The notes under the pieces: model-generated | Told to the model about the DNA's origin: nothing | The model's input: only the letters and a program-made list of their open reading frames with translations | Databases searched by the model: none | Shown here: positions 1-64,000 of the stretch, one piece after another | How positions within the stretch are numbered: position 1 is the first letter of the stretch | Layout of the letters: the number at the start of each line of letters is the position of its first letter | Assembly: GCA_946699065.1 (NCBI GenBank) | Contig: CAMPDV010001939.1 | Coordinates: 1 to 64,000 of the forward strand | Direction of reading: 5' to 3' | DNA: 64,000 nucleotides | Origin: Loxodes magnus | Taxonomy: Eukaryota > Ciliophora > Karyorelictea > Loxodida > Loxodidae | Program-made: the position numbers and the translations under genes

Positions 1-1715
1 AATTTATTAAAATCTTTAAAAAGTAAGAAATGGTCTAATAGATGAAAATAATATAACTATTTTGACACATAAAACACTAAATTAATAGTATATAAAAAGA
101 AAATTTACTTCCTCTTTATAGTACAAAAAATAAATACTTTTAATTTAGTAATTTTTGGGCTTTTACTAAAGAAAATTTAAAAGAAGCATAAATTTCAGAT
201 TTATCTATAATAGAATCTTAAAGAGAAAGAGCTTTAGATTAAATAAAGCCAGATAAACTTGAGGAAATTAACAAATTTTAATTTTATTAATTTAAAGCTT
301 GGTAAGCTAATAGAATTAAAAATAATAGAAAAATATAAAAAGAGAACACAAAATTAAAAAAGTAATAAAAAGCTTAATGATATAATGTAAGAAATTAAAA
401 CTTAGTAAAATAAATAAAAAACAATTATAACTGATTATAAGTAAACACCATTTGAATGTACTTATGAGAATTTATTGATATTATTTTTAATAATTTATTA
501 GTAATAATAACTTAGAATAGGAAAATTCATTCATATATTAATACATTTTATTTCTTAATCCCTTTTAATAATGAAGATTAAATTATTTGGTTATTTTATT
601 AAATTATAATATATTTAAACTGAACATTTTAGAATTAAATGTATCTTAACTATATAATCTATAAAAGGTTATTAAAATATTTTGATTTTCGAATACATAA
701 AATAAGTATTTTAGGTAAAATTTAAAATTTTATATAAGAAAGTTCTTTTAATTTAGCAATTAATATAATCGGGATAGCCATGAAGAAGTAGTTTTGTATT
801 CTAAAGCTTATAATTAAACTACCTTCTATGTCTAGTAAATATTAGTAGCTAATAGTTTTTATTAAAATTACCTGAGGAAATAATTTAATAAAACTAGATT
901 AAAATAATCAATTTATTAATAATTTAGCAGCATTTATTATGAGTAAAAAACAATGTCAAAATTTCTTAAATATATAACTAAATTTCTAGCCAAGTAATTA
1001 AGAGGAAATAATAATTTATATTTTATTTAAAAACATAAAAATAGATAAGAATTTTCTATTTAAATTGGTTTTAATAGATAAAAAAATTAATTTATTTCTT
1101 TAGTGTATAATTACTTCTTATTTAAATAAAGAGAAGCTTTATTTTAAAAATGTCACAGGTTGTTATAAAAGATAAAATATTTAGAAAAAAAATTCACATT
1201 ATAAATAAAATGATTCGATGACATATAAACTAAGTTTAGTGGAAATAATTCTGAATGAGTTTGTGATTAAGAGATAAAAAATGTCAATTTAATTAATAAT
1301 TTTATAAGGTTAGTAATTCAAAGAATTTCAATTTACAGATAAAAGAGAAATGTATCTCTAAAAAATAACTTTATGTGCTTCGACTCTTTCATAGTTTAAG
1401 TATCTTAAAAAGTTTAAATTTAGATATTTTTTAATTTTTTATATTCATTTATAAATTTATATTATAAGATAAAAAGAGTTAATAGTTTCAAATTCGGATT
1501 TCACATCAAGTAATCTAGCAAATGTATTCTCTTGAACTAAAGAACGGCAATGAGTTTTATTTTTCTGACATATTTATTTATAACATGGACTTTATATCAG
1601 AATCAGCTTCATCTTAAAATTACTTTTTAAATTGCTAAATTTACAATTATAAAATTTGTCCTACATATTAAGTCTGATTAAGTTGGTTATATTAATATAG
1701 AACTCTTATTATGTT
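1..1715. other. AT-rich region, no confident gene
   Basis: With all three stop codons reassigned almost every frame is open, so openness is not evidence here. Composition is mostly A/T runs. The one patch that reads like protein is on the plus strand from an ATG at 1522 to about 1690 (start MYSLELKNGNEFYFSD), with balanced residues. No domain is recognised, and its start and end cannot be fixed. Confidence 0.3.
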
Positions 1716-1720
1716 TTTTC

Positions 1721-2110
1721 TTATTCTTTCTGTATATTTAGATCCTTCACAATTTTCTGTTTTAATGATTTTGCTTTTATTATATATAGCAACATAATTT
1801 TCTTCTTAAGTTTTATTAAAAATTGTTTTGTTCTATATCTATATATCAACATCCTTATTATCCATAGATACTTCAAATAATTTCCTATTATAATGTATTC
1901 TTTTCCTACAGTTCTTTTATTTAACATTGGAATGTCGAAACTGGAATTACAACATTTTAGAATTAATTTTTAATAAATCTCTATTAGTTTTTATCTCTTT
2001 TGAGATTAGATCTTTCTAATAGTATCCTCTATAGACAGAAATTGAAGGTTTAACTGATCGCCTAATTTATCTAGTATCTTCTTGTATTTTTCAATTTCTA
2101 ATCTTTGCTA
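1721..2110 (-). CDS. possible coiled-coil protein fragment
   Basis: A minus-strand frame from about 2,110 down to 1,721 reads as Lys/Glu/Leu/Gln-rich, helix-prone protein (for example KKILDKLGDQLNLQFLSIED) and runs into a frame starting with an ATG at 1927. TAA/TAG serve as Gln. I recognise no family. It is convergent with the plus-strand ORF at 2,250-3,058. Start, stop and the reality of the gene are uncertain; the main support is residue composition. Confidence 0.3.
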
Positions 2111-2249
2111 TTTTAATTCTTATTGTTGATTTGAAATCCATTATTTCTCTGATTGGCCAAGCGATCTTCAAAATTAATGTTATTCTTATTATATAAAATA
2201 GTACCTAAGAAATAATTGATCTCTCCAGCAAAACCTTGTAACTCTTAAA

Positions 2250-3058
2250 AGGATGAAGCCAACTATCTTTTTCTCCTTTAGATGTAGAATTAAGAATTAG
2301 CAAAAGCTATCAGAGAACTTTATTAATGAATTATGATTTAATTAACTCTATGGAAATTAATAAATCAGAGAACTCTAGCAAATGATAGGGACTAGTTCTT
2401 AACTCTTCTCTGTAGTAAATTTAAGAAGAATTACATAATCAGAATAGATCGTTAGGATATTTAAAATTCTTGAAACTATAAGCTAGAACTTCCCTAATAA
2501 CTTAACAATCCAAATGATATAGAATAATAACCTCCAACAATAGATATTACCTATCAGAAAACTTTGATATGAACTTTTCTAAATTAACACACTTATATTA
2601 AGCATTATGATTGTTGAGATTGATACGAGAAAATAAATAATTGTATCCTAGAAGTAAATAGAAGATTTTTATTTATAGAACAATAGTAAAAGTAATACAT
2701 CTGATATAATAAGCTTAATTGATATTTATAAGTAAAAGATCAAGAACCAAATATAAAACTAAAGATCTTAAATAAGTTTTTAAGTCTTATCTTAAAATCT
2801 AGAAATTAGTTGATTTATTAAAATATTAAGCTTCAGAGGATGATAAAATAAAGTTCTTATTAAGAATCTTTAAATAATTTTTCTTTTTATTACTTGGATA
2901 AAAATGAATGCTAGATAAAAAAGAACCTATATTGAGTAACTTATAGAAAGATCTAAAAGAATATAAAATATATAAGATTAAAATAGCTTAGTATAAAATA
3001 GCTTTATAGAGAAAAAATAAAAATAATGAAGAATTGTTTATTTATTTTTAAAGGCAAA
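2250..3058 (+). CDS. hypothetical helical protein, 3' end reaches a retroposon
   Basis: A single plus-strand frame gives a coherent protein-like reading of about 270 residues, with Trp at TGA codons, a Ser/Asn-rich first part, and a Leu/Ile/Lys-rich second half containing one hydrophobic stretch (IFKQFFFLLLG near 2,880). No ATG was found in this frame at a convincing place, so the 5' end is open. Downstream the frame runs into the target site of the gag-like retroposon inserted at 3,088, so the natural C-terminus may have been displaced. I considered a PEX11-like membrane protein from the spacing of hydrophobic segments, but no motif supports this strongly enough to name it. Confidence 0.4.
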
Positions 3059-3071
3059 TAATAAAAAATTT

Positions 3072-3087
3072 ATTACATAAATAATCA
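3072..3087 (+). repeat. target-site duplication, left copy (retroposon 1)
   Basis: ATTACATAAATAATCA here is identical to 4009-4024. The two 16-bp direct repeats bracket the gag-like ORF exactly, as expected of a target-site duplication. Confidence 0.75.
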
Positions 3088-4008
3088 AAATATGGTAGAA
3101 GGTTTCAAAAAGGGCTTCTATACCACCTCTTTCTAAGCTAAAAAGGAAGAGAGGAAGCAGGAAACCTAAATTTCTAAACACCACACGTTATCTTCCAAAA
3201 CCTAACCTTCTTCTTAAACCATATAGGAGCAACTCTAAACAACACCCCCAAACAACCCTAGAAACACTAACATGCAACAATATCGACTGAGGACCTTCCC
3301 AAGAAGCAAAAGATTAGTAACTTTCAGGTCTAGATTAGAACATTCAACCCCTACATGGACCTCGGAGATTTCAATAAAGAACAAATCTTATGAATGACGA
3401 TGGAGGAAATGGCTAAGCTTATCTTAGCATTAATAGGAAAAAATAAAGATCTGGAAAAACAGATTGAAGAACTAGGTTAAGAAAGCAAGAGCATTTATAG
3501 GATGAGGAAACCCATGCTCCTAGAAACTTAAACCAGGCTGCAATGAATATCAGAATTGACGAATTCGATAGGCAGCTGGAACAATTATACGAATCGAATG
3601 AAAATATTCATATAAATTGGAAAAATTAGAGACAAGTGTAAAATAATAGGCTATGCAATCTATCTCAATGGAGATCGAATAAGAGAATAATAAGCCAATT
3701 GAACAAACTAAAGAGAAATATTTTAGGAAAAAATGTTACATCTGCAGGAGAACAGGCCACCTATGGAGACGATGCTGGAAGAGAAAGAAGATTTAATAGA
3801 AAATATGGAATGATCTAACCTAATTTTACCCAACCAGGAATGGAGAAATTTATAAGAAGAAAGCAAGCTATATGAAGAGACAACCATTCCGAAAACTTGA
3901 CAGTGAAGGGAGGAGAAGACCACCAAGAGATCAAGTTCCTATTGGTTGGATAGGGAAGTAGGAAGCTTTTAAGTAGACGATCCTTATTTAACACTTTAAT
4001 TTAATTTA
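3088..4008 (+). mobile_element. gag-only retroposon, copy 1
   Basis: This 921-bp insertion is bounded by a perfect 16-bp direct repeat. It is clearly richer in G+C than its flanks and carries one gag-like ORF but no reverse transcriptase. Related copies lie at 17,580-18,522 and 19,203-20,091 with their own target-site duplications. All three begin close to an ATG (or ATC) followed by a conserved GTAGAAGGTTTC-like stretch. Presumably it was mobilised in trans by a LINE such as those at 8-12 kb and 53-56 kb (inference). Confidence 0.75.
3092..3976 (+). CDS. gag-like protein with CCHC zinc knuckle (frameshifted)
   Basis: The ORF starts at ATG 3092 (MVEGFKKGFYTTSFQ), four bases inside the target-site duplication. 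About 90 codons in, a helical segment (MEEMAKLILALIGKNKDLEK, from about 3,400) matches the coiled-coil start of the copy at 17,680-18,507. Near the C-terminus a canonical CX2CX4HX4C zinc knuckle (CYICRRTGHLWRRC, 3734-3775) precedes a basic tail. Zinc knuckles of this type bind nucleic acid in Gag and LINE ORF1 proteins. The start frame and the coiled-coil frame differ, so at least one frameshift lies between about 3,100 and 3,330. No clear stop precedes the end of the element. Confidence 0.65.
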
Positions 4009-4024
4009 ATTACATAAATAATCA
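4009..4024 (+). repeat. target-site duplication, right copy (retroposon 1)
   Basis: Identical to 3072-3087 over 16 bp. Confidence 0.75.
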
Positions 4025-4271
4025 TGTAAAACTTACAAGACATGATTCAATCTTCAAGTTTGAGAAAATAATCAAGGAAAAAATATCAGTCTAACCTTAT
4101 TTTGAAGAAATTAAATTAGTAAAAATATGAGAGTTAAAAAATAATAAGATAGATGTATAAATCTAAGACAAATAATGAGAATAGAGATTATTAACTTTTT
4201 CTAATCCTTTTTTTAATTTAAATCCAAATATTAAAATATAAAAAGTAAAATTTCAGAGAAATTTTCCTTCT

Positions 4272-5213
4272 TCACTAAATCAAGTTCCATTTTTTAGTGC
4301 GCAGATCGTAGCTATGCAGTATACTATCAAAATTGAATTAAAAAACAAAATTTGCGCTTAGAACTGGTTGATTATAATCACATTAGGTATTCCAATTGCA
4401 TGGATATACTTCACCTTCTTTTAAAATGGATTTTAAATCAAATATTAGGGTATCTTATTATTTCCTGTTCCCATATATGAGAAAACCCTTTATTTGAGGA
4501 ACAAAAATAGCGGAGCATAATCCTCCTTCAAGTAACTCAAACTGACAAAATTTTCATTCATTCTTTATTATATCGTATTTCTAAATATCCTTACAATAAT
4601 ATAATTATTAATTGTGCCCACCAAATACATATATCTATTTATTATGCTAGTCACAACCAAAAAAGTTAACTGGAATTTAAATAGATTGGATTTCTGTAAA
4701 ACTATTTTTGCTCATATTAAATACCTCACATTCTGCTGTATGTTCTCATTCTACTTAATCAATAGAAACAGATCCTGAAATGATATAAATTAATTTCCTT
4801 TTATTAAAATTTGTTTTATGAGTGCTTCTTGCGAATTTCATCTAATAGTTTTCCGTTTTTTCTGGTGTATATATAGTAAATCTTACGCTCTGAAATCCTC
4901 CAGATATAACAATTGTCTCATTTTGTATCTATTCTATGAAAGTTTCATTCAATAAAGTTTTTTCCATGTTAGTTACTTTCTATTGAAACTATTTAGTCTA
5001 CAATGAATAAGTCTTCATAATATTTGAAGACTGTAAAATAGTTTGTATTAACTTGAAATATTTTACTGTAGTTAAATTAGGAATAACTTCATATTTGGTT
5101 ACACCTATTCCAAACTTAGCGAAAATTTATTCTCTTTGATTCTAGTTTTAGTTTCTTAATAACTTCCTTAAGAATAAAATCTTAATTATACTTTTTTAAT
5201 TTTAAGTTTCCAT
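4272..5213 (-). CDS. kelch-repeat protein A
   Basis: A 313-residue protein runs from ATG at 5213 to TGA at 4272-4274 in one uninterrupted frame. After a helical N-terminus (SIIKILFLRKLLRNQ, then KFGIGVTKYEVIPNLTTVKY) come kelch-type blades with hallmark Gly-Gly and aromatic positions: IVISGGF, LIYIISGS, IYVFGGHNQQLYY, a GGLCSAIFV segment, FLIYGNR and a closing SYDLRTKKWNLIQ. Kelch propellers are protein-interaction modules, often adaptors for ubiquitin ligases or the cytoskeleton. Trp appears at TGA (KNEW). The terminal TGA follows WNLIQ, and paralogue B (6,652-7,571) also has TGA right after W-K-K-I-Q, which supports it as a genuine stop. tRNA-Phe lies upstream. Confidence 0.75.
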
Positions 5214-5430
5214 TTTATAATAAACTATTAATTAGAAAGCTTTTCTTTATATATTATTTTAGTAGTTAAGGTTCTTTAATAGTATTAGATAGTTAAATTT
5301 AATTATGAAGCAAAGTTATTTAATGCTTCATCAAATACTTATATGATTTATGTTAAATCTAAGCAAAATTAACTTATTAGGGATTTTTTAGTTTTATAGC
5401 TTAAATAGATTGTATGATCTATTAAATATG

Positions 5431-5503
5431 GCCGAAATAGCTCAGTCGGGAGAGCGTTAGACTGAAGATCTAAAGGTCCCCGGTTCAATCCCGGGTTTCG
5501 GCA
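5431..5503 (+). tRNA. tRNA-Phe (GAA)
   Basis: A 73-nt cloverleaf without intron. The acceptor stem GCCGAAA pairs with TTTCGGC, followed by discriminator A. The D arm is AGCTCAGTCGGGAGAGC, the anticodon loop CTGAAGA gives GAA, and the T arm contains GGTTCAATCCC. The A and B box promoter elements are intact. It lies between two minus-strand ORFs. Confidence 0.97.
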
Positions 5504-5559
5504 TTTTAATTATTTTTCCTTTTAAGTATTAAAATATAAATTTAAACAATAATTAGACT

Positions 5560-6499
5560 ATTAAGTAAACCATTAAATTCCTCTCAGAAGAAACAGATAT
5601 AAAAGCTTACTTTAAATGTATCTAGAAATAACTAAAATAGAACCTACTATGTATATCCTATACGCTAATAAATGTAATTCTATAAAATAATTTAAAATAG
5701 ATACTAAAATCTAGAATGGCTTCTATAATTTTATAAGCAAATCTAAATAAAATAAATTTTACCTGGATAATTTAGTTACTAAAACTGAGATTTAGTTCTT
5801 ATCTTTTCAAATCCTTTTAATAAATTTCAGTTTCCTTAGTTTGAGATTTATGTTTCTTATCTATCTATTATATTTTAGATTATTAAAATAGTTCTAAATC
5901 TCATCAACTAAATTCTCTTACATTTGTCCAAGAAAATATTGCTATTTATTATTCTTTTAAATCAGTTTGGTATTTTTATCCCCTTACTAAGATTTAATTA
6001 TATTTTAGTTAAGAAGTATCCCTTTCTCCAAACATCTCTTTTGCATATTCTTCATGTCTAATTGTAAGATGTGAATATTAGTCTTTAATTGAAAATATTA
6101 AGGATATTTGATCACTTTATAATTTAGAAAATATAAACCTTTTAGCTTTTCTTCTTTATTCTCACAGTTTGTATTAAATCTTAGAAACTCATTTCATACT
6201 TTTATCACTTAAGAATGTTTCATTCATAACCTTGTTTTATCTATTTTTTCTAAATTTAATTTCTATCAAACTAAGGTAATTCCTAGAGCCAAGTTAAAAT
6301 GAATGCTTTCTTTTTTAAAACTTATGAATATATATAAAGTATAAATTTTAAATTATCTGATTTATTATTTTTAAGAGAGTTGCTATTTCTTTTAATTAGT
6401 CTTCTTCTTATTAAACTCTTGTTCTCTAAAATACAAAATTGCTGTGTTATCTATTAATTTTCTACTCTTTTTTATAGTAAGTTTGATATTCTAAAACAT
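5560..6499 (-). CDS. hypothetical protein upstream of kelch A
   Basis: A minus-strand frame from ATG 6499 (MFQNIKLTIKKSRKLIDN) reads for more than 300 codons as a Lys/Gln/Leu/Asn-rich, partly helical protein with a natural spread of aromatic residues. Trp occurs at TGA (for example LWMKHSQ, VWNEFLRF, IWKDKNQ). No domain is recognised. No obvious terminating TGA was found before the tRNA at 5,503, so the 3' end given is approximate. It is divergent from kelch B (ATG 6652), with about 150 bp between them, and co-oriented with kelch A. It could be a separate gene or an N-terminal part of the kelch A transcript, but the tRNA between them argues against the latter. Confidence 0.4.
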
Positions 6500-6651
6500 A
6501 ATAAAACTTTTTACTTTTTATAGCTTAGTATAGCAGAAGTAAGTATCATAGTTCTTATTCTATATCTATCTATATAACTATTATAAAATACTCAGAACAT
6601 TTATATATAAAGTTAATTCTAAGCTTCAAAGGTAATTTTTAAATAAATAAA
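6500..6651. promoter_or_regulatory. divergent intergenic region
   Basis: A 152-bp AT-rich spacer separates two divergent start codons (6499 minus, 6652 plus). It must hold the promoters of both genes if they are real. No specific motif is recognised. Confidence 0.3.
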
Positions 6652-7571
6652 ATGAAGAGTGCTAACTAAGATAGTATAGTTAAAGTTTTATTTCTAAGAA
6701 AGTTATTAAGGAACTAGAAATAACTGTTTGGAAAATTTGGTATAGGAGTCACTAAATATGAAATAATTCCCAATCTAGTGACAATTAAATATTTCAAACA
6801 GATTTCTACTATTTTTAAATCTTCAAGTACTAAGATTACTTATTCGTTGCAACTAAAGTAGTTCTAGAAATAAGAAATCAATATTGAGAAAACTAAGGAA
6901 AGTAATACTTAAATAGAATAGTTAAAGGATGATGAATTGTTGATTTCAGGTGGTGATTTTACTAAAAGATTTATTTCTTTTCATCGGATTAAACTGAAGA
7001 TTATTAAATGGCGATTCTGAGATGCGCACATAAAACAAATTTTAACAAAAAAAATTTAATTTACATAATTTCAGGTTGTGAAATGGAAAATCATTAGTGA
7101 AAGCATGTGATTGAATGCGAAGTTTTTGATAAAATAAGAAAGAAATTTATTAAAATAGAATTAATAAATACTCCAGTTAACTTCTTTGGATGCGATTAAT
7201 ATAGCAAGTAGGTTTTTGTTTTCGGAGGATATAATAAAGAAATTTATTATTAGAAAAAAATTTAAAAATATGAGATTATTAGAAATGAATGATCGATTTG
7301 CTAAGAAAATTTAATTATAGGAGGACTAAGTTCAGCTATTTACGTTCCAAAAACGAAATATTTTCTGATATATGGAAATAATTGAGAATTACCCACTTAA
7401 ACTTATGATTTAAAAACTATTCAAAACCAAGGCAATTAATATCCTTCTCTTCATCTTTATTGCGATTATACTCAACCAATATTAGGTAAAAATTGTGTTT
7501 TTTAGTTTAATATAGAAAGTTTTTTATATTAATACGATTTAAGTAGCACAGAATGGAAGAAAATATAATGA
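6652..7571 (+). CDS. kelch-repeat protein B (one frameshift)
   Basis: A close paralogue of kelch A. Starting at ATG 6652 it matches through VKVLFLRKLLRNQ, KFGIGVTKYEIIPNL and the first blade LLISGGDFTKRF. The homologous frame is lost near 6,992-6,996, apparently by loss of one A in an A-run, and then continues one frame over: LIYIISGCEMENHQW, ECEVFDKIRKKF, VFVFGGYNKEIYY, GGLSSAIYV, FLIYGNN and a closing STEWKKIQ before TGA at 7569-7571. The stop position matches kelch A exactly. Total length would be about 305 residues. The single-base defect could be a sequencing error, a young pseudogene or frameshifting. Confidence 0.65.
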
Positions 7572-7979
7572 GAAGTTAGGGTCTTTCTTATACATTAAAA
7601 CATTTTTTATTTATTTTTAATAAAATTAAATTAATAAGCGAAAATAAAAAATTCTGACCCTCTAATTTTAAACTTGCTTGACATTTAAAAAAAGTAGGAT
7701 TTTAAATTTTATATTAGCAATGTTTATTAATAAAAATTGTTAATATAATGTCTTAATTTTCTATTTATTTTTATAAGATCGCTATTGTTTATTTCTATAT
7801 TATAATTAAATATCCTAAATAAAAAAGTTTAGTTGACTCTTTATATTTATCTTTTAATAAGCTGAGATTAAGCATTTTATAAACTTAATTATTAATAATA
7901 AAGACTATCTTTATTTAATAGATTTTGTATGTGCTATTTACCATCTAAGAAAATTAATAAATTTCTCTCTGATTGTTAG
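7572..7979. other. AT-rich spacer
   Basis: No protein-like frame, RNA gene or repeat seen. It may include the 3' untranslated tail of the LINE to its right. Confidence 0.4.
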
Positions 7980-7999
7980 TTATTTTTGATATTATGTAA

Positions 8000-10195
8000 A
8001 TTTTTCTCGATTTAATGTGCTTCGTTATATTTCCATATGATATCAGTGTAAAATATCTAAATATCCTCAATATAATCAATTTTCCTTTCTGTTTTTATGC
8101 TCTAATATACATCAAAATACTTCTTTTATTCTATTGATATATCAAAAGCTTTAAATATTTTCTCTTCGTAGATATTTCTCAAGAACTGGACCATGTGAAC
8201 TCCCTTATAAAACTCCGTTATTATAGAGTAAATTTCTAGAGAGGGTTCTATCTAAAATAAATCTAGCATCCAATTGCTTACAAAAAGATTCAAAGTTATT
8301 AAATAATGCAAAAGGAAGTTTAATTCTTCTTAAGTGATCAAAAAGTAATCGTCTGTCAATAGTGCCAAACATCTTTTCTACATCTATAAGAGTAGTAATA
8401 AGATGTTTTTTCTTTCCTCACCTTCTATGCAAATTTATAATTTGTTGCAAAGTTCATTATGAGGCATAGTTTAATTGCTTTTAAGAAATCCTTTTTTATG
8501 AGGGGTATATAATATTAATTTAATTAGCAAACTCATAAAGCCTCTAAGTTAATAATTTGTCGTAAATTTTTAGAATTATGTTAATAAGAGCTATAAATAG
8601 GGAGAATTCTTATCTACTTTAATTCATTAGGAATTCGTTATTCTCTTAATAAATTATTCATAAACTTTCAAAGAACAACATGGAACTCTTAATTTACATA
8701 TTTAATTAATTCTGCTTTAATACCATCTGCACCTGATGATTTATTATTTGCTAGTTTACTTATTATTACTTAAACCTCATAAAAACTAAAGAGATTTAAT
8801 CCTTGTAGATAAGACTCTTAATATTTTTTAACAAAATCACGATTTTAAAAAATATTGTTACTTTTTTTATTGCATGCTTTTAATTCTTCCTAATAAACGT
8901 TCTTATACTTATTGAAAACATTATTTTCTCAATTGTTTATAAAAAGAGAAAATTCTTCCGAATCTAAATACATATTGTTGCGCTTCTTTGGATTTAAAAT
9001 TTTCCTTGCATATTTAAGCATTTTAGGTGGAGTTTTGTTCATTTCTTCTCCATGATTTTTAGCTTATTTTATTTTGAATTACCAGTAATTTCTTTTATAT
9101 CTATTAAATTTTAGTTTTTTCTTAAGCTAATTTTATTACTATCTAATTTGATCTTCCTTATTATTCTAAGACCTATTAATAAGCTTTTTGTACTTATTTC
9201 GCAGCATTAAAACTTTAAATTAGGTTTGTTTGTAATCTATTAAAATTATTATTTAGGCGAACTTATCCTAAAATATTATTTTCATTATTTATTAGGATGT
9301 GCTTAATGTAATTATATTGTTCATCTACATCATTTTCATTTATCGATTCAAAATTTATTGAGCATCAATCCAATTAAGCTTTGTAATCAACTCTTACTTC
9401 TGAATTCTAGAGTTTATTAATCTTAAAATTAACTCTAGGAGCTAGTATAGGAATATTTCTGTTAATATTTTAGATATGTAAATTAAGTAATATTGGAAAA
9501 TTATCTGTATCAAGTCCACGGCATTATATAACTTTGAACTTAGAAATATAGTTAATGTTAATATGATAGTTGACTATAACATAATCATTGCAATATGCTT
9601 TATTATTAGCACGACTTCTAAAAGTATCCAAATTTTAATCTTCAATGAATTTTAGCAGTCTCTAAGCACTGTCCTAAGTGTTTTGTTAGTTATTGCTATC
9701 ATATCCATGTAAAAGAGCATTAAAATCACCCATTAGCATAAGTGCTTGATCTCTAACTTCTATAAGTATTAATCCTAGATTTGAATAGGATTAATCTTTT
9801 ATTGTTAAAGATTTTTCATCTGTTGCATATAACATGGAGCTAAATATATGTTATTTACTTTTATTAGTAGAAAACTATTATTTTATTAACCAAAATCCAA
9901 TTCTATTTATTTAGAATCAAGCTCTTCTTTAACAATAAAACAAACACCACCAGCTCTTTAAGTCTCTTCACAGTTTTTGAAATAAGTTCTATATCCATAA
10001 ATTTATATAGGAATAAAGTTTTAATGCTATCAAGTTTCATTAATAGAAAGTATATCAATTTCTTATCGTTTAGTAAATTATTCTATACTTAATTATTTTG
10101 TCTAAATTTAATTCATATTACAGTGCGCTAGTTTTAATTAGTTCAATTTGGCTCCACCTTTAAGACCTGGGTCATAGATGCAAAGGAACTTTTAA
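8000..10195 (-). pseudogene. LINE ORF2: endonuclease and reverse transcriptase
   Basis: The N-terminal part reads as an APE-type endonuclease: a start region KLAHCNMNQIQTKQ, then EIDILSINETW, RAGGVCFIV and the diagnostic LMGDFNALLHG (about 9,720). The RT part contains KSSGADGIKAELIK (about 8,730), the fingers motif LIDVEKMFGTIDRRLLFDHL (about 8,380) and LQGSSHGPVL (about 8,200). These correspond to RT blocks of L1-like elements. Where the YADD catalytic box is expected I read FYTDII, so the second Asp seems lost. Several frame changes separate the motifs, so this copy is unlikely to be active. TGA is Trp in INETW. Confidence 0.7.
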
Positions 10196-10399
10196 TTATT
10201 GTTAATTTAAATATGTAATAATTTAGGTGCCTAAAATATTTAATTTCTGTAGCAAATTATAATATATAAAGTTAATGCATCATATTATTAAGTTAGTTTT
10301 TTGCCTATTTTTATAGCAATTAAATTCCATCACACGTAGCATAGTTAAGTTAGCAAGATAATGTAAAAATCTATTTTCAACTGTAGTAAAGAGATTTTA

Positions 10400-12213
10400 A
10401 TTTTTTCACCTTTTTATCTTAAAAATTATGCAAATTTTCCATTTTAGAAGTTATATCTTTTTATCCTTTCCTCAATATCCAAATTAAATAATAGATTACA
10501 TTATTTAAGGTTTAATTTCTCTTAGTTTAAATGAGCATCTCTCCAGTTTCTCTTACGTAATTTTATTAAATCTACTGATTAAGAATCTATAAGTGGAGAG
10601 TAATCATTTTTTAATATGAAATTGGGAGTATCTAAAGTTAAATTTGAGTTCTCTCCCAAGAATTCAAAAAAATAAGTGGTTTGTGTTGCTACATCTCATT
10701 TTAATGCTTTTTAAAATTACTGAATCTATGAATTCATTTTATTTTTTTAAGGCTCTGATAATTCAGCATAGACATTCAACTTTAGTTCAATCTAATGGTC
10801 ATACTCCTTAATTAATTAAATATATTCAGTGTTCAAAATATTGTAAACCTATTATTATTTCATATTATTTTACTTCAATTGTTATAATTCCTAATAAGAA
10901 TGATTTAGATGCTATTCCGTAATATTAGTCATTGTTTCACGATTATATACAAACTTTTTTGATGTTTAAATTTATTTGTTGAATTATTAATTTGTTGGAG
11001 TTTAACTATAATTTTCTAAAGTTCTCTTATTATTCTGATCAGTTTCTATTAATCAGTTTATTATAATTTTATATGCCCTTCTTAAAGAGTTTAAGTTTGA
11101 TTATCATTTTATTCTTTGAAATAATTTCTTAATTAATTGGTATAGAATTAAACTATATTTTAAATCTCATTTTCTTTTTAAAAGAATAAGTTCTTTATAT
11201 TATTTTTATGTTATTATATCTACATTTAATAAGCAGAGATTTATTAGTTTTTCTGTTTAAACTATTCTTCCTAATCTTGCTTAAATTCTAAAATTTAATT
11301 TTTTAATTCATAGCATTAGATACCTAATGATTAGATATGAGCTTACTATATTGAGACTTTGTTAATAGCTTCATTAAGATAAATTTATTAACTTATTTTT
11401 ATGAATTTATCTCTTAAATCTATAACTATTATCATATTTGCAATAAGTCCAAATCTTTTATTTACTAATTTTATAAAATATTTTATTCCTGCAGGCAATT
11501 AAAATCTTATTTGGTGTATATTTGATTATAAAGTAAGTTTTTTTAAATGGATAGATTATTTCTAAACTATTCCGTTTTAATTATTTGCTAATTAGCATGA
11601 ATTTCAGTTTATATTGCTTTATTTAATTATTAGTCTTATTGAATCAAACTACAAGTTTAATTTTTTTAATTATTCGCTATTATAAATATCCTATTCAATC
11701 TAACTTGAATACTGAGGATTCTTTATGGTTAAATCTAATATATCTTATGAATTTAAGTTTGAATTTTAAAGATTTTAAAGATTCATGACATCTAAATCTA
11801 AAATATTCTTTTAATTAATTTTAGATTAATCTTTTAACCGCCAATAAAAAGGGTTAATCTTTCTTTTTCGATTGTTATAAGGCCTTTATTTTATTCTATT
11901 CGCTATATTATTCAAGATTTTTATTTTTTCATCAATTTTTTTTAGATTTGCAAAGCATCTTAAGTGGTATTTTAATATAGCAATTTAGATTTATTTCTCT
12001 AACTTTTTCTAAAGTTGATTCTAAATTTTTCTTAATCTGAATTAATTTTTATTTAGTAAAAGGTTCTAAATCCCCTAAACTTAGTGTAGGTCTTTCCACT
12101 ATTTTTCCAATTTTTCTTTCAATTTGACCTGTTTTAAGTGAAGCTTTCTATCATTCAAGAAAATTAGTGATTGTATTTTTCTCTTAATTAAAGAAAGATT
12201 CTTGTTTTTCCAT
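10400..12213 (-). pseudogene. LINE ORF1-like coiled-coil protein
   Basis: It starts at ATG 12213 (MEKQESFFNQEKNTITNFLE). The first 70 residues are charged, and long Gln/Lys/Leu helical stretches follow. The best-preserved part lies at about 10,430-10,960 on the minus strand, reading ELQQLKQNNMKQQQVYN and further DVATQTTYFFEFLGENSNL and RKRNWRDAHLNQEKLNL. The position upstream of the endonuclease and the coiled-coil character fit a LINE ORF1 protein. No zinc knuckle was seen. Frame changes occur in the middle, where the sequence is AT-rich. Confidence 0.5.
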
Positions 12214-12239
12214 TTTTTTCTCTTTATATTATAAATTAT

Positions 12240-12559
12240 AAATCGTTTTAGTCCTCACCAACAGCTCCTGATAGTATCAATGTGTTTAAGTTAATTTATT
12301 CTATAAAAGTAGTAATTTACTCAGTCTTTTTATATCTATTTCTTATTCTTAAAATTTATTATTTTAATGTTATAGCCTTTCTTGATATTTGTGTCTGAGT
12401 TGATAATACAGATATTTTGAAAATATGCAAGTGTTATAATATTGGAGTATATTTCGTATTTGACTATCCCAAATTTCTAAAATAGTTAGCTATTTTTATA
12501 GACTTTTCTTAGCAGTTTCCTAAGATAAAGAATTTAAATGATTTTTGTTCACTAAGCAT
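12240..12559 (-). pseudogene. kelch protein E, truncated by the LINE
   Basis: From an ATG at 12559 the region matches the N-terminus of kelch A and B: ILYLRKLLRKVYK, then FQKFGIVKYEIYSNIITLAYFQN, and the first blade LILSGAVGEDQND. The start codon and the conserved segment are in different frames, and another shift precedes the blade. Similarity stops at about 12,240, close to the first ATG of the LINE at 12213. No remaining blades are found beyond the LINE at 7.6-8.0 kb, so the rest is probably deleted. Confidence 0.5.
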
Positions 12560-12851
12560 TTAAATTAATTTTATTTATTCCTTTATAAATAAATACTGAT
12601 GCAGTTTAATTATTAAAGCAGTTACTTATAAAGTTCTCTATTTATAATTTTATTTCTTATTGTCTATCTTAATATTTTTTTCTTTTCTATATGAATGAAG
12701 TAGAGTCTTGATAGTTACTATAATCACTTCTTTTCATTAAATCTAGAAATAAAATGTGCTTTATGTCGGAGATTATTTACAAACTAAGCTTTATTATAAA
12801 GCTAGGTTAAAGCATTACCTTTATCTCACTAAAATGAAAATTAAACTTATA

Positions 12852-12872
12852 AGGAGGCACAAAATATTAATT
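12852..12872 (+). repeat. 21-bp target-site duplication, left copy
   Basis: A 21-bp stretch starting AGGAGGCACAAAATATTA is repeated perfectly at 13174-13194 and flanks a GC-rich insertion. Confidence 0.8.
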
Positions 12873-13173
12873 TTAACTTAAAGAGTTTTGGACTGTAACT
12901 TCTTGCAGTTTAACGACCCAAACACTCACTTCATGAGATAACGGGGATATCCTGTTGCTTTCGAAAAGCAGCTGCCAGGGAGCTCCATCGCTATGGGCAG
13001 CCAGGCTTCAAGCCCCTACCAGGAGTGGATAATCAAAAGGAAGGCGTTCCCTTGCAAAGGTTGACTTTGACCAGGGATTTTCTCAGCGACAGGAAAGGAA
13101 CTTGTTCCTAGCCATAAAACCAGAAAGTATGATTCAGAAGGTCAATCTCAACTCCCACCATCTTTTTAATTAT
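12873..13173 (-). mobile_element. GC-rich 301-bp SINE-like retroposon
   Basis: This 301-bp island has strikingly higher G+C than anything around it and is flanked by a perfect 21-bp direct repeat, the signature of target-primed insertion. Read on the minus strand it opens with AAAAAGATGGTGGGAG, resembling the start of the gag-like retroposons (ATGGTNGAAGG). It ends in a potential hairpin (TTTGG/CCAAA with an inner ACTG/CAGT, about 12,885-12,925). A TGGCTAGGAAC stretch and GGCTTGAAGCC loosely resemble pol III A and B boxes. No long protein domain is recognised. A non-autonomous SINE or an internally deleted relative of the gag-only elements are both possible. Confidence 0.7.
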
Positions 13174-13194
13174 AGGAGGCACAAAATATTAATT
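13174..13194 (+). repeat. 21-bp target-site duplication, right copy
   Basis: Perfect copy of 12852-12872. Confidence 0.8.
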
Positions 13195-14673
13195 GAGAGA
13201 TTTAATTAGTCTTAGCTTGGAATTACTAAAAGATAAACTAATATGTGAATAAAATAGCTGCTTTGAGTTAGGAATTTTATAATTAAAACTCAAAATCTAA
13301 TTTAGATAAGATAGAGTAATAGCTTGAACTAACAAAGCAATAAATATGCTAAATCTTTTTTTTTGTAAAATGAAAATAATAAAAGATCTAAATTCTTTAA
13401 GATATTTAAATTATAAATAATTCTCATGTGGAGATAAAGGTAAATAGGTATTTTTACTTTAATAGTCATATACAGAAATACTATCTTTAAATATTTTTTA
13501 CGAAATTTGCTCTATTTTTTTAGCTTAGAAATATTGCAGATAGTTTTTCATTAAGATAGTAAAGTAGATTATCCTTTTAAAAGCTTCTTTACTTTATTTT
13601 TCATAGAAAGATAAATCTTTAAATAGTCTTAGAACACTTTGATATATTTTATAATTAATTTATTTTTGAAGGTATTAAATCTTACCAGAGAACTATTTTA
13701 ATCCCTTTCATTTTATTAGCTTCTTTTTCTTAATTGAATAATGGCATCAGTTAGAATATTTTAAGTATTTATTTAATTTTTATTATGAATTATTAATTTA
13801 ATTTTCTTATAAAAGTGGTTTATTCAGCTATGCGTTGCTTTTAAATTATTTATCTTTTTATAGAGATAACTAAGTTTTTACTATTTAAAAATCCTTTATC
13901 TCATATTTATGTTTCATATAACTTAGAGATATAGTGCTATTTTAAATAATTTTATTTATTAATGAGCTATAATTTGTTCTGCAATATTTTCTCATTACAT
14001 ATTTATAATTTAATACTTACTTAATTTTTTACACTTTAGTCAATTTTGAATTTCGTAATGATATTTCTTAGGTTTGATAAATTAAGTTTTTAACTGGAGT
14101 TTCAATTAAATTACACAGCTTTCCCTTCTCTTTCCAGTTGGATAGTTAATTAGCTTTTCAAAAAGGTTTATTATTTAATTTAGTTCTTTTAAACTGTTAA
14201 TAGTCTTTTAGAGCATCATAATATAGCTAATACATATTACTATTCTCTACTTTTATCCTATTGAACATGATCTTTCAAGTATCTGCTTTAAGTTATCAAA
14301 TTTCTAGAATTTCTACTTATAAGCTTATTTATTTTTATGCTTGCCAAAGTTCTAAATTTAGAAATTTAGTTAATACAAGGATAGGATGACGAAACTTCAT
14401 AAATATTTCATTAATAAAGTAAAAATTGAAAAGGACTATAAAGAGTCTACTTCTCCAAAATACAAACAGGAAATTGAGTTCTACAACTGAGACTATTAGT
14501 AACTCATAGATATTACTGCAAGCAATCTAATAACTAAGTCTAAAATGTTTCTATTTTAAATTTGACTAACTAAAGATTCTTATTACCATATACCTTTGAC
14601 TATTTATATGCAGCTAACTAAATCTATTTTATGTTCTCTTTCCTAGTTCCCAGTCTTTAATACATTTGGACAT
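13195..14673 (-). CDS. hypothetical helical protein, tail interrupted by SINE-like insertion
   Basis: From ATG 14673 (MSKCIKDWELGKRTQNRF) one minus-strand frame stays protein-like for about 490 codons. Features are a hydrophobic stretch near residues 65-95 (LLIVSVVELNFLFVFW, LFIVLFNFYF), then a long Lys/Gln/Leu helical region (for example YYDALKDYQQFKRTKLNNK). Trp occurs at TGA. The frame runs without a stop into the SINE-like insertion. If the insertion and one repeat are removed in silico, the same frame continues to about 12,560, just upstream of kelch E, so the insertion probably landed in this gene or its 3' end. No family is recognised. Confidence 0.5.
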
Positions 14674-14839
14674 TTTGGGATTTTATTATTTTGCTTATTT
14701 CTAGTTGATAAATTATGCAAGTATTGAAAACTTCTCTATTTTTCTTTAGAATTGAAATATTTTAATTACCCAGGAATTTGAATTATGATGTTAAATCTAT
14801 AAAATTTTACAGCGTATTGGATAGTTTTAGTATAGTTAG

Positions 14840-15545
14840 GGTCAAAATGAAAGTTATTTGATGAAAAATTAAGATGAAAAGAGTTTTATTGGGAAGATCT
14901 TTTAAGAGTTAATTTTACTATTTCATAAGCAGTATATATACAGTCTGATTCTCATATATATAAGCTTAGTTTGTATTTGAGAATATGAGATTAAATTATT
15001 ATTTTGTAAGATTTAGTAACTTTTCATAAGGAAGACTGAATGGCTCTTTAAAAAATGAGCTATTTAAATGATTTGCTGGAAATTGAGAGTCAATGCTAAG
15101 TCTTAAGTAAATACATCCAAAAATATGAAGTGATTTACCTTAAGGCTTCTAATAAATTTTTAAAGTTTATAGAATGAGCTATGAGGTAATGAGATATTAA
15201 ATTTGGTTGAAGTAAAGTAAAACTGAATACGAAATGGATTTGAAGGAATATCTAAAGAAAAGTTTCTTAAAATTATTTATATACCAAAGAAAAAATCATC
15301 TTTAGTAACTTTATCTAAGCTAATAAAGGACACTATTTTAGATTATCTGAAATTAAATTAGAAAGTTAAAACTAATAAATAGGATAAGCAAAGACTAATA
15401 ACTAACATATTTAAAAGAAATTGAAGAAAGTTCAATTTCTGAATGAAAAATAAGAGAAGTTCAGGTACTAATTTTCTTTGAGATACTGTAGAAAAAGATA
15501 AAATAAAAGAATTTAAGCAGATTTATAGAAATTAAAGATATGTAG
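14840..15545 (+). other. probable coding stretch, frame unresolved
   Basis: Between the divergent gene at 14,673 and the RING-UBL gene, the plus strand has protein-like composition in two alternative frames. One includes KNELFKWFAGNWESMLSLK (about 15,050), another EGISKEKFLKIIYIPKKKSS (about 15,250). A frameshifted or intron-containing gene is likely, but I cannot define it. Confidence 0.3.
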
Positions 15546-15715
15546 TTCTTATATTAATAATACTAAAATTTCATGTAATTATATATTTTATTAAAATTAT
15601 TATATAAAATTATTCTTTTATCTACGTATTTTTTTAATTTCATAGTATTGTTTAAAGTATACTTAAGTGGTTTTTTGTTTATAAGGATTTATTTTCTAAA
15701 AAATAATAATTTAAA

Positions 15716-16732
15716 ATGTCCTAGATTGCTTAATGTCAATCTTGCAAAGGAATCTTCGACGGAAAGGAAAGGCTTCCCATGTTTTTGCCATGTTAGCATA
15801 ACATATGTGCAATCTGTACTTATAATTAATTTTTAAGCAGCAAAAGTATCGAATGTGCAAACTGTCAGCAAGTTCATATGATCCATCCTTCGAGATTGTA
15901 AGAAGACAGTTAGTTACTTAAGCATCTTGAGTAAAAGAGTGTCGTGGAAAGGGTAGCATTATTGGAGAATTAATCTTCGAAATTACGTTAAGCTTATGTT
16001 TTATTGACTAAGGTCTAATTTAATTTCATCTAGTAGTTAATCAAGCATGTAAGCAGTTATGTTTTTAAGGACAACATCGTCTTATAAAGGTAGTTGGTTT
16101 AGTGGGATAAGTAAATCTAACAGTAGTTAAGGTTCTTTAAAATCTAGAAATAGATGATGGATAAGAGCAATAACTAGTAGTAGTAGTATGATTATTAGGG
16201 TTTAGATATTTCTAAGTATGAGCCATAAGTAATGAAATTAGTAACTGATGCTTAAAGGATCATCTAGTAGAATATTTAGGCATCGGTTAAGGTTTATGAG
16301 GAGTTAGACAATTACAAGTTAAATCAAGTGTAAATACTTTAGGAAAATGGCCATTTGAAGAATGAGATATAAAATTTGAGTAACTAAGTCTATAATCTGT
16401 AATAGTAGTTATCTTCACAACAAGACTAGTTAAAATAACTGTTTTAAAAAACACCACACAAAGATCCTAAACCAATTTATTAACCTCAAAATATTCCTTA
16501 GTAGGCAATACTTTAGGATATCTAGATAACCATAGTATCGCCAAACAATAAGACATTATAGCTCTAGGTCAAATAAGAGACTACGATAAAGTAGATAAAA
16601 GAATAAATCTAAAATTAAACTTAGTTATACGCATATACTCTCAACATCTTAAAGAACAACAATAAACTGTAGGACACTTAAACTATATCGAGTTTATAAC
16701 TTGTCAATGGGGAAAGGCTTCAAATGAAGTGA
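15716..16732 (+). CDS. RING finger, coiled-coil, ubiquitin-like domain protein
   Basis: An intact 338-residue ORF from ATG 15716 to TGA 16730-16732. Residues 7-50 form a complete C3HC4 RING finger (C7, C10, C26, H28, C31, C34, C47, C50; CX2C-X15-CXHX2CX2C-X12-CX2C), the module that recruits E2 enzymes in ubiquitin ligases. Residues about 60-250 are Gln/Leu/Lys-rich and predicted coiled coil. Residues about 268-338 read as a ubiquitin-like fold (ITIVSPNNKTLQLQVKQ, TIKQIKEQI, LQDTQTISSLQLVNGERLQ). A RING with a C-terminal UBL on one chain suggests an E3-like factor that binds ubiquitin receptors or the proteasome (inference). UAA/UAG are Gln throughout. The first bases of the intron-like array lie 38 bp beyond the stop. 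Confidence 0.85.
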
Positions 16733-16770
16733 AGTAAGATTAATAGTTAAATGTTTAATTAAAGAAGAGG

Positions 16771-17407
16771 GTAAGTTATTTTATAAATAATTTAGGAGGT
16801 ATGACATATTTTAAAAATTTTATTTATAGGTAAGTTAGGCATTTAATATTCTTTAAAACTTATAGCAAGTAAGTTAAACATTTAATATTCTTTAAAACTT
16901 ATAGTATGTAAGCTAAGCATTTACTATTCTTTAAAACTTATAGAATGTAAGTTAAGCCTTTAATATTCTTTATAACTATAGGGGGTAAGTTAAACATTTA
17001 ATATTCTTTAAAACTTATAGTCTGTAAGTTAAACTTTAAATATTTTTTAAAACTATAGATGGTAAACATTTAATATTATTTAAAACTATAGAAGGTAAGT
17101 ACTTAATATTATTTAAAACTATAGGCTGTAAGTATTTATCATTCTTAAAACATATAGTTGGTAAGCTACTTTTTAAGTTTCCATTAAGATCGTAATTTTT
17201 TATTATATTGATAGTATGTAAGAGGTATTTATAGTTCTCTCTTTAGATGGTAACAACTATTTTTTATATTACCTTAATTAGAAGGTAATATTTAATAATT
17301 ATTATTGCTTATAGAATGTATGTGTATTTGTTAAAAGTATTAATAAGGGGGTAAGTTGCAATTTATTAGTGATATAGGACGTGAGAATCAATTTTACATA
17401 GTTATAG
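16771..17407 (+). repeat. array of tiny intron-like units with 3-bp spacers
   Basis: Sixteen or seventeen consecutive segments begin with GT (mostly GTAAG) and end with AG (mostly TATAG), and each pair is separated by exactly three bases. Segments run 16771-16795, 16799-16865 (possibly two fused units), 16869-16904, 16908-16943, 16947-16981, 16985-17020, 17024-17058, 17062-17091, 17095-17124, 17128-17157, 17161-17214, 17218-17246, 17250-17281, 17285-17314, 17318-17347, 17351-17377 and 17381-17401 or -17407. Units 3-7 (35-36 bp) and 8-10 (30 bp) are similar in sequence, but later ones are unrelated while keeping the GT...AG ends and 3-bp gap. The final segment is followed in phase by TGA at 17408-17410. 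Splicing is inferred, not shown. An ordinary 33-39-bp tandem repeat is the alternative for the first half only. Confidence 0.7.
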
Positions 17408-17564
17408 TGATAAATTGGTGAGAGAATGAATGACTTTATATACTTTATTTAAATCTCTACTTAATTTAAAAAATAAAAAAGTATATCTCAATATGTTTGC
17501 CTTTATTCAAAAGAGTATTACAAGTATTAATGACCAATTATATTTTATGTAAAGTAAATAAAAA

Positions 17565-17579
17565 TATAATATGATTATA
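17565..17579 (+). repeat. target-site duplication, left copy (retroposon 2)
   Basis: TATAATATGATTATA, identical to 18523-18537. Confidence 0.7.
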
Positions 17580-18522
17580 GATTAATATTAAGTTTGGCGA
17601 TCTTGGAGGAATTTCACCTCTTCCCGCCGATAACCGGATTGCTCCGGGATTAAGTCAAAAAGTTTAAAAACTTCTCCTCTCACATCCACTTGATCTTGTT
17701 ATCGCTAGTTCCATCTTCAGTTTCATGAAAGTTTCTTCTTATAAATAGTTCCAATTTCCGTCATTCATAGTCTTTCTTTTATTCTCCTCTGCTGCAATTG
17801 TCTAACCTTTCTTTTCTGTGTTTCTTTCTCTATTTTTCCCAGTATAGGTTCTTGAAGCTCAGGATTTCCTTGCATTTTCTTCAGAAGCATTGCTCCGAGT
17901 CGCAATAATAGCATCTTTTTACAACCTTGATTGGTTTGGTCTTCTTCAATTTCTTGTCAATTTCTTCAATCAACATAGCGTCGCCTTTCTGCTCATTTAG
18001 TTTCTCTTCTATTCTCTCAAGTCTGTTGTCCAATTAAGTCTGTTTTTAATGCTAATTCTGGGATTAGCTAGTTTAATCCTACGATATATTCCAGAAAACA
18101 CTCAGTTCTCGTTCTTAAGACATAAATCTTGACTCTATTCCTTGAGCTAGGTCAAGCTTTTCCATTAATTTTTCATTGTCTTTCTTGAGTTTCCTAACAT
18201 CTTCCTTGAGGTTTAGCACTACTCTGATGAGTTATTCCATGCTCATTTGGCCAGAAGGATTGAATTCCGTCACCTCCTGGTGGAGAGCAGACTTCATCTG
18301 CTTTCTCAGTTTCTAAGCTGAGATTGGAGTATCTATATGGGCTGTCTTCAATACTAGCTTCCACTCTTCTTGTTAAATTCCAGGTCGTTAGTTCAGTATG
18401 GATTAGGGTTAAGATAGAGGAGATTATTAAGTCTTGGTTTCCTGCTTCCTCCCTTTATTTTTGGCTTAGGAAGAGGTAGTATAGAAGCCTGATTTGAAAC
18501 CTTCCACGATTTTTTTTATAAG
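17580..18522 (-). mobile_element. gag-only retroposon, copy 2
   Basis: A 943-bp insertion flanked by a perfect 15-bp direct repeat, in minus orientation. It carries one gag-like ORF, has elevated G+C, and ends in a GC-rich imperfect hairpin near 17,594-17,634 (GGCGATC and AGG arms facing CCT and GCCGAT). Same size class and same 5' opening as copies 1 and 3. It separates the intron-like array from the T-rich tract at 18,538. Confidence 0.75.
17680..18507 (-). CDS. gag-like protein, zinc-knuckle type
   Basis: One frame of 275 codons from GTG 18507 to TGA 17680-17682. The expected ATG is ATC here, so initiation is doubtful. Residues about 100-130 form a coiled coil (MSMEQLIRVVLNLKEDVRKL), followed by a second helical segment (DNRLERIEEKLNEQKGD). 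A knuckle-like motif reads CYYCDSEQCFWRKC: CX2CX4CX4C, with Cys where His is normal. A basic tail follows. Gag-like nucleic-acid-binding structural protein is the best reading. The length agrees with copy 1 (about 290 codons). Loss of the start ATG and of the knuckle His suggests an inactive copy. Confidence 0.6.
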
Positions 18523-18537
18523 TATAATATGATTATA
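18523..18537 (+). repeat. target-site duplication, right copy (retroposon 2)
   Basis: Identical to 17565-17579. Confidence 0.7.
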
Positions 18538-19190
18538 TTTTAATTTAATTATCTTTTGAATATACTTTATTATTTTATTCTTTTTAGTTTGCTATTAGAA
18601 TATATAAGTTTCATAATTATGGTGTGTATGTATTTTATATTATGTTTTAAGTTTTAGTTTGGAATTAATGTATATAATAAAATTAATGCTATTTATTAGT
18701 AGTTTTATAGTAAAAAGTGATATTTAAAGTAAGTTTAGATTTTGTTTATTTATTCTATTTAAGAAAATAATATCTTGTATTTAAGGTTAAGTGTTATATT
18801 GTTATATTGCAATATATAGTTTAATAGATTTTATAGTTAAGATGGTTTTTAAAAAAATGTAATTAATTTAATCTAGGTAAGAGTAAATTTAAGATGTAAT
18901 ATTTGTGAGAGTATACTAAAATGTAATAAGTGTAAAATATTTAGTTTAGTTTAAGTTTTAGTATTTAAGTAAAAAGGATACTTTATTATTATTTTTGATT
19001 ATTTTATTAGGAAGTTATAATTATTGCTGATTCTTTTAATTTGTTCTGGTATTTAGTTTTGATATTCTTTTAGGTATAGTTTGATAAGTGTGGAGTTATT
19101 AATTAAAATAGTAAGTATTTTTTATGTTTCTAAATTATTTGAGTTAATTATTTTTATTTAAATTAGTTTATAATTATAGTATAGTAAAAG
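18538..19190 (+). other. T-rich non-coding tract with many TTTAG and TTTAAG ends
   Basis: This tract continues the sequence interrupted by retroposon 2. No protein-like frame is evident. It is rich in TTTAG/TTTAAG tetramers and a few GTAAG starts (for example near 18,877 CTAGGTAAG). It could be a decayed extension of the intron-like array at 16.8-17.4 kb, but the strict 3-bp spacing is not kept. Confidence 0.3.
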
Positions 19191-19202
19191 AGATTTAAAA
19201 GG
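19191..19202 (+). repeat. target-site duplication, left copy (retroposon 3)
   Basis: AGATTTAAAAGG, identical to 20092-20103. Only 12 bp and AT-rich, so less certain than the others. Confidence 0.5.
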
Positions 19203-20091
19203 TAAAAGATTTCTAAAAGATTAATTTAAGAGCAAAAAGGTTTAATAATAATAATAATATACTTAATTATAAAGTGTTTGTGGCTATGAGGTATTTCAGC
19301 CTCATTTCCACTGACATCTAGTGATCGCTCCTGGATGCTTAAAATAAAAATTTGGGTCATCCAGTTTTTTCGGAGTTCTGGAACTCGAATAGAAAATTCT
19401 TCTTCTGTATATTCTTCCTTCCATCGTCACGTAATTTTTGTTAATTCTTTTCAGACTTCTTCGCTGTTTCTTTTCATCTTTTCCTTGTATATCTTGCAAC
19501 TATTTAATCTATGGATTCTTGATTAACATAGGTAATATCTCTTGAAAATCCTTCTAATATTGGTCAGTTCTATTTGCCTATCGTCTTCTACTTCCATTTT
19601 TTATTTCTTAGATTAGAGGCTCTATTCTTTTTTGTCCAAGTTACTATACTTCGATTTCCTATTTGACTAATCTTTCTTCAGTATTTTAACTTTTTCTAAT
19701 AATTTTTTGTTTTCTTATCTTAATATTTTTACTTCTTCTTACAGAATATGTACTGATTTCAAAAGACTTTCAATTAATAATTATTCTTCATTTATCTATT
19801 TTTGCATTGTTTTTGGATTCTCTTATTTCCTATAGTTACTTGGTCTCAGTTTAGGAAGAAAGTAAATATTTTATTATTAGTTTTATTCTGTTTATGCTTA
19901 TTTAAGTTCTTATTTTATTTAAGATTTTCTTAAATTTTCAATTATTGGAGGTTATTAAGATTAAGAAGATTATTATTTTATTAAAGAAGCCGTGATGGAT
20001 GAAGAATTAGAAGTCTCTGGTTTTTGCTCCTTTATCTATGGAACCTGCAAAAAACCTCCTTGAGACCTTCTGCATTTTTTTACTAGTAAAA
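19203..20091 (-). mobile_element. gag-only retroposon, copy 3
   Basis: An 889-bp minus-strand unit between 12-bp direct repeats. Its ORF opens at ATG 20075 (MQKVSRRFFAGSI), homologous in position to copies 1 and 2. A coiled-coil core starts near 19,807 (MQKQINEEQLLIESLLKSV) in another frame, so there is a frameshift. A degenerate knuckle reads YYLCQSRIHRLNSC, with the first Cys replaced by Tyr. The 3' end carries an imperfect hairpin (GTGGCTATGAGG facing CCTCATTTCCAC, 19,279-19,316). Confidence 0.65.
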
Positions 20092-20103
20092 AGATTTAAA
20101 AGG
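20092..20103 (+). repeat. target-site duplication, right copy (retroposon 3)
   Basis: Identical to 19191-19202. Confidence 0.5.
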
Positions 20104-21694
20104 AAGCTTCTTGAAAATTATAAAATTAAAAAGTTAAAAAGGAAATTATTTAAATTATTAAAAATAAAAGAGTTAAAATAAAATTTTTTTATGAATAAAG
20201 GTACTGAAAGTGAAAAATGGTGAGAGGTAAGAAATAAAAAGAGAAAGAATATATTTTTGTTATTTTTGTTTAATTTTGTTTAATTTTGTATAATATTTTC
20301 TAAATAACTAAATTATTTTAAAATAAAATAAATTATTAAAACTATTTAATTTTTATTCCCCTAAGTTAAAAATTTTAATTTTTTTTTTTGCTCAGAGTTT
20401 TATACTATAGAAGATTTTTCGGACAGAACCAAAATTATAGAAATTTTGAATCAAGTTTTTAAGTCTAAAGTTATTCTTATTAAAGAAAATTATTTAAATT
20501 TTTTAGATAATGCATAATATAGAGAGGAATATTAAAAAATATTTTTTAATTAAATTTTTATTATTTCTCGGAGATTTACTACAGGAACTTTTAAAGATGG
20601 AAAAATATTTTAATAATTAAAAAATTAATTTGATTTTTCACTTTAAGCTTTTAATAAGAATATTTATTTAATAGACTGATACTATATAACATTTTTTTAT
20701 ATAATTTATTAATTTAGTGTTTTGCTATTTAATATAGACAAGGATGATAAATATTATAATAAGATAAATAAAAATAAATAAATATTTTAATGTATATTTA
20801 AGAATTCAAAATTGCTAAAATAATTAAAGCTCAGTAATATTTCCTTTCTTCGAAAAATAATTTAATAGCAAAAAAATTAAAATCTTTTAGGCTATATCTT
20901 AATCTTTATTCATACACCAATAAAAACTTATAAAATTTTATTTTTTTACAATGAAAGAAAAGATTTTTTTAACAAAAGATATGAAAAATTTTAATAAATA
21001 TATTTGCTCATACTGAAAAAAGCTAAAATAATTAAGCTATAAGCTAATTATTAGTAATGCATAGCTTTCATAACAATTATTTTTAAATCTAAGTTTAGTA
21101 CTTAATAGAATTAACTGTAGAATTTAAAATTAAATTATAGTTAACTTGAATATTTTTATTTTCAAACCAAACAATTTTAGAAGTTATTAAAAACAATTAA
21201 ATATTAATTAATAATACTATAAAAATAACTTTACAATCTATAAGACTAAAATTTTTAAATTTTGTTAATCTTTTAAAAATTAAAAAAATGTTTCGGAAAT
21301 TTAATCTAATAATATAATAAAAAATACTATTAATTTAAAATAAAATAAATGCTTATATATAATAAATAAATTTTTATAATTGTGATAACACTTTTTAAAA
21401 ACACAATAGAATATGTTAATTAAGCATCAGAATAAATCATTTTATAAGATGAATATACTAACTAAGAACGAAAAAAATGTGGCTAAAACTATAGAATAAT
21501 CTAACTACTCTGGATTTTAATTTAATTATTATTAAAGGAAGAATAAAAAGATAGAATTGTATTGCTTAAACTGATGAAGATACATATTATTTAAAATTTG
21601 AAGGTTTAATTACTAAATTGTTGTCCTTTAAAAAATTGTAAATTAAGCTAAGCATCAAGATAAAAGAATATAATAAATAAATAAATTTGATTAT
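20104..21694. other. AT-rich spacer with one dispersed motif
   Basis: No convincing coding frame. At 20,391-20,425, on the minus strand, lies a copy of a motif (CCGAAAAATCT then CTATAGTATAAAACTCTG) that recurs at 31.3-31.9 kb. Confidence 0.4.
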
Positions 21695-21727
21695 ATAGCG
21701 AGTAGCACCTCGTTGGTGCGCAGCTCT
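21695..21727 (+). repeat. dispersed hairpin element, copy 1
   Basis: A GC-rich island of about 30 bp in AT-rich DNA. GCACC (21705-21709) pairs with GGTGC (21715-21719) around a 5-base loop. Sixteen bases, GTAGCACCTCGTTGGT, are identical to 26856-26871. A related GTGCTAC core in opposite orientation lies at 33161-33167. It probably marks the 3' end of a retroposon subfamily. Confidence 0.55.
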
Positions 21728-22264
21728 TTATAATAAAAAGAAAAATACATGATAAATTATTAATAACTAAGCTATTTTAATTTATTCATATTAAATTTTA
21801 AAAAATTTAAATCCTTTATTAACAGTAATTTTAAAATTAATATATTGTAAATCAAGATATCTTTACTAAAATGATAATATCAAATAATTAAAAAAGATAA
21901 ACAAAAATTACTTAATTAAAAACAGCAAATATTTAAAATTTAAGGATCCAGATATATGTAGTTAAAAGCTTAATAAATTGCAAAATTAAAAGATTAATAA
22001 TTAATAAAATAGCTATTTTAATAAATTAATAAGGATTGTATGCTAAATAACTACTATTTTATTTTATTTTATTATAGCGTAAATTATAAAAAAGTAAATA
22101 AAAAAATAAATAAAAAGTTATAATCTAACATCTTATAAAAAAAAATTATTTATTCTTAACTATTTAAATTTTTTTACCAAAATTAAAAAAGAGGCATTCA
22201 ATACATCGATTTTTGAAAAATAATTATTAGATAATTTTAGAAACTATAACATAACATAATTTAT
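21728..22264. other. AT-rich spacer
   Basis: No gene, RNA or repeat recognised. Confidence 0.4.
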
Positions 22265-22999
22265 TAACGTGGCGTTACCTTTATTTGGTTTGCCACTAAT
22301 AAAAAAGTTTAAAGTTTAAAATTGTCTTAAGTTTTATTCCATTTCTAATCTTCTTCTGAGTCTTCTTCTTAGAATACATATTTTACAGTACTCAGTTTAC
22401 CAAAGGTATCTTGCTCCAATCAAGTTCGATTCTAAACATATTCAAATTTCTTCTTTAATGAGCAAATAAGATACCCTTCAAGAGTTCATTTCCTATGTAT
22501 ATCTTTTTTTTTCTGTATAATAAACCTTCTAGAATGCAGTATAGATTAGTTATGGATTTTCATAACTTAAAACTTTCAATTTTTTATTTTAATTAGAATT
22601 TTCGTAATATCCTAAAATGTTACCATATTTCCTGCAATACCAGCATTACTTTCTATTCTTTACTATCGGAATTTTTGCTGATAGAGGATTCGGCTTCACA
22701 TCCATGGGGTTATTTGTTGATGTATTTTTTAGAAATAAGCTTTCAGTCAATTCCACTTATTGATTGACATTGGATTCTATTTGTTCAATTCTCAGTTTGT
22801 CTATTTTGTAATTTCTATTTTTTAGTATTTATGCGTTAGAAATTAGGTAAGTTATTTTTCCTTCAAGCTCTTATAAGTTTCTTAAAAGTTTAAAATTCTC
22901 CTATTACATAGCTTTGAGTTCTTAGAGTATGTTTTGCTAATCATAAATCGATTGGGATGGATTCTGTTTAGAAGAGATTTTTTGCAAGAAATTTTTCAT
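22265..22999 (-). CDS. gag-like protein, degenerate zinc knuckle (copy 4)
   Basis: From ATG 22999 (MKNFLQKISSKQNPSQS) a minus-strand frame gives a coiled-coil region (NILQELKAMQQENFKLLRNL, about 22,900) and a second helix (KIDKLRIEQIESNVNQQ). A knuckle remnant follows (CWYCRKYGNILGYY, CX2C kept but His and last Cys replaced). About 240 codons remain open to the end of the element. The 3' end is a perfect-stem hairpin, GTGGC facing GCCAC, at 22,270-22,297. Architecture matches the other gag-like ORFs. No target-site duplication was identified. Probably an inactive retroposon copy. Confidence 0.55.
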
Positions 23000-25620
23000 T
23001 TTTTCTATATATCATTTTAATTAATAAAATACGAAATAGTTTCTTTAACTAAAAGGATAATAAAAAGATTAGTCAAAATTCTTCTCTAAATATGAACTAA
23101 AAAATCTTAGAAAATAGTTTTGTATAAGAAGAATAAATATTTTATATTTATTCTATGTAAAGTTTAGATAATAATTAAACAATAAGAAGTAATAAAAAAG
23201 TTTATATTAGTAAATTTCTTATTAAATTCATAAATTAAATCTTTTAAGAGAAAATCTTTAATAATAATTAAATAAACCTAAAAGTATAAAAATTATAAAT
23301 TGTTTCACTTTAATAGCATATTTACTGTATAAAGTTTCCGATTTAATTCAGATACTTCAATTTATATAAATTTAAGTTTATTAATGTAAATTTCTTTTTC
23401 TCATTTGGCTTTTTACGTTTCTTGCTTTCATCATCACTCTCTTTTTATTCTACCTTCTGCTCTGTTTAATTTAATAAGCCTTTTCCAAATATTTAATTTA
23501 TTTTTAAAATAAATTTTTATGAAAAATTCTAATAAAGTTATAACATAAAGTGTGAAAAAAGTAAATAAAATAAACCTTTGAAGCAGTTTAGAGAAATTTA
23601 GATAATATTGATTTAAGATAAATATTTCAATCAGATTCTTTTTAATTTTCATTAGAATATTTAAAATTTAGTTTTAAAAGTTATATTTTCTTTATTAAAC
23701 ATTCTAAAGATAATTTAAAACTACGATTTAAACATTAAAAAATACTTCAATTTTAATAAAATTTAGATTATTTTTTGCATTTTCAAAAGAATATATTAGA
23801 AGTGTTATTATTGGAAAAATTTAAGCTGCTAGCAAATAATAAATAAAACAAAACTAATGAAGGAAATAAAAGTAAAGATATGTTAAAAGGAAATATTTAG
23901 AATGACATAAATAATTTAATAATTGAACAATAAAAAAAATCATTATTAGTTAAATAATAAGAAAGAAAAAGATTAAAATTATAAAAATTACTAATATTTA
24001 AAACAAGTTTAGTTGAAACCATATTTTATTAAGGAAGAAAAAATACGAAAAATTAAAATAAAAGATAAGAAAAATAATATTTTTAATTTTGTTGAATAAA
24101 AGCTTAAAATATCATTTTATATATAAAATGTATTAGTATTTTATAAGAAACCCAACTAAGTGTTGGAAAAAATAATAAAATATAACTAGAGAAAATTTAA
24201 TAAAATTTATTGTTTTAAATGATATTTTAAATAAATATTTAAAATATTTTAATTAAATGTTTAGATAAAGCATATAAAAATTATGTAATCTAGAATTTAA
24301 CTTTAAAAATATGTTAAGGATAACTAAAGTTAAATAAAAAAATAAATGGAAAACTTAAAAAAAATAGATTTTTTCATAAAAAATGATTATAAAAACTACT
24401 TATAATTTAATTGAGACTATCAGTTTCTAAAAAATTATTTAAAAATCTTACTAAAAAAATCATAAAATGTAAATTAATAAATAATCAAAATATTAAAAAA
24501 ATTATAATTTTAAATTATTAATATACAAAATAAATTATATTAATAAAAAATAAATCCCTTCTTATTTTTAGTTAAAATATATTCCTTTCTATTAAAAATA
24601 ATATAAAAACTTATTTTTTTAAACATTTTAGACAAAATTAATTATACAATTCTCTTTTATAATTAATTAAAAACTCTATTAAGCTGATAAATTTAGCTTA
24701 TACTTTTATCAAAGAAATATTCTTTCTAATTATATTATAGCAAGTTTGTTCATTTATTATATTTTCAAATATATATAAAAATTAAAAAAATAAATTAGAC
24801 TAACTTTTTAAAGTTTTGCATTATAAGAAATTTATTTTATATATAATAAATGTAAATGATAAATGATATAGTAAATAAAGAAATTAATAATAAATTTTAA
24901 TTTATAAAGATCATTAATGAACTCTTTACACCTATTATACAAATATTTAATTTCTTATTATATTTTAAATAATATATTTTTATACTTTATATCTTTATAA
25001 AATAGTTTTAATTAATTTTTCATAAACTTTTAGCTTAGCAAAATTTTTATAAGTTAAATAATATTTATATTTAAAATTTTAAAATTTTTTAATTCTAAAA
25101 TTATCAAAAATGTACTAAAATCATCATATTATTTTAAGCTACAATAAGAAATAGAAGAAAGTATTAAATTATGCTAGAATCGCATTTAAAAAATATGATT
25201 ATACTTATTAAATATATTAAACAATTAAAAAAATTATTTAATTTTTAAACATTTTAAGCATAGTAAAGCTTTAAATAATTTTAAATTATATATAGAAATA
25301 AATAATACTATTTTAATAAAAATTATAAATCAAATAGTTAAATTAAATTTATTTGGTTCTTTCAAATTTTATTTTGGATTATTTTTATTGCTTGTTATTT
25401 TTATTTTTTATGCTTATTTATTTATAGCTTTTATTATTAGATTCTAAATATTTTTAATAGTATAATTTATTATTTAGTATTTATTTATTTCAATATGTTT
25501 GTTTTCGTTATTATTTTATGAATAAATTATGACATTTTTAGTGTTTTACTTATTCTTTTATATTAAATATTATATTATAATTGTTAAATTCTTATCATAA
25601 TAACTTATTTATTATTTATA
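23000..25620. other. very AT-rich intergenic tract
   Basis: About 2.6 kb made mostly of A/T runs, with no protein-like composition on either strand and no RNA gene seen. A short minus-strand ORF near 23,434-23,652 is judged fortuitous. Confidence 0.45.
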
Positions 25621-25629
25621 TCCTAATTA

Positions 25630-26558
25630 ATTTTCTTAGAATTTAGAATCAATTAATTTAATTCTAGTAAATATCTTTCAATAAACTAAGTTTCTTCTCT
25701 AATAAATTCAATTTAATATATTGTTTCTATATTTTTTAGCTTTTTATTTTAAAATAGTCATATTCTATTAAAAAATTGTGCGGAAGTTTTATAAAGTTCG
25801 AAAAGGTTATTTCATTGCTAATTTTTTCACATGCATTTCTTTTTTATATTCCAGATAAATTTTACCAAAATCTTTGTTACTAAAATATCAGATCTGGCTT
25901 ATTTTTTTTATTTTCTAAACTTGAATCGAGAGATTAAGTTTCAATGAAATAGTAGTAATTAAAAATATTATTATTTTAATCTTTTATTAGTATTATCAAA
26001 TCACTTTGTTTACTTAAAAATCCATCAATATTTGTTACTTTCCTCAAATATATTCTGCTTAAAGTTCATTAGATTCTTTATTTCAATTTAGGCTCTTTTA
26101 GTCTAGCTTTACATCTTTTCAATTAACTGATTTCAATCTAAATCCTAAATGCTAAAGTTACCATTTCTTACTTTTAATCTATTTAAAAAATTTAATAATT
26201 TAATATTTTCTTATTTATATGTAGTTACTAAACTTTATAGCTCTCTTTAGATATCTGAAAATTTAGCTATGTACTAATTTTCTAAATCTTACATAAACTT
26301 ATTCACTACATTAAGCTTTGTTCTTTTTAAGTTTTATAATCCTACATTTATTTCATTTTCCTGAATTTGCATAAATTCTAAATTTTTTAAAATTAAATTT
26401 TATTTGATGATTTTAGTAACTTTTTTTGCTTCTAAGTTACTAAAATTATTTTAAGCACATTCGTAAAATAATTAGTGATTACAAGGAAGGATCATTAGAT
26501 TGTTTACTCAAATATAAAGTTCACTCTTACAATCTTAGCATTAGCTTTTTACTGACAT
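25630..26558 (-). CDS. degenerate RING-type coiled-coil protein
   Basis: From ATG 26558 the protein starts MSVKSQCQDCKSELYIW and keeps the RING spacing of the 15,716 gene: C7, C10, then C26, H28 and C34 with X15 between. Residue 31, a zinc ligand in the relatives, is Phe, and no second CX2C pair is evident, so zinc binding is probably impaired. The rest is Lys/Gln/Leu-rich coiled coil (for example LQNLKRTKLNVVNKFMQDLE). After about 26,150 two frames look plausible, so a frameshift is likely and the C-terminus near 25,630 is provisional. Many TGA codons fall at Trp positions. Confidence 0.5.
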
Positions 26559-26847
26559 CTTAAACTTTTATTATTTACTTAAAAATATTAAACTTAATAT
26601 ATTAGATTAAACCTTTAAACTTAGAAATTAATATTTAAATTACCTAAACACAATTAATAAAAAAGTAGTTATAATATATAAAATAAATATTCAATTCGCA
26701 CAATATTAATATTATTATTACAAATAGACTAAATTAATAATTAATTAAAATAATTAAAGAAACATTATCTTAAAAAAGAAAATATTTATTTATCTGTTTC
26801 AAAAAAAATCTAACTACAGAAAATTAAATAAATAATCAAAATTATTA

Positions 26848-26882
26848 TAGAGCGCGTAGCACCTCGTTGGTTCACAGTTCTT
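26848..26882 (+). repeat. dispersed hairpin element, copy 2
   Basis: Shares GTAGCACCTCGTTGGT with 21702-21717. The stem is partly disrupted here (GCACC facing GGTTC). It lies just downstream of the minus-strand ORF that ends at 26,916, consistent with a 3'-terminal signature. Confidence 0.55.
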
Positions 26883-26915
26883 TCAATATTAATATTTAAT
26901 ATTAAAAATTTGTTC

Positions 26916-27236
26916 TCATACTTCATGTTAGCATTCTAGCTCTCCAATGAGTCACTTCGACTTCTCCAAATGGGGATTCTGTTTGTTAAAGATTATTTTC
27001 GAATCAGGAATAAAATATCCCCATCCTTCATGAATAAGTCCAAATAAGAATTAGTAACTAAGTCATTAGCAGGTTCGTTAGTCAAGCGTTCATACTGCCA
27101 GTAAGAGTTCTCGGGTAAGTTAGGTTTGTCTCTTCTTGTTCACCCTTCTCCGTGCTGGCATCTAGTGCAAGATTACTCGTAAGGCATTATAAACTGCACC
27201 AGATTACCTACTAGTTCTTCTAACCATGGCCGACAT
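26916..27236 (-). CDS. small basic protein of unknown function
   Basis: A 106-residue ORF from ATG 27236 (MSAMVRRTSRQSGAVYN) to TGA 26916-26918, with a second in-frame ATG at 27227. The N-terminal half is rich in Arg/Lys (MPARRRVNKKRQTQL), the C-terminal half is mixed and aromatic. G+C is well above the flanks. Three internal TGA codons would be Trp. The opening ATGGTTAGAAG resembles the ATGGTAGAAGG start of the gag-like retroposons, and a dispersed hairpin element follows the stop, so it may be a shortened member of that mobile class rather than a host gene. I considered a histone, but no histone motif is present. Confidence 0.45.
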
Positions 27237-27286
27237 TTATTTTATCATATAATAAGATTAAATTTATATTTTAATGATCAAAAAAA

Positions 27287-28230
27287 TGGTGGAAGCAAGA
27301 TTTTTAATTGTTTGATTATATCTCTAATCTAAGAAAGTTTACTTGTTGGATAAAATTTCTTGAAGATAGCGTATCTGGAAGATTATATGAATTTGATAGA
27401 GGCTTCAAGTATATAAATATGGAGTAAAAATTCATTTATCATGATGTTCTCTGTTTTCAGAAACCGATCAACAGAATAAATCTATTATATTCGTAAAGAG
27501 GCCTTTCAGAGAATGAGCAAGACGAGAGCTTAGCTGTCATAAAACTTAAGGTTCATCATTATAATTTAAAAATTTAGCCTTTTCTTGGAGGCGATATATA
27601 AATATTTCTGATTTAAGTAACAAATAAATAAATAAAACTTGATTTTTGTGCATATTAATTAGATCGAAAATTCTACTTATCTTAAACGATCTTTTCACGC
27701 TGCAATATAATAGCCATAAAGGAAAATTTTAAGTTAAAATCTTGTGAATTAGATTAAAAGGCATAATAATAAAACCTCTTGCTTGATAAATGCTTAGAAA
27801 AACTTCAGCAGAAAGTAAATAAACCCATTAACCATAAATTGTACTATAAAATTATTTGGACATTGAGCTTTAAATAGAAACTTGCAGTAACGAATGAAAG
27901 AGATTTAAAAGATGTTTATAAAAAAATGAAATAGGATATTTAATAATAAACTACAGATTTTTTAAGGTAAATAAAGATAAGAGAAAACAAAGCAGATTAA
28001 TCTAATTTACAAAACTTATTAAACAAACGATATAAAGCTATTAACTGCTAGGTTAATTTATAGCTCATGAATATTAATAATAGTAATAGAAGCAAATTCA
28101 AAATAATGGGATTACTTAATTAAAAGAATAAATGAGATGAGAAAGGTAATACACCAAATGGAAAAAATCCTTAATTTTCAGATAACTACGGTAAAGCATG
28201 TAATCCCAAAAAGAGTAAAAGATTAATATG
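27287..28230 (+). CDS. hypothetical protein upstream of the RING-WD40 gene
   Basis: One plus-strand frame is protein-like for about 310 codons: FTCWIKFLEDSVSGRLYEFD, KPINRINLLYSQRGLSENEQ, QPFLGGDIQIFLIQVTNKQ, then a Lys/Asn/Gln-rich tail ending near GNTPNGKNPQFSDNYGKACN. No domain is recognised. No ATG precedes the first good residues (the first in-frame ATG is 27419), so the start is open. The same frame continues through an AT-rich gap (28,230-28,440) directly into the RING finger at 28,454. The two may therefore be one gene with an intron or linker, or adjacent genes. Confidence 0.45.
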
Positions 28231-28450
28231 CTATACTTTTATAATTAATTAAATATTATTATTATTGAGTTTTAATTCATACATTAAATTATAGTTCTTT
28301 ATATGTTTAGTATATTGATAAATAAAAGAAGTTTTAAGCATTAACTGATGCTTAGTGCTAAAATAAAAGTAGCAAGTTTAATAGTTTAAGATATTATTTA
28401 AAATCTAATTTTTAATTAATAAAATAATAATTAAAATATTCATAAACATC

Positions 28451-31007
28451 AAATGTAAAGCTTGTAACGGAGATTTTGATGAGTAGGTGAAGGTTCCTAT
28501 GATACTTGAATGTGGTCACTAAATGTGTTACGATGTATTCATAACTAGTTCTTAAAGTCTAAATAAATCTAATGTATGGGTAATAACTGCAAAATTCATA
28601 CTAAAACTCACCCAACTTAACTATAAAGTGATAAGCTGATGTTAGATACTACCAAGCAAAGCTTTATATAATCTAATATAGTATAGTTAAAATCATTAGA
28701 GAATAGAGTAAGTTAAGAGTTATAGAAGATAAAAAAGATAAAGCTGGCTATAGTAAATAAACTTCTAGAGGACCTCGAAATTAATTTATTTACAGATAGT
28801 ACTAAAATATATGAAGAACTATAAAGTCACTAAGTAACAACAAAAAAGGAGATAAATAACTTACTGGAGTTATAAGGCTAATTGAAATAAAATAAATGAC
28901 ATGATGTTTCAAATTTAGAATATACCTAACTAATTTAAATAGTTTAAAATTAAATATTAAAAGCTTAGCAGGCCTATAGTGTTTTAATTAACTACGACTA
29001 AAATTATTTTTAATTAAGCAATAACTTTAAATGTAAGATATAAGATTACCGTAGATAGATAGAATAGCATAAAGAGTTTATTAAGCATTTAATTAGTTAG
29101 ATATAACTATTATCAAGTTAGTTAATGAAATTTTAAAATATATAAATCTGAGAAAGAGACTGATTAAAGTAGATGAATCAAGAATTCTATCAAGAATATT
29201 TATAAAAATCAGAAGTAAGTTTAATATAAATTTCAGAGGCAATGGAAAAACTCTTAAGAGCCTTAAATTTAATGTATTTATTTTAAAATATTTATATAGA
29301 AAACAAAGCAGCAAATAATTAATAGAAAGCTATTAATTAATTTAATGAAATTCAAGATTAAGGTATATTTTTATACACAGCTAAAATAATGTAGGGACAT
29401 ACAAAAACTATATTATCTGTAACTATATCTAGAGACCAGAAATGAATTGTTTCTGTAAGCGATGATAATACGATAAAAATATGGGACTTTAATAGTGCCT
29501 AATTAAAGAGTACTTTGTAGGGACATACAGGTTTTGTTTTAACTGCATCTATTTCGAGTGACTGCAATTATATAATATCTGGAAGTGATGACAATACTAT
29601 AAAGATATGGGATTTAGTGTCTGGTTAGTTAAAGAGTACTTTATATGGACATAATAGTTCTGTTTACTCAGTAGTTCTAACAAATGACCAGAAGTGAATC
29701 GTTTCTGGTAGTTATGATAACACGATCAAAATTTGGGATTTCAAAACTAATTAATTAAAAAGTTCCTTGTAGGGGCATACGAGTCAAGTTTTATCTGTAG
29801 CAATTTCAAGTGACAACAACTATATTATATCTACAAGTATAGATAATACAATAAAGATATGAAATTTACAAGCTAACTAATTAAAGAGTACACTGAAGGG
29901 ACATACATAATCTGTAAATTCTGTAGTAATATCAAGTGACCAGAGATGAATCGTTTCTGGAAGTTCTGATAAGATGATTAAGATATGCAATTTTTAGACT
30001 GGATAGTGTATAAGAACAATAACAGGCATTAAGGTTGAATAGGAGGAGTTACATTGACAAGCAACAACAGTTTTATAGTATCAGGAAGTGGAGATAAAAC
30101 AATAAAGATATGGGATTTCTAAACAGGAGAATGTGTATATACGTTAATGGGGCATACAGCTGAAGTAAGGAGTGTAGCACTAAGTAGTGATGACAAGTGA
30201 ATAATATCAGGTAGTTGGAATAAAAATGTGAGAAAGTGAAATATTTAAAGAAAGTATGAAAAAAGCATATTGAACAAGTAAGTAAAGGTAAGATATTTTA
30301 GTACAGATATAAAAGAGAATATCTATTGAAGGAAGAGAAATTTAGAAGGAGAGTAGATGAGAAAAAAATAGAATTTTAAGACAAAAAACGATAAATTCAA
30401 AAATTTAAATAAATTAAGGATATATATACAAAGCTATTTAATTATAAAAAGAGGAATTATGGAATCGATGAAAGAATAATTAAGTTTCTAACTATAAAAA
30501 TTAGAAAAAGAAGCATTTAATTTAATAATTTAAATTTATAAATTTGATAAATATTAAAATGAGAATCAAAGAACCTTTATATAATTAATGGAAAGGAAGG
30601 ATACATCTTAAAAAGAGAAAATTATCAAATAATTTTTAATGGAGAGTTGAAATTATAAAAAGAGAGTAGTAAAGCCTTATTTAAAAGGGCATAATTTGAT
30701 TCATTAAAATAAAGAGTTTTATTTAAAATCAAAATATGGAAAATAATGTTAAAAATTTATTTATTACTTAAAAAATATATAAAGAGCAGTAGCTAGAATT
30801 AAAAAGGAAAAGCTATTAAATAATTAAAAGATATTAAAATTGTTGTCATTAAATTTGAATTCAGCTGCGCAAAACGAGTAAATAAATAAGGAGGAAATTT
30901 TAAGATAAATTTTTTAGAAGATATTATATAAGGAAAACGTTTAAGTAAATAAAAAGATTTAGTTAAATTATTTACTGGTATACAAAACTGAAAATAAAGA
31001 AAAATGA
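28451..31007 (+). CDS. RING, coiled-coil and seven-bladed WD40 protein (two frameshifts)
   Basis: The RING finger starts at Cys 28454 (KCKACNGDFDEQVKVPM, ECGHQMCYD) with the same CX2C-X15-CXHX2C spacing as the 15,716 gene. The next expected Cys appears only in the -1 frame from 28,534. A coiled coil of about 200 residues follows, then seven WD40 repeats from 29,392 to about 30,250 (for example SDDKWIISGSWNKNVRKW, with TGA as Trp). A second -1 shift at about 30,027 is needed to read GHQGWIGGVTL. A Lys-rich helical tail runs to TGA 31005-31007. The layout resembles TRIM-like E3 ligases in which WD40 binds substrate. No ATG is visible in the RING frame. Both shifts equal one missing base and may be errors, decay or frameshifting. 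Confidence 0.7.
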
Positions 31008-32530
31008 ATTAAGAAATTTATTAAAAAAAGTAAAGAAATAATAATTTGCTAATTTCTACGTTTATCTTTATTAATTAATTTAATTTATTTTAATTATTTA
31101 GATTAATATTTAATAATTTTTTTATTCTTAAAATGTTTTCTAAAATAAGAGATGAACATAAGCATTAAACGTCGTTTTCTTCTTTTTTTTATAGTTAATT
31201 TTTCAGAGAAAAAGATTTTTAACTCTTTTTAGATCTTTTTTTTTTTGAAAAATTTAGCAATACCTATAAAAAAATTTAGACTCTTTTTCAAAACACTATT
31301 ATCCCTTATTTTTTTAAGATTTTAGTCTTTCTAAAAATCTCCTGTAGTATAAAGCTTGGAGAGAAAAAGTGCTTTTATTTTTTTCAATCGGGAATCATTT
31401 TTTTATTCTCAGCTTTTTAAAATCCATTTTTTTAATTTTTTTCTTCTTTAAAAACTCTATTCCTTTTTTTAATTTAACCCGTCCCGAAAATCTCCTGTAG
31501 TGTAAAACTCTGTAAAAAAAATTTTACGATTTCATATTTTCGTGCTCCTATCTTTCCTTTTTCTTTAGATCAAAAAATTATCAAAAAATTTTTTTACAAA
31601 AAATTCAAAAACGAAATTTTTTTATTTAAACCTAAACCCAAAATAAATCCCTAAAACAAAAACTTTACATTTTTCTCAAAAAATATTTATAAAATAAATT
31701 TCCAAATTCAGACATAATTGAAAAATATTTTTTTCATAGCATTTTATTTCTCAAGACCCTTTTATATTTGGAAATTTTACTTAGAATTTTATTTTTTTCA
31801 TCCCGAATTCCCTAGTTTTAGTAGTCCGAAAAATGTCCTCTAATACAAAATGAAAAAAAAATTTTTTTATTATTTTGCATTTTCAGGCTTTAATATTCAG
31901 AAAAAATTATAGAAAGAATGATATAATAATTTTACCATCGTAAAAATAATTTTATAATCGTAAAAATATTACAATATACATAAAAATACAAAATTTAGGA
32001 TGATTTTATCAAAAAAACCCTCAGAAAATAATAATAAAAGAAAAAGCGTAAACTTAAAATTAAAAATTCCAAATAAAACTTAATTTAAAATATAAATACA
32101 CAAAAATAATTCACTGAATAAAAACAATTTTAAATGCAAAATAAAATTAAAATAAATAATTAAATTATAATTAAATAATAACTTTTCCAGTTCAATCCAA
32201 AAACGTTTTTTTATTGCACAACTCTGATAAAAAGAAAACAGACTTAAAAATATTATATATCCTAAAATTTTTTATGAAACTTAAAAAATAAATCAAATAT
32301 TCAAAAAAATTTTGGATTAAATAAAAAACAAGATAATTTTAATTACCCATTTTTTAATAAAAACTACAGGATAAATTCAGCATAACCATTTATAAATTGA
32401 TATACACACTTTTACCAATTTTAAAAACCTATAAATATAATCTATTATAATGACTTTGTTTTAAACCAGCAAATAATACGAAATTTTTTCATAACTAAAA
32501 AAACATAAACATAATTTAACTTTAATATAT
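31008..32530. other. AT-rich intergenic tract with a repeated motif
   Basis: No coding frame is convincing. A motif of about 30 bp with core AAAATCTCCTGTAGTRTAAA occurs at 31,331-31,360 and 31,481-31,512, with a weaker form at 31,821-31,850. A related copy lies inverted at 20,391-20,425. Function unknown. Confidence 0.45.
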
Positions 32531-33180
32531 GATTGATATGACGAACATTAACCACTTGGAAATCCAGAATTAAAAAAACTTCCGATACAAACTCAAATAG
32601 AAATATTATCTAAGTCATTAAAAGAGTTTATGTTTAAAAATAGATATCTCACTGATAAAGTAGAAAAATTAGAAAAACTAATATCGTCTTTACTAGAAAC
32701 AATTTAATCATCATAAGAAATAGAAAACAAACTGGAACAAAGAATTCTTTAAATTTAATAATAAATTCAGGTAACGCCATTTTCGTTTTAACAGAATTAA
32801 TCAGATCCTATGGAAATAGAAAATGAAGCCTCAAATTAAAATAAACAGTAAACGTTTATTTAAAATAAGTAGTAAATTTAAATTAAATAAGTGTTACAGG
32901 AATAATAGTTTAAAAGAAGAATAAAATGCTACGTGTGCAATAAATAACGCCAATGAAAATACTGCTACTAACTAAGCAAATTTAAAGAAAGAATAAATAA
33001 GATATTTTTAGAAAACTATTTAGGATATATCCAACATAAAGCAGAAAAATTTATAGAACAAAATTCTTTAATTCAAATCTTAATCCTTGGATAAATAATT
33101 AGGAACGCTAAGTGTAAGACCAAAACTATTCCGAATATTAAAGGATGGTACACTAATGAAGTGCTACACGCCTAACTAAG
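32531..33180 (+). CDS. gag-like protein (copy 6), degenerate
   Basis: The plus-strand frame reads NPELKKLPIQTQIEILSKSL, a coiled coil (YLTDKVEKLEKLISSLLE), a Gln-rich linker and a knuckle-like CYVCNKQRQWKYC in which Gln stands where His is expected. It then loses identity. A GTGCTAC core at 33161-33167 matches, inverted, the dispersed hairpin element. No ATG was found in frame upstream of 32,550. The order of coiled coil then knuckle matches the gag-only retroposons. Convergent with the minus-strand gene ending at 33,230. Confidence 0.45.
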
Positions 33181-33229
33181 CCTAGTAGGGATTCAAGACA
33201 AACTAATAGAGACAAGCTGATAGAATAGG

Positions 33230-35710
33230 TCAGATGGCTGACTACTAAGGCTTTAACAAAGTTTTTTAACTTTTATTAGAGAAAATACTCTCAAGGACAT
33301 TAATAAGACTAATGCTGCGTTAAGAATATTAATTAAACAATCAATCTGATTAGAAGACTTTATTTCTTGTTTTTTCTTACAAGTCTAGTGTAGAAATGTA
33401 AGCCTCAAGCTTTATATAGCATATATGGCTGATATCTTCAAAAAGTTGATTCATTTCTAGTTATAGGTTTATTAATCACTTACAAGCTAAAATTCTGACT
33501 CAAAATTTGCTATCATATAGTTTTGACTCAATAAAAAGCTCTTCATAATACCTTAAAATGTTCGTTTGTTATTAGTTTTAGAACAGTATGCTTTCTACTT
33601 CTCTATAACTCTACTCTACTGATTAAAAGACTTAACTAGTATATTCTTAACGTTATATCCCTTATTCTTTTATTATTTTTATTAATCGTTTAGGCTATAT
33701 AATCTCATATTTATCTATTATCAACTTTTTATGATGCTTTTTTATCATCTATGCATTGGAATTATATTAGGAGTAACCATATTAATCTAATAAGTAGGAA
33801 TTTTATTTTAATGGTATTGGATTTAGCAATTTCTTGTCTATAATGAATTTTCTGGTAATCCTTAACTTAAGAAATAAGTTATTAATATCTTTAGGACTAT
33901 AGACTTACTTTCTTAACTTCTGATCTATTAAATACTTTATTTTAACTTGCCTTTTAGTCTTTATAGTGAAAAATTTAAGTCTGCAAATGCTTTTCCAATA
34001 TGTCAAGTTTCTAAGGAAAAAGATACTAGAGTTTAGAAGATAAACTATCGGTTCATACAGCTGACTTTATTGAGAATTAAGTTACTATTTTGAGAGTGAA
34101 GTTTTAAAGGGTGCATACTTCTTTTTGTTCCAGCTAGGGATTCAATCTTCTTTGATATATCTACATAGGCTAAGTTAATTAGATTTAATTTAGCTTATTT
34201 ATTGTAGCTTTTGAACAGATTTCAGGTCTTCGCTTAATTAGAGCTAGAGCTTCTACTTTATTTTTAGAAGGATATAGCTAGTCTAGATTTGCTATAGTTC
34301 TCAGCTCAACTATCTAGGATATCGAAAAAACTTTTTGATTCAAGTTTTACCTCTAACAAATAGCAACGCCAAACCTTAATTTTCCATATTGCTATTAGCT
34401 TTTTTTATATATTTTCATTTTTAATAGTTTTTGGACTTTTTGGTATTTAAGCTTTAGCATAAAAATGGAAGCAATAGCTCAAACTTATAGAATCTTGGCA
34501 AGGTTATCTTGATTATACTCAAGTTACTTCAAATTATTTTTTATAGACTGTGTTTTCATAATTTAATATGCTTACTCAAGGATTTCTTAGATTTTCTATC
34601 TTAGAGAAATATTTTACTTTGACTAGTTTCACTTATAAAGTCATTCTCTGAATTTCAAAATTAATTCGATTATTTTACTCATAATTCTTTCTCTAAGCTT
34701 ACATTAATCTGGATGTCATTTACTGTTGTTTATTACTAAATATGTTCTTGATGTTTTAACTGACTTTAGGTTTGGTCTACTATTCAGCATATTAATATTT
34801 CTGAAAGAATTCTTAAGCAAGCTTCTAAAAATGGACCAGGAATATATAAAAATATCAAAAATACTGAAGTAATAATAATAACGCATACCTTTAGGATAGT
34901 CAGTGCTTGCCAATCAATTTTTTGCATATAGTCTTAGTAAAAAGATATTTGATATGTTAAAATGCTTAAATTAAAGTTTGCCTATTTCTTGGATTTGCAA
35001 CAATACAAGGGCAGACGTTTTATCCTCCTAAATAATCCAGCTCTCTCATTTTCTAATTTTTTAGTTAAAAAATTTCCTCTTGATAATTTAATTCTGCGAT
35101 CACAGAACATTTATTGAATTACTATGCCTACTTTCTTGCTCAGAGTTATTGTTTTTTTGGTCCTTTAATTTAAGTATATAATTCTTCCCTATACGCTTTT
35201 TGACTTTATTTAAATATTGAATATTATCGAAATAAATGCTTGTAACTCCATAAAAGAATAATATTTCTTTTTTATCTTTAAAATCTATTATTTTAGGGAG
35301 AAGCATGGAAGTGAAATTAGAGGAGTTTCCTCTATTTACATTTTAATTGTAGGAGTTACATTTATCTGTTAAAGTGTCGCAAGTCCAAATTTCTGCTCGC
35401 TGTTGCAATATAGAAGATTCAGATCTTAAATCTAATTTCAGAAGTCAGTCAGTTCCTTTTCAGTAGAATTATATCGACTATCACAATTCTCGGATGTATT
35501 CCAAATAAATATGATAATCGACACATTTTGTCGCCTTAAGGTACAAATTTCCTCCTCGAGTCATCTAACGCAATTATAAAGAACATAGTCCAAGGACTAC
35601 TTAGGTTTTGCAGTTTCACTTTTAGATATAGTCTTTTAAATTTCCATCATTTCACAGGGAGCCTCTTCCTTTATCAGTTTAATTACAATATTCTAAGAGA
35701 GCTTTCCCAT
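33230..35710 (-). CDS. 826-residue orphan protein with one membrane-like segment
   Basis: A single frame from ATG 35710 (MGKLSQNIVIKLIKEEAPCE) to TGA 33230-33232 stays protein-like throughout (2,481 nt, divisible by three). Features are an N-terminal mixed domain with several Cys (APCEMMEIQ, YNCVRWLEEEICTLRRQNV) and one strongly hydrophobic segment at about residues 285-320 (VCVIIITSVFLIFLYIPGPF). A long Lys/Gln/Ser-rich region and a C-terminal helical part follow (LYDSKFWVRILACKWLINLQ). More than ten TGA codons fall at plausible Trp positions. No known family is recognised. The end at 33,230 is inferred from loss of protein character. Convergent with gag copy 6. Confidence 0.6.
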
Positions 35711-36550
35711 TGATACTTAGGATATAGCTACGATTATTTTTAATTTCTATTGCTCCTCACCTTGTTTTTTTGCTCAAAAACAGAAATGAATTTTTTCTTA
35801 AAATTTAGGAATTAAATTTCTATTAACTAGATATATTAAATGGTATTAAATACTTATAGTTACTATATGTAGACATTAAGCTAAACTGATTATACTATTT
35901 AAATTATTTTCTTATATATAAAAGATAATTGTATAAATCCGTTTTATAATCCATAGATTATTGTATGATTAGACAATTTAAGAGATAAAGTTTAATGGTT
36001 GTACTAATAATAAAATATAAAGTATAGCAACTAGTATTAGCATTTATAATTACCTAAATAATTAAAGGAATATACTCTATAAGGATAGAAATATAATTAT
36101 AATAATAATGCTTTATTTCCATTTTATTTATACTACAAGCTATAAAAGTCTTAACTTAGTAGAAATTAACATATCTAACATATATTAAGCAAAGTAATTG
36201 TAATTAAGTTATTAGGTATTAAGAAACACTATCTAATTTTATCTTTCCAAGTTAGAAGATAAAATAAATTTAGTTATAAGTTTTATATTTAATAGGTTTT
36301 GAAATAAAAATGTAACTTAGTAAGATAAAAAGATTAAATATTAAGGAAATAAAATAAAATAATCAGATAAAATTTCTATATCAAATAAAAAAATACTTCA
36401 TCTTTTAAAAGTAAAAAGAATATGATAAAGAAAATAATTGAGATTTTAAAATAATTTAATTAAATAAATTAAAATTACATCATAAGTTAAAATAAGCCTA
36501 TATAAATAAAAAAAATAAAATTCAAAATAATTAATATTATCATTTATAAA
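35711..36550. other. AT-rich intergenic tract
   Basis: Mostly A/T runs. It should hold the promoters of the divergent genes at 35,710 (minus) and 36,551 (plus). No motif recognised. Confidence 0.4.
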
Positions 36551-37664
36551 ATGTCTGAAGCCTAATTATATTTCAGATAAGGAAATTAATTTTTCAAAGA
36601 AGAAAATTATACAGAAGCTATTGAATATTTTAACATTGCTATTATATTAGATCCTAATCAAGCAATTACTCATTGCAATAAAGGATTTGCATTGACCGAA
36701 TTAGGAAAACTCGTCGAAGCAATATAGAGCTACGATTTAGCTCTGAAACTTGATCCTAATGATGCAGTTACTCATTGCAATAAAGGAAGAGCATTGAGCG
36801 ATTTAGGCAAACTCGTCGAAGCAATCTAGAGCTACGATTTAGCTCTGAAACTAAATCCTAATGATGCAGTTACTCATTGCAATAAAGGACTTACACTGAG
36901 CGATTTAGGCAAACATGTTGAAGCAATCTAGAGCTACGATTTAGCTCTGAAACTTGATCCTAATCATGCAATTACTCATTGCAATAAAGGATTTGCATTG
37001 ACCAAATTAGGCAAACTCGTTGAAGCAATCTAGAGCTACGATTTAGCTCTAAAACTTGATCCTAATAATGCAATTACTCATTGCAATAAAGGAGATACAT
37101 TGAGCGATTTAGGTAAACTCGTCGAAGCAATCTAGAGCTACAATTTAGCTCTGAAACTTGATCCTAATGATGCAGTTACTCATTGCAATAAAGGATTATC
37201 TCTTTATATAATAGGAAATTATCCCGATGCCATCTTATGTTTCGACGCAGCTATTTCGCTTAATCCTAATTATGAATAAGCTTATTATAATAAAGGTCTT
37301 TGCCTTCAAGCTTTAAACCTAAATCAAGAAGTATTTGAATGCTTCAGTAAAGCAAAATAACTTAATCCACATTTAGAAATTCCCTAACTAACAGTAACAA
37401 ATGAGATAATCTAAGTAAACTAAGTAATGAATAGAATAACAGAAGAAGAAATAAGAAAGTTCTTATAGTAATTTGATAGTAGTTGTGAAGTAAGAATATG
37501 GAAATATAGAGATTTAGTTCCTAACAACGAATTTCTTGGTGAATTATAGAAATTGACTTGTGATGAATTCGGAACGACTTACCTGGTTAATATCTAAGGA
37601 GTTATGTATGGATTTAAAATATTTAACTAATAGAACGATAAAATAATAGATTAGTTCTGGTTTG
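36551..37664 (+). pseudogene. TPR protein with kinase N-lobe, cut at a duplication boundary
   Basis: From ATG 36551 (MSEAQLYFRQGNQFFKEENY) the protein has about eight TPR motifs, including several nearly identical 34-residue units of the form DPNDAVTHCNKG..LSDLGKLVEAIQSYDLALKL. A linker (VMNRITEEEIRKFLQQFDSS) leads into the start of a protein-kinase domain (FLGELQKLTCDEFGTTYLV, then YGFKIFNQQ with the ATP-site Lys), and the frame reaches QFWFEC at 37,665. There it meets the left edge of segmental duplication A, and the C-lobe is missing. Full-length relatives lie at 42,005-44,662 and 57,141-61,418. The glycine loop is not conserved (ACDEFGTTY-like), so even the intact form was probably a pseudokinase. 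Confidence 0.7.
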
Positions 37665-39345
37665 AATGTAGAAAGAGTGGATAGATTTTACTTATAATTA
37701 AAAATTTACGTGCTATAATTATTATGCCCCTATTCCCAAATGGTCTAACTCAACCGATACTTGCTTAATTTACTATTATAGTCATACTATAATAACCGCT
37801 TACTAAATTCCTACTCGTTATTGTATAGTAGGTTTAGTGTACACAACACCTTTTTAACTTCATTTTTCTCCATGTTGGTAGATTTATCTGAATCGAATAT
37901 ATAGACATGTTCTAGTTGTGATTCGTTATATCAAAACAAATAGTTGCTAGCTTAATAGAAGTAAGCTGAAGTGATTAGAGATGGTAATGATAATTTATTA
38001 TGTAGCTGGCGTATGAATTTTCTACTGGATTTAACATTTAACAAGAATTCACGTACTTATGTGTTTGAATAACTCAAATGTTAGTGTCTGTTAAGAGTTG
38101 CAAAGTAGAATAAATTTATTTATTTATTTATTTATCCTAAATAACCTTAAAGTACCTTTTAGGGTATTTAATACTTAACACTCTTTAATAGACTTCTAAC
38201 TTTCATTAAATCCCTGCCCTGAGATAATGCAAATCCGATGCTAAAATCGAGGATTGCTCAACGATAACCGTTTAATTCTTCTGTTGCATTTACCGAATGC
38301 TATCTTCAGAAAAAGTATAAATCTTCTTCCATTCACTCTTCCACCTGAAATAACTAAGGTATTTTTCATCTATTCAAATTAGATGTAGTTCGATTAAGCT
38401 TTAGAAATTTCAATAAGCTTTGAGAAAGCTTTTGTCTCTGAGTTGAAATTTATTACTAAATTAGAGTAATGCTTGGTTGTATAATGCTTGAAGATCCTAA
38501 TTTAATGTCTTTTTCTATTCCTATACTATCTTGTATCAAACGCGTTCTTCAAATGATTTTTTATCTATTAAATATTCTACTCAAAAATCTTCACTTCATA
38601 TTTTTCCAGTAAATTGATATTCTTAGTTTATTTTTCCTTCATTAAATGTAGTTTAGACTCTATAAGAGCTATTTTAAATCCAACTAAATTAACTTTTCCA
38701 TTTCATTGTTCATATAATTAAAAATTAAATCTGATTTGCCACTTCATACTCATAGAATTAGATATCAAACTATTTTTCTTTCCAGTTTTAAATGAAAATA
38801 ATGATTCAGTTAATCCTCCATCGACTTATATAAGGAAAGTATTTATTATTCTTCAGTCTTTGCTCATTTATCTAATTTCTTTAACCTACATATCAATCAA
38901 CGCTTTTCACTTCTATATCTACCTCTGTTTATCTTTCATTTTGCTTTCTTATATTTAATTCAAAGATCCTAGATATCTCTTATAGTATTTTCTCTATGCT
39001 TTTATAAGTAATAAGCGAATACTGGGCACATTTACTCTTAGTCTTCTTAGAAGTATATCAATTTATAGCATTCTTTATATACGAGACATTCAATCTAGTT
39101 AGCAATTGTTTGCTGTTCAATCTTCTCTCTCAGGGAGTTGCTAAAATGTAGAATTTAGCATCATAGACTCTACTTTAGTAATTTCACTACAAATGCCATA
39201 CTTAGCCACCTTAGCACTATATTTGAATTACTCATTCGAGCAGACGAGACAAATTATATCCTTGTAGTTAAAGGATATAGGTAATTTAAATTTGGAACCG
39301 AAATAAAGTTAACATTACAATCATTAGTAGTTTTATTCCCATTTT
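37665..39345 (-). pseudogene. RING/B-box-like kelch gene, copy C
   Basis: On the minus strand a Cys-rich N-terminus (ICLVCSNEQFKYSAKV) precedes a degenerate B-box-like segment (ECLVYKECYKLIYFQEDQEQ, KHRENTIRDI). A coiled-coil region leads to kelch blades related to genes A and B (TLVISGGRVNGRRF, then CIISGQGFNES, then VYIFDSDKSTNMEKNEVKK). Segments lie in different frames. One shift coincides with an expanded TTTA microsatellite at 38,110-38,134, and another falls between the RING and B-box parts. Copy D has different small indels, so the two decay independently. The 3' end coincides with the duplication edge. TRIM-like E3 scaffold ancestry is inferred. Confidence 0.5.
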
Positions 39346-39829
39346 AAGATAATAGTGACAGCAAATTTAATACATAAGATAGATACTATTTACTAGCTTA
39401 GGTTGGTTTCAGTTTGATTTACTTAAAAGAAATAAATAAAATAGAGGTAAGAATACCAGTTATGTGTAGGTGGAATGGAAAAATGAAAATGAAAATGCTT
39501 CTTAAGCGGATAAAAATAAAATTAGCTAAGAGGAGTTAGTTGAGTACATCTGAACTATAATATTTTCCCTTGCTAGAAAAAATGCACAAGAAGACACTCT
39601 AAGTGTTTGTATTTAAATATTATTACTCTGATTTACTTGTCAAAGCCTTTGATATTAAACTTTTCTTAAGCTTAAAATAAGTTTGAATTAAACTATCTTC
39701 AGTTAAATATTAATAATATTCTTGATACTAGGCTATATTGGAAAACCTTAAATGAATTTAAAGATTAGCAAATCTTAAAAGTCTGCATGATGATTTAAAA
39801 TAGATTGGTTATTACAGAATCAAATATCA

Positions 39830-40814
39830 TCACAATATTTTTTTAAAGGCTTATGTTATTATAGCCTTGGTAAATTTTAAAGCTTTTCCATTTTTGCAAA
39901 TTATCTTTTATCAGAACAATTTAAGCCATAATCCTAAAATCTTGTCTTTAAGTAAGTTGGATATCTCATCATTGTCTTAAAATAACTAAATATTTGCTTA
40001 TAATGTATGCTAATTAACATTTTGACTTCTTTTTATATTTTTATCTTTAAAAGCAAATGAGGAGATATTTTTTAATTGTATATCTAAATGGCATGACTTT
40101 TTATAACTTTAGCTTACTGAAATTTACTTTGAGATATTTAACTCCTTCCTACTTAATTCTAATGTTGCATAGAAATTATATAAAATTGATTGCTATAATG
40201 TCTCTTTTTCATTACTTAGCAAGGTCTCTTTTCAACAGGCTCTCTTTATTACTTAAATTGTCCTTTGAGTTTATAAATATATCCTTAGTTATTGTCTCCA
40301 AATTTTTCTTTAATCCTTCTTACTCTTATAAAGTAGTTTCTTTTCTTCTGTTGCTTTATGTTTTATTTCTAATCTGTTAATTTATTTTCTTTTTTCATAT
40401 TTATGAAATGCTTGATAGAACTTTAATAAAAGCATATAATGGGCTTCAATATAGAATTATTTTTATTGTTAAGTAACCAGAATAATAAAATTAAAATTTT
40501 ATTTTAAAGATATAAATCTTTCGGTTTATGTTTCTTCTATACACATTCTTTAAAACTTTTAAGTATATTAGACTATTTAGCATTGGATCTCTTTTTTTTC
40601 TTTACATTAAATATAAATTTTTTATTCTTTATGTTATTGAATTTAGTTGATAGATTGGTTCTTTAAAGCTTGGTATGTATTTCAAATAGCTTTTATTCTC
40701 ATTCTGCAAGAAATTTCTTGATAATTTCTTCTTATTTACTAAATTTCCTATTAATTTTTTTAAGTGTTTTATCTCTTCCTGCAAGTTAAGCACTATCTCA
40801 ATAAGCTATTCCAT
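39830..40814 (-). CDS. gag-like coiled-coil protein in block A
   Basis: From ATG 40814 the protein starts MEQLIEIVLNLQEEIKHLKK, closely similar to the coiled-coil core of gag copy 2. Further on, a helical stretch (EGLKKNLETITKDIFINSKD) and a C-terminal part (DNDEISNLLKDKILGLWLKL) run to a double TGA at 39827-39832. Start and end are not in the same frame, and the 985-nt span is identical in length in block B. The frame change therefore predates the duplication and could be an intron or an old deletion. No zinc knuckle is visible. Probably a domesticated or decayed retroposon ORF. Confidence 0.4.
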
Positions 40815-41287
40815 ATTAAATTATTTAGTCGTTAAGAATTAAAAAAACTCTTAATAAGATTGATTTTATTTACTTCTAGGGTTTTTCTTAAAAGTAGGAA
40901 TATCCAATTAATTAGAAATTTCCCTATTTGACTATTCAATAAACTAAAATTTTTAGGATTTTCGCTTTTATTTTAATTAGCTTAGAATTTTATAGCTTGT
41001 AGCGTTTATTTAATATAGATATAAGATAAATAAAAATATGATTAATAATTAGTAATTAATTAATAAAGCTTAAATAACTATATTACTTTATTATCTTCAA
41101 AATTAACTTTCTTAGAAGCAAATAATCCTTAAAATCTAATTATAACTATTAAAGCTTAAAACATCCTCAAAGTATCTATTTAGTAAGTATGATAAATTAA
41201 TAATCTTAATTATGTAGATTATAGTGCTTTAATACCATACTATTATATTAATATTACTATTTTTATTTATTCCTTTATAAACAAAAG

Positions 41288-41359
41288 TGCGCTATCCGGG
41301 ACTCGAACCCGGGTCAACTGCTTGGAAGGCAGTTATCCTAACCACTAGACTAATAGCGC
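41288..41359 (-). tRNA. tRNA-Gly (TCC), copy A
   Basis: A 72-nt intronless cloverleaf. The acceptor GCGCTAT pairs with ATAGCGC, followed by discriminator A. The D arm is AGTCTAGTGGTTAGGAT, the anticodon stem-loop CTGCCTTCCAAGCAG gives TCC, and the T arm is GGGTTCGAGTCCC. Identical in block B. Confidence 0.97.
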
Positions 41360-42004
41360 CCTAATAAGCAATAAATCAAAAGCTTTTAAACCAAATTAAG
41401 GGATAATTAATAAGGAAATTTAAAGTATAGTTAATTAGCAGTTTATAATGAATATGCTTATATACATAATAATAGCAAAAAATAGTAATTAATAAATCAT
41501 TTAATCAAAGTTAAACTTTCAGAGATTCCTGCAAAATCTATTTTTAAATTACAAAATTGAATAATTTTACTTATAGAGTCTTATTTAAGACTTAAACTAA
41601 TCCTTTAACTATATAATCAAAATTTATTTCTTAGTTTCTAGTAAATTAACTGATTTTAACAATTAAAGTGTTTTCGATGTTTTAGCAAACTTCAGTTAGA
41701 TCTAATTATTCAACAGCCCAAAATTTAATAAAATAGTTATTTAAAAAGCTCCTAAATATGCTTCATAAAGTAGCTAAAAATTTAAATCATATTTTAATAT
41801 TGAAATAGAAGTCATCTCACATATCTGTAAACTAAGATGAACTTGATTATCATTTTAATCTGACCCTAATATAAGATTTTAATATTAATTTAGATTGTTT
41901 GATGCTTATATCAATAATATCTTATGAATGAATGAAGCTTATTATAAAGGTAATAAAAATATAAAATTTAATAATAGGAATTAAAGTTAAAATATTTTTA
42001 GTCT
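41360..42004. other. AT-rich spacer in block A
   Basis: No gene or motif recognised; the same sequence lies at 49,608-50,251. Confidence 0.4.
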
Positions 42005-44662
42005 TCAACTCTTCTTCTTTTATAACTCTGATGCACTCTATTTTATGTTATCAACTTCTGTCATTGATCTATGACTTATATCTGCATAACTAGGATTTCA
42101 TTTCTATTTTATTTGCTCTAACTAACTTATAAAAGTATCTATGTCTGGTCTTATTTTCTCGTCGAAAGCTAAACATCTGTAGAATAAATCAGTTAATAAG
42201 GATTCTTGTTATATTTCGCTTGAAAACATAGGAATCATTTTATCGATATAAACTATTTACTTTAACTAAGAATCTTAAACTGGATATAGAAATCCTTCAT
42301 TTAATATTTCTACTCCTATACAACCTAAAGATCAGATATCACTTTTTTTACTCACTCTCTTTTCAAATTATTCAGGAGCCATTCATTGATGTTCACCTTT
42401 TTGTTCTATTGCTCTTAATCAGTTATCTTAATTAAATAATCCAAAAGTTAGTATTTTAGGACAATCTTAATTATCTAACAGAATATTAAGAGATTTTATT
42501 TCTTTATGAATTAAGTTTCTATTGTGAATAGCCTATAAGCCTTCTGCTATTTAACTAAGTAAGTTAAGCTTCTTATAGAATCTAGAATGGCAGTTTTTGA
42601 ATAACTACTTTGTCTAAATAATTTAGAATAAGCTTCCTTTATTCTAAAAATCAGTTAAAAGAGCTATTTCTTAAGTATCGATAGCAAATCCTATAAGTTT
42701 TTAAACACTTTAGCTATTTATTAAAATTAGTTCTTTACATTCAAATCAGAACTAATCTATTATTTTTTCGTTCTACTAGTTAAATACTTTAAAGCAAAGC
42801 ATGCTTCCTTAGATACTAGCCAGATAAGTCGTTCCGAACTCATCACAAGCCAATTTCTATAATTCCTATAGAAATTAATTGTTAGGAACTAAATCACTAT
42901 ATTTCCATATTCTTACCTCACAATTACTATCTATTTACTATAAGAATTTCCTTATTTATTCTTCTGTTATTATATTCTTTAATTAACTTACTTCTTTTGT
43001 AACTTTTGTTTAGGGAATTTCTAAATTTGGATTAAGTTGTTTTGCTTTACTGAGGCATTCAAGTGCTTCTTGATTCTTTTTTAAAGTTTGAAGACAAAGA
43101 TCTTTATCATAATGAACTTATGCATAATTAGGATCAAGTTAAATAGCTGTGTCGAAACATTTGATGGCTTCGAGATAATTTCCTAATTTATAAAGAGATA
43201 ATCCTTTATTTCGGAAGTAAACTGGAGAGGTAGGATCGAGTTTGATGGCTTAATTAAAGCTATGAATTGCTTCTTTGTATTTCTCTAACAAATGTAGAGT
43301 AAGTCCTTTATTGTAATGAGCAGTTACTAAATTAGAATCGAGTTTTAGAGCAATATTTAAGTTTTAGATTGCTTCATCGTATTTACCTAATCAAATCAAT
43401 GCAATTCCTTTATTAGCATGAGCAGCTATTAAATTAGGATTTAATTTGAGAGCGATATCGTAACTTTAGATTGCTTCACTGTATTTCTCTAATTCTTTCA
43501 GTGCTATTCCTTTATTGCAATAAGTAGATTCATTATTAGGATCTAGTTTTAAAGCGATATCTAAGCTTTAAATTGCTTCAATGTTTCTTCCTAATCGTAT
43601 CAATGCAATTCCTTTATTAGCATAAACAGCTGCATTATTAGGGTCTATATTTAGAGCTATATCAAAACTTTAAATTGCTTCATTGTATTTTCCTTATTCT
43701 ACCAGCGTAAATCCTTTATTAGCATGTACAGCTGCTAAATTGGGATTTAGTTTTAGAGCGACATCTAAGCTTTAAATTGCTTCGTTGTATTTACCTAATT
43801 CTTTCAGTGCTATTCCTTTATTACCATGAGTTGCTGCTTCATTAAGATTTAGTTATAGAGCGATATCAAAACTTTTAATTGCTTCGATGTTTCTACCTAA
43901 TCTATTCAATGCAATTCCTTTATTACCATGAGTTGCTGCATCATTAGGGTTTAGCTTTAGAGCTTTATCTAAGCTTTAAATTGCTTCGTTGTATTTACCT
44001 AATCTATTCAATGCAATTCCTTTATTACTATGAGTAGCTGCATTTTTAGGATCTAAATTTAAAGCGACATCTAAACTTTAAATCGCTTCAATGTTTCTTC
44101 CTAATCGTATCAATGCAATTCCTTTATTACCATGAACAGCTACATTATTAGGGTTTAGTTTTAGAGCTTTATCTAAGCTTTAAATTGCTTCGTTGTATTT
44201 ACCTAATTATTTCAGGGCTATTCCTTTATTACTATGAGCAACTTCTAAATTAGGATTTAATATTAGAGCTTTATCGTAGCTCTAGATTGCTTCGTTGTAT
44301 TTACCTAATTCTTTCAGTGCATTTCCCTTATTAGCGTGAACATCTGCTAAATTAGGATTTAATTTTAGGGATTTATCGTAGCTCTAGATTGCTTCGTTGT
44401 ATTTACCTAATTCTTTCAGAATAATTCCTTTATTACTATGAATTGCTGCATCATTAGGATCCAATTTTAAAGCGATTTCTATACTTTAAATTGCTTCGAA
44501 GTTTCTACCTAATCGACTCAATGCCATTCCTTTATTACTATGAGCAGCTAAATGATTAGAATCTAATATTATTGCTATATCTAAATACTCGATAGCTTTC
44601 TGATAATTTGCTTTGTTGATAAGTTAAATTGCTTATTTGATATATTACTAAGGTTGAGACAT
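42005..44662 (-). CDS. TPR-pseudokinase fusion, copy A
   Basis: An intact 885-residue frame from ATG 44662 (MSQPQQYIKQAIQLINKANY) to TGA 42005-42007. About 17 TPR units (for example KLDPNDAAIHSNKGI, GRNFEAIQS) fill the first two thirds. A kinase-like domain follows: ATP-site Lys in CFKVFNQQ, then the catalytic loop IHKEIKSLNILLD in place of HRD, the metal motif ILTFGLF in place of DFG, then QWMAPEQF and SDIWSLGCIGVEI with TGA as Trp, and RPDIDTF. Loss of both catalytic and metal Asp predicts no phosphotransfer, so the domain is probably a scaffold or allosteric module. TPRs likely bind a partner peptide. The paralogue at 57,141-61,418 keeps all catalytic residues. Confidence 0.85.
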
Positions 44663-45289
44663 TTTATAAATGTTAATAATAGTTTAGTAATAATAAAAGC
44701 TTTTTATAGTTATTAATACACTTATTTTAGCTTTTAATGCTTTTAGTTTATAACTTTTATTTATTTTTGCTTCTTAATTTAAAGTTATTTAATTACTTTT
44801 CTTTCGTTTTATTACTAAGCTAGTTTTAATAATATTTATAGGATTAAATATTCCTTATTTTATATACTAATAAATAGTTTTAATAGTAGTAATTTAGAAT
44901 GTGTGTTTAACAATAAATATCATTGATTAATTACATCAATATTAAGCATTATGAATTATCAACATTTTTATATTTATATTTAATAAATCAAAACGATTGT
45001 AAAAAGTAAGTTGTCTATTATTGTTAAAAATAGACATAAAAACTAATATTATTCCATTAATCTTGCTACTCTAAATATAAAATTAAGTCTAATAAATAGA
45101 AACTTTAATAGACTCATCCTTATCTATTTTAAGTATTTATAGTTGTTATTTTTTATTTAAATATCCTTATTTATTGGTTTCTAACTACCAACATTTATAA
45201 ATAAAGTAGTGGAACATACTCACGTTAAAAAAATATTCGCAGGAACTAGATGAAATTGCTGGTAATCCAATAATTTTCTAGCTTTAAGT
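44663..45289. other. spacer with block-A-specific insertion
   Basis: AT-rich. About 44,820-45,040 has no counterpart in block B, while 45,043-45,180 does (52,882-53,020). No gene seen. Confidence 0.4.
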
Positions 45290-45857
45290 TAATTATTATT
45301 AATAGTATCCAATTCATATATTCATAAGAAGGAATAACAAGGAGCATTTTTATTAAAATGGAACTAGCAATAATATAGCATACTACAGCATACTACAGCA
45401 AAATGAAATTATATAAATAGCTTAAGTATTTAAGAAGAAACTTTGATAATCTAAACATTGAGTTAGATTAAATCTTATATTCCAGAAATTTACTTCTATA
45501 AAGGGATTTCTTATATATTTAAGGATTATGAAGAAGCGATAAAATTCTTAAGTACAGTTGCTAAGCTCGATATTACGCCTACAAATGCTAGTAAAGATAC
45601 TTATCAATATTCAAAAATTTAAAGGATCAATCAATGCTTGAACAGTTCTAATAATTCAGATCTTAATCTTCTTGATGTCTAATCCTCAATCCTCAATCCT
45701 CTTTCTATCAATTTAAGTGGAAACTAAATTCTGATTATTCATTATAACTAACTTCGTTAGCTTGCCATCCTTTCAATTTATCCTAATACATGATATACTG
45801 CTATTACAAACTAAATATATTTTTAAACCTAATATAAAGATAAGATGTAATAAGTGA
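45290..45857 (+). pseudogene. TPR-like gene fragment cut at block B
   Basis: A plus-strand frame reads NSLSIQEETLIIQTLSQIKS, then EIYFYKGISYIFKDYEEAIK, a good TPR-like helix pair. A Ser/Leu/Asn-rich segment (LNLLDVQSSILNPLSINLSG) follows and continues to the left edge of block B at 45,858, where it stops making sense. No convincing start codon. It mirrors the situation at 37,665, where block A also interrupts a plus-strand TPR gene, though the two host sequences differ. Confidence 0.45.
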
Positions 45858-47575
45858 AATGTAGAAAGAGTGGATAGATTTTACTTATAATTAAAAATTT
45901 ACGTGCTATAATTATTATGCCCCTATTCCCAAATGGTCTAACTCAACCGATACTTGCTTAATTTACTATTATAGTCATACTATAATAACCGCTTACTAAA
46001 TTCCTACTCGTTATTGTATAGTAGGTTTAGTGTACACAACACCTTTTTAACTTCATTTTTCTCCATGTTGGTAGATTTATCTGAATCGAATATATAGACA
46101 TGTTCTATTTGTGATTCGTTATTTCAAAACAATAGTTGTTAGCTTACTAGAAGTAAGCTGAAGTGATTAGAGATGGTAATGATAATTTATTATGTAACTG
46201 ACGTATGATTTTTCTACTGGATTTAACATTTAACAAGAATTCACATACTTATGTGTTTCTGAATAACTCAAATGCTAGTGTCTCTTAAGAGTTGTAAAGT
46301 AGAATAAATTTATTTATTTATTCTAAATAACCTTAAAGTACCTTTTAGGGTATTTAATACTTAACACTCTTTAATAGACTTCTAACTTTCATTATATCCC
46401 TGTCCTGAGATAATGAAAGTCCGATGCTAAAATCGAGGATTGCTCAACGATAACCGTTTAATTCTTCTGTTACATTTACTGAATGCTATCTTCAGAAAAA
46501 GTATAAATCTTCTTTCATTCACTCCTCCACCTGAAATAACTAAGATATTTTTCATCTATTCAAATTAGATGTAGTTCGATTAAGCTTTAGAAATTTCAAT
46601 AAGCTTTGAGAAAGCTTTTGTCTCTGAGTTGAAATTTATTACTAAATTAGAGTAATGCTTGATTGTATAATGCTTGAAGATCAGAAAAAGAGTGTGAAGA
46701 TCAGTTTAGTAATTGTATCAAATACTAGAAGTTAAATAAGATTTCTAAGAAAAGCTAACTTAATGTCTTTTCCTATTCCTATACTATCTTGCATCAATTG
46801 CGTTCTTCAAATGATTTTTTATCTATTAAATATTCTACTTTAAAAATTTTCACTTCATATTTGTCCATTACATTGATATTATAGTTATTTTCCCTTCATT
46901 AAATGTAATTTAGACTCTATAAGAGCTATTTTAAATCCAACTAAATTAACTTTTCCATTTCATTGTTCATATAATTAAAAATTAATTCTGATTTGCCACT
47001 TCCTACTCATAGAATTAGATATCAAACTATTTTTTCTTTCCAGTTTTAAATGAAAATAATGATTCAGTTAATTCCTCCATCGACGTATATATAGGAAAGA
47101 TTTTATAATTCTTCAGTCTTTGCTCATTTATCTAATTTCTTTAACCTTCATATTAATCAACAATTTCCACTTCTATATCTACCTCTGTTTATCCTTCATT
47201 TTGCTTTCTTATATTTAATTAAAAGCATCATAGATATCTCTTATAGTATTTTCTCTATGCTTTTATAAGTAATAAGCGAATACTATGCATATTTACTCTT
47301 AGTCTTCTTAGAAGTATAGCAATTTATAGTATTCTTTATATACGAGACATTCAATCTAGTTAGCAATTGTCTGCTGTTCAATCTTCTCTCTCAGGGAGTT
47401 GGTAAAATATAGTCTTTAACATCATAGACTCTACTTTAGTAACTTCACTACAAATATAACCACTTTAGCACTATATTTGAATCACTCAATCGAGTAGTTG
47501 AGACAAATCATATCCTTGTAGTTAAAGGATATAGGTAATTTAAATTTGGAACCAAAATTAAGTTAACATTACAAT
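45858..47575 (-). pseudogene. RING/B-box-like kelch gene, copy D
   Basis: The copy of 37,665-39,345 in block B. Here the RING-like and B-box-like parts are in one frame (MICLNYSIEWFKYSAKVVIF through CLVYKEYYKLLYFQEDQEQ and KHRENTIRDIYDAF), unlike copy C. Other frames break further downstream, for example near 46,126 where one A present in copy C is missing. Two of the putative zinc ligands of copy C are Tyr or Ile here. Probably non-functional, or affected by sequencing indels. Confidence 0.45.
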
Positions 47576-48078
47576 CATTAGTAGTTTTATTCCCATTTTA
47601 AGATAATAGTGACAGCAAATTTAATACATAAGATAGATACTATTTACTAGCTTAGGTTAGTTTCAGTTTGATTTACTTAAAAGAAAAAATAAAATAGAGA
47701 TAAGATAATCGGTTATGTGTAGGTAGAATGGAAAAATGGAAATGAAAATGCTTCTTTAGCGGATAAAAATAAAATTAGTTAAGAGGAGTTCCTTGAGTAC
47801 ATCTGAACTATAATATTTTCCCTTGTTAGAAAAAATGCACAAGAAGACACTCTAAGTGTTTGTATTTAAATATTATTACTCTGATTTACTTGGCAAAGCC
47901 TTTGATATTAAACCTTTCTTAAGCTTAAAATAAGTTTGAATTAAACTTCAGTTAAATATTAATAATATTCTTGATACTAAACTAAATTGGAAAACCTTAA
48001 ATGAATTTAAAGATTAGCAAATCTTAAAAGTCTGCATGATGATTTAAAATAGATTGGTTATTACAGAATCAAATATCA

Positions 48079-49063
48079 TCACAATATTTTTTTTAAGGCT
48101 TATGTTATTATAACCTTGGTAAATTTTAAAGCTTTTCCATTTTTGCAAATTATCTTTTATTGGAGCAATTTAAGCCATTATCCTAAAATCTTGTCTTTAA
48201 GTAAGTTGGATATCTCATCATTGTCTTAAAATAACTAAATATTTGCTTATAATGTATGCTAATTAACATTTTGACTTCTTTTTATATTTTTATCTTTAAA
48301 AGCAAATGAGGAGATATTTTTTAATTGTATATCTAAATGGCATGACTTTTTATAACTTTAGCTTACTGAATTTTACTTTGAGATATTTAACTCCTTCCTA
48401 CTTAATTCTAATGTTGCATAGAAATTATATAAAATTGATTGCTGTAATGTCTCTTTTTCATTACTTAGCATGGTCTCTTTTCAACAGGTTCTCTTTATTA
48501 CTTAAATTGTCCTTTGAGTTTATAAATATATCCTTAGTTATTGTCTCCAAATTTTTCTTTAATCCTTCTTACTCTTATAAAGTAGTTTCTTTTCTTCTGT
48601 TGCTTTATGTTTTATTTCTAATCTGTTAATTTATTTTCTTTTTTCATATTTATGAAATGCTTGATAGAACTTTAATAAAAGCATATAATGGGCTTCAATA
48701 TAGAATTATTTTTATTGTTAAGTAACCAGAATAATAAAATTAAAATTTTATTTTAAAGATATAAATCTTTCAGTTTATGTTTCTTCTATACACATTCTTT
48801 AAACCTTTTAAGTATATTAGACTATTTAGCATTGGATCTCTCTTTTTTCTTTACATTAAATATAAATTTTTTATTCTTTATGTTATTGAATTTAGTTGAT
48901 AGATTGGTTCTTTAAAGCTTGGTATGTATTTCAAATAGCTTTTATTCTCATTCTGCAAGAAATTTCTTGATAATTTCTTCTTATTTACTAAATTTCCTAT
49001 TAATTTTTTTAAGTGTTTTATCTCTTCCTGCAAGTTAAGCACTATCTCAATAAGCTATTCCAT
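48079..49063 (-). CDS. gag-like coiled-coil protein in block B
   Basis: The copy of 39,830-40,814, again 985 nt from ATG 49063 to a double TGA at 48076-48081, with only scattered substitutions. Conservation of the exact span, including the frame change, shows that the change is inherited rather than a random assembly error. Confidence 0.4.
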
Positions 49064-49535
49064 ATTAAATTATTTAGTCGTTAAGAATTAAAAAACTCTT
49101 AATAAGATTGATTTTATTTACTTCTGGGGTTTTTCTTAAAAGTAGGAATATCCAATTATTTAGAAATTTCCCTATTTGACTATTCAATAAACTAAAATTT
49201 TTAGGATTTTCGCTTTTATTTTAATTAGCTTAGAATTTTATAGCTTGTAGCGTTTATTTAATATAGATATAAGATAAATAAAAATATGATTAATAATTAG
49301 TAATTAATTAATAAAGCTTAAATAACTATATTACTTTATTATCTTCAAAATTAACTTTCTTAGAAGCAAATAATCCTTAAAATCTAATTATAACTATTAA
49401 AGCTTAAAACATCCTCAAAGTATCTATTTAGTAAGTATGATAAATTAATAATCTTAATTATGTAGATTATAGTGCTTTAATACCATACTATTATATTAAT
49501 ATTACTATTTTTATTTATTCCTTTATAAACAAAAG

Positions 49536-49607
49536 TGCGCTATCCGGGACTCGAACCCGGGTCAACTGCTTGGAAGGCAGTTATCCTAACCACTAGACTA
49601 ATAGCGC
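49536..49607 (-). tRNA. tRNA-Gly (TCC), copy B
   Basis: Sequence identical to 41288-41359: same cloverleaf, anticodon TCC, discriminator A. Confidence 0.97.
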
Positions 49608-50251
49608 CCTAATAAGCAATAAATCAAAAGCTTTTAAACCAAATTTAGGGATAATTAATAAGGAAATTTAAAGTATAGTTAATTAGCAGTTTATAATGAA
49701 TATGCTTATATACATAATAATAGCAAAAAATAGTAATTAATAAATCATTTAATCAAAGTTAAACTTTCAGAGATTCCTGCAAAATCTATTTTTTAATACA
49801 AAATTGAATAATTTTACTTATAGAGTCTTATTTAAGACTTAAACTAATCCTTTAACTATATAATCAAAATTTATTTCTTAGTTTCTAGTAAATTAACTGA
49901 TTTTAACAATTAAAGTGTTTTCGATGTTTTAGCAAACTTCAATTAGATCTAATTATTCAACAGCCCAAATTTTAATAAAATAGTTATTTAAAAAGCTCCT
50001 AAATATGCTTCATAAAGTAGCTAAAAATTTAAATAATATTTTAACATTGAAATTTAAGTCATCCCACATATCTGTAAACTAAGATGAACTTGATTATCAT
50101 TTTAATCTGACCCTAATACAAGATTTTAATATTAATTTAGATTGTTTGATGCTTATATCAATAATATCTTATGAATGAATGAAGCTTATTATAAAGGTAA
50201 TAAAAATATAAAATTTAATAATAGGAATTAAAGTTAAAATATTTTTAGTCT
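49608..50251. other. AT-rich spacer in block B
   Basis: Counterpart of 41,360-42,004; nothing recognised. Confidence 0.4.
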
Positions 50252-52718
50252 TCAACTCTTCTTCTTTTATAACTCTGATGCACTCTATTTTATGTTATCA
50301 ACTTCTGTCATAGATCTATGACTTATATCTGCATAATAAGAATTTCACTTCTATTTTATTTGCTCTAACTAAATTATAAAAGTATCTATGTCTGGTCTTA
50401 TTTTCACGTCGAAAGCTAAACATCTGTAGAATAGATCAACTAGTAAAGGTTCTTGTTATATTTCGATTGAAAACATAGGAATCATCTTATCAATATAAAC
50501 TATTTACTTTAACTAAGAATCTTAAACTGGATAAAGAAATCCTTCGTTGAATATTTCTACTCCTATACAACCTAAAGATCAGATATCGCTTTTTTTACTC
50601 ACTCTCTTTTCAAATTATTCAGGAGCCATTCATTGATGTTCACCTTTCTATTCTATTGCTCTTAATCAGTTATCTTAATTAAATAATCCAAAAGTTAGTA
50701 TTTTAGGACAATCTTAATTATCTAACAGAATATTAAGAGATTTTATTTCTTTATGAATTAAGTTTCTATTGTGAATAGCCTACAAACCTTCTGCTATCTA
50801 ACTAAGTAAGTTAAGTTTCTTATAGTATCTTAATTTATAGTGACAGTTTTTGAATAACTACATTGTCTAAATAATTTAGAATAAAGTTCCTTTATTCTAA
50901 AAATCAGTTAAAAGAGCGAGTTCTTAAGTATCGACTGCAAATCCTATAAGTTTTTAAACTCTTTAGCTATTTATTAAAATTAGTTCTTTGCATTCAAATC
51001 AGAACTAATCTATTATTTTATCGTTCTACTAGTTAAATACTTTAAATCCATACATGAATCCTTAGATATTAACCAGATAAGTCGTTCCGAAATCATCGCA
51101 AGCCAATTTCTACAATTCCCCTAGAAATTAATTGCTAGGAACCAAATCTCTATATTTCCATATTCTTATCTCATAATTACTATCTATTTACTATAGGAAA
51201 TTCTTTATCTATTCTTCTGTTATTCTATTCATTACTTAGCTTACTTAGATTATTTCATTTGTAACTGTTAGTTAGGGAATTTCTAAATTTGGATTAAGTT
51301 GTTTTGCTTTACTGAAGCATTCAAGTGCTTCTTAATTAAGATTTAATTTTTGAAGACAAAGACCTTTATCATAGTGAGCTTATGTATAACTAGAATTCAG
51401 CGATATAGCTGTGTCGAAACATTGGATGGCCTCAAGATAATTTTCTAATTTATAAAGAGAAATTCCTTTATTTTGGAAGCAAACTGGTTAAGTAGGATTG
51501 AATTTGATGGCTTAATTAAAACTTTAGATTGCTTCGTTATATTTCCCTAACAAATGTAGAGAAGTCCTTTATTGTAATGAGCAGCTACTAAATTAGAATC
51601 GAGTTTTAGAGCAATATTTAAGTTTTGGATTGCTTCATCGTATTTACCTAATTTTTTCAGTGCCATTCCTTTATTACCATAAACAACTGCATTGTTAGGA
51701 TCTAGTTTTAGAGCTTTATCTAAGCTTTAAATTGCTTCGTTGCATTTTCCTTATTCTATAAGCGCAAATGCTTTATTATAATGAGCTTCAATTAAATTGG
51801 AATCAAGTTTTAAAGCTACATTAAAGCTCTAAATTGCTTCAAAGTTTCTACCTAATTCTTTCAATGCTATTCCTTTATTAACATGAGCTGTTGCATTATT
51901 AGGATCTAGTTTTAAAGCGATATCTAAGCTTTAAATTGCTTCAATGTTTCTTCCTAATCGTATCAATGCAATTCCTTTATTGCTATGAGCAGCTACATTA
52001 TTATGATCTAGTTTTAAAGCGACATCGTAGCTCTAGATTGCTTCAATGTATTTACCTAATAGACTCAATGCAATTCCTTTATTACTATGAGAAACTTAAT
52101 CATTAGGATTTAATTATAGAGCAATATCAAAGCTTTAAATTGCTTCAATGTTTCTCCCTAATTATTTCAGCGCTATTCCTTTACTAACATGAGTTGCTGC
52201 ATTTTTAGAATCTAGTTTGAGAGCGATATCAAAGGACTAAATTGCTTCGATGTATTTTCCTAATGCTTTCAATGCTATTCCTTTATTTCCATGAGCAACT
52301 GCTAAGTTAGGATCTAGTTTTATAGCTTTATCTAAACTTTAAATTGCTTCGATGTTTCTACCTAATTGACTCAATGCATTTCCTTTATTAGCATGAGCAA
52401 ATGCAAAATTAGAATTTAATTTGAGAGCTTTATCATAGCTCTAGATTGCTTCATTGAATTTACCTAATCTTTTAGTACAATTCCTTTATTACAATGAGCA
52501 GCTACATAATTAGGATTTATTTTTAGAGCTAAATCGTAGCTCTAAATTGCTTCATTGTATTTGCCTAATTTACTTAATGCAAGTCCTTTATTACCATGAG
52601 CAGCTACAGCATTAGGATCTTTTATAATTGCTATATTTAGGTACTTGATAGCTTCCTGATAATTTCCTTGGATGAAAAATTAAATTGCTTATTTGATATA
52701 TTACTAAGCTTGAGACAT
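50252..52718 (-). pseudogene. TPR-pseudokinase fusion, copy B (two 1-bp deletions)
   Basis: The block-B copy of 42,005-44,662, from ATG 52718 to the equivalent TGA at 50252-50254. It has the same IHKEIKSLN and ILTFGLF substitutions, so the loss of catalytic Asp residues predates the duplication. It has fewer TPR units than copy A. At least two single bases are missing relative to copy A or to neighbouring repeat units: near 51,552 (TAGAGAAGTCC versus TAGAGTAAGTCC) and near 52,468 (a TPR unit one base short). The span is accordingly not divisible by three. Pseudogene or sequencing error. Confidence 0.7.
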
Positions 52719-53099
52719 TTTATAAATGTTAATAATAATTTAGTAATAATTAAAGCTTTTTATAGTTATTAATATACTTATATACTTTAGCTTTTAATGC
52801 TTTTAGTTTATAACTTTTATTTATTTTTGTTTCTTAATTAAAGTTATTTAATTACTCTTTTCTTTTCGATTTTTCATAAACATTAAAACTCATATTATTC
52901 AATTAATCTTGCTACTTTAAATGTAAACTTAAACCTACTAAATAGAAAGTTTGATAGGTTATAGTTTATCAATTCTAAGTATTGATAATTGCTCTTTTTA
53001 TTTTAAAATATGCTTATTTATATTTAAAGTTTTAAACTAAAAGAGTTTTTTGACATCTATAACTATAAGAATACTTTCTTCAATTATAGACGTTAGTAA
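52719..53099. other. spacer at the right edge of block B
   Basis: AT-rich, matching block A to about 53,030. No gene seen. Confidence 0.4.
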
Positions 53100-56000
53100 A
53101 TGTTTTTAATGCTTATTAATATAATCTTAATCTCATTAATTTTAATTACTCTTGCTATAATCTTATCTTTTATTTCTTCCTTTTTGCTTTTTCTATTTCT
53201 AATAATTCTAATTTTCTTAATATAAGTTTCTTATAAATCTTCTATTTATGAATCTAAATATCCCAACTAATTCTTTAGAAAGTAAGTTTATAGTCCTTAA
53301 TCAATAATATGAGATGTCTTAAGTTTTAATTCCAATCTTTTATGATAATCAATCCCTTATATTAGAATAATATGTACATTTAAAAATTTTCTCAAAAGCT
53401 TCATACTCTCCACACATACATTAGGATAATAACGATCTTAAAGATTCTTTCGAAAACTATAGAATTAGGATCTAAGTTTATATATGCTGATAACTTCTCT
53501 TCTATACTTTTATTTAACTTCGTATAAGTAATTTATGAAAATAGTTAAAGATTACTAAACTGCTCAGTATATATTTTAGCTATTTTCATTTTCATAAATG
53601 TTTAGTAGCTGCAATATATAAATATTGTTGTATTTTGTCTCTTATATGTTTAGTAAAAGTTTTAAATTTTATATTATTCTAGTAATTCTGCATATAGATA
53701 TTGTAAAGGTCTGATACTTAATCATAGTATTAAAATCCTTTTTTCCAGATATTAATAGAAAAAGAGTCTGTTACTTTCTGAAAATCAATAATTTCTTATT
53801 TCATTTTATAATTAATTAAAAAAATTAATTGCCATAATGTGCTTAAAAAGCAATCAATTCAGACCTTCATAGTATGACTAATTAAATTTTGAAGTTACTA
53901 CTTAAAAATACTTTTCTTGAAATCTTTCCATGCTTGATTCAATTTTTTTTAATTCCAGATACTCCTTTTGAATACTTCATGGTTCATTTCTCCTCCAATT
54001 TCTGCTTTAGGTAACGCAAAAAGTCTGCATAAAGTTTTAAATGTTAAAGAGTTACATTCTTATATCTCATCAGTAAAAATTAGCTTTCTTCATTGTAGCT
54101 ACATATTTGAATGTGATTCTTTGCAATGGGGATTAAAAATCCTTCGATGTAGAATAAATCCTAAATATATGAATGTTCTTTTAAAACAAAATGTTAATTT
54201 TCTAATCATAAGTTTAAGTTTTATTATTTCTAACGTTTCTTTAGAATTTAGATGTATTCAGATTTGGTAACTTTGATCTTTAAAGGAACTAATGCAAAAA
54301 ACTTTACTTGTTTCATTTATAAAACTCTACATGAACTTTGAAGATTTGGAAAGAGGAATGAAATCATCTGCCCATCCTCTTCAAGCGAAGCTAATACTCG
54401 AACCCTGGTGTTGAATTCCCAATAATGTACCTTTACTTTCCAAATATCTAATTACTATGTCATTTAAAAGCATTGCTAAAACTGGTCCATGCGAACTTTC
54501 TTAAATAACTTCATGGCATATTATATTGCTTTAGTGTTAATTCCATCTATAATAAATGAAGAATTTAGGTTTTTGTAAAAGAATTCTTAGGTTTTTATTA
54601 ATCCAAGTGGTAGTTTGACTAGACATAAAAAGTGTAAAGGAGAAAATAAGAAAGATTATACGTATTATGATGAGAAAAGATTTAAAATCACCTATCTCTG
54701 TCTTTAATGAGTTCTGATACATAGAATTATACTGATTCTTATTTGAGCATATTATGGCTAAAAGTTTTTTCTGTTTCTACTTTAAAATACAGAAAGAAGT
54801 TTTAAATTACTTAATTCTATAGCAAAAATCTTTGTAGTAAACTAGAACTTAAAATTTTAATACTTTTAGCAGGAACAAAAGATCTAAAGTTCTACTACAT
54901 AAATATAGATAATCAATTTATTTTTTCTACTCTATTTCCCCTTGGGAATTACATAGAGGATAAAATTAGAACAAAGTATTTTTAAGAAGTTACTTTAAGT
55001 TATAAAAACAAATCAGCTGCATAGATCTTCTGACAGTAGTTAGAGAAATTTAGAAATTCCTGAGATAAATTATACTAAATTTAGCAAGGAATACAGGAAG
55101 AAATAATTTCAATCTTTAAGTTGAGCACTTGATCTTGCAATTTTCAATATGAATTACATTCTTTTCATTATCCTGTGAAAAACGTGTTTTGTCCATGCGA
55201 AGGTAAAGATTTATTTAGGCTCGTTACAGTCCAAGGAAAACTCTCATCCAAACTAAGACTTTGGTACTGTAAAAGTGAGACAGAACATTTTGAAGTTTCA
55301 GGTAGTAATATCCTTATATTATCTTAGAGTATAAATGCATTTATTTATGGTTTCCAAATAAGTTTATGTTCTTTATTAACAGTGGCAGATTAAATGCCTT
55401 TTTTATTGTAATATGACTCCAAGATATGTCGTTTAATTCTTCTATTTAATACACTCATCTTCAAGTTTCAATTCAAATTCAAATATTTTTAGCTCGCCTT
55501 TTATAGAAATTGTATGACTTCACATTTACTAGTATTTATTTACAGAAAAATCCACTGAAAAATTCTATGAATTAATCTATGAGTTATTACATACTCTATG
55601 CAGAACAGAAAACTAGTATTAGGTCATCTAGCCAAGCCCTATATAAATAAATTTATATTATGCAAAATTGATCTCTAGTTGAGTGGTTCTTTCCTACAGA
55701 TATCTGATGACTATATAGTAGTGAGAGTCCAGAACCATGTGAACTCCATTTTTATAATGAAATCTGCGAGTAGTTTATCCATAGATGAAAAAAGATGAGT
55801 TCATTTTTGTAGAAAGATTCAAATGTCATATAAATCCCAGCGGTAGTTTTAATAAGATTTTGAAAAATTATCTTGCTCTCAATGTTTTCAAACATCTTCT
55901 TGACATCCATAAGAATGGCAAGGTTCTGTTCATAAAAAAGTTTGTAAATCCTTTCTGCTAAAACTAATTTATAGTTCCTTAATATAAAATAATAAGCTAA

Positions 56001-56490
56001 ATTGGTCTTAAATTTTTCCAATAGTTCTTACTACCTTTCTTGAAATAGAGATGATGATGGAACTATTCAATTTTTATGGAATCAATAGAGTCTAAATATT
56101 GAATGATAAAGCAGTGATATATTTAAAGTTTCTCTTCTCCATCGTACTTTATGAGTTCATCCTTTATTTCATCTAATTCAGTCACCCGACGATTGGGCTA
56201 AACTGAATAATTTCTTGATCTTATTAAGATTTGAAAAGTTCAAAATTTTGTAAATGATAAGACGGGTAACTGGTTTGTTAAGGATCTCTATAAATTAGAT
56301 ATTTTTCTGTCTACTGAACTAAAATGATTTTCTATGTAACATTTCTATATTTGTTGGACTCAAAGGTTTCAATGATTTGAAGATGATCCCTAAATCTATA
56401 CATCATACAAGTATTTAATAATATCAGCTGTTAAATAAACATTTATAGTTCCTACTATAAAAATATATCTCATTATATTGTCCCATAATT
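53100..56490 (-). mobile_element. second LINE: reverse transcriptase region, decayed
   Basis: Minus-strand RT-like sequence in several frames, from about 56,490 (MKSAELWDNIMRYIFIVG) to a Lys/Arg-rich end near 53,100. RT blocks seen are YFKKGSKNYWKNLRPIQL (about 56,020), the fingers motif AILMDVKKMFENIESKIIFQNL (about 55,900), two separate copies of the HGPVL-type block (about 55,730 and 54,490), and two catalytic-box candidates, AWLDDLILV (about 55,640) and GWADDFIPL (about 54,375). Two catalytic boxes about 1.3 kb apart suggest two overlapping or tandem fragments. No endonuclease domain was found. Confidence 0.6.
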
Positions 56491-56831
56491 CAGCACTTTT
56501 CATTTTCCAATGCTAGAAAACTAAATAAAGCAGTATTAGCTAATTTTTCAGGTAATTTAGTAGTGGTTCAAACTAGAAAAAATAAGAATGATTATTTTAA
56601 AAAGCAATGAAACTATAATTAATATATAATAAAAGGATTAGCAATCCATAATCTGTTATTAATACTAAAAGAACTATAAAATGAAAGAGTAAATAGAATA
56701 AAATGAATAAATTACTTAAACATAATTAAATCATATATCAATATTGTATGAAGCATCTAAAATTAAAGTTAAATTTATTGTTATTAGATATAAAAACCTT
56801 TAATAACTTATTATTGCTATCATTTATAAAA
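56491..56831. other. AT-rich spacer
   Basis: Nothing recognised. Confidence 0.4.
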
Positions 56832-56910
56832 TGTCTGAAGCATAATAATATGCCAAATTAGGAGAATAATTTATCAACCAAAAAAATTATCAGCAAGCTT
56901 GTTTTTGATT
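56832..56910 (+). pseudogene. 5' fragment of a TPR gene
   Basis: The sequence CATTTATAAAATGTCTGAAGC spans the start codon here and also at 36,541-36,561, and related start contexts precede the copies at 44,662 and 52,718. The first residues MSEAQQYAKLGEQFINQKNY match the TPR N-termini. After about 26 codons the reading loses TPR character. A stranded first-exon-like fragment or the remnant of a rearrangement. Confidence 0.5.
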
Positions 56911-57140
56911 AGCTATAAGCTAATTTACTGCCTTCTCTTTATAATTAGATAAGAGTAAGACTTCACTTTTATTCTTATTAGCAAGCCTAAAAATAAGGAT
57001 GAAAGAAGCTAGTCGCTTTTTAAGAAATATAGATTAGGATTAGTAAATTTGAATAGTAATACCAACCATTAGTAGAAATGGAATTTGGTAATTAATCTAT
57101 TAATTTTAAGTTTTTAGTTTTTCAAAGCAAGACGTTAAGG

Positions 57141-60100
57141 TCAAACAATACCATCTTGATTTTTAGGAGTTGTAACATACTTAGACTGGTTTTTTAAAGT
57201 ATGAATTAGATTTTCACCCAAATTTTAAATTGTTTTTGAAAGCTTCCCTTAGAAAGGTTGGTGATCTATTTCATTTATCTTTAGATCTTTTTTCTAAGTG
57301 TCTAGATCTTTTTCGCTTTGTAGATATTTGCTAGTTTTGATTAATGGATCATGCTTATGCTTTATTAGATCAATTCTCTATTTGAAAGCATTTATTTTTG
57401 GCCTTTTATTTGGGTCAAAACTAAAGCATTCAAGCAGCAATTAATTCAAAGCAGTGTCTTATGATTTTTCTTAAGAGATGGATGGAACTAAACCTTCCAA
57501 GCAAATTTTTTTCATGATTTCTAGTTCATAAACTAGATCTGGAAAAGGTAGTGACTCGTTAAATATTTCGACTGCAACGCAAGCAAGAGACCAAATATCA
57601 CTTGCTTGATAAGCTTTTCCATCATACAATTCAGGAGCCTTTCATTATGAACTTCCCTTTCCTTCTTGAGTTTATACAGACTATCCAAAGCTAACAAGAC
57701 CAAGATCTGCAATCTTAGGAGAGTCATTATCATCAAGCAAGATATTAAGAGATTTAATGTCTCTATGAATTAAGTCTTTCGAATGGATTACCTAGACTCC
57801 TTCTGCTATTTAACTTAACAAGCATAACTTTTTGAAAAATCTAACTGATTAATCTTAGTAATCCTAGAATAACTTTTTTTAAGCAATCAAGTTGTACAGA
57901 CTTCCTTTAGACTGATATTCAGTTATTAGACATAGGATAAAATCATTTTCATCTTAGTCATTAATTGATACACCAATTAATCTTAAAACTCTATCACTAT
58001 TGACACTCAAGAGGGATTAGCATTCGTGATAAAAATTGTTAATTATTACCTGTCTATCAGTTGAGCTGGTTAGTATCTTTAAAGCATATTTGATGTCATC
58101 AATTTCAATCAAGTAGACTACTCCATATGCTCCTCTACCAAGCAGTTGTAGAGATTCCAAGAATTGTTTATTTGCAATTAATTAATTATATTACCAGATA
58201 CGAATTAACGATCTTTTGTCTTCGCCAGCTCCATTTTTATGCAAAATAGCTCAGATATCCATCAAAGTTTTATTATCTGAAGAAGAAGGCTAAATTTGAA
58301 TCTACATACTGCATTCATACTTTATTTAAGGATTGAGCTTTATAGCCTTTAAAAAGCACTCCTTTGCTTCTTGGTCTCGTTTCATAGATAATAAAGCTGA
58401 GCCTTTATTTTTATAGGCTTCAAATTTAGAAGGATCTAGTTTAATTGCGATGTCCAAGTAGCCAACTGCCTATTAATATTACCCAAAGTTTGAAATTCAT
58501 GTTCCTTAAGTGTTAAATACTTCATAATAATCATGCTCTAGCTTAAGAGCATCATCTCAGCACTTATTCGCTTCCTCAATTCTTCCTAGCTCGCTAAGAG
58601 AAAGGTACTTATTTATTAAGGGCAAGGAAAAGTTAGGATCTCTAATAGCTTAATCATAGAAATCAATTGATTCTTCAATTCTAACAGATAAATAAAGAGC
58701 AACACCTTTAGCATTATAAGCTTCAAAGTAATCTGGATTAAGTTAAATAGCAATTTAAAGGGACTCAATAACTTCCTTATATTTGCATTGCTTAAAGTAA
58801 ACAGTTGCTTTCTAATTGTATATTTCATAATTACTCGGATCAAGTTTAGATGCAATGTCAAAATATTCGATGGATTTTTCGATTTGGTTTTGATTAAAAA
58901 AAATGTTTGCCTTATTTAAATATAGATCTGCATTATTCGGATCAAATTCAATTAGTTTATCAAAGCATTTGTGAGAGTCTTCGTGTTTCTCTAAATTTAG
59001 AAAGGCAATTCCATTGATTATTAGTGCTTATATTTAATTAGGATCAGTTAAGTCAATCGAATTTAATAACTCTTCAAAGTTTTCCTTATTTTCTGATTCA
59101 GAAAAGCCTCTTTCCTCTTTATTTTTAGCTTAAAACATTTTTTATTAATAATCAAGAGCCATATTTTAGCACTCTATTGCTTCCTCGTATTTGTTCATCT
59201 TTAAAAGAGCTAGTCCTTTTTAAATTTATGAGTCAACGTAATTAGAATAAACTTTCTTAACCATGTTAAAACATTATATAGCTTCTTCTTACTTTCCTAA
59301 TTCCTAAAGTGCAACTCCTTTCTAAAATTAAGAATCTTCATCATTGGGATTAATCTTAATAGCATTGTTATAGCTTTCAATCGCTTCTTCTTTCTTTCCT
59401 AAACCGAGCAGGCATTATCCTTTTATATAGTGAGCCTGTTCAAGATTAGGATTTAGTTAAATTGCCTTATCAAGTAATTAAACTGCTTCCTCTCTATTTC
59501 CTAAGCCCATAAGTACTATTCCTTTCAATAGATAAGCTTATAAATGATTAGAATCAAGTTCAATTACACTGTTAAAGCTTTAAAGCGCTTCCTCAAATTT
59601 ATTCAAATCATTGAGTATTTTCCCTTTGATGGAATAAGCCTTCAGATTATTAGCGTCGATTTAGATAACCATATTTAGGGATTAAATAGCTTCTTGTTGC
59701 TTATCCAATTATATCAGTGTTACTGCTTTGATGAAATGAGCTTAAGCATGATAAGGATCCTTATTGATAGTAATATCCATAAATTAGACAACTTCTTCAT
59801 ACTTTTCTTATTAAATAAAAGCTTTTCCTTTCAAGTAATAAGCCTCAATTTTGTTTTCATCTAGTTTAATTACTATATCTAAATTTCTAATAGCTTCTTC
59901 AGTCTTTTCTTAATCTAAAAGAGTATAGCTCAGTAGAATGTACGCATCAATTTAATTAGGATCAATCTTAATCACCACATTTCAACATTATATTGCATCT
60001 TCTTCTTTTTCGGATACCGCTAAAGCTATTCCTTTGTCTATGTGAGCTTTTATATGATTAGACTCAATCTAAATTGTCTTATCATACCATTCAATAGCCT

Positions 60101-61418
60101 CTTAAACCTTGCCTGAGCTATATAAAGCTTTTGCTTTTTGATAGTGAGCTTCGATATTCTTATGATATTTCTATAAGGCAATGTTGTAATAATCAATAGC
60201 GCTTTCATGGTCATCTAAGCTATTTAAAACGTTTCCTAGAATAAGAAGAGTTTCTAAATGATAAGGATCTAGATTGAGCGCTGTTTTCCAACATTCAATA
60301 GCTTCTACAAATTTTAATTGTCTAAAAAGAGAATTTCCTTTATGAAGATATGCTAGACTTTCTTTAGGGTAGGATTAAATTATTACATTATAGCATTATA
60401 TTGCTTTCTGGTGACTATCTAGGAGATTGAAAGCAACTCCCTTTGTATATTAGCTTAGTAGAACGAATTCACTTAAAGCAGGGATTTAGTTTAGGCAATT
60501 TATAGCTTCCTAGTACAATTTTAAAACACATAAAACTTACCCTTTATATAAGTACGCGTCAAAGTCTTTAGGCTTCTTCTAAATTGACTCGTTAAAGCAT
60601 TGAACTGCTTAAGAGTGCTAACCTTATTTGAAAAACTAGATTCCTTACTTAACTCACTTGTTTCCCTTATTTTTTGGCAAATGGCTTTAATTTAGCTCTT
60701 AAAAGTCGATTTGAAAGTATTTATTTTCTTAGTTCTAGTTCTATTATAATTATCTATCCTAGAGACTATTTTAAGAATCGTGTAATCCACTTGAAAAATT
60801 AGATTTATTTTAATCAGACAAAATTTCTTTTTAGTCATGAAATGTTGATGTTTCATAAAAATTTTCAGATTATGTCAAGTTGTAGCCTTTTTTTTATTTC
60901 GTTTTTGATGTTGGCGTGGATACTTAAGACGGACAGGGCTTTTAACATCCGCAACCTCCTCCTTTAAGTTTTAACTTTAGCTAAATAATTTTCCTATCTT
61001 CAGCATTTCCTTGTTTCCTCTTAAATCCTAACTCGATCTTTTTATCACTTTTTTCAACATACCACTGTTAATAGCTTTTTGTTAACTTCTGAAGTGAATT
61101 GCATTAATAATCCATTTCGCTCCTTTTCGCATTATTAGTTGCGTTATTGACAATATATGAGTTGAGAACTTATTTGCTTCTAGCCTTCCAAGATTTCAAC
61201 TCTTCAGAAACAATTTTGCCTCAATTTTTTTCTTTACTCGTTTGAGTTTTTTCAATTTAAACTGACTTCATGAGGCGGTCATATTTATTACTGAGTGCTA
61301 GTCTCTGAGGTAAGATAATCATGGTCATGTCGAACTCATGACTAAGCAATATTTATTTTTCCGAGTACATCACTTAGAACAATTCTACGAAATTTCTAGC
61401 TTCAATTGGAACTTTCAT
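57141..61418 (-). CDS. large TPR protein with an intact protein kinase domain
   Basis: A 1,425-residue frame (4,278 nt) from ATG 61418 (MKVPIEARNFVELFQVMYSE) to a provisional TGA at 57141-57143. Residues 1-170 form an unrecognised domain ending in a Cys/Gly cluster (GGGCGCQKPCPS, about residue 156). A Ser/Gln-rich linker follows, then more than 20 TPR units (about 270-1040; for example KEEAIESYNNAIKINPNDED). The kinase domain has a glycine loop (GRGAYGVVY, about 1091), ATP-site Lys (YALKIL, about 1113), catalytic loop HRDIKSLNILLD (about 1218), metal motif ADLG (about 1236), KAPEL and SDIWSLACVAVEIF with TGA as Trp. The catalytic residues are complete, so it should be an active Ser/Thr-type kinase of tyrosine-kinase-like flavour. 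The divergent neighbour starts 77 bp away. Confidence 0.85.
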
Positions 61419-61494
61419 TTTTTATAGCTATTCTACCCTTAAACATATCAGCTAATATTTAAATTGACTATAACGAAAATAAAAGCATCAAAGA
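61419..61494. promoter_or_regulatory. very short divergent promoter region
   Basis: Only 76 bp separate the start codons at 61418 (minus) and 61495 (plus), so both genes must share this promoter space. It is AT-rich with no recognised motif. Confidence 0.45.
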
Positions 61495-64000
61495 ATGAAT
61501 CATTTATACAGAACCTAGCTACGAAAATAATCAAACTAGGTTTGAAATCAAGATAACTCAAGCGATTCAAACTTCTTAAAATGCCCCAAAAATAAACAGA
61601 TCATTGGATCAATCAAGCGCAGTTCGATGATTGATAGAGTACAGAAGTAAATAAATAAAGATTAGTAATTAGGAAAGAAGAAAAGAATTAGGCCAGTAAA
61701 TAATCATAACTTTATAGTAATAAAAGTGATGAAATAATTCAAATCTTTACCTTAAACTATATTAATATAATCAATTAAGCTATTTAAAAAGCTTCAATTT
61801 AATTACAAAGCAAGACTCTAGGATAGATTTATAGTTGATAAAAGCTTTGATAATAAACCAATCTATTTATGAAATAAAAAGTGGGTAGTTGGTAGTTATT
61901 AGAATTAAAGGAATTAGTAAATCAAAGTGGCTTTATTATACCTATATAGACATCTAAAATTATTCTAATATCTTACATTCTTTATGTTTATACTTATTAG
62001 GGAAATTGATTCTTCGTAATGAAGAGTTAAGAAGTAAAATAATGGAACTTAATAATTATTTTAGTAGTATATTTTTGGTTAAAATTCAAAGGCTTAGTAG
62101 AAATGTTATCCTTTGTAATCAAATAGTTAAAGATATGTTCTATTTGAGAGGTAAGGATTAAGGGTCATTGGTTAGTACTGTCAACTACAGTTTATCAATT
62201 TTAAAGGAATTAGATGATGAAGGTAGAACTAAGATTTGGACTTAATATGTTACCCGGGTGTAATAATCTTAAAGGATTAAATGCTTTCAGACTATAGTAG
62301 ACACAGTTAATAGTAGTTCTAAATTACTTTCGAGATTTAGTTATTTAAAAGTTATCGAGATTAGTAAAACAGCTGAAGGATAATTTATAAATGGCTAGAT
62401 TTAAAGCTAGAAGATAAAAATGATATACATATACCTAAGTGAGCTATTAGAGTCTCTAACTTGTAACATTATTAAGACATATCTATAACCCTTTAGTCCT
62501 AAATGTGTGCTTTAAGGAAGAAAGTTTAATTTAAAATTATGAAACCAAAATCTGCTTGATCTCTTAGTCAAGCTATGAAACTTAGACTTTAAAGGAGAAG
62601 TTAAGAAAATAGATTAGTATCTTGGACAGTTTAATAAAGCTAATAGATGAGTTTGCGATTCTATAATCTAGATTAAACAAAAATAGTTCATTTAAATCAA
62701 GAATAAGTACAAGAAAAGTAACTTGAATCATTAAGTAGTATTAGTGTATACTTCAATCAGCTACTTTAGCTATTTTTCTGAAAACAGGGAGTAGTTCTGT
62801 GGTGAAGCTGTAGTCACTGAGCAGAAGTATAGAAATTAACTTAGAGTTCTAATAAGTTTTGGTAGTAGTATAGTAGGATATCAACTATATCTCTGTATTA
62901 ATTTATTTAGAATTGCTTTATTCAGGCTTATAGAGGGTTAAACATCTAGCTCTCCTTAAGTAATTTCAATGACACTTTTAATGTGATTACTCCCTCAGTT
63001 TAATTGGATGGATTATTTCTTCTTCATATGGATAATATCTCTATACCTATCCAATAATTCATCTAAAATCTATTTCTTTTAGTCTATGAGTTTTATTTAA
63101 GTTAACGTAGTAATAATTTAAATATAGTAATTAAGGTAACTAAGAAATAGACTATAGTAGCTACTTTATTAAATATCTTTGATGGAAAATAAGTTTAAAG
63201 ATAAGAACTTAAGAAGTAGACTTCATTACCTGTAGGTACTTTTTACTATTTGGAACTAGTTTAGCTTACTTATTTTGATACCTTTTAAATATCCTAGTAA
63301 CTTAGTTAGCTTAATTATCTGCTTTATGGTATACATTTACTCTTTATACTTCCTTACTGCTAACATTTGATTATACTCTTTTACTCTCCTTTCTAAGTAG
63401 TTTAAATAACTAGGCATTTAGATTATAATCTTATAGTATACTTTAGTTAATGCATGGAAGAGTAGTATTAATAAACTGATTATTAGATAAGCTTAATCTA
63501 ATACTAAGCTTATTACCCCTAACTCTCAATAACTATAATAGTAGCTTATCATATCACCATGCAACTTACTTACTTGAACTTTGATTAACTATCATGATGC
63601 TTCAACTTATACTACTGTATTTATATTATACCCCAGGGCTTTAATAAGAGAATTCTTCATTAATATTAACTTTAGGGGTTCAAAAGCTACTTCCAATCTA
63701 GATTTTAGAATAAGTCTGGATGTCTCTTCTATTATTAAGCTTGCTTATTGGGCTTTACCTAGGTTTTTCCTTGCTACTAATGAGACTATTCTATCTGTTT
63801 TCCTTTTTTTGGGTCTTGACTTTTGCAGGAGATAACTTAGTATCTACTTATATAAGCTACTCTTTTCAAGAAAATATTTAGATTAGTATAAGTTCTGCAG
63901 CTGTATAAAAATAGTGCAAAGGAAATAGACAGTGGCAGTAGCTGGAGGTTTGATATGAAATGGTCTATATATAGTTAGTAGTAAAAAGTAAACAGACTGC
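61495..64000 (+). CDS. multi-pass membrane protein of unknown family (3' end outside window)
   Basis: From ATG 61495 (MNHLYRTQLRKQSNQVW) one frame is protein-like to about 61,960, with a basic region (LGKKKRIRPVNNHNFIVIKV) and RLQDRFIVDKSFDNKPIYLW. The frame ends at TGA 62020-62022, but good sequence continues in the next frame from about 61,950 (SLCLYLLGKLILRNEELRSK; ATG at 62042) to the window end without a convincing stop. A one-base shift within one gene is therefore likely; two genes are the alternative. The second part has a cytoplasmic-looking helical region, then several hydrophobic segments (for example SMTLLMWLLPQFNWMDYFF, LVSLIICFMVYIYSLYFL, TVFILYPRALIREFF). TGA is Trp at seven sites. 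No channel or transporter signature is recognised. Confidence 0.6.

Follow-up and report, generated by a model that had tools for sequence, protein, structure and literature searches.

Positions 16771–17401 (or 17407; + strand) of the window (the whole 64-kb stretch of DNA that was analysed) carry a genuine and highly unusual sequence feature, an array of 17 GT...AG segments of 21–67 nt with 16 triplets in between. This array probably represents ~17 very short spliceosomal introns that split a coding tail of ~50 nt into single-codon exons. The spacing, the splice consensus at segment ends, the exon-like composition of the triplets and the ending of similarity at GT and AG are plain in the sequence; a spliced array is most likely what they reflect, and it would most likely be an extreme form of micro-exon gene, with the intron-copying signature as its most interesting part. 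The main features are:

15716–16732, + strand: intact intronless ORF of 338 aa (translation with TAA/TAG as Q; Pfam)
16733–16770, + strand: 38-nt spacer from the RING ORF to the first array donor (sequence)
16771–16795, + strand: candidate intron 1, 25 nt, GTAAGT...TTTAG (sequence)
16796–16798, + strand: candidate single-codon exon GAG (sequence)
16799–16865, + strand: candidate intron 2, 67 nt, with a putative zero-length exon or lost triplet inside (AG/GT joint)
16866–17160, + strand: tandem part, CAA TAT AAT GGG TCT ATG AAG GCT TTG with eight related segments (36, 36, 35, 36, 35, 30, 30 and 30 nt)
17161–17377, + strand: six segments (54, 29, 32, 30, 30 and 27 nt) with no detectable kinship to the tandem unit, separated by TAT (17215), ATG (17247), AAG (17282), AAT (17315) and GGG (17348)
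17378–17380, + strand: last candidate single-codon exon, GAC (sequence)
17381–17407, + strand: final candidate intron, ending at 17401 (21 nt) or at 17407 (27 nt); the alternative is coding sequence, from GAC through to a TGA

The first-pass annotation had described about 16 intron-like segments with gaps of three bases; the count is 17 segments and 16 triplets, and the spacing is exact. All 16 triplets that it named are in place (GAG, 16796; CAA, 16866; TAT, 16905; AAT, 16944; GGG, 16982; TCT, 17021; ATG, 17059; AAG, 17092; GCT, 17125; TTG, 17158; TAT, 17215; ATG, 17247; AAG, 17282; AAT, 17315; GGG, 17348; GAC, 17378), each with AG directly before it and GT directly after. In order, the segments measure 25, 67, 36, 36, 35, 36, 35, 30, 30, 30, 54, 29, 32, 30, 30, 27 and 21 (or 27) nt. 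Upstream of the array, AG-AGG-GT extends the run by one step, with AGG (16768–16770) as a candidate for a 17th triplet. The 67-nt segment consists of a 31-nt piece (16799–16829) followed by the first 36-nt repeat unit (16830–16865), the two meeting as AG/GT without a triplet. Besides AGG, the 38-nt spacer contains an ATG (16751–16753) in the RING frame, and by inspection candidate introns of 18 nt (16729–16746) or 34 nt (16734–16767) lie in or near it.

Chance does not explain the array. With segments of 15–75 nt, the longest AG-N3-GT chain in the 64-kb window reaches 18 on the + strand, compared with 3 on the other; the chain of 18 uses TAA (16870) instead of CAA (16866) plus an extra ATC (17189), and the run described earlier together with AGG gives 17. 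The longest chain was 2–6 in 60 second-order Markov windows and at most 5 when the local 4.5 kb was simulated 300 times. Spacers of 0–2 and 4–15 nt likewise gave longest chains of 2–6 on either strand, so that a spacer of 3 alone stands out. Elsewhere in the window the chance of a further step is 0.091 (211/2323) for bare GT/AG and 0.017 (12/698) for GT[AG][AT] with [TA]AG, a stricter consensus picked after the array had been seen. For the six steps from TTG (17158) to GAC (17378) this gives odds of ~6e-7 (bare) and 3e-11 (strict), assuming independent steps. By the bare measure a six-step run might arise by chance about once per 700-Mb genome, as estimated from window frequencies, but hardly as the same-spacing continuation of a repeat array. 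For longer runs that also keep a strong consensus, the expected number is close to nil.

A scan with a three-donor pattern returned 29 stretches in viral contigs and at least 119 in genome contigs; 148 loci were used, and the chain count was run on all of them (one locus, L061, was examined in full, the others by triplets and lengths for the top 15). Bacterial loci among these 148 preselected stretches reach chains of 23, 15 and 14 (L084, L055 and L061, the last a cyanobacterial contig with a simple repeat), and run length alone is therefore weak evidence. The 148 loci are a caution about run length, not relatives of the array, and the array motif itself had no matches in the viral contigs. 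The array is set apart, as read from its sequence, by a run that continues through unlike segments, by variation among its triplets and by its splice consensus.

Donor and acceptor consensus is found at every segment boundary, with GTA in 16 of the 17 donors (GTAAG in 11) and TAG in 16 of the 17 acceptors. Triplet G+C content is 39.6%, against 14.8% in segment interiors, and when 16 interior triplets were drawn at random, only 4 of 100,000 sets matched it; the signal is weaker for the seven triplets from TTG onward taken alone (2,110/100,000 draws as GC-rich). For comparison, the G+C content of Loxodes magnus is given as 33.5% for coding sequence and 18.6% for 3′ UTRs (excerpts of PMC11441545). 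G directly precedes the donor in 9/17 cases in a window with 12% G (binomial, 5e-5). In length the segments run contrary to the Loxodes magnus profile, where the mode is 17 nt and 93% of introns are ≤25 nt in a survey that ranges only to 40 nt (PMC11441545): just two array segments are ≤25 nt and 15/17 exceed it. The relative depletion of 3n-introns reported for Loxodes (PMC11441545) is not seen in the array either, where 11/17 segments have 3n lengths; since 13/17 also lack TGA, retention might go unnoticed. The other window genes examined (TPR-kinase genes and one WD40 gene) have at most one clear intron. In the latter region (28450–30300, + strand), a RING-like start is followed by WD40-like repeats, and a frame change near 28560 would, by inspection, fit a 23-nt intron (GTATTC...AAAG), nearer to Loxodes lengths than the array is.

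The first-pass annotation had read the first eight or so segments as a related 39- or 33-bp tandem; Tandem Repeats Finder sees a 39-bp array at 16830–17133. Across the five long units, similarity averages 88% over the first 28 nt and 23% over the triplets, with no 3-column window within the 28 nt below 57%. A looser alignment of all eight units gives 77% for segments and 25% for triplets, and its lowest 3-column window (46%) lies where gapped ends are out of register. Segments 16869–16904 and 16985–17020 are identical over 36 nt, and are flanked by CAA/TAT and GGG/TCT, respectively. Tandem segment length drops from 35–36 to 30 nt with the spacer constant at 3, and similarity among tandem segments ends exactly at GT and AG. 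As segments are alike, triplets unlike and identical segments differently flanked, copying appears to have halted at splice boundaries; with plain tandem duplication, the triplets would have been carried along. Two accounts are left, copying of introns as units or triplet change driven by very strong selection. The triplets either side of each segment differ as wholes, leaving no 3-bp duplication outside GT...AG. No convincing second copy of an array segment was found elsewhere in the window (best BLASTN hit E=0.001, 25262–25316, very AT-rich).

From 17161 on, the seven remaining segments had been called unrelated, and no relation is detectable: for none is the best alignment to the eight early segments rare among shuffles (139, 134, 440, 40, 305, 441 and 474 of 500 shuffles equalled the best interior alignment). 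A weak BLASTN match between 17290–17357 and 16919–16991 (68%, E=0.14) is not significant. If the late segments are old copies, GT/AG and the spacer have outlasted the rest, which points to splice-site selection. Among the 16 triplets (16796–17380) two codon pairs recur, ATG AAG and AAT GGG, with two copies of each; this was noticed post hoc, has a frequency of 0.004 in column shuffles and 0.010 in order shuffles, and is a lead only. The segments inside the repeated pairs align no better than shuffles (1836/2000 and 1343/2000 reach the score).

Long frames in the window are open only when TAA and TAG are both sense codons, and the two occupy the same repeat position; they were translated as Q by convention, and the homologue tally does not point to Q in particular. 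In one kinase gene an in-frame TGA falls in the motif before APE, where aligned homologue residues are W in 93 of 129, Y in 34 and F in 2, and a second copy of the kinase has TGA at the same position. Every W vote comes from this single site: for the gene's six remaining TGAs there are few aligned residues, with no W among those listed and F and Y leading at two. Of 2061 hits from a homologue search with the kinase, the 120 listed come from many different groups. More in-frame TGAs occur in both copies of the duplicated kinase and in TPR repeats. Under table 27, the karyorelict code, TGA serves as the sole stop, defined by nearness to the poly-A tail. The sequence fits a ciliate host reading TGA as tryptophan, matching this code, which has been described for Loxodes (PMC11441545).

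TPR-repeat protein kinases with in-frame TGA are located on the - strand at 57116–60689, 42390–44923 and 50600–52709, with W clearly expected at one site; the kinase copy at 51.5–52.5 kb shows frame changes without an intron (pseudogene or assembly error). A segmental duplication of ~6.7 kb (37665–44310 and 45858–52570; 92.5–96% identical) contains tRNA-Gly and a TPR-kinase gene. At 9368–9835 (- strand) there is a weak LINE-like endonuclease/reverse-transcriptase match (Exo_endo_phos_2, E=0.003, below the Pfam cut-off), and 17600–20692 (- strand) holds two adjacent long open frames, partly GC-richer and with no Pfam matches, possibly mobile-element ORFs.

The 338-aa ORF upstream of the array has a RING-like start, followed by a Q-rich middle (a coiled coil only as judged by inspection) and, at the C terminus, a ubiquitin/SUMO-like domain (Rad60-SLD; Pfam E=5.7e-06, above cut-off; ubiquitin, E=3e-4, and RING, E=0.002, are both below theirs). 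No homologue of it was found at E≤0.001 among 662 candidates, nor any in viral contigs. It appears complete without an array tail, the ubiquitin-like domain being nearly complete, and ends at TGA 16730–16732 (stop, or W), with the array donor 38 nt on. Should this TGA be a stop, a 3′ UTR of Loxodes length (median 41 nt; PMC11441545) would finish near the start of the array; if it is W, or if the 18 nt at 16729–16746 are spliced out, the gene would enter the array in its own frame.

Joined conceptually, the triplets read EQYNGSMKALYMKNGD in phase 0 and GAIQWVYEGFVYEEWG when shifted by one; the RING frame gives GSNIMGLwRLCIwRMG (w = TGA). In that order, the three frames have mean codon log-likelihoods of -4.16, -4.00 and -4.63, against a median of -4.34 and a 95th percentile of -4.03 in shuffles; codon usage thus slightly favours the shifted frame and decides for none. 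The RING frame is the only one with a nearby start (by inspection), yet has two TGAs near its end, and coding TGAs are depleted near gene ends in Loxodes (PMC11441545). Pfam returned no matches for four conceptual array peptides. A resemblance of the phase-0 peptide (...ALYMKNGD...) to the end of the ubiquitin-like domain was dropped, as BLASTP gave no alignment and Pfam nothing. Coding on the minus strand was also rejected: open frames are present there, but the 38- and 39-bp units break any repeat frame (ORF list and inspection).

If the array is spliced, it would share a transcript with the RING/ubiquitin-like gene or be transcribed directly after it. Every intron would be recognised as a unit (intron definition), and the introns would be removed in turn because simultaneous occupancy of all sites at a spacing of 3 nt is not possible, so that the triplets would end up joined in the mRNA. 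Since all exons are exactly 3 nt, any skip would preserve the frame. In part of the array, introns may have been copied into adjacent codon boundaries or have overwritten adjacent introns, presumably by reverse splicing or by conversion bounded by exons, and not by plain tandem duplication. A fuller version of this reading, in which introns that copied themselves into successive codon boundaries leave one at every codon of the tail, all ~17 are spliced out and skippable codons provide combinatorial single-residue variation, is put forward tentatively and is itself rather doubtful.

Several other explanations share part of this evidence. The array might be a minisatellite whose 39-/33-bp unit merely contains GTAAG...TATAG, with a chance continuation and no splicing; Tandem Repeats Finder does report a 39-bp array at 16830–17133, and bacterial repeats produce AG-N3-GT runs just as long. 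We regard this as unlikely, since the triplet is the unconserved part of the unit (23% against 88%), two units are identical except for their triplets, six more steps lie in sequence without detectable relation and the triplets are GC-rich. Splicing of non-coding triplets, in the 3′ UTR of the RING gene or in a non-coding transcript, with a role in nuclear retention, decay or intron-derived RNA, would suit a RING ORF that stops, with its ubiquitin-like domain nearly complete, at a TGA 38 nt upstream, the lack of a clearly coding frame and the fact that 3n segments are not avoided. A constant 3-nt spacer has no reason outside a reading frame, however, triplet G+C content resembles that of coding sequence and Loxodes 3′ UTRs are short (median 41 nt; PMC11441545), which makes a non-coding array improbable.

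It is very unlikely that 16771–17401 forms one long intron, removed whole or stepwise, with its internal sites transient (recursive splicing) or alternative. True recursive splice sites are known with a zero spacer. The triplet-less AG/GT at 16829/16830 has this classical form, and loss of all 48 nt of triplets would preserve the frame, but the spacer is 3 nt at 16 junctions and zero at only this one, and GC-rich triplets would then be unexpected. Short germline-limited DNA insertions (IES-like) in place of introns can be given hardly any credence: in their favour are a ciliate host and the short insertions reported from Loxodes, many with terminal direct repeats (PMC11441545), but the flanking triplets of a segment differ, hence there is no 3-bp terminal repeat, and the segment ends fit the splice consensus.

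Selection for splicing with 3-nt exons, as proposed in the first-pass annotation, is thus the best-supported reading on the sequence and a putative one at the RNA level. To the evidence listed there can be added triplet G+C content, G before the donor, identical introns between different triplets, the unique 3-nt spacer and a host with TGA as W. The accompanying statement that there is no established class of such genes is too strong, as many small symmetrical exons make up the micro-exon genes of schistosomes and the bicycle genes of aphids.

In Schistosoma micro-exon genes (MEGs) the coding region consists mostly of very small symmetrical exons, exon choice alters the protein by a few residues, and a VAL gene has a MEG-like portion (PMC4350168). 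The array has 16–17 candidate 3-nt exons between GT...AG segments, which on the sequence look like consecutive very small symmetrical exons; if spliced, any of them could be skipped with the frame preserved, as in MEGs (PMC4350168). It differs in that its internal exons would all be one codon, its introns would be 21–67 nt and it has no known protein. Aphid bicycle genes have ~17 exons on average, with internal exons nearly all of one phase, and a gene related to them has >100 micro-exons (PMC9168663). The array differs from these putative effectors in lineage and in having candidate exons of one codon each. Known bicycle-gene exons are longer than one codon.

Isolated 3-nt and 1-nt exons can be spliced (PMC4674806), whereas the array has 16–17 consecutively. 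Introners and proliferating stwintrons place near-identical introns at several sites, and stwintrons integrate seamlessly without flanking duplications (PMC9860276, PMC8469720); array copies lie instead 3 nt apart at one place. The short GT-AG introns of karyorelicts and heterotrichs resemble the array in type and in belonging to ciliates with TGA as W, but their mode in Loxodes magnus is 17 nt, against mostly 29–36 nt here (PMC11441545). Consecutive exons all exactly one codon long did not turn up among the papers listed by a search of open-licence PMC papers, and the excerpts of PMC3274533 (Tetrahymena RNA-seq) and PMC5014332 (ciliate introns) hold nothing bearing on one-codon exon runs.

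Genes of this kind would probably escape ordinary gene finders and read aligners. If spliced, the array would be an extreme case of spliceosomal intron definition, with donor and acceptor repeatedly 3 nt apart and almost no exon sequence between them. Introns that are identical although their flanking codons differ would then record recent intron gain at codon spacing, and would open the mechanism of intron copying, whether reverse splicing or conversion, to direct testing.
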